A stretch of DNA of 64,000 nt. It comes from Verrucomicrobiales bacterium. Its GTDB lineage: Bacteria > Verrucomicrobiota > Verrucomicrobiia > Verrucomicrobiales > DEV007. Location: positions 434,001 to 498,000 of the forward strand of contig PAAG01000059.1 in NCBI GenBank assembly GCA_002698785.1, given 5' to 3'. How positions within the stretch are numbered: position 1 is the first letter of the stretch; each line of letters opens with the position of its first letter. Below the pieces are notes generated by a model, which saw only the letters and a program-made list of their open reading frames with translations, ran no database searches and was not told where the DNA came from. A program made the translations under genes and the position numbers. Positions 1 through 64,000 of this stretch are shown here, piece after piece.

Positions 1-59
1 GTGATCAGTTTCTGTCGGGTCACTTGTTCCGAATCTTCTTCCATGTTCACTGTTTCCAT
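1..59 (-). CDS. Start of an unidentified gene, cut by the left edge
   Basis: An ATG on the minus strand at 59 opens a frame reading METVNMEEDSEQVTRQKLI that is still open at the window edge. It starts 12 nt after the ctaB stop, as expected for the next gene of the heme A/oxidase operon. Only 19 residues are visible and show no family motif. There is no strong Shine-Dalgarno; the second Met (residue 6) could be the true start. A cytochrome oxidase assembly factor would be typical at this place, but that is inference from position only. Confidence 0.4.
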   Translation of the reverse strand, partial: METVNMEEDSEQVTRQKLI

Positions 60-71
60 TACGACGCGAGA

Positions 72-998
72 CTAGTTTTTGCCCCAGAAGAAATACGAAG
101 CCACCATCATCAAAGGGAGATACAAAAGGGTGTAAAAGAATAACGTGCGGGCCTTCTCGCGATCACCTGTTTTCAAAAACTTCACTGCCAGCCAGACCAT
201 CACGAGTCCCAGCAAAGTGCCCGGTATCGCACCCCAGGTAATCATCGAATCCAGAAGGAAAGGAAAGACGAGCCCCAGCAGAGTGACACACACCGAAAAA
301 GCGATCGCGATACGTGCGGTTTTCTTTCCTGTCTCATCCGTATTCGACCACATCACGAAACCTCCTCGAGCATACTCCTCGCGATACATCCAGTTGATCG
401 CGGCAAAGTGTGGCATCTGCCAAAAGAAGAGAAGCAGGAAGAGAAACAACGCACCGAAAGACAACAATGACTGCCCTCCCGCTGCCCAGCCGATCAGCGG
501 CGGCAACGCTCCCGACACCGCACCGACCACAGTGTTGAACGTAGATACGCGTTTCATCGGCGTGTAAACGAAGAGGTAAGTCAGCAAGGTCGCAGCCGAC
601 ATTCCCGCCGCCCAGATATCGACTTTTACGCCGAGGTGGATAATTCCGAAGGCGCATAGCAGCCAACCGATGATAAAGGCCATTGCCTTTGGCAATCGGT
701 TTGCAGGAAGAGGACGATCCGAGGTCCTGCTCATTCTGGCGTCCGCCTCGACCTCCATGAGTTGATTGAACACAGCAGCACCGAAAGCGCAGAGAACAGT
801 GCCGAAAATCATATTCAGGAACGTGGACCACAGAAATCCCCCGCCTCCTTTCACCGCCACGAGATACCCAAAGATGGCGGTGATCACGACGAGAACACTC
901 AGTCGAGCCTTCGTCAGCATCATCAGGTCAGACTGCATCTGCTGAAAGATTCCAGCCGGGGCTCCTTTTGCCCCTGTCTCTGTTGTTTCCGTACTCAC
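72..998 (-). CDS. ctaB: Protoheme IX farnesyltransferase (heme O synthase)
   Basis: Transfers a farnesyl group to heme b to make heme O, the first step towards heme A for the aa3-type oxidase encoded upstream. The 308-residue product is the usual length and is a polytopic membrane protein of the UbiA prenyltransferase family. After a 20-30 residue hydrophilic N-terminus comes the typical LTKARLSVLVV helix, then the prenyl-diphosphate/Mg motif region FNQLMEVEADARMSRTSDRP (around residues 78-97) and a second acidic motif, NTDETGKKTARIA, in the second half. The start is GTG; GAGG lies immediately upstream. Nine or so membrane helices follow. It is 29 nt downstream of ctaA and probably co-transcribed with it. 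Confidence 0.95.
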   Translation of the reverse strand: MSTETTETGAKGAPAGIFQQMQSDLMMLTKARLSVLVVITAIFGYLVAVKGGGGFLWSTFLNMIFGTVLCAFGAAVFNQLMEVEADARMSRTSDRPLPANRLPKAMAFIIGWLLCAFGIIHLGVKVDIWAAGMSAATLLTYLFVYTPMKRVSTFNTVVGAVSGALPPLIGWAAGGQSLLSFGALFLFLLLFFWQMPHFAAINWMYREEYARGGFVMWSNTDETGKKTARIAIAFSVCVTLLGLVFPFLLDSMITWGAIPGTLLGLVMVWLAVKFLKTGDREKARTLFFYTLLYLPLMMVASYFFWGKN

Positions 999-1027
999 TT
1001 CCTCGAATTGTAGGCGAACATCCCCCG

Positions 1028-2146
1028 TTACGCGAGTCCCTCCTCAACGCCACTGGTACGAAAAGCTCGAACGACGAATACGAAACAAACGGCCAGAATC
1101 GCCAATCCGTTAAGCACGTGGAAATTCGTCAGCCAGAAGTGCTTACCAGTCGCAATCACCATGAGCCCTAGAGCGACCTGCCCGAGAAGAAGGCCAACAA
1201 TTACGCTCAGGTGAATCTTAGCACGTTTCATCGAATGACTTCGGATCGCCAGCAATCTCAAGAGAAATCCAATTGCGAAAAGGAACAGACAGAACCCGGT
1301 ATACTTGTGCAAAAACATCACCGCTATAATCGGTTCTTCGAACGAGGGAATCCATTTACCCTGCGTCTTCAACAGGTCGGTATCAGCCAGTCCAAAGCGA
1401 TGAAAATGCCGCATCGACGCACCGAAGATCAACTGGAGAGAAGTCAGGCCCACCAGTGCTACCCCACCCCACGAAAGAAGCGCGTTCTTCGCCCCCTGAC
1501 CGGAGAAGCCGAAGGTGCTCCATCGGGGCCCTGCAGCGAGGACAATCAGTATTAACAAGCAGAAGAACCCTTGGGCAAGGCACCCATGAATCACTGCAAA
1601 GGTATTCGAAATCTCCGTAACTCTCAGTCCACCGAGAATCGCTTGAACGGTAACCACCAGTAGCGCTAACGCCGAAAACTTCTGCACGAGTGACCACCCC
1701 CGTTTCATCCAACTCCAGATCAGCCATCCAACCGGGAGCAATCCCAACGCGACACCCGCGGACAGAAAGGTCTTCTTTCGCTCCACGTCGGTCCGCTCAG
1801 CACCAGCCACGATAAACACACCAAACACCACCGCCAACAGGAGAACTAACAGAACTACTTCGCCAAACTGCTTTTTTGAACGAATGTAGGACCACGAGAA
1901 CATAGCCAGCACCAGTAGTCCCACTAACGTCGCCAATAGACGATGACTGTGCTCCAGGAACGGGACCATATTGCTCAACCATCCAGTCGGATTCACCGAA
2001 CCAAAGCTGAGCGGCCAGTCGAAAAACGCCATACCGGCCTGTTTTGTCGTGGTGGCAGCCCCCCACCAGATCAACAAAATGGCAAAAAACACAACAACCT
2101 TGGTAAAACGCTGAAAAGCTTTACTCGCTTGGGGGTTTGAACTCAT
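1028..2146 (-). CDS. ctaA: Heme A synthase (CtaA/COX15 family)
   Basis: Oxidises the methyl group of heme O to the formyl group of heme A in the membrane, completing the cofactor for oxidase subunit I. The 372-residue protein has about eight transmembrane helices in the two-bundle arrangement of COX15/CtaA. Heme-ligand histidines sit in the expected motifs: EHSHRLLA in the first half with the conserved Glu next to His, VIHGCLAQGFF, RHFHRFG and HKYTGFCLF, and a late NFHVLNG. I prefer the ATG at 2146, because AGGA lies 6 nt upstream, over a TTG one codon earlier. A terminator-like hairpin separates it from coxB, so it may also have its own promoter. Confidence 0.93.
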   Translation of the reverse strand: MSSNPQASKAFQRFTKVVVFFAILLIWWGAATTTKQAGMAFFDWPLSFGSVNPTGWLSNMVPFLEHSHRLLATLVGLLVLAMFSWSYIRSKKQFGEVVLLVLLLAVVFGVFIVAGAERTDVERKKTFLSAGVALGLLPVGWLIWSWMKRGWSLVQKFSALALLVVTVQAILGGLRVTEISNTFAVIHGCLAQGFFCLLILIVLAAGPRWSTFGFSGQGAKNALLSWGGVALVGLTSLQLIFGASMRHFHRFGLADTDLLKTQGKWIPSFEEPIIAVMFLHKYTGFCLFLFAIGFLLRLLAIRSHSMKRAKIHLSVIVGLLLGQVALGLMVIATGKHFWLTNFHVLNGLAILAVCFVFVVRAFRTSGVEEGLA

Positions 2147-2194
2147 CAATTATCCTGGGAAACTGCGTCACCGAAACAGGAGCCTTCGCTCAAC

Positions 2195-2235
2195 ATACAA
2201 AAGGCGGGACGCCATATGGGACGCCTCCGCCTTGA
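2195..2235 (-). terminator. Terminator or attenuator hairpin between coxB and ctaA
   Basis: Read on the minus strand, AAGGCGG (2233-2227) pairs with CCGCCTT (2207-2201), and the loop can pair further. A short T-rich stretch (TTTTGTATG) follows. It lies about 45 nt after the coxB stop and about 50 nt before the ctaA start, so it could end or attenuate the long respiratory transcript before the heme A genes. The T tract is short, so termination may be partial. Confidence 0.5.
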
Positions 2236-2276
2236 AGATTACACTGCAAAGATCGCGCGTCTCGCGACCGGGAGCG

Positions 2277-3041
2277 TCAGTTCTGAGGAAGAAGTGGATT
2301 CTGCGAAGCATACCACTCGTCGAATTCCTCGCCACTCACAGCCTTCACGTAAGCAACCATTTGAGCGTGTCCCGCTCCACAAAGCTGGGCACATACAATA
2401 TTCCATTCACCTTCCTTTTCAGGAACGAACCACATCGGAATCTCGGAACCCGGGATAGCATCCTGCTGGCTGAACATCGGAACGATAGCAAGGCCGTGGA
2501 TAACATCCTTCGATGTTACTTGGATCACTACCGGACGTCCGACAGGAATCACCAGCTCGTTCACGGAGACGAAGTCATCTTTTGCATTAGGATCCTCTTC
2601 GACCAATCCAACAGGATTGGCTCCGGAGTAGCGATCATTGGCAGTCATACCAACCATCTTATCCGCACCGGCATAATGGAAAGTCCAGCGATACTGCTCT
2701 CCCACCGCACGAAGATTCACCACATCGTCACCCGTAGGGCGCTCTTTCACATCGGCACGCTTCGCCCAGAGAGGGAACGCAAAACCAAGAAGAAGAACAA
2801 CCTCAACAATAACCACGCCAATCTCGACGTGAGTCGAAAAGTGGGAAGTCATGCCTGCATAACTCGCTTTCGGGCTCTTTTTCCTGCGAAATTTTACCAG
2901 GATCACAGCTAGGAAAATCGACCAGCCCACGAACAGCACTGCCATGAACCAATGGATAAGCGCCAGCATGTGATTGCCCACGTTTCCGTGACGCGAGGCA
3001 ATTTCATGCATTCCAGAGATGTCGTTAATCCACTCAATCAT
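2277..3041 (-). CDS. coxB: Cytochrome c oxidase subunit II (CuA subunit)
   Basis: Takes electrons from cytochrome c through the binuclear CuA centre and passes them to subunit I. The 254-residue protein has two N-terminal membrane helices (roughly 24-50 and 73-92) and a soluble cupredoxin domain. CuA ligands are all visible: His182 (VIHGLAI), then Cys217, Cys221, His225 and Met228 in CAQLCGAGHAQM. The bridging position usually occupied by Glu is Gln219, which binds by backbone carbonyl so is tolerated. There is no fused cytochrome c domain, so it is not a classic caa3 subunit; separate cytochromes c are encoded upstream in the operon. It is placed last in the oxidase group, after subunit IV and two tiny membrane proteins, instead of the usual place before coxA. 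Confidence 0.95.
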   Translation of the reverse strand: MIEWINDISGMHEIASRHGNVGNHMLALIHWFMAVLFVGWSIFLAVILVKFRRKKSPKASYAGMTSHFSTHVEIGVVIVEVVLLLGFAFPLWAKRADVKERPTGDDVVNLRAVGEQYRWTFHYAGADKMVGMTANDRYSGANPVGLVEEDPNAKDDFVSVNELVIPVGRPVVIQVTSKDVIHGLAIVPMFSQQDAIPGSEIPMWFVPEKEGEWNIVCAQLCGAGHAQMVAYVKAVSGEEFDEWYASQNPLLPQN

Positions 3042-3062
3042 ACCAAATCAAATAAGGAGAAA

Positions 3063-3269
3063 TTACTGCTCACCAGGAACGTCCTCACTGAAACGCTTGG
3101 CCCTGTTGGCGATGTAAAAAATAAAAGAAAGAACCGATGACAAAACGCCCACCAGCACAAGGAGCATCAGCGCGATCGCCGAGTTCGCCGCCATCGCAGC
3201 TTTCCCCTCCGCCCCACTCATACACATGGGACATGCCAGTATCGAATTGCTCAGTTCAAGAAAGTTCAT
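3063..3269 (-). CDS. Small one-helix membrane protein with CPMCM motif
   Basis: A 68-residue protein with an N-terminal CPMCM at about residues 13-17 and a single long hydrophobic segment (about 29-54) followed by a charged tail (NRAKRFSEDVPGEQ). The reading frame is tightly packed, 5 nt after its upstream neighbour and 21 nt before coxB, so it is very probably translated as part of the oxidase operon. I do not recognise a family. The C-x2-C pair next to a membrane helix could bind copper or form a disulfide during oxidase assembly; that is inference from motif and position. Confidence 0.75.
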   Translation of the reverse strand: MNFLELSNSILACPMCMSGAEGKAAMAANSAIALMLLVLVGVLSSVLSFIFYIANRAKRFSEDVPGEQ

Positions 3270-3274
3270 ATCAG

Positions 3275-3472
3275 TCAGACGATTACGTTCTTACTCTTGC
3301 GATAGAAACGGATTCCGTAAAAAACAAGAAGAGCGCCTCCGATTGCACTCGCTCCACCCATGATGTCGGTCGTGCCCTGCATGGGTCGAAACACAAAGCA
3401 CCATGTCGCGAATCCAAACGCAAAAATTGCGCAAAAGAAAATGAAGGCGATATGAAAATGCTTAAGTGACAT
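3275..3472 (-). CDS. Small two-helix membrane protein of the oxidase operon
   Basis: A 65-residue protein made almost wholly of two membrane helices (about 8-27 and 37-57) with a short basic tail (RFYRKSKNVIV). It lies 9 nt after the subunit IV gene and 5 nt before the CPMCM protein gene, all in the same direction. No family is recognised. The size and packing suggest a small accessory oxidase subunit or assembly protein, but there is no motif that decides. Confidence 0.7.
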   Translation of the reverse strand: MSLKHFHIAFIFFCAIFAFGFATWCFVFRPMQGTTDIMGGASAIGGALLVFYGIRFYRKSKNVIV

Positions 3473-3481
3473 GCTGGCTTT

Positions 3482-3850
3482 CTATTGTTTTTCCGTCAGT
3501 GCTCCGTGAGTCGTTTGCAAAGTATCGTATTGCTCTACGATCGGATCCAAGTCGGCGAATATGGTGAGCACCATGAGACCGACGAAGAAAAGAAAAGTAA
3601 ACAGAAGGATCTTGTAGATCAGGCTCTTCTCATGATTCAAGTGCATGAAAATAAGAGCCACGAGGCTGGACTTCGCTACAGCAACGCTCAATCCCATAAC
3701 GTAATCACCCGCAGTCGGTCCGGGAGGGCCAACATCGAAGGCGTGGATCTTTGCGAGAGCCAGGGTGAGAACTGTGCCGACGAACAGAGCCCCACAAACA
3801 ATCATGTAGGACCTCTTATGCTTCGACCAATCGTGTGTGGATTCTGCCAT
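3482..3850 (-). CDS. Cytochrome c oxidase subunit IV, prokaryotic type
   Basis: A 122-residue membrane protein resembling prokaryotic cytochrome c oxidase subunit IV (CtaF/CyoD-like). It has a short charged N-terminus (MAESTHDWSKHKRSY) and three predicted helices. The second contains the family-typical VAVAKSSLVALIFMHLNHEKSLIYK, in which a His follows a long apolar stretch. The family stabilises the oxidase core and binds no redox centre. It is positioned directly after coxC, as usual for bacterial aa3/caa3 operons. Confidence 0.85.
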   Translation of the reverse strand: MAESTHDWSKHKRSYMIVCGALFVGTVLTLALAKIHAFDVGPPGPTAGDYVMGLSVAVAKSSLVALIFMHLNHEKSLIYKILLFTFLFFVGLMVLTIFADLDPIVEQYDTLQTTHGALTEKQ

Positions 3851-3886
3851 GAGTATTAAATCGCTGTAAAATGCAGGATACTGAAA

Positions 3887-5347
3887 TTAGAAAAGGTAAA
3901 AGATCGGGAAGAGGAAGATCCAGATCAGGTCAACAAAGTGCCAGAACAGACCACCCACTTCGACCCGGTTGGCGAGATGTTCCGGATTCTTGAGGTAAAG
4001 TTTCTTTCCGAAAACGGTGAAGAAAAGAAGCACCAGCGCTCCACCAATCACGTGAAGACCGTGGAGGGCAGTCATCGTGAAGTAGATCGCGTAGTAGTTT
4101 CCGTAACGGGGGCCATGGTTGCCCATGAACTTGATCTTCTCGCGAGGAACTTCGATATATGCATGCTCACCGTGACCGTGGTCATCGTGAGCTTCTTCTG
4201 CAGCACCCTCAGCAGACGGCTTTGACTCGCTCTTATGGACATTTGCCTCTGCATGATGCTCTTCGTCATGATGCCCACCCATGTGCACCTTCTGGAGATT
4301 GAGCTTGTGACCACGAAGCATCTTCTCGGGAATCATCTCTCCCCTTGGCTCATAGTAGTCACGCATCTCCTTGTACATCTTCGCCTGCGCCTCAAAGAAC
4401 TGCTTTTTGACGGAATCATCATCAACCACTTCCCAGACCATGGAGTCCTTCTGCTTCTGCGGAAGAACCAACTGCATATCCACCTGGTGGATCTCAAACT
4501 TCACCGTGTCATCGATGAGCATTCCCTCCACTTTACTGCCATCCTTGTAATTCAAGGCGGAATCAGAATGTCCGACGATCTTCCGCGGGTTGCCGTGAAG
4601 CTTGAAAGGCTCTCCGGCAGTTAACGTCGCCGACGTGACAACACTCACTGGTGTTGGGTTTGCGTTCCCTGCATCGAGCTCGCTGCGATAACGCTTCCTC
4701 TCTTCAGCGAGACTTGAAGACGCTTCTCGCCGCTGCTTTAGATACCAGGATTTGAGATCAGAGTAGGAATTCAACTCTGTCCCTTCAGTCCCCTCAGGCC
4801 CTTCCTTAACGGTGAATGTAGGAAAGTCGCCATCAATATCTTTCAGGAATGCAGGCAGGGCACTCTGGAGGCTCATGGAAACTTCTTTGCCTTCAAATCG
4901 AATCTTATCGGTTTGATCCAGGATCTTCCCTTCTATCACCGAATTGTCCTGAAACTTGATTCCGTGGTGTTCGGTCAGCTTACTCTTATACTCGATCGTC
5001 TTGATGCACATGAAGGCCACCGCGCATGCGACCACGATGTACATCCAAGTCTGATAGGCTTTCCAGTTACGCTCTTTGAGAGCAACCCACGCGAAAACCA
5101 CCCCGACGGATGAGAAAATGAGCACCAGAGTGTTGATGAAACCCGCCCAGACGTAAGGTCCGTGCACGTTGTATCCCCATGGCCAAGGGTTGTCGACACC
5201 TTCCTGAACGCCAAGGCGAAGGAAAACATAGCCGGAGAAAAGTCCACCAAACAGCATCACCTCAGAGGCGAGAAAGAGCCATACGCCCAGCTTTGCATTA
5301 TACAGGCCGGTGTCCCGTCTCGGCGTTACTTCATAAGGGATCTCCAT
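3887..5347 (-). CDS. coxC: Cytochrome c oxidase subunit III with a ~270-residue insert
   Basis: Residues 1-130 and 403-486 together form a normal five-helix bacterial subunit III: LGVWLFLASEVMLFGGLFSGY near the N-terminus, then the ALHGLHVIGG helix and the final GGLFWHFVDLIWIFLFP helix. Between the third and fourth helices (about 131-400) sits a hydrophilic insert that ordinary subunit III, about 190-210 residues long, lacks. The insert contains two similar units, SVIEGKILDQTDKIRFEG and SKVEGMLIDDTVKFEIHQ, each followed by a V-x-M segment. It ends in a His/Asp/Glu-rich stretch (HHDEEHH, HDDHGHGEH). The frame is uninterrupted, so this is not an artefact of a stop or frameshift. Subunit III normally supports proton uptake and complex stability; the insert's role is unknown. 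Confidence 0.92.
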   Translation of the reverse strand: MEIPYEVTPRRDTGLYNAKLGVWLFLASEVMLFGGLFSGYVFLRLGVQEGVDNPWPWGYNVHGPYVWAGFINTLVLIFSSVGVVFAWVALKERNWKAYQTWMYIVVACAVAFMCIKTIEYKSKLTEHHGIKFQDNSVIEGKILDQTDKIRFEGKEVSMSLQSALPAFLKDIDGDFPTFTVKEGPEGTEGTELNSYSDLKSWYLKQRREASSSLAEERKRYRSELDAGNANPTPVSVVTSATLTAGEPFKLHGNPRKIVGHSDSALNYKDGSKVEGMLIDDTVKFEIHQVDMQLVLPQKQKDSMVWEVVDDDSVKKQFFEAQAKMYKEMRDYYEPRGEMIPEKMLRGHKLNLQKVHMGGHHDEEHHAEANVHKSESKPSAEGAAEEAHDDHGHGEHAYIEVPREKIKFMGNHGPRYGNYYAIYFTMTALHGLHVIGGALVLLFFTVFGKKLYLKNPEHLANRVEVGGLFWHFVDLIWIFLFPIFYLF

Positions 5348-5405
5348 AATCTGAATTCTCTTTTCGGAAAATAAATAAAGTGTTCGTTTCTACGGTAAGA
5401 AACCG

Positions 5406-7319
5406 TCAATGTGCCGCAGGTTCAGGCTCGGAATCGCCAACTGTCGCGGCTTCTCCTTCGAACTGCGGACTGAAATCTTCGTCAGCATCAGGGACGCTAT
5501 ACTCGTAAGGTCCACGATATGCGACAGGCTCGGAAGCGAAGTTACCATGTGGCGGAGGAGTTGGCGTAGCCCACTCGAGAGTCGTCGCATCCCATGGGTT
5601 GTCGTTCTTTACCTTATCGCCTTTGAAGACACTGATGAAAAGGTTGATGATGAATGGGACCTGCGCCACGGCGAGCAACCAGGCGGAGCCCGAAGTCACG
5701 ATGTTCAGATCGATCATGCGAACCGGCGCATCTGCTGGAATCACGTGAAGCAATTCGCAGATATTCGCGATAAACGTATTTGGCTCGGCGAAGATCTGAT
5801 TACTGATCTGCTCATACGCCTTACCACCATCGAAAGCACGGCGGTGGAAACCTGCCATCCCCTGGAAGAACATCGGGGCAAAGATCCCGTTCATGAACAA
5901 GAGAGAAGGCCAGAAGTGAAGATGGCCGAGCTTTGTGCTCATCATGCGCCCGGTAATTTTCGGGAACCAGTGATAAATTCCAGCAAACAGCCCGAAGATC
6001 GTTCCCGGGGCCACCACATAGTGGAAATGACCAATCACATAATAAGTGTCGTGGAGGTGAAGGTCCGGCAAACTGAAAGCCAGTGGTAGACCTGTCAGAC
6101 CACCAATACCGAACATCGGAATGAACGCCGTTGCGAACAACATCGGCACGGTAAAGCGGATCGAACCACCCCACATCGAAATCAGGAGCGAGGTCACCAG
6201 AATCACCGAGGGCACCGAAATCAACACCGTCGTAGTCTGGAAGAAGGTCGAAACCGCTGGTCCCATACCCGTGATATACATGTGGTGCGCCCACACAATA
6301 AAGGCGAGGAACCCAAGCACCATCACGGCATACACCATCGTCTTGTAGCCCCAGAGAGGCTTACGAGTGTTGCACGGAATGATCTCCGCCACGATCGCAA
6401 TCGCCGGCAAAATCAAAACATACACCTCAGGGTGAGCGAGGAACCAGAAGAGGTGCTGATACAAGAGCGGACTACCACCTCCCGCAGCATCGAACGACAT
6501 GCCGCTAACATTCAGACCGGTCGGAATGAAGAAACTAGTGCCGGCCATCCGGTCCATGAGCTGCATGATAGCTGCGACCTCCAGTGGAGGGAAAGCGAGC
6601 AGCAGTAGGAAACCTGTTACCAGCATCGCCCATACAAAGAATGGAAGACGCATCCAAGTCATCCCGCGGCAACGCAGGTTGATGATCGTACAGATAAAGT
6701 TCACCGCACCGAGAAGCGATGAGGAAATCAACAGAGCCATACCGACCAGCCACTGGGTCTGGCCCGTCCAGAAGAGGTCGCCGTAATGGATGTCCGTAGT
6801 GGTCGCCAAGGGCGAATAGTTTGTCCATCCAGCCTTCGCAGCACCGGAAGGAAGGAAGAAACTCACGAACATCAGAGCACCACCGAGCAGATACAGCCAG
6901 TAACTGGCCATATTCAGACGAGGGAACGCCATATCGGGCGCGCCAATCTGTAGAGGCGTCACATAGTTACCAAACGCACCAAATGCAAGAGGCACAATAC
7001 CAAGGAAGACCATAATCGTCCCGTGCATGGCACCGAACATATTGTAGAGGTCACCGGTGACCTTCCCACCGTCGTCAAGCCACGCCTGAAACCACGGCAG
7101 ATCAGCAAGCAAAGGCACTGCACGGTCTGGATAGGCGATACTCCACCGCATCACCATCATCAAAAAGAATCCGAATGCGAGGAACACCAGAGAGGTGAAC
7201 CCGTACTGGATGCCGATCACCTTGTGGTCGGTCGAGAAGATGTATTTTTTCCAAAACGGATCCTCATGATGATGTTCATCATGGGCGTGTTCGGCATGTT
7301 CAGTCGCAGTTGCGCTCAT
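5406..7319 (-). CDS. coxA: Cytochrome c oxidase subunit I (aa3-type)
   Basis: Catalytic subunit of a heme-copper oxygen reductase, 637 residues with about 12 membrane helices. All active-site motifs are present: AMHGTIMVF (low-spin heme ligand), HPEVYVLILP (CuB His and the cross-linked Tyr of A-type enzymes), AHHMYITGM (two CuB His), and HDTYYVIGHFHYV (heme a3 and heme a ligands). The N-terminus is His-rich (EHAEHAHDEHHHEDPF), matching the His-rich insert of subunit III; metal storage or copper loading is a possible reason. The C-terminal 80 residues are acidic and soluble. Gene order coxA-coxC-subunit IV is standard. Confidence 0.97.
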   Translation of the reverse strand: MSATATEHAEHAHDEHHHEDPFWKKYIFSTDHKVIGIQYGFTSLVFLAFGFFLMMVMRWSIAYPDRAVPLLADLPWFQAWLDDGGKVTGDLYNMFGAMHGTIMVFLGIVPLAFGAFGNYVTPLQIGAPDMAFPRLNMASYWLYLLGGALMFVSFFLPSGAAKAGWTNYSPLATTTDIHYGDLFWTGQTQWLVGMALLISSSLLGAVNFICTIINLRCRGMTWMRLPFFVWAMLVTGFLLLLAFPPLEVAAIMQLMDRMAGTSFFIPTGLNVSGMSFDAAGGGSPLLYQHLFWFLAHPEVYVLILPAIAIVAEIIPCNTRKPLWGYKTMVYAVMVLGFLAFIVWAHHMYITGMGPAVSTFFQTTTVLISVPSVILVTSLLISMWGGSIRFTVPMLFATAFIPMFGIGGLTGLPLAFSLPDLHLHDTYYVIGHFHYVVAPGTIFGLFAGIYHWFPKITGRMMSTKLGHLHFWPSLLFMNGIFAPMFFQGMAGFHRRAFDGGKAYEQISNQIFAEPNTFIANICELLHVIPADAPVRMIDLNIVTSGSAWLLAVAQVPFIINLFISVFKGDKVKNDNPWDATTLEWATPTPPPHGNFASEPVAYRGPYEYSVPDADEDFSPQFEGEAATVGDSEPEPAAH

Positions 7320-7397
7320 ACAATCGGAGAAGATACGAAGTTCGCTTATTTAAACAGCAGACGAAGCTCGTTTCAATTTCTAAGGTTTTCAATCACT

Positions 7398-7412
7398 GGA
7401 GGCTCAGCCTCC
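7398..7412 (-). terminator. Small hairpin at the end of the cytochrome c gene
   Basis: A 15-nt near-perfect palindrome (GGAGGCT.AGCCTCC) overlaps the TGA of the monoheme cytochrome c gene and lies in the 84-nt gap before coxA. There is no clear T tract, so it may act in mRNA processing or partial termination rather than full termination. It is the largest gap inside the respiratory operon apart from the coxB-ctaA junction. Confidence 0.3.
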
Positions 7413-8156
7413 CCCTACCGGGTCACCAGTTTCTAAATCCACTTTGGCACCAGAGAGATTCGCGTCCGCAGGGATAGCCAGAAGCTCTGCTTCCGTGTAA
7501 GGCCCTGTGTGCGCGCCAAACTCATCGCGTGCCGCCTTCATCATTTCGGTGGTTACTACGCCATCCTCACCTTCGGGGAGACTCCCGAAAGAGCGGCGCA
7601 CATACGTTACCACTTGAGCAAGCTTCTCATCGCTGAGGTTATTCCACGGCGGCATGAGCTGATTATAGGTCTGCCCTCCTACCTTGAGAGGTCCGTTGAT
7701 ACCATGCAGCATGATAGCCCCGAGGCGCTTCGTGCCGCCATCAACCCATTCTGAGCCAACCAAAGGAGGAAACTGCCCGGGAATACCAAGACCGGACGCC
7801 TGGTGGCAGGCAATACAGTTATTGTAAACCTTTTTACCGTCACTCATCCAGTCCTCGATCCATGCGACCTGCTCTTTCTCCGCAGCGTCGCCACCAAGAC
7901 TTGGGCGCGGCATCGGCTGATAATCCTTCGTGAGATAAATGTTGGAACTGAAGCCCGAACCATTCGCAACGAAGGTCTGGAAAATTTGCCCCCCACCGAT
8001 AATCAGGATGAAACAACAAATAACGACCGCAGCCATACCAATCCTGCCCTGTCCACCCTTGTCGAGAGGGTTTTCACGACGAACGGAATCATGCAGGTCG
8101 ACGGCACTTACCGTCCCAGTTTCGTAATCGATGTTTTTTTCTTCGGGGCTATCCAT
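7404..8156 (-). CDS. Membrane-anchored monoheme cytochrome c
   Basis: A 250-residue protein with a cytoplasmic N-terminus, one membrane helix (about 38-61) and a periplasmic class I cytochrome c domain. The heme-binding CIACH is at residues 114-118, and the distal Met is probably in QLMPPWNNLSDEKLAQVVTYVR. It resembles the cytochrome c domains found as CcoP-like or caa3-fused electron donors. It lies between the CcoO-like and coxA genes, so the likely role is to carry electrons from ACIII or the CcoO-like protein to CuA of the aa3 oxidase. Confidence 0.9.
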   Translation of the reverse strand: MDSPEEKNIDYETGTVSAVDLHDSVRRENPLDKGGQGRIGMAAVVICCFILIIGGGQIFQTFVANGSGFSSNIYLTKDYQPMPRPSLGGDAAEKEQVAWIEDWMSDGKKVYNNCIACHQASGLGIPGQFPPLVGSEWVDGGTKRLGAIMLHGINGPLKVGGQTYNQLMPPWNNLSDEKLAQVVTYVRRSFGSLPEGEDGVVTTEMMKAARDEFGAHTGPYTEAELLAIPADANLSGAKVDLETGDPVGGG

Positions 8157-8196
8157 CTGGATTTCCTAAACGTAATTCTTCGCCTTCCAAATTTGA

Positions 8197-8820
8197 TCAA
8201 CCACCTGTTGCCACTACTGCAGGCAGAGGCTGGTCTTTCTTGAGGGAAAGGAGGTAGTCGACGAGGGCTTCAGCTTTCTCTGTCGGCTCGTATCCTTTTC
8301 CAAAAGGTGAGTCCTTGTAGAGATGCTTGTAGGCCGGCATCCCACTGTTCCTGTCGATGCCTTTCGGATTGTAAAGGTGCTCATGCATGAGTGCACGGTC
8401 AGTGATTCGATTACCCACATTGGCCAGGTCTGGACCAATCCGCTGGTAGCCGAGTGGCGCGTATTTTTCGGTAACGTAATCCTGAGGACGAGTCTCGCGT
8501 GCAAATCCATCGTCCTCTCGACCTCCCCAACCTGGACGCCACATGTCTGGCCCTGCATAGGTCGGACGTACCATCTGGGTATGACAGTAAGCACACCCTT
8601 CGGACGCATAGATGTCACGACCATAATCACTCGCTCCGTGACGAAGAAGGTTCTTATCCGGATACTGAGTCATCCCCCCATCGGGTAACTCGTCCTCCGC
8701 GTAAGCGACCGGTTCGAGTTTCGCCAGAGAAATGTATGGAACGAGCACAAGAAGCAACCATGGAATGGCGAAAGCCACTCCCAGAGCCATGAGCAATTTC
8801 CAGAACTTTGAAGAATCCAT
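8197..8820 (-). CDS. CcoO-like membrane cytochrome c (cbb3 subunit II family)
   Basis: With the start at 8820 (19 nt after the preceding stop) the product is 207 residues: one N-terminal membrane anchor (about 7-30) and one c-type heme motif, CAYCH at residues 76-80, in the FixO/CcoO pattern YASEGCAYCHTQMVRP. A distal Met is likely in RNSGMPAYKHL, and YPDKNLLRHG is also typical of CcoO. In true cbb3 oxidases CcoO feeds the CcoN catalytic subunit. Its partner here has lost the oxygen-reduction site, so CcoO may serve as a wire to the neighbouring aa3 oxidase. An in-frame upstream TTG/ATG would extend the protein by 20 residues into the previous gene and is less likely. Confidence 0.88.
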   Translation of the reverse strand: MDSSKFWKLLMALGVAFAIPWLLLVLVPYISLAKLEPVAYAEDELPDGGMTQYPDKNLLRHGASDYGRDIYASEGCAYCHTQMVRPTYAGPDMWRPGWGGREDDGFARETRPQDYVTEKYAPLGYQRIGPDLANVGNRITDRALMHEHLYNPKGIDRNSGMPAYKHLYKDSPFGKGYEPTEKAEALVDYLLSLKKDQPLPAVVATGG

Positions 8821-8839
8821 GTAAGAAAGTAAAACTATA

Positions 8840-10300
8840 TCAACTGAGTCCCGCTGCGGCGCGCGCATCTGCCGCTGCACCAGGCTCGGAGTGAATCAAG
8901 GTAGGTCCGTCCGTCTTTCTTCCCTTGCCAACGAACATCAGTCCGAGCTGATAAAGGAAGGCGAAATTCGAAAAGGAGATCAGGCCCCAAGCAATACAGC
9001 GCCCAACCATGTATGCCGAGGAATTCACGAAAGAGGTGGAAAAATCACGATCCCACTGTGCCATGTCACCGCCCTGAGCAATACCACCAACCAACATGCA
9101 GACAACCATGGTGATAATGCCGTATGTGCTGAACCAGAAGTGAGTCCGAATCCGGGAACCGGAAGGCCACTCAGCGTTGGTGATACGAGGAACAATAAAG
9201 TAGATCGCTCCGAACACTGTCATGGAGAAAAATCCGTAAAATGCCAGTGTATCGAGCCCAATCTGAAAGTGGCTGAACTGAAGATCTTTCCCGAAAGTGA
9301 ACGTCGAACTCAACGCAGCGAGAACGGCATACACAACGAACATAAGCATTCCCATCACGGTGAATCGGAGTGAAGGGCTATATTCCCAAAGCTTTGTCTG
9401 CCCTTTCAACGAGGGAAGAAAATTCGCAACAGTCGCCACAACAGCGAGGAGAATAAAGATGGAAGCAGCTCCACTCACCGCCGGAATCCACGCGGGGAGA
9501 GGTCCACCCATGTAGCGGGAGAATCCCGTCCATCCTGCCAGAACCGCAAGGATCCAGAACCCAGCCTGCGCCAATGGGTAGCTGTAAATAGGACGAGCTG
9601 TGATTTTCGGGATAATGTAGTAAGCCACTGCGAGAGCGATCGGCCCCATCCAGAAGTAAATCAGATTGGAAATATACCAGGCGTCAGTTCCCGCACCCAT
9701 CACAGGGGAAGCCCCCTTATTAATGAGGAGGTTGGCAGCCACGAAAATCCATGGAAACCATACCGCTGCACCGACGAGATACATTTCCGATACGTAGACG
9801 TAGGAATTTCTCCGTGAACGGAACATCGGGATAAGCCACACAACAATCAAAGCGTAGGTAAGCGCCATCATCGGCCACACCCATACCGGAAAATCAAGAA
9901 GAGGAATGGAGCGACCGTATCCTGCCCAGACGCTGAGAACAGCAAGACTGATGATGAAGTTCCACAGATGGCCCATCACAATCATTGTCGTGCCATAGCG
10001 CAATTCGTTTTTGGTGAGTCGAGCCATCAACCACAACATCACCCCAATTCCAGCCTGCATCGCCCAACCGTATACAAGGGCAATCATGTGCATCGGGAAC
10101 AGGCGACCGTAACCAAGAAAAGGACAAGAGTCGAACAAGCTGGGAACGCAGAGCTTCAACGAACTGAAGAAGCCGAGAATAGTGGCAACGAACAACCAGG
10201 CTGCAGCACTCGTGAAAAAGAATAAAACAGGATACCGGGCGGACCGGTCGATCGCCGCCCGTTCTTGCATCTCTTCAACTGTCGGTTTTGGCACTGTCAT
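8840..10300 (-). CDS. CcoN-like protein lacking the CuB site
   Basis: A 486-residue, roughly 12-helix protein of the heme-copper oxidase subunit I superfamily, closest in look to CcoN (GYGRLFPMHMIALVYGW near helix II; IPKITARPIYSYPLAQAGFW; FGAIYFIVPRI). The second-helix His (His71) for a low-spin heme is present. The CuB ligands are not. The helix VI segment (about 209-241) contains no His, where CcoN has the GHN ligand. The helix VII segment reads GWTGFSRYMGGPLP where CcoN has a His-His pair. The late H-x-H heme motif is absent; the nearest is SHFQIG with His344. It therefore cannot reduce oxygen by the known mechanism and may instead move electrons or have a structural role. It follows the K/A/P/E-rich gene and precedes the CcoO-like gene by 19 nt. 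Confidence 0.85.
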   Translation of the reverse strand: MTVPKPTVEEMQERAAIDRSARYPVLFFFTSAAAWLFVATILGFFSSLKLCVPSLFDSCPFLGYGRLFPMHMIALVYGWAMQAGIGVMLWLMARLTKNELRYGTTMIVMGHLWNFIISLAVLSVWAGYGRSIPLLDFPVWVWPMMALTYALIVVWLIPMFRSRRNSYVYVSEMYLVGAAVWFPWIFVAANLLINKGASPVMGAGTDAWYISNLIYFWMGPIALAVAYYIIPKITARPIYSYPLAQAGFWILAVLAGWTGFSRYMGGPLPAWIPAVSGAASIFILLAVVATVANFLPSLKGQTKLWEYSPSLRFTVMGMLMFVVYAVLAALSSTFTFGKDLQFSHFQIGLDTLAFYGFFSMTVFGAIYFIVPRITNAEWPSGSRIRTHFWFSTYGIITMVVCMLVGGIAQGGDMAQWDRDFSTSFVNSSAYMVGRCIAWGLISFSNFAFLYQLGLMFVGKGRKTDGPTLIHSEPGAAADARAAAGLS

Positions 10301-10335
10301 GTAAACCTTAATTCGTCAATTCCGTCTGGATAGGA

Positions 10336-10941
10336 TTATTCAGCTTTTGGCTGTTCTTTAGGGGCTGCCTTCTCTTTGGCCTTTGCCTTCGGAGCAGCCT
10401 TCTCTTTTTCCGCAGGCTTGGGAGCGGCTGGCTCAGCTTTCGGAGCTGGAGCTGCTTTTGCCTTCTCCTTTTCTTTGGAAGCTGCTTCAGGTTTCTTTTC
10501 TTCGGGCTTCGGCGCAGGCTTTGCCTCCTCTTTCGCCTTCTCCGGCGCTGCAGGCTTGTCTTCAGCAGGCTTGTCTTCAGCAGGAGCCGCTTCAGCTTCA
10601 GGAGCAGGTTGCTGAGACTGCTTTAAAAAAGTAGGGCTACCAGGAATAACAATCTCTGATTTCTTCGGAGCTGCCGGAGCCTTTACAAGCTCCACCATAG
10701 CCTTGCTGAGTTTTTCCTCATCTATCGCACCGGACTGCGCTTCGCTGACTTCTTTGAGATTAGCCCAACGAGTGTCGATCGTTTCCTGATCAAACTCTCC
10801 TTTATAGGCACGGTCCTCGAGACTCTCGTGGCCGACAAATCCAGACAAAATCAGAGTCAGGAAGCCAAAGAACGCAAACACTCCCACTGTTCCGAGGACC
10901 AGTTTCAGTGTCGAACCAGACGTTTTGGTTTCAAAGCTCAT
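10336..10941 (-). CDS. Membrane-anchored Lys/Ala/Pro/Glu-rich protein
   Basis: A 201-residue protein with one N-terminal membrane helix (about 13-34), a short folded-looking segment (GHESLEDRAYKGEFDQETIDTRW) and, from about residue 85, a very low-complexity tail of K, A, P and E, including a tandem AEDKPAEDKP. It sits between actF and the CcoN-like gene in the respiratory operon. No family is recognised. The tail resembles flexible linkers of TonB- or PDH-E2-type proteins and could tether cytochromes or ACIII to the oxidase in the periplasm. This is inference from composition and position. Confidence 0.75.
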   Translation of the reverse strand: MSFETKTSGSTLKLVLGTVGVFAFFGFLTLILSGFVGHESLEDRAYKGEFDQETIDTRWANLKEVSEAQSGAIDEEKLSKAMVELVKAPAAPKKSEIVIPGSPTFLKQSQQPAPEAEAAPAEDKPAEDKPAAPEKAKEEAKPAPKPEEKKPEAASKEKEKAKAAPAPKAEPAAPKPAEKEKAAPKAKAKEKAAPKEQPKAE

Positions 10942-10966
10942 AAATTCGTTATTCCAGAAAACAAAA

Positions 10967-12478
10967 TCAGTTAACCACGTTCAGGGATTCATCGAGGCGA
11001 GGGTCGCGACAAGGGAAGAGGCTCGCAGAGGCCAAGACCTTCAGCAAAACAAACCCAAAGAGACCCGCCACACTAATGAATGCGAGGAGATCCAGCCAAA
11101 ACGCTCCCGGAATCGTCATCAGCATCTCACCCTTATCTGCAGTGAGGGAAGGTCCACGCTCAGGGATGATGATCCAGTAAAGATCGAGGAAGTGCATTGC
11201 AAGGTTCCAGATCGCAACCGCTGAGATCACCATAGGAAGCTTTTTCACCTTACGCAGCAAGAGAATCGCGAAAGGAATGAAGAAGTGGCCCACGACAAGG
11301 AAGGTGACCGTGTAAGTGTTCCAGAATTCAGTATTTCTCGTGAGATAGAATTTCGTTTCCTCGGTGATGTTCGCATACCAGATCAGGAAGAACTGGGAGA
11401 AAGCGATGTATGCCCAGAAGATGACGAAGGCGTGCATCAGCTTACCCATGAGGTGGTAGTGCTCCATCGTTACCACATTCTTCAGGTATCCCGCCTTACG
11501 CAGAGCCGTGAGAATGATGATGAGAAGCCCCATCGAGTTAAGAGCCGCACCAGCGAAGAGATATACCCCCCACATGGTCGAGAACCAAGTGTAGTCCAGT
11601 GCCATCAGCCAATCGAACACCAGGAATGTCCAGGCCGTAGCGAAAAATGGGAGAAATCCACAACTCCATCGACGCATCCAACGGAACCACTTCGGATCTG
11701 CATCCTTGTCGTTCTTAGTCGACCACATACGCAGGACGTAGGCAATACCTCCCAGTGCGATCACATAGAAGAAGAAACGAACGTGCCAGGCACTCCCGTT
11801 CAAGTATGCCCGCTTGGCGAACAACAGAGCTGCTTCTTTCTGAAAATACTTATCGGTGAGAGTCGCAATAGCGCCTTCGTCAGATAGGTCTTCCTTTTCC
11901 AGCTTCGCCACTTTTTCCTCGAGAGTCGCGATCTTACGATCGAAATAGGCACGATGACCAGGTGTTGGGCTCTCAATCGCAGCGAGCTCACTCTTCGCCT
12001 TATCCAACTCGGCCTTCGCCTCATCGATTCCAGCCTTACCCGCTTCTTGATACTCGACCTTGTGCTCCTCTGCCTTATGCGCAGCCACCTCGAGTGCCGC
12101 CTCACGCTTCGGGAACCACTCCCAGAGCGCATCACGAAACGATGGGACAAAAATGATAGGCAACGAAAGAATCATCACGAACGGAATCATGATCGCGAGA
12201 TTCTCCATGAGGCGTCGAACAACTGTTCCCCACCCCGAGTTACTTGCGTGGTGAAGCAGCGTCCAGAACAGTCCCCCAACAGAAAGGCTGAGGAAAAAGA
12301 TCACAGCGAAGAGCCAGCTGTAACCCATAGCACCCCTCATCCCCTCAGCAAAAATGCTGATAAGGAAGAAGATCACAGTTCCGACAACACCTACACCCAA
12401 CGTTGCAAGCTTCAGGACCGCAGGAGCCTTGAAAAACTCCCCATCCTTAAAGTCGTCGCCATCTTTCAATCCTGCCAT
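10967..12478 (-). CDS. actF: Alternative complex III subunit F (quinone-binding membrane subunit)
   Basis: ActF of the alternative complex III, a quinol:electron-acceptor oxidoreductase that replaces the bc1 complex. The 503-residue protein has about ten membrane helices related to the NrfD-like ActC. Typical segments are LFWTLLHHASNSGWG, KRAYLNGSAWHVRFFFY, WLMALDYTWFSTMWG, and FSQFFLIWYANITEET. Between helices 4 and 5 (about residues 125-212) there is a long Lys/Glu/Ala-rich heptad-like stretch (KAELDKAKSELAAIE, KIATLEEKVAKLEKE) that should form a coiled coil, where usual ActF proteins have a short loop. It follows actE by 34 nt. Confidence 0.93.
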   Translation of the reverse strand: MAGLKDGDDFKDGEFFKAPAVLKLATLGVGVVGTVIFFLISIFAEGMRGAMGYSWLFAVIFFLSLSVGGLFWTLLHHASNSGWGTVVRRLMENLAIMIPFVMILSLPIIFVPSFRDALWEWFPKREAALEVAAHKAEEHKVEYQEAGKAGIDEAKAELDKAKSELAAIESPTPGHRAYFDRKIATLEEKVAKLEKEDLSDEGAIATLTDKYFQKEAALLFAKRAYLNGSAWHVRFFFYVIALGGIAYVLRMWSTKNDKDADPKWFRWMRRWSCGFLPFFATAWTFLVFDWLMALDYTWFSTMWGVYLFAGAALNSMGLLIIILTALRKAGYLKNVVTMEHYHLMGKLMHAFVIFWAYIAFSQFFLIWYANITEETKFYLTRNTEFWNTYTVTFLVVGHFFIPFAILLLRKVKKLPMVISAVAIWNLAMHFLDLYWIIIPERGPSLTADKGEMLMTIPGAFWLDLLAFISVAGLFGFVLLKVLASASLFPCRDPRLDESLNVVN

Positions 12479-12512
12479 GAGTTTTGGATTTCGTTAGTAA
12501 AATTGTAAATTG

Positions 12513-13136
12513 TTAGTTTCCGGAAGCTGCCTGGAGCGCTTTCAAGTAGGCCGTGATCGCCCAGCGATCTTTTACAGGGATCACCCCGTTGTAAGGACCC
12601 ATGAGCCCTTTTCCGTGAGTAATCGTCCAGAAAATCTGTCCCTCAGGCATCGCGATTACCCTGGGGTCGATCAGGTTCGCAGTCGGAGGAATCGCCCAGT
12701 ATTTGGAAACAACACCTTGGCCATCACCCGAATCTCCATGACACGGTGAACAGCTGATGTGAAACCTTTCCTTTCCTCGAGCGAGGAACTCTTCATCGAT
12801 CTTCACTTCTTCAGGGAAGCCAGAGCCATAGAAATCACCAAACTGACCCGTGTTGTAATAGTCATCACCACGGCTGTAATCGAGGTCTGTAGAAAGATTC
12901 CCCTCATTACCTTCATGCGGAAAAGCGAAACCAAGCGGGACCGTGCCTTCGACCGGCTTACGCGCTACCTGTCCATCAGCAAAGAAGGAACTCGGCTCCT
13001 GAGGACGCTTCTTGAACTGGTGGTCCATGTCAGGAAACAGCTCAAACGGAGGGTCCGAAAACTTTTCGCCCCGCGGGCCAAGCGCGTAGACGGTTGCGAC
13101 CACCGCAATTGCCAATATGAGAAAGAACCAACGCAT
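12513..13136 (-). CDS. actE: Alternative complex III monoheme cytochrome c subunit
   Basis: ActE, the small cytochrome c of alternative complex III. The 207-residue protein has an uncleaved or signal-like N-terminal helix (residues 3-19) and one heme motif, CSPCH at residues 129-133, in a class I cytochrome c fold (RGKERFHISCSPCHGDSGDGQG). The proposed distal Met lies in the C-terminal half (AMPEGQIFWTITHGKGLMGPY). It would deliver electrons from the ACIII heme chain to the downstream cytochromes or oxidase. The gene is tightly packed between actD (13 nt) and actF. Confidence 0.93.
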   Translation of the reverse strand: MRWFFLILAIAVVATVYALGPRGEKFSDPPFELFPDMDHQFKKRPQEPSSFFADGQVARKPVEGTVPLGFAFPHEGNEGNLSTDLDYSRGDDYYNTGQFGDFYGSGFPEEVKIDEEFLARGKERFHISCSPCHGDSGDGQGVVSKYWAIPPTANLIDPRVIAMPEGQIFWTITHGKGLMGPYNGVIPVKDRWAITAYLKALQAASGN

Positions 13137-13149
13137 TCTAGTTTCCGTT

Positions 13150-13707
13150 TCAGTAAGCTACTTCTTCAACTGTCCCCGCACCCAATTCACCGAGAAATTC
13201 TTTCGTTTTGTCCTTCTTGAATTTCGGATCTCTGGCTTCGATCACCATGATGAAACCATCATCAGAAAACTTGAGGAACAAGGGTGAGTTGAAAAGCGGA
13301 TGGTTCCATCTCGGGAGCATGATAAATGTGAACAACCCGAACACCACCGCAAACGCCGACAGTAAAATTGTGAGTTCAAACGTCACCGGGAAAAATGCCG
13401 GGATCGTAAATAGGTTTACCGGCTTATCCTGCACAACAGTTGGATAAAGCGAAACCTGGGTAAAGAACTGCAAAAACAGAGCAAGGGACGAACCGCAGAT
13501 ACCACCTACAAGAACAACCGCGGACAACCAGCTCTTCCCAAGCCCCATCGCATGGTCGATGCCATGAACCGGATAAGGAGTGTGAACGTCCCAGCGACGG
13601 AAGCCGGCATCACGAACCTTCTCCGCAGCGTGGTAGAGCTCACTGGCAGAACCGAACTCGGCCACATACCCGAAGAGGTCTTTCGAACTGGATGATGAAT
13701 CGCTCAA
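13150..13707 (-). CDS. actD: Alternative complex III subunit D (DUF3341)
   Basis: ActD is a membrane subunit without cofactors. The 185-residue protein begins with a ferredoxin-like cytoplasmic part (LFGYVAEFGSASELYHAAEKVRDAGF), then the conserved DVHTPYPVHGIDHAMGL, then two helices (about 55-78 and 103-127), matching DUF3341. The start is a TTG at 13707. An in-frame stop only 18 nt upstream and the family-typical N-terminus leave no ATG or GTG option. The gene is followed by actE after 13 nt. Confidence 0.93.
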   Translation of the reverse strand: MSDSSSSSKDLFGYVAEFGSASELYHAAEKVRDAGFRRWDVHTPYPVHGIDHAMGLGKSWLSAVVLVGGICGSSLALFLQFFTQVSLYPTVVQDKPVNLFTIPAFFPVTFELTILLSAFAVVFGLFTFIMLPRWNHPLFNSPLFLKFSDDGFIMVIEARDPKFKKDKTKEFLGELGAGTVEEVAY

Positions 13708-13744
13708 GATTTCTGGAGAAAGTTACAGGTTAAAATACTTCAAA

Positions 13745-15184
13745 TTATGCAGCCGATCGTCTCTTCTCACGGAGCTTCTTCCAATCTGGGTAGTGCGGAT
13801 CATTCTCCGGCAACACGCCCTTCACCTCACTCGCCGCAATCACCGGCAAAAATCGGATGAAGAGAAGGAACAGCATCATAAACATTCCAAAGGTGCCAAG
13901 GAACATGAGCTTCTCCACCCAAGACGGAGAGTAGTAGCCCCACTGCCCAGGAAGGAAGTCACGGGCAATCGATGTCGGGATAATCACAAATCGCTCAAAC
14001 CACATCCCTGCGTTCACAAAGTTACAGATAATGAACACCACCCAGAAGTTCGCACGGCACCACTTGAACCAGAACACCTGCGGAGCAATCACGTTACAGA
14101 AGAACATGCAGTAGTAAGCCCAAGTGTAAGGACCGGAAAGAATACGAAGGTGGAAGGCATCAGCCTCGAATTTGTTCGCACCATAGTAACTGATGAACAG
14201 CTCCATGATGTAGGCGTATCCCACAATCGTTCCCGTCAGGAGAATGATCTTCGCCATGTTGTCCACGTGCTTCGCCGTAATCAGGTCTTCCAGACCGTAG
14301 AGCTTACGGACAGGGAGCATCAGCGTAAGCACCATTGCGAACCCACCGAAGATAGCACCCGCAACGAAGTAAGGCGGGAAGATCGTAGTGTGCCAACCGG
14401 GAACAACCGAAGTCGCAAAGTCGAACGAAACGACCGAGTGCACAGAAAGAACCAGCGGGGTCGACAACGCAGCGAGCAGCAGATAAGCCATCTCGTAGTG
14501 ACGCCACTGGCGGTTACCACCGCGCCATCCCAAAGCGAAGAATCCGTAAAGGAACTTGGCCAGACCCTTCTTCGCACGATCACGAAGAGTAGCCAGATCC
14601 GGAATAAGACCGATGTACCAGAAGATCACAGATACAGTGAAATAGGTCGAGACAGCGAAAACGTCCCAGAGCAGCGGGCTCTTGAAGTTCTGCCAGATCC
14701 CGTTCGCATTCGGAACTGGAGCCAGGAACCAGACCATCCAGAAACGACCAACGTGGAAACCAGGGAAAATCCCCGCACACATCACCGCAAAAAGAGTCAT
14801 CGCCTCTGAGGCTCGGTTCACAGACGTCCGCCATTTCTGACGTGTCAGGAAGAGAATCGCCGAAATCAGCGTTCCTGCGTGACCGATACCGATCCAGAAA
14901 ACGAAGTTCACAATCGCCCAACCCCAGGCAACCGGCTGGTTGTTCCCCCAGACCCCAACACCAGTCGAGACGAGGTAAACCAAGGTAAAGAGAAGACACC
15001 CGAAAAGCGCGACGGAAGGCACGAAGAGCACCCACCAGATCAGTGGCTGACGGTTTTCAACGATGCCGCAGATCCGATTGGTGATCCAACCCATCGAACG
15101 GTTATTGAGCACCAGAGGCTCACGTGCCACTCCCTCCGCCTCGGAAGGATGGACACTGGTCTCAGCTGTATTGGTATCTGCCAT
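13745..15184 (-). CDS. actC: Alternative complex III subunit C (NrfD-like)
   Basis: ActC is the NrfD/PsrC-like integral membrane subunit that contributes the quinol site of ACIII. It is 479 residues long with about ten helices. Family-typical segments are visible: [26 protein letters not shown] (with a conserved His), [19 protein letters not shown], and [19 protein letters not shown]. It lies 20 nt after actB and 37 nt before actD, the standard ACIII order. Confidence 0.95.
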
Positions 15185-15204
15185 GTTCGATCAAAGCGGT
15201 CCTG

Positions 15205-18200
15205 TTAGTGCATCTTGGAAGTCACGGTTCCAACCAGCTTAGCACCCGGCATCTTCGGATTAGGGTTCTTGATGCGCGCTTGGAAGCTGGTTCTCGGACG
15301 CGTGCCGATATACTTCAAAAGATCGTAATCGCGAGGATTCTTTTTGCCTGCGACGGAATTAATTTTGTCTTTCGGATTCTTAAGGTTTCCGAACACGATA
15401 GCTCCGGCTCCACAGGAGTCCTGACAAGCTACTGTAAAGGAGTCTGCTTTCACCTGCACGTCATTCGAATCTTGCGCAGCAGCCTTGGCCGCAATCTTGG
15501 CAGCACTGATTCGCTGAACGCAATAGGTGCACTTTTCAATCACGCCACGCATGCGGACCGTAACGTTAGGGTTCTTCTGGAAACGCTGAGTCGTTGTCGC
15601 GTTACCAGCCGCAGGAGCAAGCGGCCCCAATTCGATCTGATCGATCGGGCGCTTGTTGTAATCGTAATAGTTAAATCGACGTGCCTTGTATGGGCAGTTG
15701 TTCGCACAGTATCGAGTACCGATACAACGGTTGTAGGTCATCGCATTCAACCCGTCACCCGTATGCACAGTTGCATTCACAGGACAAACCGTCTCACAAG
15801 GAGCTGATTCACACTGCTGACAAGCTACTGGCTGAGAAATCATCTCCACGTGATCATCATCAACGCGTCGTTGACCAGGAGTATCTTGAGTCGATTCCTT
15901 CTGTGTAATGTAATCCCAGGCTGTTCCCCGCTCGGCAACAGTTTCTTTGTCTTTCGGACTCGTGAAATAGCGATCCATACGGATCCAATGCATCTCACGG
16001 CCAGCAATAACCTGATCTTTTCCAACAATCGGAATGTTATTCTCTGCCTGACAGGCAATCACGCATGCGTTACACCCGGTGCAGGTGTTCAGGTCGATCG
16101 TCATCGCCCACTGGTGATTCGGATCCGCACGAAACTCGTGACCAGGAAGCACACCCACATAAGGATTCTTCTGGGTGCCACCATTCTTATAATCCGGCCC
16201 TTCGTAGAGAGAAGTATTCTTGGGAATGTGATGATCCATCCCCTGGTGAGCGGCAAAATGAGGGTCTTCCTCATACATTTCAGCCGTGCCTTCGCGGGCA
16301 ATCGCACGACCCTCCATGCTGTAATGCTCAGCGGTCAACGCCAACTCGTGAGAGCGCCCAAGCTTGCGAAGCATTACACCAGACACAACCAATGACTGAG
16401 CTGTAGTCATCAAAGGGTAAGCATCAAAACCAACACCAGAACTCACAGTTCCCGTCGCCTTGCCCCCATAATAACCAACCGCCAGGCTGATACAGAAATC
16501 AGCATGCCCGGGTGCCTTGAGAATCGGAGCGACCACCTTACGATCTCCCACCGTCAACTCGACGAGATCTCCGTTCTCCAGCTTGAGGACTTCAGCAGTG
16601 TAAATACTTACGAGAGCAGCATTATCCCAAGTGAGCTTAGTGATTGGATCAGGAGCCTCTTGCAACCAGCCGTTATTCGCGAAACGACCGTCGTAAGTAG
16701 TGCCACCCACAGTCAAAACAACCTCAAGACCTTCCGGATGAGGAAGATCCGCAACCGTAACTGCTCCAATTTGACCAACCTCTCCTGAAAAATCCTTCTT
16801 CGGAAGAGATGCACCTTTTGCAAAACCATCACGCAGAGCCGCCGTCCAGTCACTTCCTCCGACCTCCGCAAAGGTATCCTTCACCCAACCGAAAATCGCT
16901 TCTTCGGATGCCTCCTCATTAAACAGGGAGAGAAGAAAAGCATTAATCGAAGTTCCGCCCCAGAGCGGTGTAATCATCGGCTGCTGCACAGAGTATACTC
17001 CGGAGAGACTGAAGAAATCCCCCCAAGCTTCAAGATAGTGAGTTTCAGGAACGTGCCATGTGGCCAACTTCGCGGTTTCATTCACGTGATACCCGAGATG
17101 GACAACAGTTTTTACACCAGCAAGCAAATCAGCAAAACCTAGATCTGCAGGCGCATCAAATGCCACATCCCCTTCATTCAAAATGAAAAGTGTTTCAACC
17201 TCGCCCGCATTGAGAGAATCAGCCAAATCCTTGATTCCAGCATTCTCCGGCAGCTTGTGATCCACCACAGAAACAAACGGACCATAGGCACCAAGAGCAG
17301 AGTTAATCGCAGCAACAAGAAGGTGAACCTCCTTGGACTGCCGCCCTCCAGCAAGGACGACAGAACCTCCCGGCTGGGAAGCCAGATCTGCCGCACACTC
17401 CTGAATCCATTCCAAATTGTAAACTGAGGTTACGACACCCTTAAGAACAGCATCCGCAGCAGCTGTCAGCGCACCATCACCCAGAGCACCACCCAATTCC
17501 TTCGCAATCAGGGCAGCAACAGGAAGCACCTGCGAAGCAGCCAATCGATAACGATGATCTGCCATGCCACCCGTCAAAGTAAATGCAGACTCGACAGAAT
17601 AGAGACGATTGATCTCCTCATTCTTCTCGGGGTTCCGACCAGCCGAGAATTCGCTTTGCGCATCCTCACCTATCGTTTCATAACCGAGAAAATCGCAATT
17701 AAGGGAAAGAACACGCTTTGCCCCCTTCAAACTCACGACAGGTAATGCACCAGCACCATACAAATCAGCAGCAGCAGCAAGAGCACCCTCAGGTCTCAGA
17801 GCCTCGTAGGCGTAAAACTTTGCACCAGCATACTTTTTCGCTACTTCCTCACGCAGACGAAGCGTTGTAGGCGAAGTCGTATCGGACACAAGGAATGCGA
17901 CCTTATCACCAGACGCACCTTCACGGAACCCCTTCAAGAATTCCTCAAAGTCAGCCTTGGTAGTTTCCTTACCTCCAGAAAGATACCCTTTCGAGCGATC
18001 CTGGTCATACAACTCCAAGATAGAAGCTTGAGTGAAAGCGGAAGACCCCCCACTCACAGCTGGATGAAGACGATTCCCATCCACCTTCGTCGGACGCCCT
18101 TCGTAAGTCGTCACAACGAGAGGATCGCAACCCAGACCATTCAATGCCGGCTTGGCAGAAGAATAATAAAGAGCCTTACCCGGAATCACCCATTCCACAT

Positions 18201-18453
18201 GCTCATTGTAAGGAACAAGCTCTTGAATAGGACGCTTACAAGCGACACCAAAACCAGCGAGAGCCGTCGAAGCCCCCATCAGCTTCACAAAACTCCTGCG
18301 TGAAGTCTCATCCATCTCCAGCTCCTGAGCCCCCTGCGGAAACTCACGCTCAAGCCATTGATTGAACTCCTGCGAACCCTCAAGTTCACCGAGACTCCTC
18401 CACTGGATTCGTGAAGATTCCGGTTCTTCCGGATGTTGCCACTTACGCTTCAT
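15205..18453 (-). CDS. actB: Alternative complex III iron-sulfur subunit ActB
   Basis: The largest ACIII subunit (1082 residues), a fusion of a molybdopterin-oxidoreductase-like domain without a bound Mo cofactor in known ACIIIs (about 60-720) and a C-terminal ferredoxin-type domain (about 780-1040). A twin-arginine signal (SRRSFVKLMGAS, about 51-62) follows a long cytoplasmic N-terminal segment. Cysteine clusters for four Fe-S centres are visible: CTGCNACVIAC, CQQCESAPCETVC, CIGTRYCANNC and CTYCVQR followed by ACQDSC. In ACIII these carry electrons from the quinol site to the cytochrome subunits. It follows actA after 29 nt. Confidence 0.95.
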   Translation of the reverse strand: MKRKWQHPEEPESSRIQWRSLGELEGSQEFNQWLEREFPQGAQELEMDETSRRSFVKLMGASTALAGFGVACKRPIQELVPYNEHVEWVIPGKALYYSSAKPALNGLGCDPLVVTTYEGRPTKVDGNRLHPAVSGGSSAFTQASILELYDQDRSKGYLSGGKETTKADFEEFLKGFREGASGDKVAFLVSDTTSPTTLRLREEVAKKYAGAKFYAYEALRPEGALAAAADLYGAGALPVVSLKGAKRVLSLNCDFLGYETIGEDAQSEFSAGRNPEKNEEINRLYSVESAFTLTGGMADHRYRLAASQVLPVAALIAKELGGALGDGALTAAADAVLKGVVTSVYNLEWIQECAADLASQPGGSVVLAGGRQSKEVHLLVAAINSALGAYGPFVSVVDHKLPENAGIKDLADSLNAGEVETLFILNEGDVAFDAPADLGFADLLAGVKTVVHLGYHVNETAKLATWHVPETHYLEAWGDFFSLSGVYSVQQPMITPLWGGTSINAFLLSLFNEEASEEAIFGWVKDTFAEVGGSDWTAALRDGFAKGASLPKKDFSGEVGQIGAVTVADLPHPEGLEVVLTVGGTTYDGRFANNGWLQEAPDPITKLTWDNAALVSIYTAEVLKLENGDLVELTVGDRKVVAPILKAPGHADFCISLAVGYYGGKATGTVSSGVGFDAYPLMTTAQSLVVSGVMLRKLGRSHELALTAEHYSMEGRAIAREGTAEMYEEDPHFAAHQGMDHHIPKNTSLYEGPDYKNGGTQKNPYVGVLPGHEFRADPNHQWAMTIDLNTCTGCNACVIACQAENNIPIVGKDQVIAGREMHWIRMDRYFTSPKDKETVAERGTAWDYITQKESTQDTPGQRRVDDDHVEMISQPVACQQCESAPCETVCPVNATVHTGDGLNAMTYNRCIGTRYCANNCPYKARRFNYYDYNKRPIDQIELGPLAPAAGNATTTQRFQKNPNVTVRMRGVIEKCTYCVQRISAAKIAAKAAAQDSNDVQVKADSFTVACQDSCGAGAIVFGNLKNPKDKINSVAGKKNPRDYDLLKYIGTRPRTSFQARIKNPNPKMPGAKLVGTVTSKMH

Positions 18454-18482
18454 TCAAATAGGTAAAAATCGTCGCTCTCGTA

Positions 18483-19244
18483 TCATCGGTGACAGGCCGC
18501 ACAATCCTGAGGTGGATGCACATCCCATGCTTGTTGCAGGTGCGCACCTATCAGCTTGCGGTCCCACTTCTTCCCGGCATCCGACTCTTTCAAGTCCTCA
18601 ACCGACTCGCCCGTCTTGCCGGCGATGTAGGCGTAAAATTCATCTTGGTCCAGATCATCTTCACTCCAGTCCAGATTAGTCACTTCATCAATAGGACGCA
18701 GAACCTTCTCAGGATTTCGGTGACAATCCAGACACCAGCTCATACTCAAAGGCTTAGCGTGATACACGACCGGCATCTCGTCAATCCGCCCGTGACATTC
18801 AACACAGCTGACACCGCGATTCACGTGAACTGAGTGATCGAAATACGCATAGTCAGGAACCTTGTGAATCTGCACCCACTCAATCGGCTCTCCGGTGTAA
18901 TTCTCGTAGTTCTCATCCATCGCCTGACGCAGGGGCTCAAGCTTCGGAGAATCAGACTTCACCTTCCCTGGACCATGACAGTTCCAGCAAACCTGTGCCG
19001 CCGGAATGTTGGAGTGAAGGGAGTCCTCCACAAAACTGTGACAGTAGCGGCAGTCCATTCCGAGCTGACCAGCATGAAGACTGTGATCAAAAGGAATCGG
19101 TTGCTGCGGCATGTACCCGACCCGCGTGTATTTCGGGGTCCAAGAATACCAAGCGACGGCGATAACGCATGTCCCGAGAGCCCCGAGACATATCAGAATC
19201 TTTACAGCGAGGTAGTTTGTCCAGCGTGGAAAAATATTGCCCAT
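18483..19244 (-). CDS. actA: Alternative complex III pentaheme cytochrome c
   Basis: ActA, the pentaheme cytochrome of ACIII and first gene of the operon. The 253-residue product has one N-terminal membrane helix (about 11-33) and five C-x2-C-H motifs: CRYCH 65-69, CWNCH 86-90, CVECH 147-151, CLDCH 171-175 and CAACH 248-252, the last one residue from the C-terminus. Extra His residues (HSLH, DHSVH) are probable distal ligands. I chose the ATG at 19244; a TTG four codons upstream is the only alternative. A perfect Rex-type palindrome begins 28 nt upstream of the start codon. Confidence 0.95.
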   Translation of the reverse strand: MGNIFPRWTNYLAVKILICLGALGTCVIAVAWYSWTPKYTRVGYMPQQPIPFDHSLHAGQLGMDCRYCHSFVEDSLHSNIPAAQVCWNCHGPGKVKSDSPKLEPLRQAMDENYENYTGEPIEWVQIHKVPDYAYFDHSVHVNRGVSCVECHGRIDEMPVVYHAKPLSMSWCLDCHRNPEKVLRPIDEVTNLDWSEDDLDQDEFYAYIAGKTGESVEDLKESDAGKKWDRKLIGAHLQQAWDVHPPQDCAACHR

Positions 19245-19271
19245 TCGGATTACCAAGACGCCCCACTTAAT

Positions 19272-19295
19272 CGCTTGTGAAATATTTCACAAGCG
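19272..19295. promoter_or_regulatory. Rex-type operator upstream of the ACIII/oxidase operon
   Basis: A perfect 24-bp palindrome whose central 18 bp, TTGTGAAATATTTCACAA (19275-19292), fit the Rex repressor consensus TTGTGAA-N4-TTCACAA. Rex leaves its operator when NADH is high, and its known targets include respiratory genes. The site lies 28-51 nt before the actA start, where a bound repressor would block transcription. On the plus strand it is followed by T6, so it could also serve as a terminator for plus-strand transcripts, but no plus-strand gene precedes it. No rex gene is in the window. Confidence 0.6.
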
Positions 19296-19386
19296 TTTTT
19301 TGGGAGAAAATCCGGCCCAAAGGCTCGAAGGCAGCAGGGCCTCGTTCATATTGCGAAAAACCAGGCCTCCCGGCCCTTTTCCACCA

Positions 19387-19432
19387 CAAAAAATGCGCGG
19401 AACCGGCTGAAGAAATCAGTCAGCTGCCGCGC
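19387..19432 (-). terminator. Rho-independent terminator after the Verru_Chthon cassette
   Basis: On the minus strand GCGCGG (19432-19427) pairs with CCGCGC (19400-19395). An inner stem (GCTGA/TCAGC) strengthens it, and ATTTTTTG follows. It lies 26 nt after the stop codon of cassette protein D and ends that transcript before the respiratory operon promoter. Confidence 0.75.
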
Positions 19433-19457
19433 AAATCAACAGTCGCTTCTTCCTCTC

Positions 19458-20156
19458 CTACTGCGCCTGCGGACGAAACTCGGAGATCTGACCGTTATAC
19501 GGATTAATCTGCAAGCAGAGGTAGTTGTCGGGCGTTCCGCCTTGATTCTCCACTCCTTCGCCCTGAACCAGAGTCAGGTACCACGTGTCTTTGTCGCCAC
19601 TGCCTTGAGACTTGTTCGGGAGATCGGTCGACCCGTCCGGCCGGAACCGAAAGGCCACATAGTCAGACATCTTAGGAGTACCATCTACCCCAACAGGAGC
19701 CGGGCACTCCCCCTCACGCGGTGACACAAAGCCAAACTTCTTATCTGATTTTGATGCGTTGTTCGCTTGATTGGCGTCGAGAAGAGGACTCAACCCTTCA
19801 TGAATCATCACAGGCGGACGAATTCGGAAAAAATTGCTGATCGACACCATGTCTCCCCGCTGATTGTACTGGAACAGCTGGAAAGCGCGAAACGCTTGGT
19901 TTGCTCTCCCGGAAGCCTCATCGGAGATGTTGAAAAATCGAACCTCAACGTCCGCACTTTTTGAAACAGCCAACTGTTGAGCCAAGGTCAGTTGGTTGCG
20001 TATGACAGTCCCCTCTCCAGAGAGACTGTTCGCACCAATTAAGCTGAAAAGGTTCGGTGCGGCAAAGGCGAGCAGCAACCCGACAATCCCGATCACGATC
20101 AGCATCTCGATCAAGGAAAACCCTCGTCTCGTTTTCGAAGCTATATTCTTCATCAT
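19458..20156 (-). CDS. Verru_Chthon cassette protein D (pseudopilin-like)
   Basis: A 232-residue type IV pilin/pseudopilin-like protein of the Verru_Chthon cassette D family. The N-terminus has a basic leader and the class III signal RRGFSLIEMLIVIG with the conserved Glu at +5, then one hydrophobic helix. The segment NSLSGEGTVIRNQLTLAQQLAVSKSADVEVRFF is the GspH-like family signature region. A prepilin peptidase would cleave before Phe. It is the last gene of the cassette, 27 nt after protein C. Start: ATG at 20156 or 20153; a TTG two codons earlier is less likely. Confidence 0.9.
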   Translation of the reverse strand: MMKNIASKTRRGFSLIEMLIVIGIVGLLLAFAAPNLFSLIGANSLSGEGTVIRNQLTLAQQLAVSKSADVEVRFFNISDEASGRANQAFRAFQLFQYNQRGDMVSISNFFRIRPPVMIHEGLSPLLDANQANNASKSDKKFGFVSPREGECPAPVGVDGTPKMSDYVAFRFRPDGSTDLPNKSQGSGDKDTWYLTLVQGEGVENQGGTPDNYLCLQINPYNGQISEFRPQAQ

Positions 20157-20183
20157 TAGCAAAAAAGTTTAGTCAGGAAGCAA

Positions 20184-21221
20184 TCAGTTATCACTCCACT
20201 TTGAATTTCGAAGCATCACCATGGAACTGAAAATCTTGTGATTGATCTTCTTTTCATTCAGATAATCAGTGAGCTCTGCGATGTCCTCATTGTAGCGAGC
20301 AGTGCTACCGAAGAGGCCTGGAGGAACAACTTCCGGCATAGAGTCACCATTGTCAGCAGCAAGTCGCAAAGCAGACTCCTCATCGATCGCAACCATCGTC
20401 AAACGAACCAGAGGAGGCACCTGCTGCCGAAACGACTCAAATCCTTCCTGGTCATCATTCGAATCATAGATGTAGTTCGGCGCAATCGAACTGCTCGTGT
20501 CGTTTCGATTCGATCCCGAAATCAGGGAGTCCCTGGGGGAAACCACGAGAGTCACAATATTATCGGCGAGAGGGTTCAAATGGTCATCAAAACTATCGTT
20601 TGGTGCGAGATTCATGCTTTGGCGAAACCAGTTGGTGAACTCCTGCGGCTCACCGGCATCTCGCTCTTCTCCGCCATCAGCAAACATCTCGTTCAACTCT
20701 GCCGGAGGCCTGAATTCAAAGAGACGATAACGATATCTCAAATCCGATCGAACAAAAGAGGGGCGAAACGTCTCATCGCTTCCAAAAGCAACGAAATAAC
20801 CACGCCCGTTGAACAGGTTATTCAAATTCCGATACTGCGTCGAAAACCCGAGCGGCGCTTGGAAAAACACAGCATGGCCGATCATTTGCTGCTCCGAACT
20901 ATTATCGATCGTCGACGCTTCAGCGACCAGAAACTGCATCTCAGAGGTCCGGTAGTATTGATCCATGAGACCATCACCATCCTCATCCCGAAGGTCGAAA
21001 TAGGTGTTCAGCGACGCCTGCCCCAGATTCTTGGTTATCAAATCAAATGCGACCCGAGCTTCCCTGAACTGGCTGATCCGGCTCTCGGAGTATGTCCAAC
21101 TCTTCTGAACCTGATCGAGCATTATCGTCAACATAAGCATGAGTACGGATAGGATCCCCATCGCGACCATGAGCTCAATCAAGGAGAAAGCCTTGGAACG
21201 TATTGTTTTGTAAGAAGTCAT
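20184..21221 (-). CDS. Verru_Chthon cassette protein C (pseudopilin-like)
   Basis: A 345-residue pseudopilin-like protein of the cassette C family. It has a prepilin-type signal (KAFSLIELMVAMG, about residues 10-22) and a single N-terminal helix. The conserved SRISQFREARVAFDLITKNLGQASLNTYFD segment follows; the rest is a soluble Asp/Asn-rich minor-pilin (GspJ-like) domain. It is probably an envelope-anchored minor pilin assembled with cassette proteins B and D. The cassette's function is not known. The start is one base after the stop of protein B, so translation is likely coupled. Confidence 0.9.
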   Translation of the reverse strand: MTSYKTIRSKAFSLIELMVAMGILSVLMLMLTIMLDQVQKSWTYSESRISQFREARVAFDLITKNLGQASLNTYFDLRDEDGDGLMDQYYRTSEMQFLVAEASTIDNSSEQQMIGHAVFFQAPLGFSTQYRNLNNLFNGRGYFVAFGSDETFRPSFVRSDLRYRYRLFEFRPPAELNEMFADGGEERDAGEPQEFTNWFRQSMNLAPNDSFDDHLNPLADNIVTLVVSPRDSLISGSNRNDTSSSIAPNYIYDSNDDQEGFESFRQQVPPLVRLTMVAIDEESALRLAADNGDSMPEVVPPGLFGSTARYNEDIAELTDYLNEKKINHKIFSSMVMLRNSKWSDN

Positions 21222-21222
21222 T

Positions 21223-21789
21223 TCAATTAGTCTTCAGTTTCCTGCCCGAATCGACCACGTAGGTCTGGTAGGTCGAAATCATATTTCGATTTATCTTATC
21301 GTCGAAATCAAAATCTTCCCCTCTGCCACCCACTGCAGCGATCTCGATCACAGCCACTCGCAGGTCCTCATTCACATCCGTTCCTTGATTGAAGCTGAAT
21401 CCACCGAACGAAGAGCCTCCGACACTTGCGGGCAAACTCCCCGTCAACGGAGTAGGAACAGAGAGACGAGCTGTGTAAATGTGCTCAAAGCTACCCTTGG
21501 CACTCGCGCCGACATCACTATCTCCCAGCTCCTCCCCCTGAGCATCGTAGTAGAATTCACGCCCGTCATAGGATTCATCCAGGGTTTCAAATTCTGCCAT
21601 TTGCAACTCATTGAGCAACTGCTGGTGAATCCTCGCTTCAATCGCCTCATCCCCCGCTTCCCGCATCGTATCCATCCCCTGCGGAATGAGGCCGATCAGA
21701 GTAACGAGCGCCACCGCAGCGATAGCCATGGCTATGGTGACCTCAACGAGGCTGAAGCCCTTATCTACTTTCTTTTGAACAACTTTCAT
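21223..21789 (-). CDS. Verru_Chthon cassette protein B (pseudopilin-like)
   Basis: A 188-residue protein of the cassette B family, related to minor pseudopilins (GspI/PilV-like). The prepilin signal KGFSLVEVTIAMAIAAVALVTLIGL (residues about 9-33) carries Glu at +5 and runs into the helix. The following GLIPQGMDTMREAGDEAIEARIHQQLLNE is typical of the family. The stop codon ends one base before the protein C start. It follows protein A by 21 nt. Confidence 0.9.
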   Translation of the reverse strand: MKVVQKKVDKGFSLVEVTIAMAIAAVALVTLIGLIPQGMDTMREAGDEAIEARIHQQLLNELQMAEFETLDESYDGREFYYDAQGEELGDSDVGASAKGSFEHIYTARLSVPTPLTGSLPASVGGSSFGGFSFNQGTDVNEDLRVAVIEIAAVGGRGEDFDFDDKINRNMISTYQTYVVDSGRKLKTN

Positions 21790-21810
21790 TTCGATAAACG
21801 AATCGATAAA

Positions 21811-24800
21811 TTACGGAGCGAAACGACGAGGATTCACGACGCGAAACTCATAGTAGGGATCGATTGAATCATCAGTTCCGCCAGATGGAGCCGAGGTGGA
21901 AAAGTCCGGAAGCGTCTCCAGATTCGGATCCACAAATCTTTCCACAATGGAATCCCCACGGTATTCAGCAACAACAGAATCCAGCTCAGGCTTCCAGGTT
22001 TCATAGCCTGAACCACCAGTACGACGCGACTGCTTCAAGACCTGTGCACGATAGTGAACGCGGAAGGTATTAGACTTCGTCGTCACTCGCTGCTGGATAT
22101 TCGCATAAGGACGCTCCCTGGAGTTATCCCCTACGAGCGAGTGATCCCTCCAATAACTACCATCCTCCATTTCTTCAAGCTCAGGAGTGTAAGTCCCCAT
22201 CGACGAACTCGGTTTGTTGATACGGGAAGCAATATCCTCCGGTATCAGGTGGATATCGCAGATTTCCGTAGCCGACTTAAAGGCGTCGGCCCCATCCGCA
22301 AACTTCGTCTCGAACTGATCGAGCGTAGCCTGATCGACAATAGCAGAACGGAGGTTGACCCCCTGAAGCTTTCCACCATACGGGTTATCCCTCCAATGAT
22401 AGCCACGTCCCCGACCCCGGGCATGTTTATAATCCTGGTGCCATTCTTTGGGAATGCAGACCATGAACTCTGATCGGAAGACACCTCTCAGCGCCGTGTT
22501 CCGGGTGATATGAAGGAATGGCAGAATCTGGTAATTCAAATTCACTTTACCCGCCGTCGACAGAGGCTCACTGATCGCATATGGCTCCACAACGGGCATC
22601 CAGAAGAAATCCATCAGGAGATGGTCTGGAGGGCTCACCGCACCCGGATGATCCGAGTAACCATTCCCGATCACATTGGGTCGGAAAAGAAGTGTCTGCC
22701 ACGGCCTGTCTGTGTTCACACCCGTCGGGATCGAGCCGAACATTCCCGGCCCGGAAACCAGTCGATTCGGGGAGAAATAGGCAGGCCCGCCCGATTCGGC
22801 ATACTCGGGGTGACTGTAATATGGGAATTCTCCGTAATTTCGTCGCGCCTCCCAGTAATCATTAATTTCCTGAGTCATCCGCGTGCGCAACGAGTGCACA
22901 TTCCCCTCATCAGGCTTGTTGATGTAAGGCCCGTCAATCATCGTGCCCGACCCATTATCGAAGTCGCCATACAACTGCACTTGCTCGGACTTCTCCGTTG
23001 GGAAAGGAAATGGAATCCGATTGTTGTAGCTGTTATTCCCGGGTAGGTCAGGAATGATCAAGTGGTCCCGCTCATCGGCGGTACTCGGTTGGAAAGTCCC
23101 CAGACCTGCACCAATCGCGTTGGTCAAGGAGTGCGCCTGTAGGACATTACCGTTGTTATAGTTTCGGTGAGGCCTGTAATACGAATCGTTCGCCTCGATC
23201 TTATCCTTTGCCATTACCAGGCGTATATCTCCGTGACGAACCGCAACTTGCCGAACCACATCCCCAGGCATGATGTAGGTTTGGCGACCATCCCAGTGGT
23301 TGGTCAGATACACCATACGCCCATTGGTGAATGTGTTATTGCCGTTATCTGTTCCACCGGAAACCCCGGTAAGCCCCCTCATTCTCGCTTTCGTGGTAGA
23401 AGTCGCGACCGGGTTTGCCGGGTCGGCTGTCAGGCTGGCAAACTCCAGCGGACCACCAGAGTCATTTGAAAGGTGATCGAACTCATTCACACGTCCCCGA
23501 TACCCACCTACCGCAAACGGCGCCTGCATCTGAAACGCAGGGAACTCGAGATCGATGTCTTGGATCAACTCACCGCCGACGGCATCTGTCGCGGAGCTTT
23601 CAGTATGTTTTGTCCCTCCGCTGAAAATTTGGAAGTTCACACGGCTGTTTTGAAACGCGACCGTGTCGGCGGCAACACGGAACGGAACGGTAACAAGATC
23701 ATATTTGTACGCCTGAGCGATGTCACTGTCGTTCCCACCAAGATCTCGGTCAATCTTACTCATCTGAGAATCAATCTGGTTGTATCCCACATCCAGCGGT
23801 GTCAAACGACAACGGACAAGGCGGTTTCGAATGAACCCGTCTTCCGACATGTGCCACCACAGGTTTCTCTCCAATTCATCGCGTCCACGTTCCTGCAAAG
23901 GCTGCCGAGCGCTCATGGTGTAGCCAAAAGGCAAAAGGCCACCCCAGGATCGAGCCCCACCTTGCTTGTGCGGTTTCGCCCAGTTCGTAGCCCAGATGTA
24001 TACATTCTGTTGCTTTTCGCCAAACCGAGCGTCATCAAATCCAAGGAAACCGACTTCGCCTTCGGGAGTATCAAATCTCATCCCATCCTTACGAGTGATG
24101 ACGACCTCCATATCAGGATTGATCGACCCCCACCCAATGCTTGGGCAAAACAGATTAAAGTGGAACGCTGCCTGAAGACATTTCTCCCCTTGCTTCAGTC
24201 GCATGTTCTCGCAAGCAGCCTTCGTAATTAACGAGCGATTGTATTTGTTCGCCGAAGGGTTGCTCAAAACCGCGTCCCGGTAACCTGCGTCGAGAAATGC
24301 CAACTGCCAGTTCCAGTTCTCCTGTTCAAACGCAGCCGCATACTCATCAGGATTCGACATTTCCAACTGCTGCAACCAAGTCGGCTGGCTGGACTTGACA
24401 TTCATTTGAGTTCCCGGCGGAAGCGGCGGCAAATTCATCCAAGCCTGACCTTCAGGAGGATCGACCGTTCTTCCCCTGTAGTCGACTACTCCAGGATACT
24501 TGGGCCCGACGGCACCCGGCTGCCCGGCACAAATGACGTGAACCTCAGCACCAGCGAGGGTGAAAAATCGCCCCATCCCCCCTGTTCCGTCGATCCGAAT
24601 CGGCACGACCTGGCCATGCCCTTTGTGGCCGAAACCAGGTTCCTCCAAATCCCTCGGATTCGTGTAGGCGCGTGTATTCGCGGTGTTCACTGATGCAAAG
24701 GCATCCTCGAAATCATCATACAGGGTATCGTCGTGCAGATTCGTCGACCTGATGTAGTCGAAGATCATCGTGAGGATTTGCTGTGCATCCTCAGGATACT

Positions 24801-26352
24801 TGTCGAAAAAGCTGGCTCCGTAACCTGGGACAGGCTCCTGCATCAAGTAGAGCAAATACTGATAAATCTCGATATTTCGCGGGATATTGGCGTAATCATA
24901 CGTCGGACTATCCGCCTTCTCCCTTTTAAAAATGTAGTCGTAAGGATTGTCCGAACCTCCGCCGACGGAAGCGCAATAATGAATCAAACGATCGAACGGG
25001 CTCAAATGTGTTTCATAAGTCTGCGAATCTCTTTCAGCGTTGTAAATCGGCCAGATTGCTACGCGAGGCAGATTGAACATATTGGTTTCAGGAGCACGAC
25101 TTACCGCAGTCACGAAAAAGCGCGATCTTTCCAGATACTCACTGAGTTCGTCAGCAGGGATTGGATTGCCCTGAGCATCGGGAAATTCGTGCGGCTCGCG
25201 ATCCGAACGCATGATCATGTCATCCAGCGTCGGAAAGAGAGGCTCGGTATCGGCAATCAATCCGTTCGCTTCAGCAGGATTTCGAGTGTTAATCAGACGC
25301 GTACCTGACTCAGATCCGCCGCCCACAACTCGAGGCACAACATCGAAGAGCATCTCCATTGCATCCCGGTCGTTGACAATGTTGAGAATACCAGGAGCAA
25401 GCGCAGGTCCCAAGTGAGTCGTAGCAGGGTGCCCCGGATAACGCTGCCACTCATGCTGCGCAGGCTGGAAACGCCCCATCGCCATATCCAGTTCGCCTCC
25501 CGCTTTGGGAATATCCCAGGCCAGTCCGCCAGCATGGGTGTTAATGTTGAGCTTACTGGTTTCATCGTCCGCCCAGAAAGCAAAACGTGCCACTATCTGG
25601 TTATCCTCAGTGGGTGATCCAGCGCCGGAAATGGGAGAAAAAGTATATCCGGAGGAGGGTGTTCCTCCGGCCATGTAGCCGATAGTCCCGTCCGCGAGCT
25701 GGTAGAGCCACTTCACAGGCATCGCAACGTGCCCCTTGGCACCAGCGACTTTCGCAGCATCCTGACCGAGCTCACTTTCGGCAACCTGCGATTCGTCGAA
25801 CGTAAATCCCTCTACCCCGTCTCGGTCACCACCCATGGGATTGGGCCATCTTGGTGTGTTCTCAGCACTCGGGTGAACAATCGGATAATAAACCTTTTCA
25901 CCACGAATCACCGGTTCGTTCAAATCCACGTAAATATCTGGGTCATTGTCCCACCCGCCAATCTCGAGAAAGTCGTTTTGTGCATCCGCCGGATCTGGCG
26001 TCTTCATCACTTCGTCCGAATACAGCTTGTAAAGACTGTCGAAAGCGCCACCCGTGGTCCATGTCCGGATCGCCCCCGGCTGAGATGCCCAAGCGTTCTT
26101 GCCTACAATACTTCCGGAGGTTGCCTCTCGGATCTGCGCAATCGCCATATTTATGGCCTGCTCCGCAACCTGCTGAGCCTGAAGGCCGTTCGAGTAAGTA
26201 AACGAAGCTTTGTGCTCACTTGTTGCCAGCGAGAAAAATGTCAGGACCATAATCGTGGTCAATGACATCACAGTGAGAACAGTCACAAGAGCGACACCGC
26301 GCTTACTGCTGGGGAGGAATCGCTTCAATCGGATTTGTTTTGCGATTTTCAT
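21811..26352 (-). CDS. Verru_Chthon cassette protein A (large pilin-associated protein)
   Basis: The large first gene of the cassette, 1513 residues from the preferred ATG at 26352. It begins with a basic stretch and one hydrophobic segment (SSKRGVALVTVLTVMSLTTIMVLTFF), like PilX/GspK proteins that cap pseudopilus tips. Then comes SEHKASFTYSNGLQAQQVAEQAINMAIAQIREA, a typical GspK/PilX-like continuation. The remainder is a very long extracytoplasmic region with many Trp/Tyr/Pro/Asn residues and no repeat. A TTG 17 codons upstream is possible but less convincing. It probably forms an extracellular complex with B, C and D; its target is unknown. Confidence 0.9.
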   Translation of the reverse strand: MKIAKQIRLKRFLPSSKRGVALVTVLTVMSLTTIMVLTFFSLATSEHKASFTYSNGLQAQQVAEQAINMAIAQIREATSGSIVGKNAWASQPGAIRTWTTGGAFDSLYKLYSDEVMKTPDPADAQNDFLEIGGWDNDPDIYVDLNEPVIRGEKVYYPIVHPSAENTPRWPNPMGGDRDGVEGFTFDESQVAESELGQDAAKVAGAKGHVAMPVKWLYQLADGTIGYMAGGTPSSGYTFSPISGAGSPTEDNQIVARFAFWADDETSKLNINTHAGGLAWDIPKAGGELDMAMGRFQPAQHEWQRYPGHPATTHLGPALAPGILNIVNDRDAMEMLFDVVPRVVGGGSESGTRLINTRNPAEANGLIADTEPLFPTLDDMIMRSDREPHEFPDAQGNPIPADELSEYLERSRFFVTAVSRAPETNMFNLPRVAIWPIYNAERDSQTYETHLSPFDRLIHYCASVGGGSDNPYDYIFKREKADSPTYDYANIPRNIEIYQYLLYLMQEPVPGYGASFFDKYPEDAQQILTMIFDYIRSTNLHDDTLYDDFEDAFASVNTANTRAYTNPRDLEEPGFGHKGHGQVVPIRIDGTGGMGRFFTLAGAEVHVICAGQPGAVGPKYPGVVDYRGRTVDPPEGQAWMNLPPLPPGTQMNVKSSQPTWLQQLEMSNPDEYAAAFEQENWNWQLAFLDAGYRDAVLSNPSANKYNRSLITKAACENMRLKQGEKCLQAAFHFNLFCPSIGWGSINPDMEVVITRKDGMRFDTPEGEVGFLGFDDARFGEKQQNVYIWATNWAKPHKQGGARSWGGLLPFGYTMSARQPLQERGRDELERNLWWHMSEDGFIRNRLVRCRLTPLDVGYNQIDSQMSKIDRDLGGNDSDIAQAYKYDLVTVPFRVAADTVAFQNSRVNFQIFSGGTKHTESSATDAVGGELIQDIDLEFPAFQMQAPFAVGGYRGRVNEFDHLSNDSGGPLEFASLTADPANPVATSTTKARMRGLTGVSGGTDNGNNTFTNGRMVYLTNHWDGRQTYIMPGDVVRQVAVRHGDIRLVMAKDKIEANDSYYRPHRNYNNGNVLQAHSLTNAIGAGLGTFQPSTADERDHLIIPDLPGNNSYNNRIPFPFPTEKSEQVQLYGDFDNGSGTMIDGPYINKPDEGNVHSLRTRMTQEINDYWEARRNYGEFPYYSHPEYAESGGPAYFSPNRLVSGPGMFGSIPTGVNTDRPWQTLLFRPNVIGNGYSDHPGAVSPPDHLLMDFFWMPVVEPYAISEPLSTAGKVNLNYQILPFLHITRNTALRGVFRSEFMVCIPKEWHQDYKHARGRGRGYHWRDNPYGGKLQGVNLRSAIVDQATLDQFETKFADGADAFKSATEICDIHLIPEDIASRINKPSSSMGTYTPELEEMEDGSYWRDHSLVGDNSRERPYANIQQRVTTKSNTFRVHYRAQVLKQSRRTGGSGYETWKPELDSVVAEYRGDSIVERFVDPNLETLPDFSTSAPSGGTDDSIDPYYEFRVVNPRRFAP

Positions 26353-26408
26353 GATGAAAAGGGTTAGAATTTGTCGAATCCGGCGGCTCTGCCGCGACTT
26401 CAAATGGA

Positions 26409-26492
26409 TTTACATTGTATATTGATCAAAATACAATGACAATACAAGGCAATTCTGAGAATCGAGGCATTTTTTTGCCAATACATTGTATT
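26409..26492. promoter_or_regulatory. Three related ATACA-TGTAT elements before cassette protein A
   Basis: The 262-nt gap between aroA and cassette protein A contains a perfect 13-nt palindrome, AATACATTGTATT (26480-26492), a second similar copy TTTACATTGTATA (26409-26421), and a half-site in the opposite sense, AATACAATGACA (about 26430-26441). A GGCA-T-run-TGCC hairpin lies at about 26467-26479. The local sequence is much more AT-rich than the genes. The repeats look like binding sites for a dimeric regulator of the cassette; the regulator is unknown. Confidence 0.45.
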
Positions 26493-26614
26493 TACACGGT
26501 CAAAACGCGCCCGGAAGAACGAATATTCCGCGGGATATCGCCGAGAAAATCAATTTTCGATTCCTCAATCAAGAAAAATCCGACCGGATGCAAACCGCCG
26601 GTTCGCGCCGCAGA

Positions 26615-27916
26615 TCAACGGCTTATGGCCTGAAGCTCGTCAAGCTCTCGAATAAATCCCGGGTAAGAAGTCTCGATGCACTCTACGCCACGGATCACAG
26701 TGTCCCCTTCCGCAAACAGGCCGGCAATAGCAAATGCCATTGCAATCCGGTGATCTCCGAGGGAGTGAATCTCGGCACCCTTCAACTGAGAGACACCTGT
26801 GATTTCCATTCCGTCGCCGAACTGCTCGACCGGAACTCCCATTCTCCCGAGATTTTCAGCAACTGTGGAAATACGGTCGCTCTCTTTCACTCGCAATTCT
26901 TCGGCGTCCTTGATGACAGTCTTCCCTTCCGCCAGGGCCGCAGCTACGGCAATGACTGGAATCTCGTCGATCAAAGTGGGAATTTCCGCCCCTCCGATTT
27001 CGGTAGCCTTTAACTTTCCACCAATTACTTCGATCGATCCCTTCGGTTCGCAGCCCGATTCATCAATTCGTTCGATAATCTTCGCCCCCATACGGATGAG
27101 AACGCTCAATATCCCGATGCGAGTGGGATTCAGCCCCACATTATTAATCATTAGACGAGCACCGGGACGAGCCGCGGCCGCGACAATCCAGAAAGCCGCA
27201 CTAGAAATGTCACCCGGAACATCAATATCTCGGGACTCAGGAGTTTGGCCACCCCAGATAGAAACGGTATCTCCCTCTCGAATATTCTTCACAAGAAGGT
27301 AATTCAGCATCCTTTCCGTGTGGTCCCGAGAGGGATATGGCTCGGTGATGCTGGTTTTCCCCTCGGCCGCCATCGCGGCCAGCATGATCGCACTCTTAAT
27401 CTGAGCACTCGCTTTCGGTGACTGGTATTGGATCGGAGTGAGCTTTTCTTTTCCCCGAATCTCAAGAGGCGCAAGACACCTGTCCCCCTGGCCTTTGATT
27501 CTGGCCCCCATTTTCTCCAGGGGGAGAGCGATTCGATTCATGGGGCGCTTAGACAGCGACTCATCTCCCGTCAGAACCGTCTCGAAAGGCTGTGTAGCCA
27601 GGATTCCCGAAAGCAGCCGCATCGTCGTACCGCTGTTTCCACAATCAATTGGCCCCTCAGGAGGGGAAAACTCACCTCGACACCCGTGCACCCGGATGTG
27701 GGTTCCATCCTCGCCCAGATCCTCAATCTCTACGCCCATAGACTCCAGAGCCTTTCGAGTGGCCAGACAATCTTCACTTGCCAGGAATCCAGTCACTTCG
27801 CATGGCCCATTCGACAGCGCAGAAAACATCAGGGCACGATGAGATATGCTCTTATCACCGGGAACCGTTAGTTCCGCGGCAAAATCTTTCACCTTTTTAA
27901 CTCGGAGATCAGCCAT
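26615..27916 (-). CDS. aroA: 3-phosphoshikimate 1-carboxyvinyltransferase (EPSP synthase)
   Basis: Condenses shikimate-3-phosphate with phosphoenolpyruvate to EPSP in the chorismate pathway. The 433-residue length is typical. Motifs are intact: LTVPGDKSISHRALMFSAL at the N-terminus (the PEP-binding Lys-Ser-Ser region), CGNSGTTMRLLSGIL, and RVKESDRISTVAENLGRMG near the C-terminus; SLGDHRIAMAFAIAGL is the other signature. The GDKS spacing resembles the class I/II boundary forms; glyphosate sensitivity cannot be told by eye. It lies 26 nt after tyrA in the same direction, so both feed aromatic amino acid synthesis from one transcript. Confidence 0.96.
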   Translation of the reverse strand: MADLRVKKVKDFAAELTVPGDKSISHRALMFSALSNGPCEVTGFLASEDCLATRKALESMGVEIEDLGEDGTHIRVHGCRGEFSPPEGPIDCGNSGTTMRLLSGILATQPFETVLTGDESLSKRPMNRIALPLEKMGARIKGQGDRCLAPLEIRGKEKLTPIQYQSPKASAQIKSAIMLAAMAAEGKTSITEPYPSRDHTERMLNYLLVKNIREGDTVSIWGGQTPESRDIDVPGDISSAAFWIVAAAARPGARLMINNVGLNPTRIGILSVLIRMGAKIIERIDESGCEPKGSIEVIGGKLKATEIGGAEIPTLIDEIPVIAVAAALAEGKTVIKDAEELRVKESDRISTVAENLGRMGVPVEQFGDGMEITGVSQLKGAEIHSLGDHRIAMAFAIAGLFAEGDTVIRGVECIETSYPGFIRELDELQAISR

Positions 27917-27942
27917 GGTCGTAAGTTGACACGCTCTTTCTC

Positions 27943-28809
27943 CTAGAGGGATTCCCGGAGAGTGCGAGCCTCGGACAGAAAGCGTTGGAGGTCTTCCCTG
28001 TCAAGCCCATCCAGCGCCTGTTTCCAGATTTCCAGCTCGGAGATCAGTTCGCCGAGTTGGGATGATATGGCAGGCGCATTACTGGCAAGTATCCCTGACC
28101 ACATAGCCTCCGGACCTCTGGCCACCCGCGTCGTATCCCGAAAACCACCGCCGGAAAACTTTCCTGTATCAGAATCCTTCCCCAAAACAGTTCGAACCAG
28201 TGCAGCCGCCACCAAATGAGGCAAATGACTGATACCAGCAACCACGCGGTCGTGGTCCTCAGCCGACAGAATAGATACATCCGCTCCGACCCCTTCCCAG
28301 AACGACTTCAGCCTGTTCACCCCTGCCGGATCTTCCGACGACTCGGGAGTCAGAATCACAGCAGCTCCCTCAAACAAATCTGGATCAGCATGTGCCATCC
28401 CCACCTGATCAGATCCCGCCATAGGATGGCCACCAATAAAACGCCCGCCGCGCTCTCTTACCAATGGTGCTACCTCAGTTTCCAAAAGTCCTTTAACGCT
28501 GCCGACATCAGTGACGAGCGCATCTTCCGAAAAAGCTTCGATCTTCGAAACACACTCCGCCATCACATCGACCGGCATAGCCAGTATGACGAGCTCAGCA
28601 CCCTCTACCGCCTCCTCAATAGCCGTAGAGGCAAAATTCACTAAGCCCTCGGTCGCAAGCAATTCGATGACTGCTTCTCGCCGGCGCGCCCAGACACGAA
28701 TTTCAGAATCGAAATTTCGCGTCCGCAGTGCACGAATGAGGGACCCGCCAATCAGACCGGGTGCGAGTATCGCAATCTTCCGGAACGAACTCTCAGGAGA
28801 AACGCTCAG
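27943..28809 (-). CDS. tyrA: Prephenate dehydrogenase with CTG start
   Basis: Oxidatively decarboxylates prephenate (or arogenate) for tyrosine synthesis. Only a start near 28809 includes the full NAD-binding N-terminus RKIAILAPGLIGGSLIRAL; in-frame ATG, GTG and TTG codons occur only after this fold has begun. The best start is a CTG at 28809 overlapping the TGA of the upstream lipoprotein gene (CTGA), with AAGG just upstream. The resulting 288-residue product has SVKGLLETEVAPLV, GGHPMAGSDQVGM and HDRVVAGISHLPHLVA, all TyrA signatures. The first Gly of the dinucleotide motif is replaced by Ala16 (A-P-G-L-I-G). A start at the TTG at 28662 would give a 239-residue protein with no Rossmann glycine loop. 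Confidence 0.85.
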   Translation of the reverse strand: MSVSPESSFRKIAILAPGLIGGSLIRALRTRNFDSEIRVWARRREAVIELLATEGLVNFASTAIEEAVEGAELVILAMPVDVMAECVSKIEAFSEDALVTDVGSVKGLLETEVAPLVRERGGRFIGGHPMAGSDQVGMAHADPDLFEGAAVILTPESSEDPAGVNRLKSFWEGVGADVSILSAEDHDRVVAGISHLPHLVAAALVRTVLGKDSDTGKFSGGGFRDTTRVARGPEAMWSGILASNAPAISSQLGELISELEIWKQALDGLDREDLQRFLSEARTLRESL

Positions 28810-29360
28810 GGTACCTTGAAGTAGATTTTCTTCCCTGGATTATTCGGATCAGGGATCTGGACCTGGGTTCCACGCGCAAGTGGCTCCCCGGTGGGATTCC
28901 CGGAAGAATCGAGCTTCTCAACAGAGATTTTGCCCAGAGATGCATTGCTGCCAGGAAGAGTCACAACCAGAGGATCACCCGGGACCGGATTCGCGAAAGG
29001 CATCGACGAGGAAGGAGGCGGACCACTCGAAGGGGGAGGAGTCGGCTTTTCCTCTTTCTTCGGAGGAGCAGGAGCTTCGGCAACATCGTTACCACCCGAC
29101 GAAGAGGGAGCCATCTCACGGACTTCACGCTGCCCCGGGCCACCGTTCGGAGCATCTCCGGGTGCTTGGCGATCCTGCCCAGTGTATCCAAAACGTCCAC
29201 CTTGATCCGGTGGCATCGGAATATCATCGCCCGGCTGGGCATATTCTGCTGGAGGTACTTCAGCAGCCTCAGGCGGAGGCATGGGCACATTCCTCGTCTT
29301 GCAGCTGACGGTGAAGCACACCGACAAGAGTAAAATCGATAGGTAGGTTAAGGCTTTCAT
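28806..29360 (-). CDS. Proline-rich putative lipoprotein
   Basis: A 184-residue secreted protein with a signal peptide (MKALTYLSILLLSVCFTVSCK) that looks like a lipoprotein signal with Cys20. The mature part is rich in Pro, Gly and Ser and looks disordered (PPPSSGPPPSSSMPF). A final folded-looking segment (about 140-184) ends KKIYFKVP. No family is recognised. The start is chosen at the ATG at 29360, which gives the signal peptide. The gene ends inside the tyrA start codon. It may be co-transcribed with tyrA and aroA by chance of compact packing rather than shared function. Confidence 0.75.
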   Translation of the reverse strand: MKALTYLSILLLSVCFTVSCKTRNVPMPPPEAAEVPPAEYAQPGDDIPMPPDQGGRFGYTGQDRQAPGDAPNGGPGQREVREMAPSSSGGNDVAEAPAPPKKEEKPTPPPSSGPPPSSSMPFANPVPGDPLVVTLPGSNASLGKISVEKLDSSGNPTGEPLARGTQVQIPDPNNPGKKIYFKVP

Positions 29361-29454
29361 CCTCGGCAAGCGGTAAATTATCAAGAAACTCGAGAGATTA
29401 AAAAAAGTTTTTAACTTCACAACAATTAAAATACCCCGATCTCTTTACAAATCT

Positions 29455-29490
29455 ATAAAAAACAGGGCCTTCATCGCCTGAAAGCCCTGA
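29455..29490 (-). terminator. Rho-independent terminator
   Basis: On the minus strand CAGGGC (29489-29484) pairs with GCCCTG (29468-29463), and TTTTTTAT follows. It lies 33 nt after the stop of the membrane-helix protein at 29523 and before the tyrA-aroA transcript, which must start from its own promoter in about 29361-29455. Confidence 0.8.
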
Positions 29491-29522
29491 GTTTCTCACA
29501 AAATTCGGCAATTGCTACCCCT

Positions 29523-30707
29523 CTAATCCCTAATTTTCTCTAAAACTTTTTTCGCCTTCTCTTTGCCCCCAAGGCCCAGCGCAATGGCTCCTCCCACGCC
29601 TACGGCAAACGCTCCAGCAATAATCATCGCCCAGATCAGGATCTGAAAGGTATCATTGGTGAGGCTGGAAATATTTGCTTTTTGCAAGGCAACCGCACCT
29701 AGAAAAACAAGTATTCCGATGCGGGCAAACTTCGCCCAGAACGTGCTCTTCGGCTCAATCAGTTGCCCCACGATATTCGCCACGTAGATGGCGACGCAGA
29801 AAATAATCACCGCTGCCAGGATCTTGAAATATCCACCTACGAAGTCCTGCGTCAGATCGGAAACGAATTCCAACTTCATCACTTCAATCGCCTCGGCGCC
29901 GATGATGACAAGAATCGTTGCCATCGCGACATAACTGATAACAAGCGAGAGCGGCTTTCCGGCGATCAGATCACCATCCGAATAACCCAGCTTCGAAGGC
30001 AGGGAATCTGTCCCGATCGTACTCAACACATTCGCGAGCACACGCTGGACGATGGAAGCCACAAGATAACCGATCGCAAAGAGAATGATTCCACTGAAGA
30101 GCGAAGGAACATAGCCAGTGATCTGACGGACGATCGTATTGATAGGCTCGGAAATTTCCTGCAATTTCAGCGCATCCAGGACCGAAGGCAGAAGCAGCAG
30201 GATGATACCAAAAAATGCCACCATTCCTACGCTGTTCGTAACCGGCTTCTTCTCCCCCATTCCAAGGCGCTCATCCACCTTCGAGGCAGAAAGAAGGGCC
30301 TGTAAAATATTGCGAGCGAGAGTCGCCAGAATCCAAGCCACAAAACCGATCACCGCTGCAGCCAGAAGATTGGGGATAAACCCGAAGATCTTTTCGATGA
30401 TATCCTGCAAAGGCTCCACCGCCTTTGCCTGTCCCGCCACATTCAGGGCGAAGACAACGACAAACAACATCAAGAGGTATAGGACAAAGACCGACACGCC
30501 TTTCTCACATCCCTCGCAGTCCTGACCAAGCAACTTGGCCATCCTGTCGTCAAAATTCGCTTTATCGAGCCCCTTCTTGAGCAGGTTCGAAATCAACTTC
30601 GCCAGGACATACCCAACGATGATGATGATTAATGCCAGAATCCAGGGACCTGCAGGCCCGAGGATACTTAGCCATCCCATTACTTTCTCCATTACAGGTG
30701 TGTCCAT
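29523..30707 (-). CDS. Conserved membrane-helix protein, mechanosensitive-channel related
   Basis: A 394-residue integral membrane protein with about ten hydrophobic segments in repeated blocks of the form 'helix-GYVLAKLI-amphipathic region'. Three such repeats resemble the conserved TM-helix family (PF05552) found in small mechanosensitive-channel-like proteins: ILALIIIIVGYVLAKLI near 22-39, LLAAAVIGFVAWILATLARNIL near 114-135, and LFSGIILFAIGYLVASIV near 207-225. A Cys pair, CEGCEKG, lies around residues 65-71. There is no MscS beta domain, so channel activity is unproved. Monocistronic, ended by the terminator at 29455-29490. Confidence 0.75.
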   Translation of the reverse strand: MDTPVMEKVMGWLSILGPAGPWILALIIIIVGYVLAKLISNLLKKGLDKANFDDRMAKLLGQDCEGCEKGVSVFVLYLLMLFVVVFALNVAGQAKAVEPLQDIIEKIFGFIPNLLAAAVIGFVAWILATLARNILQALLSASKVDERLGMGEKKPVTNSVGMVAFFGIILLLLPSVLDALKLQEISEPINTIVRQITGYVPSLFSGIILFAIGYLVASIVQRVLANVLSTIGTDSLPSKLGYSDGDLIAGKPLSLVISYVAMATILVIIGAEAIEVMKLEFVSDLTQDFVGGYFKILAAVIIFCVAIYVANIVGQLIEPKSTFWAKFARIGILVFLGAVALQKANISSLTNDTFQILIWAMIIAGAFAVGVGGAIALGLGGKEKAKKVLEKIRD

Positions 30708-30907
30708 ATGCGCAGATAAATTGAGTTAGTTGACGGGTAAGAAGCGAGCAACCCCGCGAACCAATCGTCCCAGGGAGCAGCCACCCTTACTACTAGCAAT
30801 TTTCCTGCACTCTCCCCAGCCGAAAGCGGGAATTTATGACGAATTCGGAACCGTGGCCTCACTCACCACAAACTCCAGAATGACAGTAAAAACACAAATG
30901 ACCCCGC

Positions 30908-31828
30908 TCAGGCAGTCAATTTCTGCAGCTGCTCCAGTATCGGAGGGACATGCTCAAACGGGTCTTCTTGTTCCTCGTATTCCAGCACCACATAGCCAGC
31001 ATAGCCCTGATCCTGGAGAATCCCGATCACCCTTTCAAAATCGCACGTCTCTTTCTTGCCACCCACCTTCAGCTCAGTCTTCAACTGCACATTGACCGCG
31101 TAGGCAGCCGTCGCTTCCATATCCGCATAGGGATCGTCAGAGTGAAAATTTCCACTGTCGAGGTTCACACCGACCCAGGGACTATCGACACCCGTGACAA
31201 TTCGCAGCAAACGGTCAGCCGTTCCGATACTGTCATGGTTCTCAATTCCCAGGAAAATCCCTTTTGCCCCCGCGTACTCTGCCGCTTCCGCCAGAGCCTC
31301 GATCGCATTGTTCTCAGCCTCCTCCTCAGACACACCTTTCGGATGCTTCCCGGCAAAGACCCGAATGTGCGGGGCCCCCATGATCGCTGCATGATCGACC
31401 CACTGCTTCACATACTCCATCTGCTCCGCCCTTTCGGGAGCGTCCTTCGGATACGAAAAATTGTTCCCTACCGCCGTCCCAGATACCGCCACCCCATTCA
31501 CATGCGCCCTCAGCCGGCACTCCGCGAGATAGGCATCATCCACCTCAGGCGGAAAGAAATAACTCGTGAGCTCAGCACCCTCGACTCCGTGCTCCCCACA
31601 ATAATCAACAAAGCCTGGCATATCGAGAATCGGCGCACCTTCCAGCAGATTCCGGTTAGGCTTGCCCTTCATAAACTCGAAATGATTTCGAAACGAATAC
31701 GCGGCAAGCCCCACCTTCAAATCACTCCCCTTTCGGGAATACGGATCACTTACAGCAAATAGTTTTTCAAAAGGAGCCAGGGCCAGCCCTGCTGCCCCCG
31801 CCATCGCAGATCTACGGGAAATTTTCAC
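30908..31828 (-). CDS. Tat-exported sugar phosphate isomerase/epimerase-like protein
   Basis: A 306-residue xylose-isomerase-like TIM-barrel protein. The N-terminus (KISRRSAMAGAAGLALAPFEKL) is a twin-arginine signal, so it acts in the periplasm. Barrel motifs include GLAAYSFRNHF, the metal-ligand region FLGIENHDSIG, VGVNLDSGNFHSDD and VVLEYEEQEDPF. These match sugar phosphate isomerase/epimerase proteins acting on keto- or inositol-type sugars; the substrate is unknown. The start is GTG at 31828. It is flanked by non-coding gaps of about 200 and 97 nt. Such Tat-tagged isomerases are common in Verrucomicrobiota and Planctomycetota. Confidence 0.85.
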   Translation of the reverse strand: MKISRRSAMAGAAGLALAPFEKLFAVSDPYSRKGSDLKVGLAAYSFRNHFEFMKGKPNRNLLEGAPILDMPGFVDYCGEHGVEGAELTSYFFPPEVDDAYLAECRLRAHVNGVAVSGTAVGNNFSYPKDAPERAEQMEYVKQWVDHAAIMGAPHIRVFAGKHPKGVSEEEAENNAIEALAEAAEYAGAKGIFLGIENHDSIGTADRLLRIVTGVDSPWVGVNLDSGNFHSDDPYADMEATAAYAVNVQLKTELKVGGKKETCDFERVIGILQDQGYAGYVVLEYEEQEDPFEHVPPILEQLQKLTA

Positions 31829-31925
31829 GCGAACAACCTAAGTCAGAGATCGGCAAGAAGTGAAGACCAAAAACGCCCGAAACATGCCGCCAAACAGCTG
31901 CGCAATTCAGTCGCTCCAATTGGCG

Positions 31926-32906
31926 TCAGCTACGGTAGCCCTCAGGATGGGCGTTGTGCCAATCCCACGCCGACTGCACGATGGAGCGCAAGTCTGGATA
32001 CTTAGGCGTCCATCCTAACTCCTCACGAATTTTCGTACTGTCAGCAATAAGAGTCGCCGGATCACCCGGTCGCCGATCTGCGAGCTCGGCAGGAATAGCA
32101 TGACCAGTCACCTCCCTCGCCGTCTCAATCACTTCCTTCACTGAGAATCCACTACCATTCCCCAGATTGTAAAAAAGCACCTCCCGCTCCTGAAGAGCCT
32201 CCAACGCAAGAACATGCGCCTGAGCCAGATCTTCCACATGGATGTAGTCCCTGACACAACTACCATCCGGCGTATCGTAATCGCCACCAAAGATCATGAT
32301 CTTCTCCCGTTGGCCCAGGGCCACCTGCAACACCAGCGGAATCAAATGAGTCTCCGGAGTGTGATCTTCCCCTCGTATGGGAGAACATCCCGCAGCATTA
32401 AAATATCGCAGCGCAGCAAACCGGAGCCCCTTCGTCACATGCGTCCAGTGCAAGAGCCGTTCCACCATATACTTCGACTCACCATAAGGACTGCCCGGCA
32501 CAATCTTCTCCTCCGCAGAAATCGGGATCCGCTCCGGCTCATCAAACAAATTCGCAGTCGAAGAAAGGATAAACCGCTCAACCCCATTGTCCGTCGCAGC
32601 CTCCACCAGGTTGATCGCATTGCCCAGATTCTCCCCCAGATACATGAATGGCTTTTCCATCGACTCCCCGACCATCGTGTGGGAAGCGAAATGCATGATT
32701 GAATCCGGCCGGAACTCCTTCATCACCCCCGCCACAGCTTCCTTATCAGAAAGCTCCACATGATAGAAAGCAGCTGCATCATTCACAGCTTCCCGATGCC
32801 CCATGTAAAGACTGTCAATCACCGCAACGTCATGACCACCTGCAATCAGGGAATCTACGGCAACGCTTCCAATATACCCGGCACCGCCGGTCACCAATAC
32901 TCTCAT
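31926..32906 (-). CDS. galE: UDP-glucose 4-epimerase
   Basis: Interconverts UDP-glucose and UDP-galactose for the Leloir pathway and cell-surface polysaccharide. The 326-residue extended short-chain dehydrogenase has the NAD motif GGAGYIGS (residues 7-14), a catalytic Ser115/Ser116-Thr and Tyr141-x3-Lys145 ([11 protein letters not shown]), and the GalE-typical FNAAGCSP and EDLAQAH segments. The C-terminus [12 protein letters not shown] ends at a normal length for the family. It stands alone, upstream of the isomerase and downstream of ssb. Confidence 0.94.
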
Positions 32907-33001
32907 CGTCAGTCGCGGAAAAAATAACCGCTTCGACCTTCACAGCGCGCCACACCGAAAGCAAGGGAATCGTCCCAATTTATATAGGCACAATTACTCC
33001 C

Positions 33002-33397
33002 CTAGGCAGCACGTCGATCTCGACGATACCCGCCATTTCGATCCCCCGATACAGCCCCCTCCTGATTCGCACTCAGGAATTGCAGATTCTCCGCAACAAT
33101 ACGCAACTTCGACCGACTCTCACCCGTCTTCTGATCCTTCCACGTGTCCGTCTGCAAGCGACCTTCAATCACAACACTCCTCCCCTTGCCCAGAAACTTC
33201 ACCGCATTCTCAGCATCACGGCCCCAGACAATAACATCGACAAAAGTCGTATCCTCCTGCTTTTGCCCGTCATCACCGATTCGGACCCGATTCATCGCAA
33301 GCCCCAGCTCAGTCACCGAAACACCCCTCTTCGTCTTCTTCAGCTCCGGATCCCGAGTGAGATTGCCCAACAAAGTTACACGATTCAAACTGCTCAT
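33002..33397 (-). CDS. ssb: Single-stranded DNA-binding protein
   Basis: The OB-fold ssDNA-binding protein acting in replication, repair and recombination. From the preferred ATG at 33397 it is 131 residues: MSSLNRVTLLGNLTRDPELK at the start, then the conserved VIVWGRDAENAVKFLGKGRSVVIEGRL core. The C-terminus ends GGYRRDRRAA and lacks the acidic DDDIPF-type tip of most SSBs, so interactions with partner proteins through that tip are not expected; it may be a secondary SSB. An ATG five codons upstream is also possible. It is divergent from the permease gene, with inverted GTTC/GAAC repeats upstream. Confidence 0.9.
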   Translation of the reverse strand: MSSLNRVTLLGNLTRDPELKKTKRGVSVTELGLAMNRVRIGDDGQKQEDTTFVDVIVWGRDAENAVKFLGKGRSVVIEGRLQTDTWKDQKTGESRSKLRIVAENLQFLSANQEGAVSGDRNGGYRRDRRAA

Positions 33398-33399
33398 GC

Positions 33400-33443
33400 G
33401 AACAGTGTTCATTAAATTGTTCAAAAGAACAACAAAAATGTTC
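33400..33443. promoter_or_regulatory. GTTC/GAAC inverted repeats upstream of ssb
   Basis: The divergent gap between ssb and the permease contains GAACAGTGTTC (33400-33410), then GTTCAAAAGAAC (33419-33430), then another GTTC (33440-33443). The first has GAAC-N3-GTTC arms, one nucleotide shorter than the GAAC-N4-GTTC LexA box of Gram-positive bacteria; the second has the arms in the opposite order. They surround the ssb translation start and could be a repressor site. An SOS link is only suggested, because the spacing is not canonical. Confidence 0.35.
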
Positions 33444-33528
33444 AAAAAAATTAAATCCCTCCCTCGACGCATTTCCGCATTTGCCCTTTTTGCCCAACCG
33501 GGCCTACATTCGCCCGCAAACGATTCCG

Positions 33529-34548
<1,020 letters not shown>

Positions 34549-34566
34549 AACTCAACAGATTCCGGA

Positions 34567-35616
34567 ATGAAAAAGATCCTCCAAATCGCCGCTATACTCA
34601 CGGTAATTATCTGGGGAGTCGCGTTCCTCTACTTCTACGCGAGCGGCAAAATCGCCGCCTACCTCGATCCCAAATTTCACATCTACGCCCTCCTCGCCGG
34701 GATCGGCATGATCATTCTTGGCCTCTTCAACCTCCTTAACGTGGGAAAAGACGAAGGCGCCTGCACCCACGATCACTCAGACGGAGGCTGCTGCGACCAT
34801 GATCATGACCACGGTCACGACCATCATCACGACCACTCCGAAGAACACCATCACCACGAGCACGAAGAAACCACATTCGGCGCCATCTTCGCCATCATCG
34901 TTCTACTCCTTCCCCTTTCCGTTACCATGGCCTACAGCGAAGGCCGCTTCAGTAGCGAATACCACGCAAAATGGGGGCGCATCGAGCGCATCATGCAGCA
35001 GATGCGAGTGAAAGAGCAGGAAAAACAACGCCAGCTCGCCGCGAACACCGCCACACCTGCCGAAGTCACCAACCCCTACACCAGCGACGCACTCGAAGAA
35101 ACACCCACCGACGCCGACACACCACCTGCGCCGCAGACCAACGACGGCTCCGGAGTCGGCAACACCGAAGAAGCCCCCGCCGAAGCAGGCTCCAACGACT
35201 CCTGGAGCAGCTTCACCATGGAAGACCTCAAGAACCTCGTGCCCCAGAGCGAAGCCGGCGACTTCCTGCTCGACGTCCCCCAGATCTTCTACACCGCAGG
35301 AGACAAAGAACTCATGCACGTCATGGAAGGCATTCCCGTTGAGACCACCGCCCAACTCATGGAAGAAACCCTCAACAATCCCGACGGCAATCGCCTCAAA
35401 GCCTTCCGCCTCTTCATTGAGTGCTGCGCTGCCGACGCCCGCCCCCTCTCCATCCCTGTCGAATTCGCCGATGGCCTTCCCGACTACACCGAGATGGGCT
35501 GGTACAACCTCTTCGGAAAACTTCACTACTCCCGCGAAGACGATGGAATCGTTCCCATCATGAAGATCGATCGCATCGAATCCACCGTCGAACCCGTCGA
35601 CGGGCTCCTCTTCTGA
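34567..35616 (+). CDS. TIGR03943-type permease partner protein (YcgQ-like)
   Basis: A 349-residue partner of the upstream permease; the two resemble the YcgR-YcgQ pair. Two N-terminal helices (about 3-25 and 36-60) are followed by a His/Asp-rich loop (HDHSDGGCCDHDHDHGHDHHHDHSE, about 72-97), a third helix (about 105-123), a Pro/Glu-rich linker and a soluble C-terminal domain (about 215-349) with ECCAADARPLSIPVEF, typical of TIGR03943/DUF1980. It starts 18 nt after the permease stop, so the genes are one operon. The two metal-binding loops face the same question of zinc or other transition-metal binding. Confidence 0.85.
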   Translation: MKKILQIAAILTVIIWGVAFLYFYASGKIAAYLDPKFHIYALLAGIGMIILGLFNLLNVGKDEGACTHDHSDGGCCDHDHDHGHDHHHDHSEEHHHHEHEETTFGAIFAIIVLLLPLSVTMAYSEGRFSSEYHAKWGRIERIMQQMRVKEQEKQRQLAANTATPAEVTNPYTSDALEETPTDADTPPAPQTNDGSGVGNTEEAPAEAGSNDSWSSFTMEDLKNLVPQSEAGDFLLDVPQIFYTAGDKELMHVMEGIPVETTAQLMEETLNNPDGNRLKAFRLFIECCAADARPLSIPVEFADGLPDYTEMGWYNLFGKLHYSREDDGIVPIMKIDRIESTVEPVDGLLF

Positions 35617-35640
35617 TCAAGCTCCTGGCCCCCGCCCCAC

Positions 35641-35668
35641 TTGCGAAATCAGGCAAACGTGTTAGACT
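35641..35668 (+). promoter_or_regulatory. Possible promoter of the tmRNA gene
   Basis: TTGCGA (35641-35646) and TAGACT (35663-35668) are 16 nt apart, matching sigma-70 -35 and -10 boxes moderately. They lie 19-46 nt upstream of the mature tmRNA 5' end, which is made by processing. The match is weak and is reported for position. Confidence 0.35.
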
Positions 35669-35686
35669 ATTAACAGTTCTCAAACT

Positions 35687-36045
35687 GGGGGTGTACTGGT
35701 TTCGACTGATGGTTTGAAGAGCTGACTGCATGTCGAGGTTGATCAGTTGGCCTCGTAAAAAGCTGATCAAAAAATAAAAGCAAATAACGAACCTGAACTT
35801 GCATTGGCAGCCTAATTGAGTTGCCCGCGACTTGGCCGACGCCTGCTGAGTCAAGTCGCGACCATAATAGCAGGCTGGTCTCGCGACGGGTGTCCGGTCG
35901 TTGAGGCAAGAGGTTACAGGGCAATCGGAGAGACCGGATTTTGTCGGTCAAAGCCGCCTCTCCTAAACCAAATGACCGACTATGCATGTAGAGGTTAGTT
36001 TAGACAGCTATTAGGACAGGGGTTCAACTCCCCTCACCTCCACCA
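35687..36045 (+). ncRNA. ssrA: Transfer-messenger RNA
   Basis: The tmRNA rescues stalled ribosomes and tags the unfinished peptide. The tRNA-like ends pair: 5' GGGGGTG with 3' CACCTCC followed by an encoded CCA (36043-36045); the T-arm GGGGTTCAACTCCCC is at about 36019-36033. After a spacer, the tag reading frame at 35780-35815 encodes ANNEPELALAA and ends TAA. The length is 359 nt. A stem TTCGCC/GGCGAA follows immediately after CCA (about 36046-36060) but without a T tract, so it is only a possible terminator. Confidence 0.95.
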
Positions 36046-36379
36046 TTCGCCTTCGGCGAAATGGTGTCCTGGGCAAAAGATTCTGCGAGCATCTCACAAA
36101 AACCGCTCCGACAGTTCAGCGGATCTACCTCAGCTTGCACAGGTTCCATAGTATACGAATCCGTATGTTATGCCTACCTTTCAAACTCTACTAAACATCT
36201 TTAGATTCTCTGACAGTAGCGACCACCAATACTCCACTATAATCCGGTGGACTTACCCACTTTTTCCATTTAAATCCGTTAAGCGAAGAAACACTTAACA
36301 AAAATCCCCAAGGAGGCGCACAGAAAAAGCTCCAGCGCGAGATACACAGCGGATCCTAGTCCGTCACGAGAATAATTTC
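36046..36379. other. Non-coding leader between ssrA and the RCC1 gene
   Basis: No gene is seen in this 334-nt stretch. It contains a consensus TATAAT (36238-36243) whose best upstream box, CTGACA (36210-36215), is 22 nt away, too far for a standard promoter. A perfect AAGGAGG (36310-36316) has no start codon within reach; the RCC1 gene starts 60 nt further on. The sequence is AT-richer than the respiratory operon. Confidence 0.4.
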
Positions 36380-39300
36380 ATGTCGAATCATACAGCCAAC
36401 CAAAAGAGGTCTACTTTGACTTCGTACTCGAAAACACACCTTTCCTACTTCTTTTTTCGATGTTTCTGCACTTCACTAGCTTTAACCCTTTGGGCACAAG
36501 CCGGCGAATTTGCAAATGAAGACGGTGCAATTACAATCAACGACGAAGCCCCTGCTTCTCCTGATCCATCGATCGTTACAGTCAGTGGAGTCACAGGCAT
36601 TATCACAAATGTGCGGGTCAAGTTGAACGGGTTCACTCACACTGCACCAGACGATGTCGATATTTATCTTGTTTCGCCGAATAACGATGTCGTCGCAGTA
36701 CTATCTGACGGAGGTGGTATTAATTCCCTCACAAATGTCGACCTTATTTTCGACGACAATTCGGACGTTGAAGTACCCGACTCAGACCAGATCACAGAAC
36801 TCACCTATATCCCCACCGACTACGAGCCAGGCGAACCAATTCCTTCAGGCGCCAACAGCCCAGTCAGAACCGCACTCACCGAGCTAGCAGGAAGCGGAGT
36901 GAACGGAATTTGGAAACTCTATGTCAGCGACGATTCGACTGGCGAATCCGGTTCGATCACTTCATGGAGCCTCGAAATTGAATCCACGAATACACTCGCA
37001 GCAACATACCAGACAGGAGCAGAAATTCCACTGACGACCACAGGATTCGACGGAACGAATAGCACCGTTAACTTCGCGCTCAACTACGCCCCTCCACTCG
37101 GAACCAAGCTAACGGTGGTAAACAACACCGGATTAGAGTTCATCCAAGGAGAGTTCGACAATTTAGCCAATGGAGACGTCGTGGAGCTTTCTTATAACAA
37201 CCAAATCTATTCTTTCGTGGCTTGGTATTATGGAGGCGATGGCAACGATTTAGTTCTCCAACCCCGAAATACTGGTCTTTCAGCATGGGGGTCCAATGAC
37301 TTCGGACAAATTGGTGACAACTCGAGCGAGAACGAAAGGGTAGCTCCCGCAAGAACGCTTTCTACCGGTGCCCTTGCAGGAAAAACAATTGTTTCTATTG
37401 CTGCCGGTTCCAATCATAACCTAGCGCTATGCTCAGACGGCACCCTAGTATCGTGGGGCTGGAACTCTTCAGGCCAGCTCGGTGACGGCTCAACTCCAGG
37501 AATCAACGAATACAGTCAGAGTCCCGTAATTGTCGATACGAGTGGAGTTCTCTCGGATAAAATTGTAGTTGCTATTTCTGCTGGCGGCGAGCACAGCATC
37601 GCTCTATGTAGCGATGGTACGATAGCATCTTGGGGTAACGCATCAGGAGGAATACTCGGCACTGGAAATTCCACCAGTTCAAAATCGTCACCTGTAAGGG
37701 TAGACCACAGTGGGATCATAGCAGGCAAAACCGTAGTCAGGATTGTTGCAGGCAACGATTACAATCTTGCGCTTTGCTCAGATGGAACACTTTGTGGCTG
37801 GGGTCGCAATTCCAACGGTGAACTTGGCGACAACTCATCCACCAACCGACTCGGGCCGGTATTAGTCGACCAAAGCGGTGTCCTCGCCGACAAACGAATC
37901 ATAGCTATAGCAGCAGGAGACCGGCATAGTTTGGCCCTCTGTGAAGACGGAACGCTCACTGCATGGGGGTACAACCGCAATGGAGAGTTAGGCATTGGAA
38001 CCACTGGCGGCGAATATGCTGAGTCTTTTCTAGCACCACAGCTAGTTAACCAGACCGGAGTAATCTTTGGAAAGAAAGTTATCGCGGTAACCGCAGGCTC
38101 TTACCACTCATTAGTTCTTTGCTCTGATGGTAGTCTTGCCGCTTGGGGTGATAATGGTATCGGTCAGCTAGGGCGTGATACTGGATCTGAGGACACTTTC
38201 TCATCGCCATTGCTCGTTGACCAGACTGAAGTTTTATCAGATAAAATGGTGATCAATGTCAGCGCAGGAAAATATCATAATCTCGGGTTATGTGAAAATC
38301 GCATTATTTCCAGTTGGGGCTGGAACGACTTTGGCCAACTTGGAGATGGGACGGAGGTAGACCGGACAGAACCGGTTCTGGTCGATCAAAACGACATCCT
38401 CTCAGGAAACTCTGTTTTCGATATAGCAGCATCAAAAAATGGAAGTACCTCCTTGGCACTTTACGAGACAAAGCCAGAGATCACTATATCGGATTCGTCT
38501 GACAATTTGCTGACGGAAAACGGCCCTGACATTGACTTGGGAAGCGACGTGTTGGTTGACTCTTCGACTAACGCTACTTTCACAATACGGAATGATGGTG
38601 ATGCACCACTACAAAGAGTTGAGGTCAACCTTGAAGGTCTGAACTCCTCTGATTTTGAAATCACATCATTCCCTGATTCAGAAGTTCTTCCCGAAGAATC
38701 GACGAGTTTTACAATTAAATTCGAACCATCTTCCGAAGGTGAAAAAGTAGCATTACTGAACATTCTTAGCACAGACGCTGATGAGACAGCCATTAAATTA
38801 ACCATAACCGGAATAGGTGTAAAACCCGAGATTGAAGTTGAACACCCAGCAGGAATCCCCCTGACAAATGGCGTTGGAATTATCAATTTGGGACCTACCG
38901 TTCTACTCGGAACAATCGTCGAGAAAGAGTTCGCAATCTATAATTCAGGTAGTGCAGCCTTGTCTGAGATATCGATCAAGGTAGAAGGCCAAGATGCCAC
39001 AGATTTCTGCGTCGTAAGAATTCCACCTATTGAGATAGGCCCGAAACAGACTGTCAGCTTCGTAATTCGTTTTTCGCCCACCACCACGGGGCAAAAAACA
39101 GCGAACATAGAGATCAATAACAACGATTCTGACGAGGATCCATTTTTGATAAATCTTACCGCAAACTGCACGGAGAGCCTCGTAGTCAACGCAACTTATT
39201 CGAAGGAAACAGACACACCGCTTACAGGCCTGGGATTCAACGCATCTGGACTCTCTTTGAATCTAGCTTTGAACTACATGCCCGAGCGAGGAACGAATTT

Positions 39301-40786
39301 GACTGTGGTGAACAACATTATCCCTGGTTTTATCGAGGGGACTTTCACAAATCTTGTAAACGGCGAGATCGTAAATCTCAAATATGGCGGAAAGACCTAC
39401 CCATTCGTAGCATGGTATTATGGAGGAGATGGAAACGATCTGGTTCTTCTTTGGCGCGACAATTCTATCGCATCGTGGGGGAAAAACGAATACGGACAGT
39501 TAGGAAACAATTCTCAATTTGATCAATCTATTCCAATACAGATAGCACAAGATAGCCCACTCGCAGGTAAGACCATTGCCAACGTAGCATCAGGCTCCAA
39601 TCACAGCTTGGCACTATGCACGGATGGGACCCTTGCAGCCTGGGGTGACAATACATACGGACAACTAGGCAATGGAATCACCGAACCAAGTAAGATTCCT
39701 GTAATCGTCGATAGGACTGGCGTACTTTCTGACAAGACAGTAATTGCTATAGCTGCCGGAGAAAATCACAGCCTCGCACTTTGCTCTGACGGTACGGTAT
39801 CCGCATGGGGCTCAGGAAATAACGGGCAGCTGGGAGACAACGCCTACTCTGACCGGCTGTTTCCAGTACTCGTCGATCAAACAGGCGTCCTTGCGGAGAA
39901 ATCCGTATCCATCGTGAAGGCGGGCGCACAATACTCAGTAGCTCTCACTTCCGACGGAACAATTTTTGCTTGGGGAAATGGCGAAGTGGGCCAACTCGGC
40001 GATGGATTTACATCCAGCAGTTCAATTCCTATCCCAATTGACCAAAGTGGATCACTCGCTGGAAAATCCTGCGTAACAATTTCTGCAGGTTCGGAACACT
40101 GCTTGGCTCTGTGTTCTGATGGCACATTGGCATCTTGGGGGAACAATACCTCTGGACAAGTCGGTGACTCCACGTTTTTGATCCGCCCACTCCCAGTAAT
40201 CGTTGATCCGGTTGGCGAACTTTACGGTAAGAACGTCTCGTTAGTCTCTGCAGGAGATCGCCACACTCTCGCACTATGCTCAGACGGCACATTGACCGGA
40301 TGGGGTTATGATGGTGTCGATGGGGGAATTCAGAGTTCAATTCCAATAGCACTGGATCAGGGCGAAGTATTGTCCGACAAAACGATCATCGATATCGCTG
40401 CCGGCAACGATCTTAGCACAATTCTTTGTTCTGACGGAACAATCGCCTCAATAGGTATAAACGACCGTGGTCAGTTAGGAGACGGCACGCCAAACGAGAG
40501 CAGCATTCCGGTAGAAACAGATCAACGCATTGTTCTAGGCGATAAATTCCTCCGCTGCCTTAGCCTTAGTTTAACAGGCAGCAAAGCATCTCACGTTCTT
40601 AGCATTTACTCCAATCCCCTCAAAGCACCTAGCTCCTCAAAGTCCGCTATCAAAGCGCGCTTCACTAAAAAAATCAAAAAGTTTAGCAAGAAATACAAGC
40701 TCGCTAGAAAGAAGAAAAAGGTAGCAAGGGCCAAAAGATTGAAGGCCAAAATCAAGGCGTTACGAAAGAAACTAAGAGCACTTTAG
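36380..40786 (+). CDS. Large secreted protein with P-domain, RCC1 repeats and basic tail
   Basis: A 1468-residue protein with a signal region (hydrophobic YFFFRCFCTSLALTLWAQA, about 24-42), then a proprotein-convertase P-like domain (about 45-205: GIWKLYVSDDSTGESGSITSWSLEIES), a short 'FVAWYYGGDGNDLVL' domain, a block of RCC1/BLIP-II-type propeller repeats (about 298-690: motif LALCSDGTLxxWG), two Ig-like choice-of-anchor domains (about 695-935), a second copy of the short domain (about 940-1022), and a second RCC1 block (about 1027-1415). The last 45 residues are strongly basic (TKKIKKFSKKYKLARKKKK). The two halves are clearly a duplication. It probably acts outside the cell in binding or adhesion; no catalytic motif is seen. 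Composition is AT-richer than neighbours. Confidence 0.88.
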   Translation: MSNHTANQKRSTLTSYSKTHLSYFFFRCFCTSLALTLWAQAGEFANEDGAITINDEAPASPDPSIVTVSGVTGIITNVRVKLNGFTHTAPDDVDIYLVSPNNDVVAVLSDGGGINSLTNVDLIFDDNSDVEVPDSDQITELTYIPTDYEPGEPIPSGANSPVRTALTELAGSGVNGIWKLYVSDDSTGESGSITSWSLEIESTNTLAATYQTGAEIPLTTTGFDGTNSTVNFALNYAPPLGTKLTVVNNTGLEFIQGEFDNLANGDVVELSYNNQIYSFVAWYYGGDGNDLVLQPRNTGLSAWGSNDFGQIGDNSSENERVAPARTLSTGALAGKTIVSIAAGSNHNLALCSDGTLVSWGWNSSGQLGDGSTPGINEYSQSPVIVDTSGVLSDKIVVAISAGGEHSIALCSDGTIASWGNASGGILGTGNSTSSKSSPVRVDHSGIIAGKTVVRIVAGNDYNLALCSDGTLCGWGRNSNGELGDNSSTNRLGPVLVDQSGVLADKRIIAIAAGDRHSLALCEDGTLTAWGYNRNGELGIGTTGGEYAESFLAPQLVNQTGVIFGKKVIAVTAGSYHSLVLCSDGSLAAWGDNGIGQLGRDTGSEDTFSSPLLVDQTEVLSDKMVINVSAGKYHNLGLCENRIISSWGWNDFGQLGDGTEVDRTEPVLVDQNDILSGNSVFDIAASKNGSTSLALYETKPEITISDSSDNLLTENGPDIDLGSDVLVDSSTNATFTIRNDGDAPLQRVEVNLEGLNSSDFEITSFPDSEVLPEESTSFTIKFEPSSEGEKVALLNILSTDADETAIKLTITGIGVKPEIEVEHPAGIPLTNGVGIINLGPTVLLGTIVEKEFAIYNSGSAALSEISIKVEGQDATDFCVVRIPPIEIGPKQTVSFVIRFSPTTTGQKTANIEINNNDSDEDPFLINLTANCTESLVVNATYSKETDTPLTGLGFNASGLSLNLALNYMPERGTNLTVVNNIIPGFIEGTFTNLVNGEIVNLKYGGKTYPFVAWYYGGDGNDLVLLWRDNSIASWGKNEYGQLGNNSQFDQSIPIQIAQDSPLAGKTIANVASGSNHSLALCTDGTLAAWGDNTYGQLGNGITEPSKIPVIVDRTGVLSDKTVIAIAAGENHSLALCSDGTVSAWGSGNNGQLGDNAYSDRLFPVLVDQTGVLAEKSVSIVKAGAQYSVALTSDGTIFAWGNGEVGQLGDGFTSSSSIPIPIDQSGSLAGKSCVTISAGSEHCLALCSDGTLASWGNNTSGQVGDSTFLIRPLPVIVDPVGELYGKNVSLVSAGDRHTLALCSDGTLTGWGYDGVDGGIQSSIPIALDQGEVLSDKTIIDIAAGNDLSTILCSDGTIASIGINDRGQLGDGTPNESSIPVETDQRIVLGDKFLRCLSLSLTGSKASHVLSIYSNPLKAPSSSKSAIKARFTKKIKKFSKKYKLARKKKKVARAKRLKAKIKALRKKLRAL

Positions 40787-41088
40787 AAATTTCACCTCGC
40801 GGAATAGACTCAGCTCTGTTGACCTTAGGATTTAGTGGCACTCTTTACTCAAATTTCCAAAAGACCTTGGGCTCTCATCCGCTGATCGAAAAAGAGTTTT
40901 TCGACAGTTCTCAATTCCCGCACTGGAAGAAGCAAGTTACCAGTTAAGCATCTCCCCATCATCCACCAGAAAAGCGACCACCGCAATTACTCTGCGTAAC
41001 CCTACGACTGGAGCTTCATCCACACCTGAGCCAAAACCATCATAACACCACCACAATTATCTCGACGTAATATTGTTGCCATGTTAGA
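40787..41088. other. Intergenic stretch with a possible gene remnant
   Basis: A reading frame without a start codon runs after the RCC1 stop and ends at TAA near 40947. From its CTG/TTG near 40817 it reads LLTLGFSGTLYSNFQK and ends HWKKQVTS. It looks protein-like but has no ATG or RBS and could be a decayed C-terminal end. The rest shows no gene. The stretch borders the orphan terminase-like gene. Confidence 0.3.
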
Positions 41089-41886
41089 ATGACAACATGC
41101 ACGACCCCCCCCTCCCTCTCCAGCAAACAGAAGCGCTTCCTTGAAATCTACCACCAGACCGGAAAAGCAGGCGCATCCTGGTCACACGCCGGATACACGG
41201 CATCCGAGAAAACCGCACGCTCTGCCGCCTCTCGTTTTCTAAAGCGCGACGACGCACAGGCCTACCTCCACGATCTACAACGGAACGACAACGAAAGAAC
41301 CAGCCTCAACCGCGAGAAACTCTTCAACCGCCTCGAACAGATCATCGATTCTCCCGATGCCCGCGACCGAGACGTCATTCAGGCCATCCGGGAAGCCAAT
41401 CGCATGCTCGGCACCTACAACAAACCAGAACCACCACCCCGGAAGGAACCTGAAGAAAATCATCTTCGCGAATACATCGCCGCCGTCCGACGAGGAGAAA
41501 CACCTGATTCCCATCCAGAAATCCTCAACCACCTATTCGAAAAGGAGAGTGCCTCACCCCCTGAGGAACCAGAGCGGTCCACTTCATCGCAGCAGGACAA
41601 CTCCTATCAACCGACCGAAGCTGAGCGACTCGCCATCATCCACCACACAGTTCCTCGGCCCAAATCATCCCTTCCCACTATGATCCACCACTCAGGCGAT
41701 CCGTGGGCAGACAGAGAGGAAGAGCAAAACGCAAAGATCGCCGCCAATAAGGGCTGCCCTCAAACTCCCCCGTCCAAAGCAAAACCGATCCCTCACAAGA
41801 CTACACCCCCACCTGCTTCCACCTACCAAACCCGCCTCAAGCGACTTCGCTGGGCGCAGCGCAGAAAAGCTGCAGCAGGCCAATAA
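41089..41886 (+). CDS. Orphan phage terminase small-subunit-like protein
   Basis: A 265-residue protein whose N-terminal third (SLSSKQKRFLEIYHQTGKAGASWSHAGYTASEKTARSAASRFLKRDDAQAYL) matches the helix-turn-helix DNA-recognition domain of phage terminase small subunits (Terminase_2-like). A helical middle (FNRLEQIIDSPDARDRDVIQAIREANRMLG) follows. The C-terminal half is a disordered Pro/Lys/Glu-rich tail. No large terminase, portal or capsid gene is nearby, so this is either a phage remnant or a domesticated DNA-binding protein. It is intact and its ATG at 41089 has no strong RBS. Confidence 0.7.
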   Translation: MTTCTTPPSLSSKQKRFLEIYHQTGKAGASWSHAGYTASEKTARSAASRFLKRDDAQAYLHDLQRNDNERTSLNREKLFNRLEQIIDSPDARDRDVIQAIREANRMLGTYNKPEPPPRKEPEENHLREYIAAVRRGETPDSHPEILNHLFEKESASPPEEPERSTSSQQDNSYQPTEAERLAIIHHTVPRPKSSLPTMIHHSGDPWADREEEQNAKIAANKGCPQTPPSKAKPIPHKTTPPPASTYQTRLKRLRWAQRRKAAAGQ

Positions 41887-42035
41887 TCACGTCCCCGAAA
41901 GAAAAACGCTGCAAAAACTTAACATTTTCGCCCGCAGAGACGACGGACCACCACCGATAGGCATTCACAAACAGCCACCTCCGAACAACTCGATTCGGAA
42001 TCGAACTACCCTCGCCAGTGGCCGAGCTTAGCAAA

Positions 42036-42365
42036 TCAATTGCAACAACTCTTATGTTGCTTGTTCTTACAAAAACGATGCTTCCAGCCCTTATCATTGG
42101 CAGGATTGGCCAGCGGAGAATCAATAAAACGCCACTTCTTTCTACCCTTGTAAGCAGGGCGACAATGACAATGAAGCTCTTCCACCCACTGCCATTCCAC
42201 GCCGCCGTCAATACACTCGACAGGGCGCCAATAGGCATAGATATTTTCAGCGCACTTCTGGCATACTCCGAGAAACTTCGAATGATAAGTCTCGTGAGCA
42301 ATCGCGGTCGTCGCGACAAACGACAACATCACAAGGGCGGTCAGCAAAGAAAGCCGGTTCTTCAT
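42036..42365 (-). CDS. Small secreted Cys/His-rich protein
   Basis: A 109-residue protein with a clear signal peptide (MKNRLSLLTALVMLSFVATTAIA, cleaved near residue 23). The mature part has eight Cys (CQKC, one in the middle, CHC, C and a terminal CC) and several His, consistent with disulfides or metal binding. The segment VCQKCAENIYAYWRPVECIDGG is small-secreted-protein-like; no family is recognised. It is transcribed divergently from the glycosidase-fold gene at 42464, sharing an AT-rich 98-nt promoter gap. Confidence 0.65.
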   Translation of the reverse strand: MKNRLSLLTALVMLSFVATTAIAHETYHSKFLGVCQKCAENIYAYWRPVECIDGGVEWQWVEELHCHCRPAYKGRKKWRFIDSPLANPANDKGWKHRFCKNKQHKSCCN

Positions 42366-42463
42366 TTGGTCTGTGGTGTTTCTGTTTCCTTCGCCTGACG
42401 AACAAGCGGAGTTAATAGTTATGGTAATTATAATTTAAATATACCCCTTACGTCAACGAAGAA

Positions 42464-43606
42464 ATGTCCAGCATTCTCCCCAGATCCCAGTTCATACCGC
42501 TATTCGCCCTGCTCCTGTTACACTTCGCTCCAGCAGAAATTCAGGGACAGAATGAGGGCAACCTCTATGCATCCCGCTTTCAACCACCCGGAATGTGGAT
42601 CTGGGACAACTGGTTCGTGCACGATGGCGACCAATGGCACGCGTTTTATCTCCAGGTTCCCAAAGCCATCGGAAAAGAACGCCGCTGGAAAAACAACGAC
42701 CTGTTTAAGCACGTTGGCCACGCCACAGCGAAAGAAGCCCCCACGGGCCAATTCGAATGGAAAAACAGCGGCCCTGCACTTTTCGCACTCCCCGGGACTT
42801 GGAACGACCGACACATTGCCACCGGGAGCATTATTCGCCACGAAGGAAAGTGGTGGCAGTTCTTCACCGGGCGAGGTATTAATGGTGACGGGGTGGGCCT
42901 AGCACTCAGCGACGACCTCAACAAGTGGAACACTGAACCCGCTCCTCTCATTCCCCTTATCGATACCTTTGCAGAAACCGCAGAAGCCCCCTACGAATCA
43001 GTTTGGCAGGGCGAAACTCGCCATTGGGCAGGCATCAGCGATCCTTACATATACCCCAAGCCGGTCGACGGATGGTTTTATCTCGTCCTGTGCTCACGCA
43101 TCCTCGATGTCCCCATCGAAGAAAGCGGCTGCCTGACATTGATGCGATCACAGGATCTCAAAAATTGGGAATCCGCTGGCATCATGGCATGGCCTCGATG
43201 CTTCGAACGTATGGAAACACCGCAACTCCTCCACCGCCCCGACGGAAACTGGAGCCTCATCTTTGGTGGCGTAGTCAATTCAGATTGGGCAAAGCAAAAA
43301 GAGAACCAACACGCATTTCCGGATGCCGTTCGCGGAAAAGGCAGTCACAAGAACTACGTGTATCACTTCCCCACGGAGTTTCTCGTTCCAGCAAAAGACG
43401 AACACCTCCACCATATCGCTACACCACCGGGCCACTACTACATCATGAAAGTGATCTCACTCAAGGACACACCCGATCGCAGCGACCTCGCCTTCTTCAC
43501 CGCTACCGAACCCGACAGAGGTTCCGTCCTCTCAGAACCGTTCCGAGTGAAGCACCTTCCCGAGGGAGGAATCGAACTAGTCCGCATCCAGACCGAGTCC
43601 GAGTAG
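42464..43606 (+). CDS. Secreted glycosidase-fold protein (GH43/GH32-like propeller)
   Basis: A 380-residue secreted protein with a signal peptide (LFALLLLHFAPAEIQG). It shows features of the five-bladed beta-propeller glycosidases of clans GH-F/GH-J: WIWDNWFVHDGDQWHAFYLQ at the start (nucleophile-type Asp), HVGHATAKE, GSIIRHEGKWWQFFTGR, GVGLALSDDLNKW, and WAGISDPYIY. A later METPQLL segment is in the right position for the acid Glu. The substrate is not clear; plant or algal polysaccharide is likely for such enzymes in this phylum. Confidence 0.75.
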   Translation: MSSILPRSQFIPLFALLLLHFAPAEIQGQNEGNLYASRFQPPGMWIWDNWFVHDGDQWHAFYLQVPKAIGKERRWKNNDLFKHVGHATAKEAPTGQFEWKNSGPALFALPGTWNDRHIATGSIIRHEGKWWQFFTGRGINGDGVGLALSDDLNKWNTEPAPLIPLIDTFAETAEAPYESVWQGETRHWAGISDPYIYPKPVDGWFYLVLCSRILDVPIEESGCLTLMRSQDLKNWESAGIMAWPRCFERMETPQLLHRPDGNWSLIFGGVVNSDWAKQKENQHAFPDAVRGKGSHKNYVYHFPTEFLVPAKDEHLHHIATPPGHYYIMKVISLKDTPDRSDLAFFTATEPDRGSVLSEPFRVKHLPEGGIELVRIQTESE

Positions 43607-43665
43607 ATGTTGCCAATCGGGACAATTCGATCCTTGGCACAAAACCACCGAAAATGCTATTCTAG

Positions 43666-45162
43666 ATGACTTTCGCCATGAGCAGGCCAACCACTACACG
43701 CCGAATTCACAGAAGACGGCACGCACGTGAGCTCCTGATGATGGCCATGTTCGCCGCGATTGCTTTTGCCCCCTGTCTATGCGATGCGGGAAATAGCGAC
43801 AGAAAAGCACTTCGAAAATTCAAGAAATGGACTTCTGGAAGCTGGTCCACCCGACTGGGTAAGATGCCTCTGTTACTCTCGCTCCCACCAGGCAAGGGAA
43901 AGGGCAGAGGCCAATTCGAAGCAACTCCATTTTCCTCTGGCGATGGGATGTCTCCCCTTCTATTAAAAAGCAAAAAATACAAACTCCGTCGGCGGGGAAA
44001 ACTACTCGTCGTAAAAGGTCTTGCCACTTGGCAGAGAAGCTCCGTAAGCCGAATCGGAGGCACCAACTGGAGCGGACCGTTTGCAATCAAGGCGAAACTC
44101 AAAGGAAGGAAAACAATTATCGCCACCGGGTTGATAACGGTTTCCGGAACCACAACCTTCTCCGGTCCGATATCGACCAGAACACGCGGACCACTACCAT
44201 CCGTACCCACTCCGGAAAGGGAACTGGCATTCGTCGGAAATGCCGGAAATAGTCCAGACCAGTTCAGCCCCGGCTTCTACACAGAAAGCGATGGACTGGG
44301 CGCCGTTCCCTACGATTTCCTCATTGCAAAGCACGAAATCACCAATGCCGAGTACACCGAGTATTTGAACGCAGTTGCTGCCTCCGATCCAAACGGAGTA
44401 TTCAACATCCTCATGGAAACAGATCCTCGAGGCGGCATCGTTCAGGAAGGTATGGATGGATCTTTCACGTATTCGACCAAGACAAACATGGGAGACAAGC
44501 CAGTCGGATGGGTCAGCTTTTTTGATGCCTGTCGTTTCTGCAACTGGATCCACAACGGAAAGCCGACCGGAGCCCAGGGCAACTCGACAACCGAAGATGG
44601 TGCCTACACCCTCACAACCGATTCCATGAACCTGAATTCCGTCTTCCGAAATCCGGGAGCGAAATGCTTCATCCCTAGCGAAAACGAGTGGCACAAAGCA
44701 GCCTTTCACGAACCGGGTAGCGGCTGGATCATTTTATCAGGCCCGAACTACGGTAGCCCATCGAACTACTGGCTGTATGCCACTCGGCACAACGAAATTC
44801 CAAGCGACGCAGTAGCCGACGCCACAGGGAATATCGTGACCTCCCCACCATTCGATGTATCAAACATTGGCAATCACAACAAAGGAGCTGACTGGAACGG
44901 GCTTGATGGAAATCTGACAACTGTAGGCAGCGGAGGCCCGGGAAATACTACCTTTTATGGAGCCCTCGATATGGATGGAAACGTCCACGAGTGGACAGAA
45001 TCAGGAATAGGCCAAGGGTATCGAGTGTACCGAGGAGGTTCGTGGGCTGGTGGCGGATCGTGGAGTTCCGGTGGAGCCACGAGCCCTCCGGCAGATGATG
45101 TGTTGAATGGCTCCCCGGACAATTTCTTCGGCTTCCGGATCGGTGCCTACCCCTACGATTAG
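43666..45162 (+). CDS. Secreted FGE-sulfatase-like (SUMF1-fold) protein without active Cys
   Basis: A 498-residue exported protein. A basic N-terminus and a hydrophobic stretch (LLMMAMFAAIAFAPCLCDAG) form a signal region. Residues about 45-175 form a basic, Lys/Arg-rich domain (RKALRKFKKWTSGSW, KSKKYKLRRRGK). Residues about 185-498 have the formylglycine-generating-enzyme fold: YDFLIAKHEITNAEYTEYLNA, CRFCNWIHNG, GALDMDGNVHEWTESGIGQGYRVYRGGSW and the final GFRIGAYPYD. The usual catalytic Cys after RGGSW is absent (GGSWAGGGSWSSGGAT), so it is not a sulfatase-activating enzyme. It may be a lectin-like or binding member of the fold. Confidence 0.8.
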   Translation: MTFAMSRPTTTRRIHRRRHARELLMMAMFAAIAFAPCLCDAGNSDRKALRKFKKWTSGSWSTRLGKMPLLLSLPPGKGKGRGQFEATPFSSGDGMSPLLLKSKKYKLRRRGKLLVVKGLATWQRSSVSRIGGTNWSGPFAIKAKLKGRKTIIATGLITVSGTTTFSGPISTRTRGPLPSVPTPERELAFVGNAGNSPDQFSPGFYTESDGLGAVPYDFLIAKHEITNAEYTEYLNAVAASDPNGVFNILMETDPRGGIVQEGMDGSFTYSTKTNMGDKPVGWVSFFDACRFCNWIHNGKPTGAQGNSTTEDGAYTLTTDSMNLNSVFRNPGAKCFIPSENEWHKAAFHEPGSGWIILSGPNYGSPSNYWLYATRHNEIPSDAVADATGNIVTSPPFDVSNIGNHNKGADWNGLDGNLTTVGSGGPGNTTFYGALDMDGNVHEWTESGIGQGYRVYRGGSWAGGGSWSSGGATSPPADDVLNGSPDNFFGFRIGAYPYD

Positions 45163-45881
45163 GGAGCAACAGCTTCCCAGATTTTCACGTCGTCGAAGAG
45201 CGCGTGGTCGCCATTCACCGTGAAATGGAATGACGTTTTGGTGGGATGGGCCAACCCCGGAGACTTTAGGTAACCAATCAAGTTACCGCCCAGAGCCAAC
45301 TGCATTTCATCACCAAGAATCGTAATCCTGGCCGTATACCACTTCTCCTGTTCAACAGGAATCTTTACCGTCTGACCGCGCCCTTCGAGTAGCTGATTTG
45401 CTTCCGTCTTCTTCTCTGGGTCGCGCCTCATTTCAAAAATCTCGTTCTTCATAATCCCTTCCCTGTCATCCCCAAGCCGAATCTGCGTCGGCGCAAAAGC
45501 AACCCTCGCAATGTGCCCTGCGTGCGAACCCTTGTAATTTTGATCGTCGAAAACACAGTTAAAGTTCTTCGTTCCCTCAAGTCGGAAACGAAACTCAACA
45601 ATCACGTCTTTCATCGGCAGGTAGGTTCGCCCTACCGCACCGTGATCGTCCCGGCCCTGCCATGCCTTCAAAACACCATCCTCGATCGAAAACCCAGGGA
45701 TGAGCGCCATCCACGTGTCGTCCCCTTTTCTGCCTTCACCGACCTTTCCCGAGGAGAAGTCGTCAGACAGGAGCAGCTTCCCCTCTTTCGCAATTGGTTT
45801 CGAAGGCGGCTCGTCCGCCCACAGAAAACCAGCAGAAACGAACGCTATGGAAACAACACAGAGTATTCGAGAAATCATCAT
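45159..45881 (-). CDS. Secreted concanavalin-fold protein (DUF1080-like)
   Basis: A 240-residue protein with a signal peptide (MMISRILCVVSIAFVSAGFLWA). The rest is a jelly-roll domain of the 3-keto-disaccharide hydrolase/DUF1080 or LamG type: LLLSDDFSSGKVGEG, WMALIPGFSIEDGVLKAWQGRDDHGAVGRTYL, VEFRFRLEGTKNFNCVFDD and a final ALFDDVKIWEAVAP. No catalytic residues can be assigned by eye. It converges with the FGE-like gene and their stop codons overlap by 4 nt. The start is ATG at 45881, with AAGGA directly before; the next ATG codon is possible. Confidence 0.75.
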   Translation of the reverse strand: MMISRILCVVSIAFVSAGFLWADEPPSKPIAKEGKLLLSDDFSSGKVGEGRKGDDTWMALIPGFSIEDGVLKAWQGRDDHGAVGRTYLPMKDVIVEFRFRLEGTKNFNCVFDDQNYKGSHAGHIARVAFAPTQIRLGDDREGIMKNEIFEMRRDPEKKTEANQLLEGRGQTVKIPVEQEKWYTARITILGDEMQLALGGNLIGYLKSPGLAHPTKTSFHFTVNGDHALFDDVKIWEAVAP

Positions 45882-46005
45882 TCCTTGGCAATACACCGTC
45901 CAAAACGCGGTGACGAGTCAAATTCACCGGCGCTATTGCGTTTTATGCATTGCAGTTCGAATCATTTCCTGATAATCGAAATAGTTGACTCTAACTTCTC
46001 TACCC

Positions 46006-46344
46006 ATGCCTGGAAAATTCGAAATCAAGAAAGCAAAGAACGGTCAGTTTCACTTCAACCTGAAGGCCACCAACGGTCAGGTTATTTTGACCAGCGAAAT
46101 GTACACGACGAAGCGAAGCGCAAAGAACGGGATCGCTTCCGTCATGAAAAACGGTGCCGAGGACGGTCAGTTCGCACGGCTGGAATCCAAAAGCAAAAAG
46201 CCCTACTTCACCCTGAAGGCAAAGAACCATCAGGTGATCGGACAGAGCGAGATGTACGAGACCGAGAAGGCTCGGGAAAACGGTATCAAGTCAGTCATGA
46301 AAAACGCCCCCGGCGCGAAGATCGAAGATCTCACGATCGCCTGA
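46006..46344 (+). CDS. DUF1508 (YegP-like) protein
   Basis: A 112-residue protein of two near-identical DUF1508 units of about 50 residues: GKFEIKKAKNGQFHFNLKATNGQVILTSEMYTTKRSAKNGIASVMKN, and then ...KPYFTLKAKNHQVIGQSEMYETEKARENGIKSVMKN. It matches the small YegP family, whose function is unknown. I chose the ATG at 46006, which starts the first unit exactly. It is followed by a strong terminator, so it is monocistronic. It is divergent from the concanavalin-fold gene. Confidence 0.92.
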   Translation: MPGKFEIKKAKNGQFHFNLKATNGQVILTSEMYTTKRSAKNGIASVMKNGAEDGQFARLESKSKKPYFTLKAKNHQVIGQSEMYETEKARENGIKSVMKNAPGAKIEDLTIA

Positions 46345-46372
46345 CCACTTCACAAAATCCGTATTCACTTTT

Positions 46373-46413
46373 CAGGCTGCCCGTCGGTATTCATCCGGGG
46401 CAGCCTGTTTGTT
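46373..46413 (+). terminator. Rho-independent terminator after the DUF1508 gene
   Basis: CAGGCTGCCC (46373-46382) pairs with GGGGCAGCCTG (46397-46407), and TTTGTTG follows. The long GC stem with a T-rich tail makes it a good terminator. It directly precedes the start codon of the next gene, so that gene's promoter may overlap it. Confidence 0.8.
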
Positions 46414-46418
46414 GTAAG

Positions 46419-47165
46419 ATGTCTCACCTACCACAGCACCAGGTTCGAGGAGCTGTTGTAAACGTTCTCAGCCTCCTGCTGTTTTTCTTCCTCCTTCCCA
46501 GAAATTACCTTTCTGAGGAATCGCTTTTTCCTGCTTGGCTGGCAGTCCTCCTTCTCTTGTCAATGCTCGCAGAGCCCTTCCTGACTTACTGGAAAATGGA
46601 CGCCATTCTTTCTCGCCTGGAGAACTGGAAAATTGTCAAAGCGCGAACTCTTCTTGTGAACCTCTTTTCTGTGTTGCTTGTCTGGGGAGCAAGAACAGCG
46701 TTTTTCGGTGCACTCTTTGTCACCGCGCTAAGGTCTCTCATCTCCAAAGAAGCATTGGAGCCCTTCGTGATGCCACTCATCATATTACTCGCAATACGAG
46801 AGGCATTTATCGTCGGCTGCTATTGCAGGACAGAGTCGCGCAGAAAAGTGGCTCCTAGAGCAGAATGGGCGATCGATCTTTCGCTGATTTTCCTGATCGC
46901 CTTTTCTGAATTGATGGCATTCGAACTTTTCGAACAGGCCGACGCCACAAAAGTGGAACCATCCAAAATTGGAATCATGCTTCCATTTCAGATCATGTTC
47001 TTCGTGATGTTCTTTCTTCCTATCCGTATGCCCTACACCATCGAAGAACTGGGAAACAGAACCGGAACAATACAGGGGCGTATCCTTCTGTTCGGGTCCT
47101 TTTTCCTCTGTTTCCTCGGACTATTTTACTCACCCCTCATTCTCGATCTACTGGATCTGAACTGA
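46419..47165 (+). CDS. Unknown six-helix membrane protein
   Basis: A 248-residue protein with about six membrane helices (for example VVNVLSLLLFFFLL, WLAVLLLLSMLAEPFLTYW, ARTAFFGALFVTAL, MPLIILLAIREAFIVGCY, IMLPFQIMFFVMFFLPI and IQGRILLFGSFFLCFLGLFY). No family is recognised. The reading frame is also open far upstream (from 45513), but that part lies opposite the concanavalin gene and across the DUF1508 gene and terminator. I therefore start at the ATG at 46419. It converges with the LysR gene, 7 nt apart. Confidence 0.6.
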   Translation: MSHLPQHQVRGAVVNVLSLLLFFFLLPRNYLSEESLFPAWLAVLLLLSMLAEPFLTYWKMDAILSRLENWKIVKARTLLVNLFSVLLVWGARTAFFGALFVTALRSLISKEALEPFVMPLIILLAIREAFIVGCYCRTESRRKVAPRAEWAIDLSLIFLIAFSELMAFELFEQADATKVEPSKIGIMLPFQIMFFVMFFLPIRMPYTIEELGNRTGTIQGRILLFGSFFLCFLGLFYSPLILDLLDLN

Positions 47166-47172
47166 CCACTGC

Positions 47173-48075
47173 TCATGCCGTAGCACAGACTTTCGCAGCC
47201 TTTGCCAAAATAGGCCGAACCCCCGCTCGCTTGGAGTTCCAGGCGAAACAAAGCGTTCTCTCAAGAGAGCGAAGCCCCTTCACTTCATAGCTTTGAACAC
47301 CAACCCGATCAAACTGACTCTCCGCATACGCCGGCAGAATGGCGCAGCATTCTTTGCGCGACACCAGCAGGGCTACCTGGGTCGAAGAACTGCACTCGGT
47401 AACAAATTTCAATTCTACTCCCCCTTCCGCAGCGAGATTTTCCAAAGTGGTTCTGTACTGTCCCCTTCCTTCAAGAACGGCCAAAGGAAGCTTAGCAATC
47501 TCCTCAAATTTCACGGGAGACTTCAATCGAGCTCGAAACTTCTTCGGAACATACAGTCTGTAGTCGAGAACAAATTTTCCCGCAGCAGACAATACGGGCG
47601 TCAGGGCATCTTTTCTTACGAAGCCAATATCGATTTCGCCGCTTTGGAGAGACTCGATCGCAGCCTCAGTCCTCATATTGCGAAACGAGATCCGAGCTTC
47701 TGGAAAGGCCTTTTTCAATACAGGGAGAACGGCGGGAATCAACAGCCAATGAATCAGGCTCTCCCCCGCACCAATGATCAATTTGGAAGGCTGACCAGAA
47801 CAGGTTCCCACAAAGTCATCAAGTGCACTCAAATAGTTCCTGCAGATTCGTGCAAGCTCCGCTCCCTTCTCAGTTATCCGATAGGGTTTGGCACTCCTGT
47901 CCAGGAGATCGATTCCAAGAAACGACTCCAGCTCCGCGATTTGTCGACTGAATTGACTCTGCCGGTTGGCATCCCCTCTGGCCGCCTTTCCAATGCTACC
48001 GACTTCGTCAACCAGGCAGAGTGTTGCCAATCGATCCATAGAAAGATTCTTCTTTCCGACGAGATTTTTAAACAT
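47173..48075 (-). CDS. LysR-family transcriptional regulator
   Basis: A 300-residue LysR-type regulator: N-terminal winged helix-turn-helix (about 13-72: ATLCLVDEVGSIGKAARGDANRQSQFSRQIAELESFLGIDLLDRS) and a periplasmic-binding-like effector domain (about 95-300). The recognition helix is ANRQSQFSRQIAELE. It is divergent from the metallophosphoesterase gene; LysR proteins commonly regulate the adjacent divergent gene and themselves. The gap contains an ATTCAC-N16-GTGAAT inverted repeat, and the start codon itself lies in another palindrome (48073-48090). Confidence 0.92.
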   Translation of the reverse strand: MFKNLVGKKNLSMDRLATLCLVDEVGSIGKAARGDANRQSQFSRQIAELESFLGIDLLDRSAKPYRITEKGAELARICRNYLSALDDFVGTCSGQPSKLIIGAGESLIHWLLIPAVLPVLKKAFPEARISFRNMRTEAAIESLQSGEIDIGFVRKDALTPVLSAAGKFVLDYRLYVPKKFRARLKSPVKFEEIAKLPLAVLEGRGQYRTTLENLAAEGGVELKFVTECSSSTQVALLVSRKECCAILPAYAESQFDRVGVQSYEVKGLRSLERTLCFAWNSKRAGVRPILAKAAKVCATA

Positions 48076-48141
48076 GACTCAATAGTCATGTAATTCTCAT
48101 TCTTTCAAATACAATTCACATATCACTTTTGTATGGTGAAT
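48073..48141. promoter_or_regulatory. Two inverted repeats in the LysR/phosphoesterase divergent gap
   Basis: CATGACT-CAAT-AGTCATG (48073-48090) overlaps the LysR start codon. ATTCAC (48114-48119) and GTGAAT (48136-48141) form a second inverted repeat with a 16-nt spacer just upstream of the metallophosphoesterase start. Both could be LysR-type binding sites giving autoregulation and control of the divergent gene. Confidence 0.4.
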
Positions 48142-48146
48142 CATAG

Positions 48147-49103
48147 ATGAAAACGACAATTCAGAATCACAGCTCTTTCGACCTCATCGGGGACATACAC
48201 GGATTTGCCACACCTCTCAGAGAATTATTAGATTTGTTAGGATACCGTAAAAGTGGCGATACCTACAGACACCCTGAGGGTAGAAAAGTGATCTTTGCGG
48301 GAGATTTCATCGACAGGGGCCCGGAAATTCGAGAGACCCTCCATCTGGTGCGTTCCATGATCGATTCGGACGATGCTATAGCCATCATGGGAAATCACGA
48401 ATACAATGCGGTCTGCTTTCACACCCCCGATGGCAAAGGGGACTACCTTCGCTCTCATACATACAAGGACGGGAAGAACATCAAGCAGCACGAAACAACC
48501 CTTCGTGCTTTTGCGGGACTCGACCGGGAGTGGGATGAATGGATTCGTTGGTTTCGGGAGCTTCCATTCTATCTCGACCTTGGGAATCTACGAGTCGTTC
48601 ATGCTACCTGGCATAGAGATTCAATCCGCTTCCTCAAAGGAAAGTCCCTTGCTGACGATGATTTTCTGAAGTCCAGCGTCTGCCCTGACACTCCTGAATT
48701 TGAGTCCGTTGAAATCGTCCTCAAAGGATTGGAGATTCCACTGCCCGACGGGAATTTCTACGAAGATAAGCAGGGTTTCCGACGTTCCTGTTCGCGCGTA
48801 AAGTGGTGGGAGTGCCCTGATACACTTTCGTATCGAGATGCCGTATTCCCTTTTTGCGACACTGTTTCGGATGACCTCATTGATTTCACAAAGGTGTCTC
48901 CCTGGGGAACCTATCCCGACTCAGATCCACCAGTCTTCTTCGGACACTACTGGATTCCGGCCAGCGAAGCCCCTCGCCCACAAAGGAGCAACATTGCCTG
49001 CCTTGACTACAGCGTGGCGAAGCCTGGTGGCAAGTTGGTTGCGTACCGATGGGATGGAGAACAGACTCTCGACTCCGAAAAATTTGTCTCAGGTCCCTCC
49101 TGA
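48147..49103 (+). CDS. Metallophosphoesterase (calcineurin-like)
   Basis: A 318-residue calcineurin-type phosphoesterase. The metal-binding motifs are complete: GDIHG (Asp16, His18), AGDFIDRGPE (Asp53, Asp56), MGNHEYN (Asn83, His84, Glu85), VVHATWHRD and a late FFGHYW. The pattern resembles the bis(5'-nucleosyl)-tetraphosphatase/PrpE-type enzymes and bacterial serine/threonine phosphatases (PPP). The substrate (Ap4A-type or phosphoprotein) cannot be told by eye. Divergent from the LysR gene, which probably regulates it. Confidence 0.88.
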   Translation: MKTTIQNHSSFDLIGDIHGFATPLRELLDLLGYRKSGDTYRHPEGRKVIFAGDFIDRGPEIRETLHLVRSMIDSDDAIAIMGNHEYNAVCFHTPDGKGDYLRSHTYKDGKNIKQHETTLRAFAGLDREWDEWIRWFRELPFYLDLGNLRVVHATWHRDSIRFLKGKSLADDDFLKSSVCPDTPEFESVEIVLKGLEIPLPDGNFYEDKQGFRRSCSRVKWWECPDTLSYRDAVFPFCDTVSDDLIDFTKVSPWGTYPDSDPPVFFGHYWIPASEAPRPQRSNIACLDYSVAKPGGKLVAYRWDGEQTLDSEKFVSGPS

Positions 49104-49115
49104 CCGATGGCCCGC

Positions 49116-50333
49116 TCAGCTCCGAAGCCCGACTTTTCGCAAAGACCACTTTGCCAGAGACCGCATCTGCTTGTCGGATTCGAGGGCGAGATGATTCACC
49201 CTGTGGAGAAAATCATCAGGCATCAACCTGGCAGAAAATACTTCGTACCCATCGCCATTGGTAAATCCTCTCTTGTAGCTTTCGTCTCCCGAAAGAAAAT
49301 CGAGTTTTTCCACGCCATCCTTCCTTACCCATTCATCGATTCGAGAGAGCAACAGGCATTTTCCGGGAGCAAGCTTCTGGTGGGCTGGATCGAATGCGGT
49401 GAGATAACCAAAATACCTACCCCCTCTTACAAAACCAAAATCAACTGCCAGAATTTCCCCTCGATCGACCAGCTCCGCACACTGCAACCCGACATCAGGA
49501 TCTCTCGCAACACTTGTAAGCATCGTAGTCAGGCGGGAATCCTGAAACGGTCCCATCCCATCCTTGCGAAAGTGCTTGCTATGAAATGCGGCTGCGCTTT
49601 CCAACGTGTCTTCCCGAATGTCAGAGGACCGGCATATCGTCACCTCGGCATCTGGAGCTTCCCGTTTCAATCGATTCAATGAACGCCGCAGATCCTGCCT
49701 CGTCTTGCGCGAGAACGAAGAAAGATATCCATCCAATCCGCCAGCAATCGAAACAACAGGACAAGGGGCAAAATGTTTGGCGAAAACAATGGAACGATCT
49801 GGAGGAACATCAGCTTCGACCAGTGACTGATATAGCTTCCCTTCTGAAGATAGCTTTCGAAAGACAAAGTGCGACCCTGGCGCCTCCCGGCGAAGCCCTT
49901 CCATAAATCGGGCCAGAGCAAACGCGACCGTCACTTCAGAGCCGGACACGATATCTTGATAGTCACAGACTTCATCGCCAGCCAAGCGGATCTCACGCCC
50001 TTTCCGGTAACACGGCAGAATAGCAGCCGTTGTATGATTCTTAAGCAACTCAAAGACAAAAGGAGAGCATTCTCCCACGCCGTATTGCTCATACCAGGCT
50101 CGGTTCCACCCGAATGTCTGGAAAGGCGAAATCACATCCCGCGTGAATTCCTTCCATTTCTTCTCAAGTCTTTCAATCGCTTCCACATCGCGGTGTATGA
50201 CGACAGTCCACACGTCGCGGAACGTTGCATTCTTTCGAGACGTATCCGGCAGATGATGTCGAACAATCGAAGACGTCTGCTTCGAATCGACTTTCCTGTG
50301 CATCGAGCTTTTCAAATGTCGGATGTTCTCCAT
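49116..50333 (-). CDS. GNAT-fold acetyltransferase (CelD/BioF2-like)
   Basis: A 405-residue protein with a GNAT acyltransferase domain of the CelD/BioF2-like (Acetyltransf_6) type in its C-terminal half. The segments SSFSRKTRQDLRRSLNRLKRE, FHSKHFRKDGMGPFQD and GRYFGYLTAFDPAHQKLAPGKCLLLSRIDEWVRKDGVEKLDFLSGDESYKRGF are typical; similar proteins act in cell-surface polysaccharide or cellulose synthesis. An N-terminal part (about 45-170) is the partner domain of the tandem GNAT. It starts inside the stop codon of the DUF6875 gene, so the two are translationally coupled. ATG at 50333 chosen. Confidence 0.78.
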   Translation of the reverse strand: MENIRHLKSSMHRKVDSKQTSSIVRHHLPDTSRKNATFRDVWTVVIHRDVEAIERLEKKWKEFTRDVISPFQTFGWNRAWYEQYGVGECSPFVFELLKNHTTAAILPCYRKGREIRLAGDEVCDYQDIVSGSEVTVAFALARFMEGLRREAPGSHFVFRKLSSEGKLYQSLVEADVPPDRSIVFAKHFAPCPVVSIAGGLDGYLSSFSRKTRQDLRRSLNRLKREAPDAEVTICRSSDIREDTLESAAAFHSKHFRKDGMGPFQDSRLTTMLTSVARDPDVGLQCAELVDRGEILAVDFGFVRGGRYFGYLTAFDPAHQKLAPGKCLLLSRIDEWVRKDGVEKLDFLSGDESYKRGFTNGDGYEVFSARLMPDDFLHRVNHLALESDKQMRSLAKWSLRKVGLRS

Positions 50334-51082
50334 CAATCAAGCTCAACCTCTTTGCCTCGCTCTGGAAACAGTTTCACAAGCAACGAATCCACCTTCCGGT
50401 TGACCTTCTGCCGCATTCGCCAAGAAAAACTTCCCATGTGCCTCAGTTTCGCCGGAGGCTCCCCGAAACGTTCCCGATATGTCTCCTGCCATTTCGGCAC
50501 CTGGCAGATAAAACGCCAGTCCGTTTCGATAAACGTTCTCAGCACATACATCGGGACAGGCGATCGCAGCGCGAAGAGACGTGGATTGAATGTTGTGGCA
50601 AAAGGGCAGGAGGGAAAAAACTCCCCAGCAAGAATCCCCCTCTTCAACAGGGTGTCTTTGATCTTTCGCTCCGGTTCAGTTGCATCAAGCAACCTCTGCC
50701 CCCTCACCCCCGGAAGCATCAAGATCAGACACCGAAGTCTCGGATCCTCAGTGCGAATGTTCTCTTCAAAGGTAGCCGCCGCTTTCAGCAGAAGAGTATC
50801 AAGATCAGAGAGCGCCGGTTCTCTCTCGTTCAAATTGACTGCGGACACCCACATCCCTTTCGCAGCCAAGGAAGGTTCCACCATCGGACAGATCGCTTCG
50901 ACACGACGACGTTTCTTCACTCGCTTCAGTGGGAATGTCGCCGTCCACTCTGCGCATTCGGCTAGTTTTTGTGAATCCTCAGCAGAAAACCCCTCGCCCA
51001 GCCAGGTCGACGCGTTTCTAGCATCATCCATCGCAACGAGTCCGAGATTGGGCGCCGAGAGTATGGGGGTAGCAAGCGACAT
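50333..51082 (-). CDS. DUF6875-like protein of unknown function
   Basis: A 249-residue soluble protein. The segment GILAGEFFPSCPFATTFNPRLFALRSPVPMYVLRTFIETDW (about 160-200) resembles DUF6875 proteins, and EAICPMVEPSLAAKGMW (about 62-78) fits the conserved N-terminal CPM/CPF motif of that family. No catalytic residues are known. It is coupled to the GNAT gene by the overlapping TGATG, so they should work together, perhaps in modification of a small molecule or a surface polymer; this is inference. The C-terminal tail is basic. Confidence 0.6.
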   Translation of the reverse strand: MSLATPILSAPNLGLVAMDDARNASTWLGEGFSAEDSQKLAECAEWTATFPLKRVKKRRRVEAICPMVEPSLAAKGMWVSAVNLNEREPALSDLDTLLLKAAATFEENIRTEDPRLRCLILMLPGVRGQRLLDATEPERKIKDTLLKRGILAGEFFPSCPFATTFNPRLFALRSPVPMYVLRTFIETDWRFICQVPKWQETYRERFGEPPAKLRHMGSFSWRMRQKVNRKVDSLLVKLFPERGKEVELD

Positions 51083-51347
51083 GGCAAAACTTATGGAAAT
51101 TATAATTCCTACAGAAGAATGCTCAAGCCAGAAAACGAGAAATACCAGCCTCGCTAAGCAAAATGTGATTTATGCAGACGAAAAACAGTGGTTTTCCCGC
51201 AATCTTTGTATCTTTCTCGCCTCCACTGTCTCCCACCAAAAGCATCCCCCATTAATTTCATAAAGAACAAATCAGCTGGAAGGGCTTGAGCGAGATGCCC
51301 CGAAACACGTCCAGAAAAATGGAATATCTCCTGCTTATGAGGGAGTT

Positions 51348-51734
51348 ATGAAATCGAGCGTGTGTGTATTTACACAAGAGTCCCCCGCGAAGTTGATTCT
51401 ACAGAAACTGCGAGACAATTATCTCCATGCGACTCACACGCATTTGGACATCAATGCAATCAATTCAGGCACGGACCTTCACGTCATCGAAGCAGAGGAA
51501 AAATATCACTCTGCCATCTTGGAAGAAATTGCAGAGTCAGAAGAGACTCACCCGTTCCTCTTCAGGTGCTCGAACTGCGAATCTGCAAGAATATGCCTCA
51601 ACTACGGAGGCCCTTTTTCGCACTTCCTCCGAACCTTCACGAGTGGCTCGATTACCACTCCTCTCCGAAGCTCGCCGTCCCCAAACTTAACCTGCAGGAG
51701 CTGCCACTCACTGCAGAAACTTGGAGGCAGGTGA
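51348..51734 (+). CDS. Small protein with Cys pairs, possible zinc ribbon
   Basis: A 128-residue protein with a good Shine-Dalgarno (GAGGGAG, ending 2 nt before the ATG). The first part (CVFTQESPAKLILQKLRDNYLHA) looks like the DUF2007-type signal-transducing fold. The second half has C-x2-C pairs, CSNC and TCRSC, plus CESARIC, consistent with a zinc ribbon. The match is weak and no firm family can be named. It converges with the small lipoprotein gene at 51763. Confidence 0.5.
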   Translation: MKSSVCVFTQESPAKLILQKLRDNYLHATHTHLDINAINSGTDLHVIEAEEKYHSAILEEIAESEETHPFLFRCSNCESARICLNYGGPFSHFLRTFTSGSITTPLRSSPSPNLTCRSCHSLQKLGGR

Positions 51735-51762
51735 ACCTCGCAAAGTCGAAAGACTAACTTGG

Positions 51763-51912
51763 CTACTCGGGATTTTCTACCGCCTCTTTCACGGCGTCCA
51801 CAGCCTCTCCGATTTCCTCGGCAGCTTTCTCTGTGTCGGTCTTCTTCTCACACCCTGCAGTCGCAAAGAACAGGGCCGAAGCAAACATAAGTGCGATCCA
51901 TGACGCTTTCAT
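51763..51912 (-). CDS. Small lipoprotein (49 residues)
   Basis: A 49-residue frame, MKASWIALMFASALFF then ATAGCEKK, with a lipobox at ATAGC (Cys21) and a short acidic amphipathic mature part (TDTEKAAEEIGEAVDAV). It resembles entericidin-type and other tiny lipoproteins of Gram-negative envelopes. It was found by translating the gap between the zinc-ribbon gene and the antiporter; it is too short for most gene callers. It may be in the antiporter transcript: the antiporter stop lies 64 nt upstream of its start. Confidence 0.7.
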   Translation of the reverse strand: MKASWIALMFASALFFATAGCEKKTDTEKAAEEIGEAVDAVKEAVENPE

Positions 51913-51976
51913 AAACAGGGTTACGATTACAAGAGTGAACGAGGGCTATAGAATTGGATAGAATTTGATGCAGACA

Positions 51977-53842
51977 TCACGGTAATTTCCCTGAAGGGTC
52001 GACTTCCTCATCCTCCGGGGCAATCGGGCCCGTTCCACTTTTCTCGTCAATCACAAGCGAGATCAACTGGTCGCCAGGAACCGGGGAATTTGAGTTTGGC
52101 GTCTGCACGTCAAGCTCGCGTCCCTGACTGATTCGAAACAGGATGATAGCCGATTCGCCATAATACTCTCTGAAATGTGTCATCGTGAACTCAGAATTCA
52201 GAGTGGTCTTTTTGACTTTTGCTCCCTTCTCCAACATGCTGCCGATCTCGAAAGAATTCACAGGGTGATCCCCAAGAGGTCTTCCGTTAAATTCCGTCGT
52301 TGAAGACTTTCTGTCAGACTCTTCCACATCTACCGGCTTTATCTGGAACACATTCGAATTTCCAAGCGTGTGTCCCAAGCTGATACAGGCAAGAGTATTC
52401 ACCTGATCGTTGGGAGTCGCCGCCACCATGTTACCGATACCAACGAGATCGATCTCTTCCGCAGCAAAATCAGAAAGCACATTTGCATTCAGTGCCGGCA
52501 CTCCCGCCATTCTTGCATCTCGAGTCGCACCGTAGTTTGAATCCATCATCAAGACTCTGAATCCTGCATCCTGGATGATCTTCGCAGCATCAATGGTCCA
52601 CTCTCGAATTCCGATAAAGAGAACACCCTGAGGGTTTTTCAGCGCCACTCCCAGCCTTCTCGCCAAAGGGGCTGAGAGAAGACCGTAGAAAGCCACCGTA
52701 CCCACGATGACCACGTAGGTAATTGGGACGATTCGAGCTGCTTCCTCTGCGTATATCCCTGTGGTCTTCGCCAGTTCCAAGGCAAAAACAGAGGACACCG
52801 CCGCCGCGACAATCCCCCGTGGAGCCATAAAAGAGAGAAACACTTTTTCCCGAGTACCTACCCGCTTCTCTCCTATCATGCTGATAAACACACTCGCGGG
52901 TCGCACAATCACGATCAGGATGAGAAGAAAAAGAACTGCTTCTTTCCAGACCATCATCAGATCGTCGAGGCTGATACGTGCGCCCAGAATAATGAAAAGA
53001 CAGGAGATCAGAACCGTTCTGAGCACCTCCTTAAACTCGATAACATGCCTGATTTTCGCTCGCTCCTGATTTGCCAGCCCGATCCCCAATATCGTTACTG
53101 TCAGCAGACCAGACTCATGCTGCACCAGATTGGAAACAGTGAAGAGAACGAGACTCACCACCAAAACTACCAGGCTCTGTAGGAAATCCGGCACCCAATG
53201 CTTACTCAGAATGTAACTCAGTGCCCACGCGGCGAAAAAACCGAGCCCCGCACCCAACAGGATAGTTTTGCTAAGTACGAGTAGAACACCGCCAAACCCG
53301 GATGTGTGGTCATCCGATCCTCCATGCCCAAAAAAGACTCCGAACACCAGCACTGCCAAAATTGCTCCGACAGGGTCGATGACGATTCCCTCCCACTTCA
53401 GAATCGAATTCACGGAGCGTTGAGGCCTCACCATCTTTAGGAGCGGCCCTATCACGGTAGGGCCAGTCACAACAAGAATTGCGGAAACCAGCAAGGCTAC
53501 CGGCCAGCTGAATCCCGCGACTTTGTGAGCCGCAACCGCCGATATTGCCCAGGTAACTAAGGTCCCGATACTGATCAGCCGTAGAACAGAAGTCCCGGCT
53601 TCCTTCAATTCGGAAAACCGCAGAGTAAGACCTCCTTCCAAGAGGATGACCGCCACCGATAAAGAAACCAGAGCGAAAAGAGTGTTCGGCTCGACAAGCT
53701 CGCTCTGGTCGTAGAACTGCCCCGCCGTAAAGCCGAAAGCCAGCAGCAACAGAATTGAAGGGAGTCGCAGGCGCCACGCCAACCACTGGGCACCGATTCC
53801 CAAAAGGAGGACGGAGGTGAAATAAATCAGTCGTTCGTCCAT
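51977..53842 (-). CDS. Cation/proton antiporter of the CPA1 type with TrkA-like domain
   Basis: A 621-residue protein: an N-terminal antiporter domain of about 12 helices (to about residue 390) and a C-terminal cytoplasmic NAD-binding TrkA-N/RCK-like domain (about 395-600: VLFIGIREWTIDAAKIIQDAGFRVLMMDSNYG). Antiporter motifs are VILLEGGLTLRF, SAILVVTGPTVIGPLLKMVRP and the ion-binding WEGIVIDPVGAILAVLVFG with the conserved Asp. It exchanges Na+ or K+ for protons at the inner membrane. ATG at 53842 chosen over TTG one codon earlier. Divergent from the MscS-like gene. Confidence 0.88.
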   Translation of the reverse strand: MDERLIYFTSVLLLGIGAQWLAWRLRLPSILLLLAFGFTAGQFYDQSELVEPNTLFALVSLSVAVILLEGGLTLRFSELKEAGTSVLRLISIGTLVTWAISAVAAHKVAGFSWPVALLVSAILVVTGPTVIGPLLKMVRPQRSVNSILKWEGIVIDPVGAILAVLVFGVFFGHGGSDDHTSGFGGVLLVLSKTILLGAGLGFFAAWALSYILSKHWVPDFLQSLVVLVVSLVLFTVSNLVQHESGLLTVTILGIGLANQERAKIRHVIEFKEVLRTVLISCLFIILGARISLDDLMMVWKEAVLFLLILIVIVRPASVFISMIGEKRVGTREKVFLSFMAPRGIVAAAVSSVFALELAKTTGIYAEEAARIVPITYVVIVGTVAFYGLLSAPLARRLGVALKNPQGVLFIGIREWTIDAAKIIQDAGFRVLMMDSNYGATRDARMAGVPALNANVLSDFAAEEIDLVGIGNMVAATPNDQVNTLACISLGHTLGNSNVFQIKPVDVEESDRKSSTTEFNGRPLGDHPVNSFEIGSMLEKGAKVKKTTLNSEFTMTHFREYYGESAIILFRISQGRELDVQTPNSNSPVPGDQLISLVIDEKSGTGPIAPEDEEVDPSGKLP

Positions 53843-53911
53843 CAAGCAGTAGTCTTCGAATACCTAAAAATCACTTCGGAGAATTACGTTCCCCACTCTA
53901 AGAAAGGATAC

Positions 53912-54052
53912 ATGATCTCGCATTTCAAAGACGGTCAAAACAATTCGTTCATTTCCTGCCATAATTTTGTGTTGTCAGCATTTTTGCTCGAAGCACTTGC
54001 TCTAAACACATCGATGAAGGAACTTTACCCTTTACTGTTCAGCCGACCGTAA
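53912..54052 (+). CDS. Possible small ORF before the MscS-like gene
   Basis: A 46-residue frame (starts MISHFKDGQNNSFISC, ends LYPLLFSRP) with AAGGA 3 nt before the ATG and a stop 9 nt before the GTG of the MscS-like gene. It contains a short hydrophobic stretch (FVLSAFLLEALAL). It could be a leader peptide or a chance ORF; there is no homology cue. Confidence 0.25.
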   Translation: MISHFKDGQNNSFISCHNFVLSAFLLEALALNTSMKELYPLLFSRP

Positions 54053-54061
54053 CCTCTAACC

Positions 54062-55876
54062 GTGAGTCCAAAGCAGCAATTTGTGTGGAGAAGTTCTCTG
54101 TCCGTGATGAGAGCGGTCGCCACTCGCTTTCTTTCAGCCGTTTCTGTCTGGATAGTTATCACACCATTTTTCCTCCTCGCGGTTGAGGGAGAAGAAAAAC
54201 AGCCAGAGCCCGACGTTGCTGCCACTACGACGCAAGTGGGCCAAGAGGAATCACTCAGGACCGGTGATCGACCGCTCGAGGCTCTCCATTCCGTCCTTGA
54301 ATCGATGGAACTCATCGATGCGGAAATTCAGAAACTCAATGCTGACCGAGCTGACGCGACAGAGCTGGAGAAAGAACAGATCGAAGCTGCCATCGCCGAG
54401 CTCAACACGAAGAAGGACCAGTTGCAGGGAGATTTTGAATCGATTGCTACGGGCATCAACCCGGAGGATTACGAAGATTCCATCGCCGAGGTATTCGTGC
54501 TGGCAGAAGAAGTCGATACTCTTCTCCGTCCTATTATCGAGGAACTCAAGGATCTCACTGAAAAACCGAGGGAGATTGAGGAGCTCCGAAGCGATCTCGC
54601 TACGTGGAAGAAGAGGGCTGCCACCACGTCGGAAGCATTACTTCAAATTGATCAGTTGCCGAAACCTGATGACCAGGCACTCCAGGAACAAATCAAGCTC
54701 ACCCGTCAAACCTGGACTGAGAGGAAGAAGCAGGCGCAGAACCGCATTCAGGCGATCTCGTATCAACTGGAACAAGCGGAGAAGAATCAGCCCTCGCTCC
54801 TGGAGATTTTCAAAAACAGCCTCCGCTCTTTTTTTCGCAGTCGTGGCCGGAACTTCCTTGTCTGCATCCTGGTTTTCTTCGCGACTTTCTTCCTGCTTCG
54901 TTTCCTCCATCGAAAGGTGGACGAAATGTTCCCCTGGCGAAAGAAGACGGAACGACCATTCTATGTTCGGTTGATCGACGTCGGGCTCAACCTGTTTGCC
55001 TTTGTTGGAGCCGCAGTTGCAGCCCTGATCGTCCTTTATGCAACCGGGGATTGGCTATTGATGGGTTTGGCGATCATTCTTCTCGTCGGTCTCGTGCTGG
55101 CGGCAAAGAATGGTCTCCCCAAAGTTTACGATCATGCGAGAATTTTGCTCAACCTTGGCGAAGTCCGCGAAGGCGAGCGAGTCATCTATGAAGGGATCCC
55201 CTGGAGAATAGACCGATTGAATTTCTACACCATTCTTCGGAATGAAAAACTTCGAGGTGGAATGATCAGGCTCCCCGTGGGGCACCTTAGTGGATTTGTC
55301 TCGCGCCCGTATGATAAAGACCACGAACACTGGTTCCCCTGTGATGAAGGAGACTGGATTTTGTTCCCCGAGGAGGGTCTTGCCAGGGTTGTTACTCAGA
55401 CACCAGAGTATGTCCAGGTAGTGAAACTTGGAGGTGCAAAAGTCACTATGCCCACGGCTGACTTCCTATCAAAACCATTCGAAAATCTTTCCGGAAGCTT
55501 CCGAATCTCCTCCATCTTCGGCATCGACTACGAACATCAGGCTGATTCCACGGAGAAAATTCCTGAGATAATGTGGGCCTACATGACCCGGGAGATCTGC
55601 TCGCTCATTGGCGACCGAGACAAGTTATTGAGCTTGAAGGTGGAATTCGCCACTGCCGGTCCTTCTTCCCTCGATCTCGCAATCATCAGTGACTTCGACG
55701 GGTCGATGGCAGCAAAATACCAAGTTCTTCAACGAGCCATACAGCGCATGGCCGTGGACTGCTGCAACGCGAATGGGTGGGTTATCCCATTCACGCAGAT
55801 CACTCTTCACAACGCTTTCCAGGAAGAGAAGAAAGCCGAAGTCATCGAAGAGGACAAAAAGCCGCGGCTGCCGTAA
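54062..55876 (+). CDS. MscS-like mechanosensitive channel with coiled-coil N-terminus
   Basis: A 604-residue protein. A hydrophobic signal region (SVWIVITPFFLLAVEG, about 28-43) is followed by a periplasmic coiled-coil (about 75-255: AAIAELNTKKDQLQGDFES, KKQAQNRIQAISYQLEQ). Then come three membrane helices (about 262-283, 306-328 and 330-347) and an MscS-type beta domain from about 355 (LNLGEVREGERVIYEGIPWRIDRL). The large periplasmic part is as in MscK/YbdG-like proteins. It probably opens on membrane tension in hypo-osmotic shock. Start is GTG at 54062; an ATG at 54107 is the alternative. It begins a three-gene operon with DUF2183 and ExoD genes. Confidence 0.82.
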   Translation: MSPKQQFVWRSSLSVMRAVATRFLSAVSVWIVITPFFLLAVEGEEKQPEPDVAATTTQVGQEESLRTGDRPLEALHSVLESMELIDAEIQKLNADRADATELEKEQIEAAIAELNTKKDQLQGDFESIATGINPEDYEDSIAEVFVLAEEVDTLLRPIIEELKDLTEKPREIEELRSDLATWKKRAATTSEALLQIDQLPKPDDQALQEQIKLTRQTWTERKKQAQNRIQAISYQLEQAEKNQPSLLEIFKNSLRSFFRSRGRNFLVCILVFFATFFLLRFLHRKVDEMFPWRKKTERPFYVRLIDVGLNLFAFVGAAVAALIVLYATGDWLLMGLAIILLVGLVLAAKNGLPKVYDHARILLNLGEVREGERVIYEGIPWRIDRLNFYTILRNEKLRGGMIRLPVGHLSGFVSRPYDKDHEHWFPCDEGDWILFPEEGLARVVTQTPEYVQVVKLGGAKVTMPTADFLSKPFENLSGSFRISSIFGIDYEHQADSTEKIPEIMWAYMTREICSLIGDRDKLLSLKVEFATAGPSSLDLAIISDFDGSMAAKYQVLQRAIQRMAVDCCNANGWVIPFTQITLHNAFQEEKKAEVIEEDKKPRLP

Positions 55877-55879
55877 CCT

Positions 55880-57079
55880 GTGGCGAAGGCACTTCCCGAA
55901 GTCATGTCGTCCTCTCGTTCCCCATCTTCTTCAAAACAGAACTACCTCAGGCTCCTCGCGATTCAGGTCGAGAAGATCTACGATACTTTTCATCGCTTCC
56001 TTGCATGGGCGACGGGACGGTTAGGCAAACCCATGTCGGCAGAAATCTACCATGCGGCACAAATGTCCGGCGGTGTGATGGTGAAAGGCCGGGTTTTGTT
56101 ATCCAGAAAATGGAGAGACCCACTAGAGGAGGACCACCCCGTGGTGAATTTCTTTCAAATGTTGAAGCGTTGGGCGACTCCGGAAAGACCCAATTCGCTT
56201 GTCCGTATCAGCCTGGGCGGAAAAGAATATGATGTGAGAGCTGACAAAGAAGCCTACTTCGAACAGTTCATACCAAAGGAAGAATGCCTCTCTGAAGAAG
56301 TATTCATTGAACTACCTGAATCTGAAGTTTCCAAACCTTCTTCTCATTCTGTTTTCACAGTAGGTGCCGACTCTACCCGCCTGATCATCAGCGATATCGA
56401 TGACACCGTCCTCGTCACTCATGCGGCGAAGACCCTGAGAATGATCGCCACCACGTTATTCGGCAATGCACTGACACGACAACTATTTCCGGGTAGCTCG
56501 GAGCTGTATCAATCTCTAAGACACGGCAAAACAGAGAATGATGAAGAGAATCCGATCACTTATGTGACGAGTTCTCCCTTCAATTTGCATTCCCTGCTTG
56601 TTCTCATTTTTGACGAAAACCGGCTTCCGACAGGTCCATTTTTCATGACTGACTGGGGCCTTGACGTCGACAAATGGTTCAAGAGGAGCCATAGCGCGCA
56701 CAAGAAAGAAGCAATCCGCACGACTCTCGATTGGTATCCCGAGAAACCGGCGATTCTGATCGGCGACAGCGGTCAACACGATACCATGATCTACATCGAT
56801 ATGGCTCTCGAGTTTCCGGACCGGATTGATACAATTCTGATCCGCGACGTTTCCGGAGAAGAAAGGCGCGAAGAGTTGCAGTCGAAAATTCAGCTCATTC
56901 AGGACTCCGATGTCATGTTCTCCTTCTTTGAATCTTCTTACGAAGCTGCCGAAATCCTCACGCAAAGAGGCTGGATCTCAGATGAGCAACGCAGAAAAGT
57001 TCAGGCTGCCGTGAAAGAAAGCGAAAAATCTATTCTAGAGACCCTGACGCATGCCAAACCTCACCGAAATCCTCACTGA
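55880..57079 (+). CDS. DUF2183 (App1-like) phosphatase-domain protein
   Basis: A 399-residue protein with a C-terminal HAD-like domain of the App1/DUF2183 family, in yeast a phosphatidate phosphatase. The motif SDIDDTV is at about residues 170-176, then YVTSSPFN, and later ILIGDSGQHDTMIY with the second Asp pair. The N-terminal third (to about 155) is a family-typical beta-domain (KGRVLLSRKW). It acts on a phosphorylated lipid or other phosphate ester in or near the membrane; the substrate is not known for bacteria. Start GTG, 4 nt after the MscS stop; an ATG eight codons later is possible. Confidence 0.82.
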   Translation: MAKALPEVMSSSRSPSSSKQNYLRLLAIQVEKIYDTFHRFLAWATGRLGKPMSAEIYHAAQMSGGVMVKGRVLLSRKWRDPLEEDHPVVNFFQMLKRWATPERPNSLVRISLGGKEYDVRADKEAYFEQFIPKEECLSEEVFIELPESEVSKPSSHSVFTVGADSTRLIISDIDDTVLVTHAAKTLRMIATTLFGNALTRQLFPGSSELYQSLRHGKTENDEENPITYVTSSPFNLHSLLVLIFDENRLPTGPFFMTDWGLDVDKWFKRSHSAHKKEAIRTTLDWYPEKPAILIGDSGQHDTMIYIDMALEFPDRIDTILIRDVSGEERREELQSKIQLIQDSDVMFSFFESSYEAAEILTQRGWISDEQRRKVQAAVKESEKSILETLTHAKPHRNPH

Positions 57080-57623
57080 CTTACGAGATAACATTGAGGG
57101 AGAAGAAATCGACCTGGGAGAAATCGTCGAACACTTCGAAGACCGAGGCTTCGGCCCCCTTCTCCTCGCGCCTGCTCTTCTGGCGGTGCTTCCAACGGGA
57201 GCAATTCCCGGAGTCCCGGCGATCTGTGCGATTTTCATCATTCTCATCAGCGGACAATTGCTTTTCGGAAAAAACCATCCATGGCTGCCAAGCCGATTGA
57301 AACGTTTCTCCGTACCCAAACAGAAATTCGAAAACTCGTTCGACAAGTTTGAGCCGTGGACCAAGCGTTTCGACAAACTACTTTCTCAAAGGCTGGAAAT
57401 ATTCACTCGCGAAACCGCAACCCGAGTGGTCGCAGCAATTGCTATCGCCCTCGCATTGCTCATGATACCTTTGGAGCTGATTCCCTTCGCCTGCGCCGTA
57501 CCTGGACTGTCGATTGCATGCTTCGCGCTGGGTCTGAGCGCGCGCGACGGATTATTCACTCTACTGGCTCTGATCGTAGCTATCGTCTCTGTCTGGGTCA
57601 CTTGGAAATTCTGGCCCTTGTAA
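57051..57623 (+). CDS. ExoD-family membrane protein
   Basis: A 190-residue protein of the ExoD family (PF06055), known from rhizobial exopolysaccharide synthesis mutants. An N-terminal hydrophilic part (EIVEHFEDRGFGPLLLAPALLAVLPTGAIPGVPAICAIFIILISGQLLFG, the family signature) leads into about four helices. It starts 29 nt before the end of the DUF2183 gene, so translation is coupled. The role may be in export or stress tolerance related to surface polymers. Confidence 0.88.
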   Translation: MPNLTEILTDLRDNIEGEEIDLGEIVEHFEDRGFGPLLLAPALLAVLPTGAIPGVPAICAIFIILISGQLLFGKNHPWLPSRLKRFSVPKQKFENSFDKFEPWTKRFDKLLSQRLEIFTRETATRVVAAIAIALALLMIPLELIPFACAVPGLSIACFALGLSARDGLFTLLALIVAIVSVWVTWKFWPL

Positions 57624-57626
57624 TCC

Positions 57627-57899
57627 TCAACGATTCGACTCTGTCGGGCGAAAGGTCAGCACCACGCGATATCGCTGTTTCACCGGCTGATGCTCCAGCC
57701 AAGGTTCCTGAAAGAGATAATATCCCCGCGCCTCATAGAAGATTATCTCGGATCGAATCGGATCTTCCAGAACATCAAATGGAGTATCGTCACTAACCCA
57801 CTCCATTTTTCTCTCTAACCTTCTTTTGACGGAGCAGAAGCGATTAATAATCCGGTCTTCGGTGTCCTGAATATGTGCGAGGGCGGCGCCTTTCTCCAT
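57627..57899 (-). CDS. Small unknown protein
   Basis: A 90-residue soluble protein (MEKGAALAHIQDTEDRIINRFCSVKRR at the start, LTFRPTESNR at the end). No family is recognised. The central segment FDVLEDPIRSEIIFYEARGYYLFQEPW is rich in Tyr/Phe. It lies between the ExoD gene, with which it converges 3 nt apart, and the symporter, and is transcribed in the symporter direction 48 nt after that gene's stop. Coding status rests on the open frame only. Confidence 0.45.
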   Translation of the reverse strand: MEKGAALAHIQDTEDRIINRFCSVKRRLERKMEWVSDDTPFDVLEDPIRSEIIFYEARGYYLFQEPWLEHQPVKQRYRVVLTFRPTESNR

Positions 57900-57947
57900 A
57901 GGTCTTTTGGTAACAGGTAAGAAGCAGGTTTACCCTACAGAACGCCT

Positions 57948-59822
57948 TTAGTGCAGATTCGGACGACCGAAAAATTTCTCCCGGAGGGTTTCCGAGGGCG
58001 GTTGACCGATTTTACTCACAATAACCATGATCGGAGTCACCAGAATAACAGACCAAACGAAGGGGTGCATTCCCAAGAGAAGGTATTCCTCAAACTCGCC
58101 CGTCTTCAAGAATCCTATCAAATACAGTATCAGGATGGTTACGCCACCAGTCGTCATCCCGACTACCATCGCTTTTGCTGTGGTACGTCCCCAATAGAGG
58201 GCAAACACCATGGGCACCAAGAAACAGGCGCCCAGTCCAGCCGAAGCAAAAATAATTAGATCCTGCAGAAACTGCGGCGGATAGAGCACGGCAAAAACAC
58301 CTAGCACACCCACCACAACGGTAACGATGTAACTCAAACGTTTGATCTGTTTTTCACTCGCATTCGGGTTAATCGATTCCTGATAAATGTCTCTCACCAC
58401 CCCCGAAGAAACGAGAAGAAGAAAACTGTCCACGCTCGACATGACTGCGGCAAAAGGAGCAGCCACAAGCAACCCGGCCAACCAGGGGACACCAGCATTT
58501 TCCGTCAGCGTGGACGCCATTTCGGGCATCACTCTGTCAGGAAAAATTTCCATACCGGGCAGGATGACTCGGGCACTTGTGAAGATGAGGACGAGTGGAA
58601 AATAGATCATCCCGAAATACAGGGCGACCATCACCATCGAACGTCGCAAAGTCACGGTGTTCTGGAATGCCATTTGCCGCACCATGTAACTCGGTTGCCC
58701 TGCTCCACTGAAATTCCAGAAAGCAAAAAAGCTGAGTGCCAGCATTACCCCCAGGAAACCTGCTGGATTATCCTTCGAAGGTCCTGGCGCTCGCGTGTAG
58801 ACACCTCTTTCTCCAGCGCCATAGGCATACGGAACAGGCTCGCCTTTCAAAGCAACTGACACCGGTCTCTCGAACGCCACAAGGCGGCTCACTTTCTCAA
58901 TCTCTTCTGGCGTTGTAATTCGGATCGCTTCGACTTCGACATTTCCATTCGGTTTTGCTGGAATGGAGACTGCTGACTTGATACGAACAATCCCTCCGTC
59001 ATCAGGTAGTTCCAGCCACGTCCCTCGGCGTAAATTGATGTCTTCGGATTTAGTCGGAGCCAACTCCAAGGTAACAAATTCCGGAGGCGTCATTTTTTCT
59101 ACCTGCCGAGTCGCATTGGCGAGCCCACCCACCTGAGAAAGACAGAGAAAAAGCATGATGATCACTCCGATTCCCATAACGATCCCCTGCATAACATCCG
59201 TCCAAACTACGGCGCGGAATCCACCGAACGTCGTGTAAACAATCACTGACACAGCGAAAACTAACAGGCACAGAAGATAATCACCATCAGCTTTTCCTAC
59301 CCACGGAATTCCATCCTTTGCAGACTCAACAGCAGAAACGGCAGTCTCGTAGACAGGGATACCATCCAGTAACGTCGCCATGATCTGAGCGCCTGCCTTA
59401 AACTGAGCGAGCAGGAAAAAGAACATGAAGAACACGACCAAAACCGTGGCAAAATTCCCAACCGCAGCACTTTCGAAACGACGCCTCAACAGTTCAGGGA
59501 TGGTGATGGCCCCGGCGATTCTTCCCACCTGATTCAATCGCTTCGCCAGCAATCCCAATGCCACCATGGGAACTACCATGTATCCCGCGATCCACCAGGC
59601 GAGAACCCACCCGTGAGTGTATATCAGCGAAGGAAATCCCATGAAACTTCCGCCCGAAGCCGCCGTCGCAGCATAGGTGAACGCGAATGCCCATAGGCCA
59701 ATGTTTTTGCTCCCAAGAAAATACTCGCTGACGAACGATCTCGATTTTCCCGCTCGATTGGCAATAGCCGCGAGGGCAAAGACAAAAGCGAGATAAACGC
59801 CGAAAGAAATCAGAGCCGTCAT
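57948..59822 (-). CDS. Sodium:solute symporter (SSS family)
   Basis: A 624-residue sodium-coupled symporter of about 13 helices. The family signatures are FLGSKNIGLWAFAFTYAATAASGGSFMGFPSLIYTHGW near the start, and GAITIPELLRRRFES. A long periplasmic or extracytoplasmic insert (about 235-340) lies between helices 6 and 8. The solute cannot be named; the partner gene suggests the PanF (pantothenate) branch. It follows its small partner with a 4-nt ATGA overlap. Confidence 0.88.
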   Translation of the reverse strand: MTALISFGVYLAFVFALAAIANRAGKSRSFVSEYFLGSKNIGLWAFAFTYAATAASGGSFMGFPSLIYTHGWVLAWWIAGYMVVPMVALGLLAKRLNQVGRIAGAITIPELLRRRFESAAVGNFATVLVVFFMFFFLLAQFKAGAQIMATLLDGIPVYETAVSAVESAKDGIPWVGKADGDYLLCLLVFAVSVIVYTTFGGFRAVVWTDVMQGIVMGIGVIIMLFLCLSQVGGLANATRQVEKMTPPEFVTLELAPTKSEDINLRRGTWLELPDDGGIVRIKSAVSIPAKPNGNVEVEAIRITTPEEIEKVSRLVAFERPVSVALKGEPVPYAYGAGERGVYTRAPGPSKDNPAGFLGVMLALSFFAFWNFSGAGQPSYMVRQMAFQNTVTLRRSMVMVALYFGMIYFPLVLIFTSARVILPGMEIFPDRVMPEMASTLTENAGVPWLAGLLVAAPFAAVMSSVDSFLLLVSSGVVRDIYQESINPNASEKQIKRLSYIVTVVVGVLGVFAVLYPPQFLQDLIIFASAGLGACFLVPMVFALYWGRTTAKAMVVGMTTGGVTILILYLIGFLKTGEFEEYLLLGMHPFVWSVILVTPIMVIVSKIGQPPSETLREKFFGRPNLH

Positions 59823-60127
59823 TTATCCCCCCCTCCGTCCTCGCTCAACGATTCGTCTACCTCTAGCGGAGTATCCTCCATGAAACAGAGTGCAAACCAG
59901 ATCGTGACGGCAAGGGCGAAGGCCCATGGAGCCGCCACTCCGAAGAAAACCCACTTTGGCATTCCGAAAAACAACTCAACCTCCACCTCGACTTCGCTTG
60001 CGAAGATCCCGTTGTATCCCACCGTCCAAACAGCAAATGCAACCCACGTCCCAATCATGAACCAGAACTCCTTTCGCGATTGCCGGAACGAATCCCCTAA
60101 GGTTTGCTGCTTTTCTGGTCCCTCCAT
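59819..60127 (-). CDS. Small membrane partner of the symporter (YhdT/DUF997-like)
   Basis: A 102-residue protein with two membrane helices (about 23-43 and 57-81), resembling the DUF997/YhdT family found directly upstream of panF-type sodium symporters. The segment KEFWFMIGTWVAFAVWTVGYNG is typical. Its stop overlaps the symporter start in ATGA. It probably forms a complex with the symporter. Confidence 0.78.
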   Translation of the reverse strand: MEGPEKQQTLGDSFRQSRKEFWFMIGTWVAFAVWTVGYNGIFASEVEVEVELFFGMPKWVFFGVAAPWAFALAVTIWFALCFMEDTPLEVDESLSEDGGGDK

Positions 60128-60223
60128 AGCGATTGAATCTGGAAAATACGTCCGCTCCTCGCGAGAGAATTTCTTCCCTGATGACGTGCTGACGAAACGT
60201 CAATCTGCTCTACTGTTCATGCC

Positions 60224-61348
60224 ATGATCGACAACTTTGCGAGAAATCTCGATTTCCCGGAACTGGAACAGACTGTCTACCTCAACACGGCAGCAGAGGG
60301 AATACCGCCAGTTTCGTGCCGAGATGCTTTACTTCGTTACCATGACGCGAAATCAGAGGGAATGGCAGGAAGGGAGAGATTGTTTGAAGAATTTTCCCTC
60401 GCTCAGAAAGATACAGCTAACCTTCTCGGGCTGACGCCGGAAGAGGTCTCCTTCTGCTCGAGCACCTCAGAAGCATACAACCTGCTTGCCACATCGGTCG
60501 ACTTTTCGAATGGAGGTGAGGCCGTGATCTCTAACCTTGAGTTCCCGGCTGGCGCTACCCCCTGGTTGCAGCTTTCGAGTGAGCCAAAAGTTCATCTATG
60601 GGAACATAGAAACGGGGTTCTGGAACTGGATGATCTGGCCGGTCTCCTGAGTGAGTCAACGCGCCTCGTTCAGGTCTCTCTGGTGAGCTTTCTTACCGGG
60701 TATAGAATCGCATGGTCTGAATTTAGAGATCTTGTCAGGCAAAAAGCTCCACAAGCCCTTTTGTCTGTCGATACTACCCAGGCAATGGGACGAGTTGCCC
60801 TCGACTGCCTAGACGCCGACTGCATTTTTGCCAGCACTTATAAATGGCTTCTCGGCTCGCAAGGAGGATGTGTTGTAGTCGTCCCTGAGCACGCCAGGGA
60901 GAAAGTCCTAGTGCGAGCAGGCGGATGGCATAACCTGGCAAACGCGTTTGACCAGGACCGTTTCGAGCGTGCCGAACCGTTTCCCGGAGCAGCGGGCTTT
61001 GCCGTTGGGATGCCTTCCTTTCCCGCCATTTATGCGTTGCGTAGCGGTCTTGCCTGCCTGTCCGATCCTGGCATTCCTGCGATCGCACGGCATTCAGATG
61101 AGCTGGTCGAACGCCTTCACTCCGGTCTGGCAGAGATTGGTATCAAAACCATGTCACCCCCACAGCCTGGGAACTGGTCGGGAATTGTCTCGTTTCAGTC
61201 GGAGAATGACGAAGCGATACACGATGCTCTGTTGGAAAAGAATATTCACCTGATGCATCAAGCAGGTCGACTTCGAATTTCCGTTCACGGATACAATCGC
61301 ATGGAAGACATCGAGACCTGCCTGGACACACTCCGACAGCTTAGCTGA
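60224..61348 (+). CDS. Class V aminotransferase (PLP-dependent, SufS-like)
   Basis: A 374-residue PLP enzyme of the class V aminotransferase/cysteine desulfurase fold. The PLP lysine is Lys207 in FASTYKWLLGSQGG, preceded by the VDTTQAMGR motif (PLP Asp). The N-terminus LNTAAEGIPPVS and the C-terminal RISVHGYNRMEDIE are typical. It lacks an obvious desulfurase Cys loop, so it may be an isopenicillin epimerase-like or serine/alanine-type aminotransferase. It converges with the amidohydrolase gene, with 8 nt overlap. Confidence 0.85.
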   Translation: MIDNFARNLDFPELEQTVYLNTAAEGIPPVSCRDALLRYHDAKSEGMAGRERLFEEFSLAQKDTANLLGLTPEEVSFCSSTSEAYNLLATSVDFSNGGEAVISNLEFPAGATPWLQLSSEPKVHLWEHRNGVLELDDLAGLLSESTRLVQVSLVSFLTGYRIAWSEFRDLVRQKAPQALLSVDTTQAMGRVALDCLDADCIFASTYKWLLGSQGGCVVVVPEHAREKVLVRAGGWHNLANAFDQDRFERAEPFPGAAGFAVGMPSFPAIYALRSGLACLSDPGIPAIARHSDELVERLHSGLAEIGIKTMSPPQPGNWSGIVSFQSENDEAIHDALLEKNIHLMHQAGRLRISVHGYNRMEDIETCLDTLRQLS

Positions 61349-62267
61349 AGAAGATCTTCTCCGCCGTATTTCGCAGCATGTTTTCGCGATCCTTATCGGA
61401 TAGAAAATCGAGGCCTCCCGTCATGAGCTCAATCGAAGCTTTGTAGGTGTGTGGTTCCTGCACCTGATAGGGGCAATCCGATCCCCACATCAAGCGGTCC
61501 GAACCATACGCCTCCACCATGCTTTTCACTAACGGAGCCAGATCCGTGTAGGGAGGTTTCTTTTCCCCCAGCGCATAAAAGGCGGAAGTCTTCACGTATG
61601 TATTTGGAAATTTCGCCAGCTCCTGCAGTTGCTCGACTTGCTCGGGATCAACGGTGCCTTTCATACCGATGCGGGCGAAGTGATCGATGACGACCGTCGT
61701 GTCTGGATAGGTTTCGCACATGCGCTTGATAACCGGAAGGGAAGCCGGGTCGGTCAAACAGCACATGGCGAGCCCTTCCTCGGCACCCACCTTCCACATT
61801 GTATTCATTCCCTCGGAAGCTTCCCATTTTGCGACTCTGTCAGGAAAGGCGTATAGCCGAAATCCCCGAACTCCACCCTCCTTCAATTTCTTCATCTCAC
61901 CGTCTACCTCCGCTGCCTCGTGATCAATTATCGCGACTCCACCAAACCTACCAGGATACTTTTTCATCACGTCGAGCATGTAGGAGTTATCAAACTCGTA
62001 GAAGCTCATCTGGATCAGCACCGTTCGTGTCACTCCTGTCCCCTCCTGTTCGGCAAACAATTCTTCCGGAGTAAAAGAAGGAGGAGCCATCTCTTTCTCA
62101 CTGAAGTTTTTGGAGAGTGGGTAAGCAGTTTTGTCAGGAGTCCAGACATGAACATGGGCATCGACCCACCCGTTATCGACCTTATCATCACCGATGGCCC
62201 ACCCCATGGCGGAACTGATTCCTGCTACGGTCGTTCCGGCAAAATCCCTTCGAGTCCAACTTTTCAT
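61341..62267 (-). CDS. Tat-exported amidohydrolase 2 family protein
   Basis: A 308-residue TIM-barrel hydrolase of the amidohydrolase_2 family, like the lactonases acting on L-fuconolactone. The N-terminus (SWTRRDFAGTTVAGISSAMG) is a twin-arginine signal. Motifs: DAHVHVW (His38, His40), FGGVAIIDHEAAE, TVVIDHFARI and LMWGSDCPY (Asp ligand). The ATGA overlap with the M20 peptidase gene indicates co-transcription. The partner class V aminotransferase gene is convergent. The exact lactone substrate is unknown. Confidence 0.87.
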   Translation of the reverse strand: MKSWTRRDFAGTTVAGISSAMGWAIGDDKVDNGWVDAHVHVWTPDKTAYPLSKNFSEKEMAPPSFTPEELFAEQEGTGVTRTVLIQMSFYEFDNSYMLDVMKKYPGRFGGVAIIDHEAAEVDGEMKKLKEGGVRGFRLYAFPDRVAKWEASEGMNTMWKVGAEEGLAMCCLTDPASLPVIKRMCETYPDTTVVIDHFARIGMKGTVDPEQVEQLQELAKFPNTYVKTSAFYALGEKKPPYTDLAPLVKSMVEAYGSDRLMWGSDCPYQVQEPHTYKASIELMTGGLDFLSDKDRENMLRNTAEKIFFS

Positions 62268-63403
62268 AGTCCGTAGTTCAACAGAAATCTTCGGTAGAAA
62301 TCAAACGCCATCTCCACCTCATTCACGTCGACATACTCGACATCGGCGTGGGCCTGATCGATCGACCCGGGCCCGAAAATGACGCCCGGAATTCCAAATC
62401 GAGATAGCTTTGTCACGTCACACCCAAAAGGAACGCCGCACGGTTCTGATTCGAGTTTCATTTCCGCGAGTACGGACATTCCCACCTGAACGACAGCTTC
62501 AGAAACGGGTGTCTCCATGGCTTCATCCGCCAAATCAGGAGAGAGAACATCAACCGTTCCCTCGGGATATTTCGAAAATGACTTTCTGTAATCGCTCAAT
62601 ATCTGAGTGACCGATTCTCCCGGCAAAAGCCTCCGATCCAGATGTATCGTACATCGGGAAGGAACGAAATTCACCTGCTCCCCACCTTCAATCATACTGA
62701 TGCAGCAAGTCCCACTTCCTAACAGCAGATGACTATTCTCCTTCATCAATTCGTTCTGCTCTTCAAGTTCTCGGATCACTTCACTCATCCTGACAATCGC
62801 GTTATCTCCGAGATGCGGCTTGGAACTGTGCGAGGCTTTCCCTCGTGTTTCTATCCTCCAGCGTAGAACACCTTTGTTTGCTCTGACCAGTCGTAGTTCT
62901 GTAGGCTCCGCAACCACCGCCGCTCCAGGCAAAATTTCATTGCGCTTCAGCCATTCGATCAAGCCCAAGACGCCGCGGAAGGCATGTTCCTCGTCTACCA
63001 CCGCGGCAAAAATGATGTCTCTCGGAGGTTTCTCACCGGACAGGGCCACGTCTCGCACAGCGTGCATCATCGCTGCCAGCGCCGCCTTTGTATCACACGC
63101 CCCCCGACCGTAGAGTTTCCCATTCGAAACCAAGGGCTCGAAAGGCGGGATAGTCATTCCATCTACCGAGACGGTATCCATGTGAGCCTCGAACAACACC
63201 GGATCAGCGGAGGACACGCCCTGCACGTGAACGATTACATTGCTCCGCCCCGGAAGCACTTCGTCGATCTCAACGCTTATCCCCACGTCCCGAAAAAATC
63301 CGGAAATGTAGTCTGACACTTTTCGTTCCCCGGGCCCGTTCCACTCGGGGTTCACGCTGTTTATCGAAACCAGATCTGATAGTGTCGAAATCACCCCATC
63401 CAT
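62264..63403 (-). CDS. M20 family peptidase (ArgE/DapE type)
   Basis: A 379-residue metal-dependent amidohydrolase of the ArgE/DapE/CPG2 family. The metal-binding and catalytic residues are present: His74-x-Asp76 (EAHMDTVS), Asp104 (GACDTKAAL), Glu138-Glu139 (VVDEEH), Glu166 (VAEPTEL) and a late His in DQAHADVEYV. A dimerisation lid region occupies about 180-290. The substrate may be an N-acyl amino acid or peptide; context with the amidohydrolase suggests catabolism. Its stop overlaps the amidohydrolase start by 4 nt (ATGA). Confidence 0.9.
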   Translation of the reverse strand: MDGVISTLSDLVSINSVNPEWNGPGERKVSDYISGFFRDVGISVEIDEVLPGRSNVIVHVQGVSSADPVLFEAHMDTVSVDGMTIPPFEPLVSNGKLYGRGACDTKAALAAMMHAVRDVALSGEKPPRDIIFAAVVDEEHAFRGVLGLIEWLKRNEILPGAAVVAEPTELRLVRANKGVLRWRIETRGKASHSSKPHLGDNAIVRMSEVIRELEEQNELMKENSHLLLGSGTCCISMIEGGEQVNFVPSRCTIHLDRRLLPGESVTQILSDYRKSFSKYPEGTVDVLSPDLADEAMETPVSEAVVQVGMSVLAEMKLESEPCGVPFGCDVTKLSRFGIPGVIFGPGSIDQAHADVEYVDVNEVEMAFDFYRRFLLNYGL

Positions 63404-63522
63404 CGCAAAAGAAATCTACCGAGCATCTTTGTCCTTTCCAAGAATCCTGACAACCCTCGATCTCTTGCCGCATTCGCGCATTGAGACGGTCCGAAAGAAT
63501 CGGTCAGACGTAACGCAGGCTG

Positions 63523-64000
63523 ATGGCTTCTGAGGTATTCACTCGCCGCGCTACGATAGCTGCACCGCACACAGAACTTCGCGATTGGCACTTCCGATCG
63601 GGAGCCTTTGCACGCTTGAACCCACCATGGGAGCCCGTGGAGCACCTGTCTGGAACTTCCACCATCGAAGAAGGCAAGGAATTTGAGTTTCGAGTCGGGA
63701 GACCGCCTCTTTCAATGCGATGGAGAGGCAGCTACCGAATTACTCCAGACGGATTTGAAGATTCACAACTCAAAGGCCCCTTCAAGACGTGGAAGCACAA
63801 TCACATTTTCAAGCCTGGTGATGGCGACTCCAGCACTCTTACCGATCATGTTCATTTTGATTATCCTTTTGGTCCTCTCGGCAAGCTCTTCGCAAAACCA
63901 TTCGTTGAGAGAAAGCTGGATAGGATGTTCCGCTATCGGCACGAGGTAACCAAAAAAGACCTCAGGAGCCGCAGCGAAAACCCTCCTCCGCAGGGTTTGC
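63523..64000 (+). CDS. SRPBCC-domain protein, N-terminal part, cut by the right edge
   Basis: An ATG at 63523 opens a frame that is still open at the window end (159 codons). The visible part starts MASEVFTRRATIAAPHTEL, with DWHFRSGAFARLNPPWEPV and RMFRYRHEVTKKDL, exactly the pattern of the SRPBCC domain that is fused to a TIGR01777-type nucleotide-sugar epimerase-like domain in many bacteria. The rest of the gene, probably the epimerase part, lies outside. The gene is divergent from the M20 peptidase. Confidence 0.8.
   Translation, partial: MASEVFTRRATIAAPHTELRDWHFRSGAFARLNPPWEPVEHLSGTSTIEEGKEFEFRVGRPPLSMRWRGSYRITPDGFEDSQLKGPFKTWKHNHIFKPGDGDSSTLTDHVHFDYPFGPLGKLFAKPFVERKLDRMFRYRHEVTKKDLRSRSENPPPQGL

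Follow-up and report, generated by a model that had tools for sequence, protein, structure and literature searches.

Does the CcoN homologue that follows the ACIII genes in this Verrucomicrobiales genome belong to a terminal oxidase, or has it become part of something else? Papers count ACIII-adjacent genes of this kind as cbb3-type terminal oxidases, and how ACIII passes on electrons in this phylum is a directly testable question. In the window (the whole stretch of 64,000 nucleotides analysed here), the gene encodes a protein of 486 amino acids (8840..10300, minus strand; identified by ORF, Pfam and structure alignment) that resembles cbb3 subunit I without most of its metal ligands. We consider it rather probable that this protein is a former cbb3 subunit I, retained, without heme or copper, as a membrane scaffold for the CcoO-like protein and cytochrome c at the exit of ACIII.

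Gene content of the locus

The genes form a single-strand cluster (minus strand) in the order ActA-ActB-ActC-ActD-ActE-ActF, a one-TM protein, the CcoN homologue, a CcoO-like protein, a cytochrome c and the genes of an aa3 oxidase (subunits I, III, IV and II, with CtaA and CtaB). Assignment to ACIII follows from the presence of ActA to ActF in order together with an NrfD-like ActC (13745..15184; PF03916, 82.4 bits). The multiheme c protein ActA (18483..19256) has several CxxCH motifs by reading and is otherwise placed by gene order, ActB (15205..18453) was recognized by size, Fe-S cysteine motifs by reading, and gene order, and the c-type cytochrome ActE (12513..13136) by gene order and a CSPCH motif by reading. 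Gene order also identifies ActD (13150..13707) and the ACIII membrane subunit ActF (10967..12478), the latter giving no match in a Pfam scan.

Between ActF and the CcoN homologue lies a protein with one TM segment and a Pro/Ala/Lys-rich tail (10336..10941; sequence reading), for which a Pfam and NCBIfam scan returned no family over cut-off. Downstream of the CcoN homologue are a CcoO-like membrane-anchored mono-heme c protein (8197..8880, although the true start may be internal; PF02433 FixO, 62.1 bits; CAYCH at residue 96) and a mono-heme cytochrome c (7404..8156; PF00034, 45.2 bits; CIACH at residue 114) with a hydrophobic N-terminal stretch by sequence reading. A preliminary description of this DNA had reported such a co-encoded heme CcoO-like protein, which the FixO match bears out. 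Subunit I of the aa3-type cytochrome c oxidase (5406..7319) scored 434 bits to PF00115 and 552 bits to TIGR02891, below the cut-off of 671. Subunit III (3887..5347) matches PF00510 in two stretches separated by a large insertion, and translation of that insertion reveals a His-rich stretch. The subunit IV-like (3482..3850) and subunit II (2277..3041) genes were named from sequence reading and gene order. Another contig of the same genome carries a ligand-complete CcoN inside a 929-aa frame.

Cofactor ligands and predicted structure

The window protein matches Pfam COX1 at 131.5 bits (cut-off 34.8; match spanning 25-433), and this score and its predicted fold place it among the subunits I of the heme-copper oxidase superfamily. 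Its NCBIfam ccoN score of 108.5 bits lies far under the cut-off of 583; a ligand-complete relative (L061) also falls under it (235.1 bits), so this cut-off is not diagnostic here. Ligand columns were assigned by residue-by-residue alignment with PDB 3mk7 and 9g6b and then with relatives, the ligands being H60, H207, Y251, H257, H258, H347 and H349 in P. stutzeri CcoN numbering.

At these seven positions complete enzymes read H,H,Y,H,H,H,H and the window protein reads H,S,A,S,R,L,T. Among the CuB ligands, the helix VI His is replaced by S211 and the His-His pair by S261 and R262, the column of the helix VII Tyr holds A255, and the helix X H-x-H columns hold L349 (heme b3 axial) and T351 (second heme b ligand). 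H71 in helix II, aligned to its ligand column, is the sole ligand His left of six. The alignment thus upholds the preliminary description on every residue that it named: no His in helix VI, GFSRYMGG where the His-His pair belongs, no late H-x-H, and a remaining His71. The helix X H-x-H motif of cbb3 oxidases provides one ligand to heme b3 and the other to low-spin heme b. Since the motif serves both hemes, the window protein is predicted from its sequence to have no complete site for any of the three metal cofactors, and the replacement of the Tyr and of every ligand His but one would make it non-catalytic, as had been proposed.

Displaced ligands were considered and rejected. CuB histidines elsewhere in the helices would have contradicted the original reading; the whole protein contains only five His (71, 111, 344, 387 and 470), insufficient for three CuB ligands plus heme ligands, which excludes a displaced CuB set.

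The CcoN fold is nonetheless predicted to persist without the ligands. An AlphaFold2 model of the window protein (80-sequence alignment) had a mean pLDDT of 94.3 and pTM of 0.93; Foldseek with this model placed 3mk7 on top, and VIA-align against 3mk7 gave Z 48.2 and rmsd 1.9 over 442 residues. For comparison, a model of ligand-complete L061 (pLDDT 86.5) gave Z 51.5 and rmsd 1.6 over 443 residues. The best structural matches of the window model were CcoN chains (Z 46.7-48.2). Identity as a nitric oxide reductase NorB was rejected, as the ligand columns are empty and NorB structures scored lower (Z 40.6-42.4). Relative to cbb3-type (C-family) CcoN, the window protein shares the predicted fold, the COX1 match and the CcoO-like partner gene, but is without five of six ligand His, the Tyr and, at the locus, ccoS; of the features of a functional cbb3 oxidase only the CcoO heme c partner is found, the CuB ligands, the heme b3 ligand and one of the two heme b ligands being missing as well.

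Relatives at the same operon position

A search with the window protein matched 60 of 194 genomes of the phylum at E ≤1e-10, canonical CcoN included, and with a ligand-complete relative as query, 282 out of 384 genomes in the class had a match at 1e-40. The sample consisted of 40 wide loci, the best 80 of at least 582 named ACIII loci found via ActC, and a further 80 from the top of the 1e-40 list plus one from genome G072; because loci were picked from the top of match lists, class counts are not unbiased frequencies. The 158 aligned CcoN-like rows comprised 72 ligand-complete, 71 emptied (defined as retaining 0-3 of the six ligand His), 13 heme-b-only and two partial rows, with 61 of the complete rows being of ACIII type and the other 11 not. 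The preliminary description had called for a check of conservation in other verrucomicrobial ACIII operons, and the emptied class, at 71 of 158 sampled rows, provides it. Chance or sequencing error in the window protein was rejected on the same count, since these 71 rows, window included, keep at most three of six His. Within the emptied class, 28 rows keep none of the six, 34 keep one, six keep two and three keep three; given the nine rows with two or three His, the emptied state is graded. Three emptied rows with two or three His left (L055, L112 and L266) retain parts of the CuB ligand set, a mixed decay.

Among named loci, an ActF-adjacent CcoN homologue was seen in verrucomicrobial records and in L099, titled Gemmata. 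A locus titled Ignavibacteria (L119) has a canonical CcoN about 2.6 kb after ActF, and in many loci whose titles name other phyla, ActF is followed by Cox2-Cox1-Cox3. Two loci of genus g165 were partial: L245, with one ligand changed and ccoS present, and L252, with two positions changed near a contig end. Both are draft sequences whose changes may be errors, and they were not scored as losses.

Conservation was analysed by column with the 61 ACIII-type complete rows, the eleven rows of other types being left out. The ligand columns are invariant in 61/61 complete rows; among the 71 emptied rows, the six ligand columns fall at the 67th-90th variability percentile and the Tyr column at the 31st. 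Variability in emptied rows also extends to position 68 of the window protein, an Arg in complete rows, and to 207 (Trp there), 295 (His) and 434 (Arg), among others. Conversely, 37 positions that are near-invariant in complete ACIII-type rows are also conserved in emptied rows. Such shared positions, N293 and H387 among them, a fold that is predicted to be kept, and a Lys at the K232 column in 61/71 emptied rows could point to a new chemical or ion-conducting role beyond that of a scaffold, for instance passage of protons or sodium beside the NrfD subunits. We regard this as unlikely; as a weak counterargument, Gly, Pro, Trp and further aromatics make up most of the 37 positions, which is what packing predicts.

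In the heme-b-only class both heme b His are invariant (13/13 rows), and four positions that once held ligands have become fixed as Asn, Gln, Arg and Tyr; from its sequences the class is predicted to be in a one-heme state. Its members include L058 (7973-9472), L088, L091, L255 and L263; genome G502 has two copies, the complete L246 and the heme-b-only L263. These proteins share with the window protein the operon place and the absence of ccoS and of a binuclear centre, but keep both heme b ligands. This sister clade, together with retention of H71 in the window and of His in that column in 15/71 emptied rows, would fit an alternative in which the emptied CcoN binds one low-spin heme b through H71 and another ligand and carries electrons from quinol or ACIII to the CcoO heme c. 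T351, however, occupies the column of the second ligand, whose variability in emptied rows (90th percentile) exceeds that of the other six, and H344 lies seven residues ahead of that column by alignment. Several other positions near helix X that are invariant in the complete class also vary. H71 could still bind a heme together with a residue other than His, but we hold a carrier of this kind to be distinctly unlikely. The electron-transfer module suggested in the preliminary description is thus unsupported as far as a one-heme CcoN is concerned, given T351.

Absence of ccoS

The ACIII-adjacent complete CcoN proteins (e.g., L061, L062 and L209) have operon place and neighbours in common with the window and show 29-37% identity to its protein (15 rows, one alignment), but possess all ligands and ccoS. 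CcoS acts in the insertion of cofactors into cbb3 oxidases. A profile scan of the locus found no ccoS gene near the window CcoN homologue. Across loci with ActF in view, a ccoS-like ORF was present in 55/55 complete, 0/69 emptied and 0/13 heme-b-only loci (counts uncorrected for kinship), and in the one partial locus (1/1, L245), which keeps five of six His. Best profile scores were 25.7-118 in complete loci and at most 12.7 in emptied loci. One complete locus, L248, was not scored owing to a length filter. Four seeds went into the profile; three came from complete ACIII loci that were then counted (L061, L068 and L101), which leaves 52 of the 55 positives as seed-independent. Of three seed ORFs scanned with Pfam FixS, two pass the cut-off and that of L061 lies below it. 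Where ActF was not in view, ccoS-like ORFs occurred in 8/17 complete rows, 11 of which are of non-ACIII type, and in 0/2 emptied and 0/1 partial rows. Pfam FixS gave sub-threshold matches only in the window's own genome, although a canonical CcoN is present there. Absence of ccoS is expected for emptied proteins, into which no cofactor would be inserted, and a ccoS-like ORF is also absent at L070 and L266, whose losses were separate or probably so (see below).

Selection and phylogeny

The drift of ligand residues, and the position of several emptied rows on long branches, might be taken as marks of a decaying, functionless remnant. Two observations argue against this reading and make it extremely improbable. 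Open frames of at least 430 aa are kept in 69/71 emptied rows (exceptions L053 and L084), and dN/dS in the emptied class, at 0.06-0.19, is near that of the ligand-complete class, at 0.04-0.19. In full, the ratios were 0.058-0.188 for emptied rows (7 pairs, two of which are one comparison, L041 and L115 being identical), 0.038-0.194 for complete rows (28 pairs, including non-ACIII rows L042-L046, with 9 further pairs undefined for lack of dS) and 0.056-0.148 for heme-b-only rows (26 pairs); dS is high in many pairs of every class, so the ratios are rough. The emptied CcoN gene thus appears to be under purifying selection. In the L084 locus (14544-16041), from the draft genome of Chthoniobacter flavus Ellin428, the frame of the CcoN homologue is split in two.

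Of the 84 rows that are emptied or heme-b-only, 82 fell into a single clade (SH-aLRT 99) in a tree of all 158 rows, computed with ligand columns removed under plain LG+G4. A mixture-model tree of 87 of 88 rows, leaving out one L106 fragment, recovered the same clade with 53 rows and a support of 96; several emptied rows sit on long branches in it, and branches that meet call for caution. The emptied L070 sits within a ligand-complete clade, and a single origin was rejected for it by a constraint grouping it with 15 sampled rows of the big clade (p-AU 8e-11, 39 rows). For L266, the single-origin constraint was weakly rejected (p-AU 0.033), and this row is probably a further separate loss. Ligand loss thus arose at least twice independently. 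Heme-b-only rows nest in the big clade, along with L259 and L264, which miss one or both heme b ligands, so that heme b loss seems to have followed loss of the O2 site, and to have been recurrent, as far as the tree is right.

Partner proteins and proposed role

In contrast to the CcoN homologue, its CcoO-like partner keeps the heme c motif. CXXCH is present in 71/71 emptied, 67/67 complete and 11/11 heme-b-only rows in which a CcoO-like protein was found; two heme-b-only loci have no CcoO-like gene in view, and at the complete locus L235 the motif was missed under a different neighbour rule. Electron transfer through the partner is therefore likely, the part of the proposed electron-transfer module that holds. 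The axial Met column of the CcoO-like protein has Met in 62/67 complete and 49/71 emptied rows, the remaining emptied rows having Cys in nine cases, His in five, Arg in four, and Lys and Ser in two each, and the heme site appears from these sequences to be changing too in emptied loci. Cys or His in this column may represent ligand swaps of heme c. Most loci, complete and emptied, also have an ORF with one hydrophobic stretch between ActF and CcoN, often with a motif like YAWIDQ..G.VRIPI.RAMELT, although at some complete loci the ORF taken as the intervening one is the ccoS-like ORF.

The fixed operon place between ActF and CcoO could also suit a protein that helps to assemble CcoO, ACIII or aa3, or chaperones them transiently, and is absent from the mature complex. 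Against this, the complete relatives at that place resemble real oxidase subunits with a CcoO partner, and we find such a role very doubtful.

An intact, selected but emptied oxidase subunit in an ACIII operon suggests instead an enzyme turned structural part, and the structural subunit offered in the preliminary description is the best-supported reading of the evidence, from which we infer the role itself. Under this model, the starting point would be a cbb3-type oxidase subunit I within a combined ACIII-cbb3 operon, which would have lost its O2-reduction site first and heme b afterwards. ACIII would oxidize quinol and pass electrons to its c hemes (ActA/ActE), while the emptied CcoN, presumably devoid of heme in the real protein, would dock at ACIII and position the CcoO-like heme c and the next cytochrome c. 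From the CcoO-like heme c and cytochrome c, electrons would reach another oxidase, in the window the co-encoded aa3 enzyme.

The neighbouring aa3 oxidase that the preliminary description mentioned is real in the window, but only 10/30 emptied loci with room downstream (window included) have an aa3 subunit I within 5.5 kb, compared with 0/11 complete loci and 0/1 heme-b-only loci; these counts cover only loci with such room, are uncorrected for kinship and were not used as proof. The other 20/30 emptied loci are without a nearby aa3 subunit I, a point against the model. The Flavobacterium johnsoniae ACIII-aa3 supercomplex likewise pairs ACIII with an aa3-type partner, and the excerpts available of its descriptions make no mention of a CcoN-like subunit (PMC8498564, PMC8361435).

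More tentatively, and as something we hold possible rather than probable, Verrucomicrobiota may have made a terminal oxidase into an ACIII part stepwise: the O2 site and ccoS would have been lost, leaving a heme-b-only form (maybe a b/c module from quinol or ACIII to CcoO) and then a cofactor-free scaffold, with the Methylacidiphilum "cbb3 oxidase" being such a scaffold. The natural series of complete, heme-b-only and empty forms in one operon place makes the passage from enzyme to structural subunit testable.

Implications for methanotrophs and Opitutaceae

A C-type oxidase together with ACIII was noted only for verrucomicrobial methanotrophs and Opitutaceae in the available part of PMC8498564, and, according to an excerpt of PMC6688271, its presence fits the observed high O2 affinity of these methanotrophs. 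The methanotroph "cbb3-type cytochrome c oxidase" beside ACIII is published as an oxidase in the sections available of PMC8498564, PMC6688271 and PMC11102522. In the genomes that fit this description, the ACIII-adjacent protein resembles that of the window in its position next to ACIII and aa3 and its CcoO-like partner, but its ligand positions are occupied by S,E,S,S,H,F,V. In the accessible portions of open-licence PMC papers, we found no report of ligand loss in ACIII-adjacent CcoN.

The genomes in question belong to family f5 (1.9-2.5 Mb; 41-42% GC in the three ACIII loci read), in which PF02461 (pmoA/amoA) was detected in 5/5 genomes tested; from size, GC and pmoA/amoA we infer that its genus g13 is Methylacidiphilum. 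This set of residues, S,E,S,S,H,F,V, was seen in all four g13 loci read (L048, L049, L050 and L288), and seven further f5 genomes matched the ligand-complete query. No NCBIfam ccoN match was found for the Methylacidiphilum-like copies (L049 at E 1e-8; L288 at E 0.001), nor a Pfam COX1 match for L288 at E 0.01. They are placed in the family because L049 matches Pfam COX1 (51.4 bits) and aligns with L058 by BLASTP (25% identity, 487 columns, 2e-55), and because of their matches to the window protein and FixO-positive neighbours. In each of four Methylacidiphilum-like genomes (G042, G054, G072 and G152), the single match to the window protein is the ACIII-adjacent copy, and a search with that protein detected no canonical CcoN; in other genomes it matches long-frame canonical CcoN at E 1.9e-12 to 7.4e-28. 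An f5 genome of another genus (G008) had no match to the window protein. Six of 25 COX1 places in five f5 genomes were read, giving one A-type, two B-like, two NorB-like (a sequence reading, with no family match) and one unclassified.

Since these four look-alike genomes have the emptied form and no canonical CcoN was detected in them, the "cbb3-type oxidase" beside ACIII in Methylacidiphilum is probably not an oxidase. For Opitutaceae, six records whose titles name Opitutaceae, Opitutus or Cephaloticoccus (L100, L102, L104, L105, L107 and L115) have the emptied form, and the L041 protein of family f6 is identical to that of Cephaloticoccus primus (L115). As complete forms with ccoS also occur in f6 (e.g., L062, L064 and L066), the published statement on C-type oxidases can apply to part of the Opitutaceae and fail for the rest.

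These findings go beyond the preliminary description in establishing a widespread class, complete and heme-b-only relatives at the same place, the loss of ccoS and a consequence for published annotation. If the proteins are empty, arguments on O2 affinity that rest on an ACIII-adjacent "cbb3" no longer hold for the methanotrophs in question, and the ligands should be checked in the respiratory inventories of many other Verrucomicrobiota. At L288, a nos cluster (8847-16144) is inserted between an ActF-like ORF, identified by reading, and CcoN, including a nitrous oxide reductase (TIGR04246, 957 bits, cut-off 625) and nos-like genes. This arrangement resembles that of M. caldifontis IT6, for which a cbb3-type oxidase is named beside ACIII in the available text of PMC11102522.
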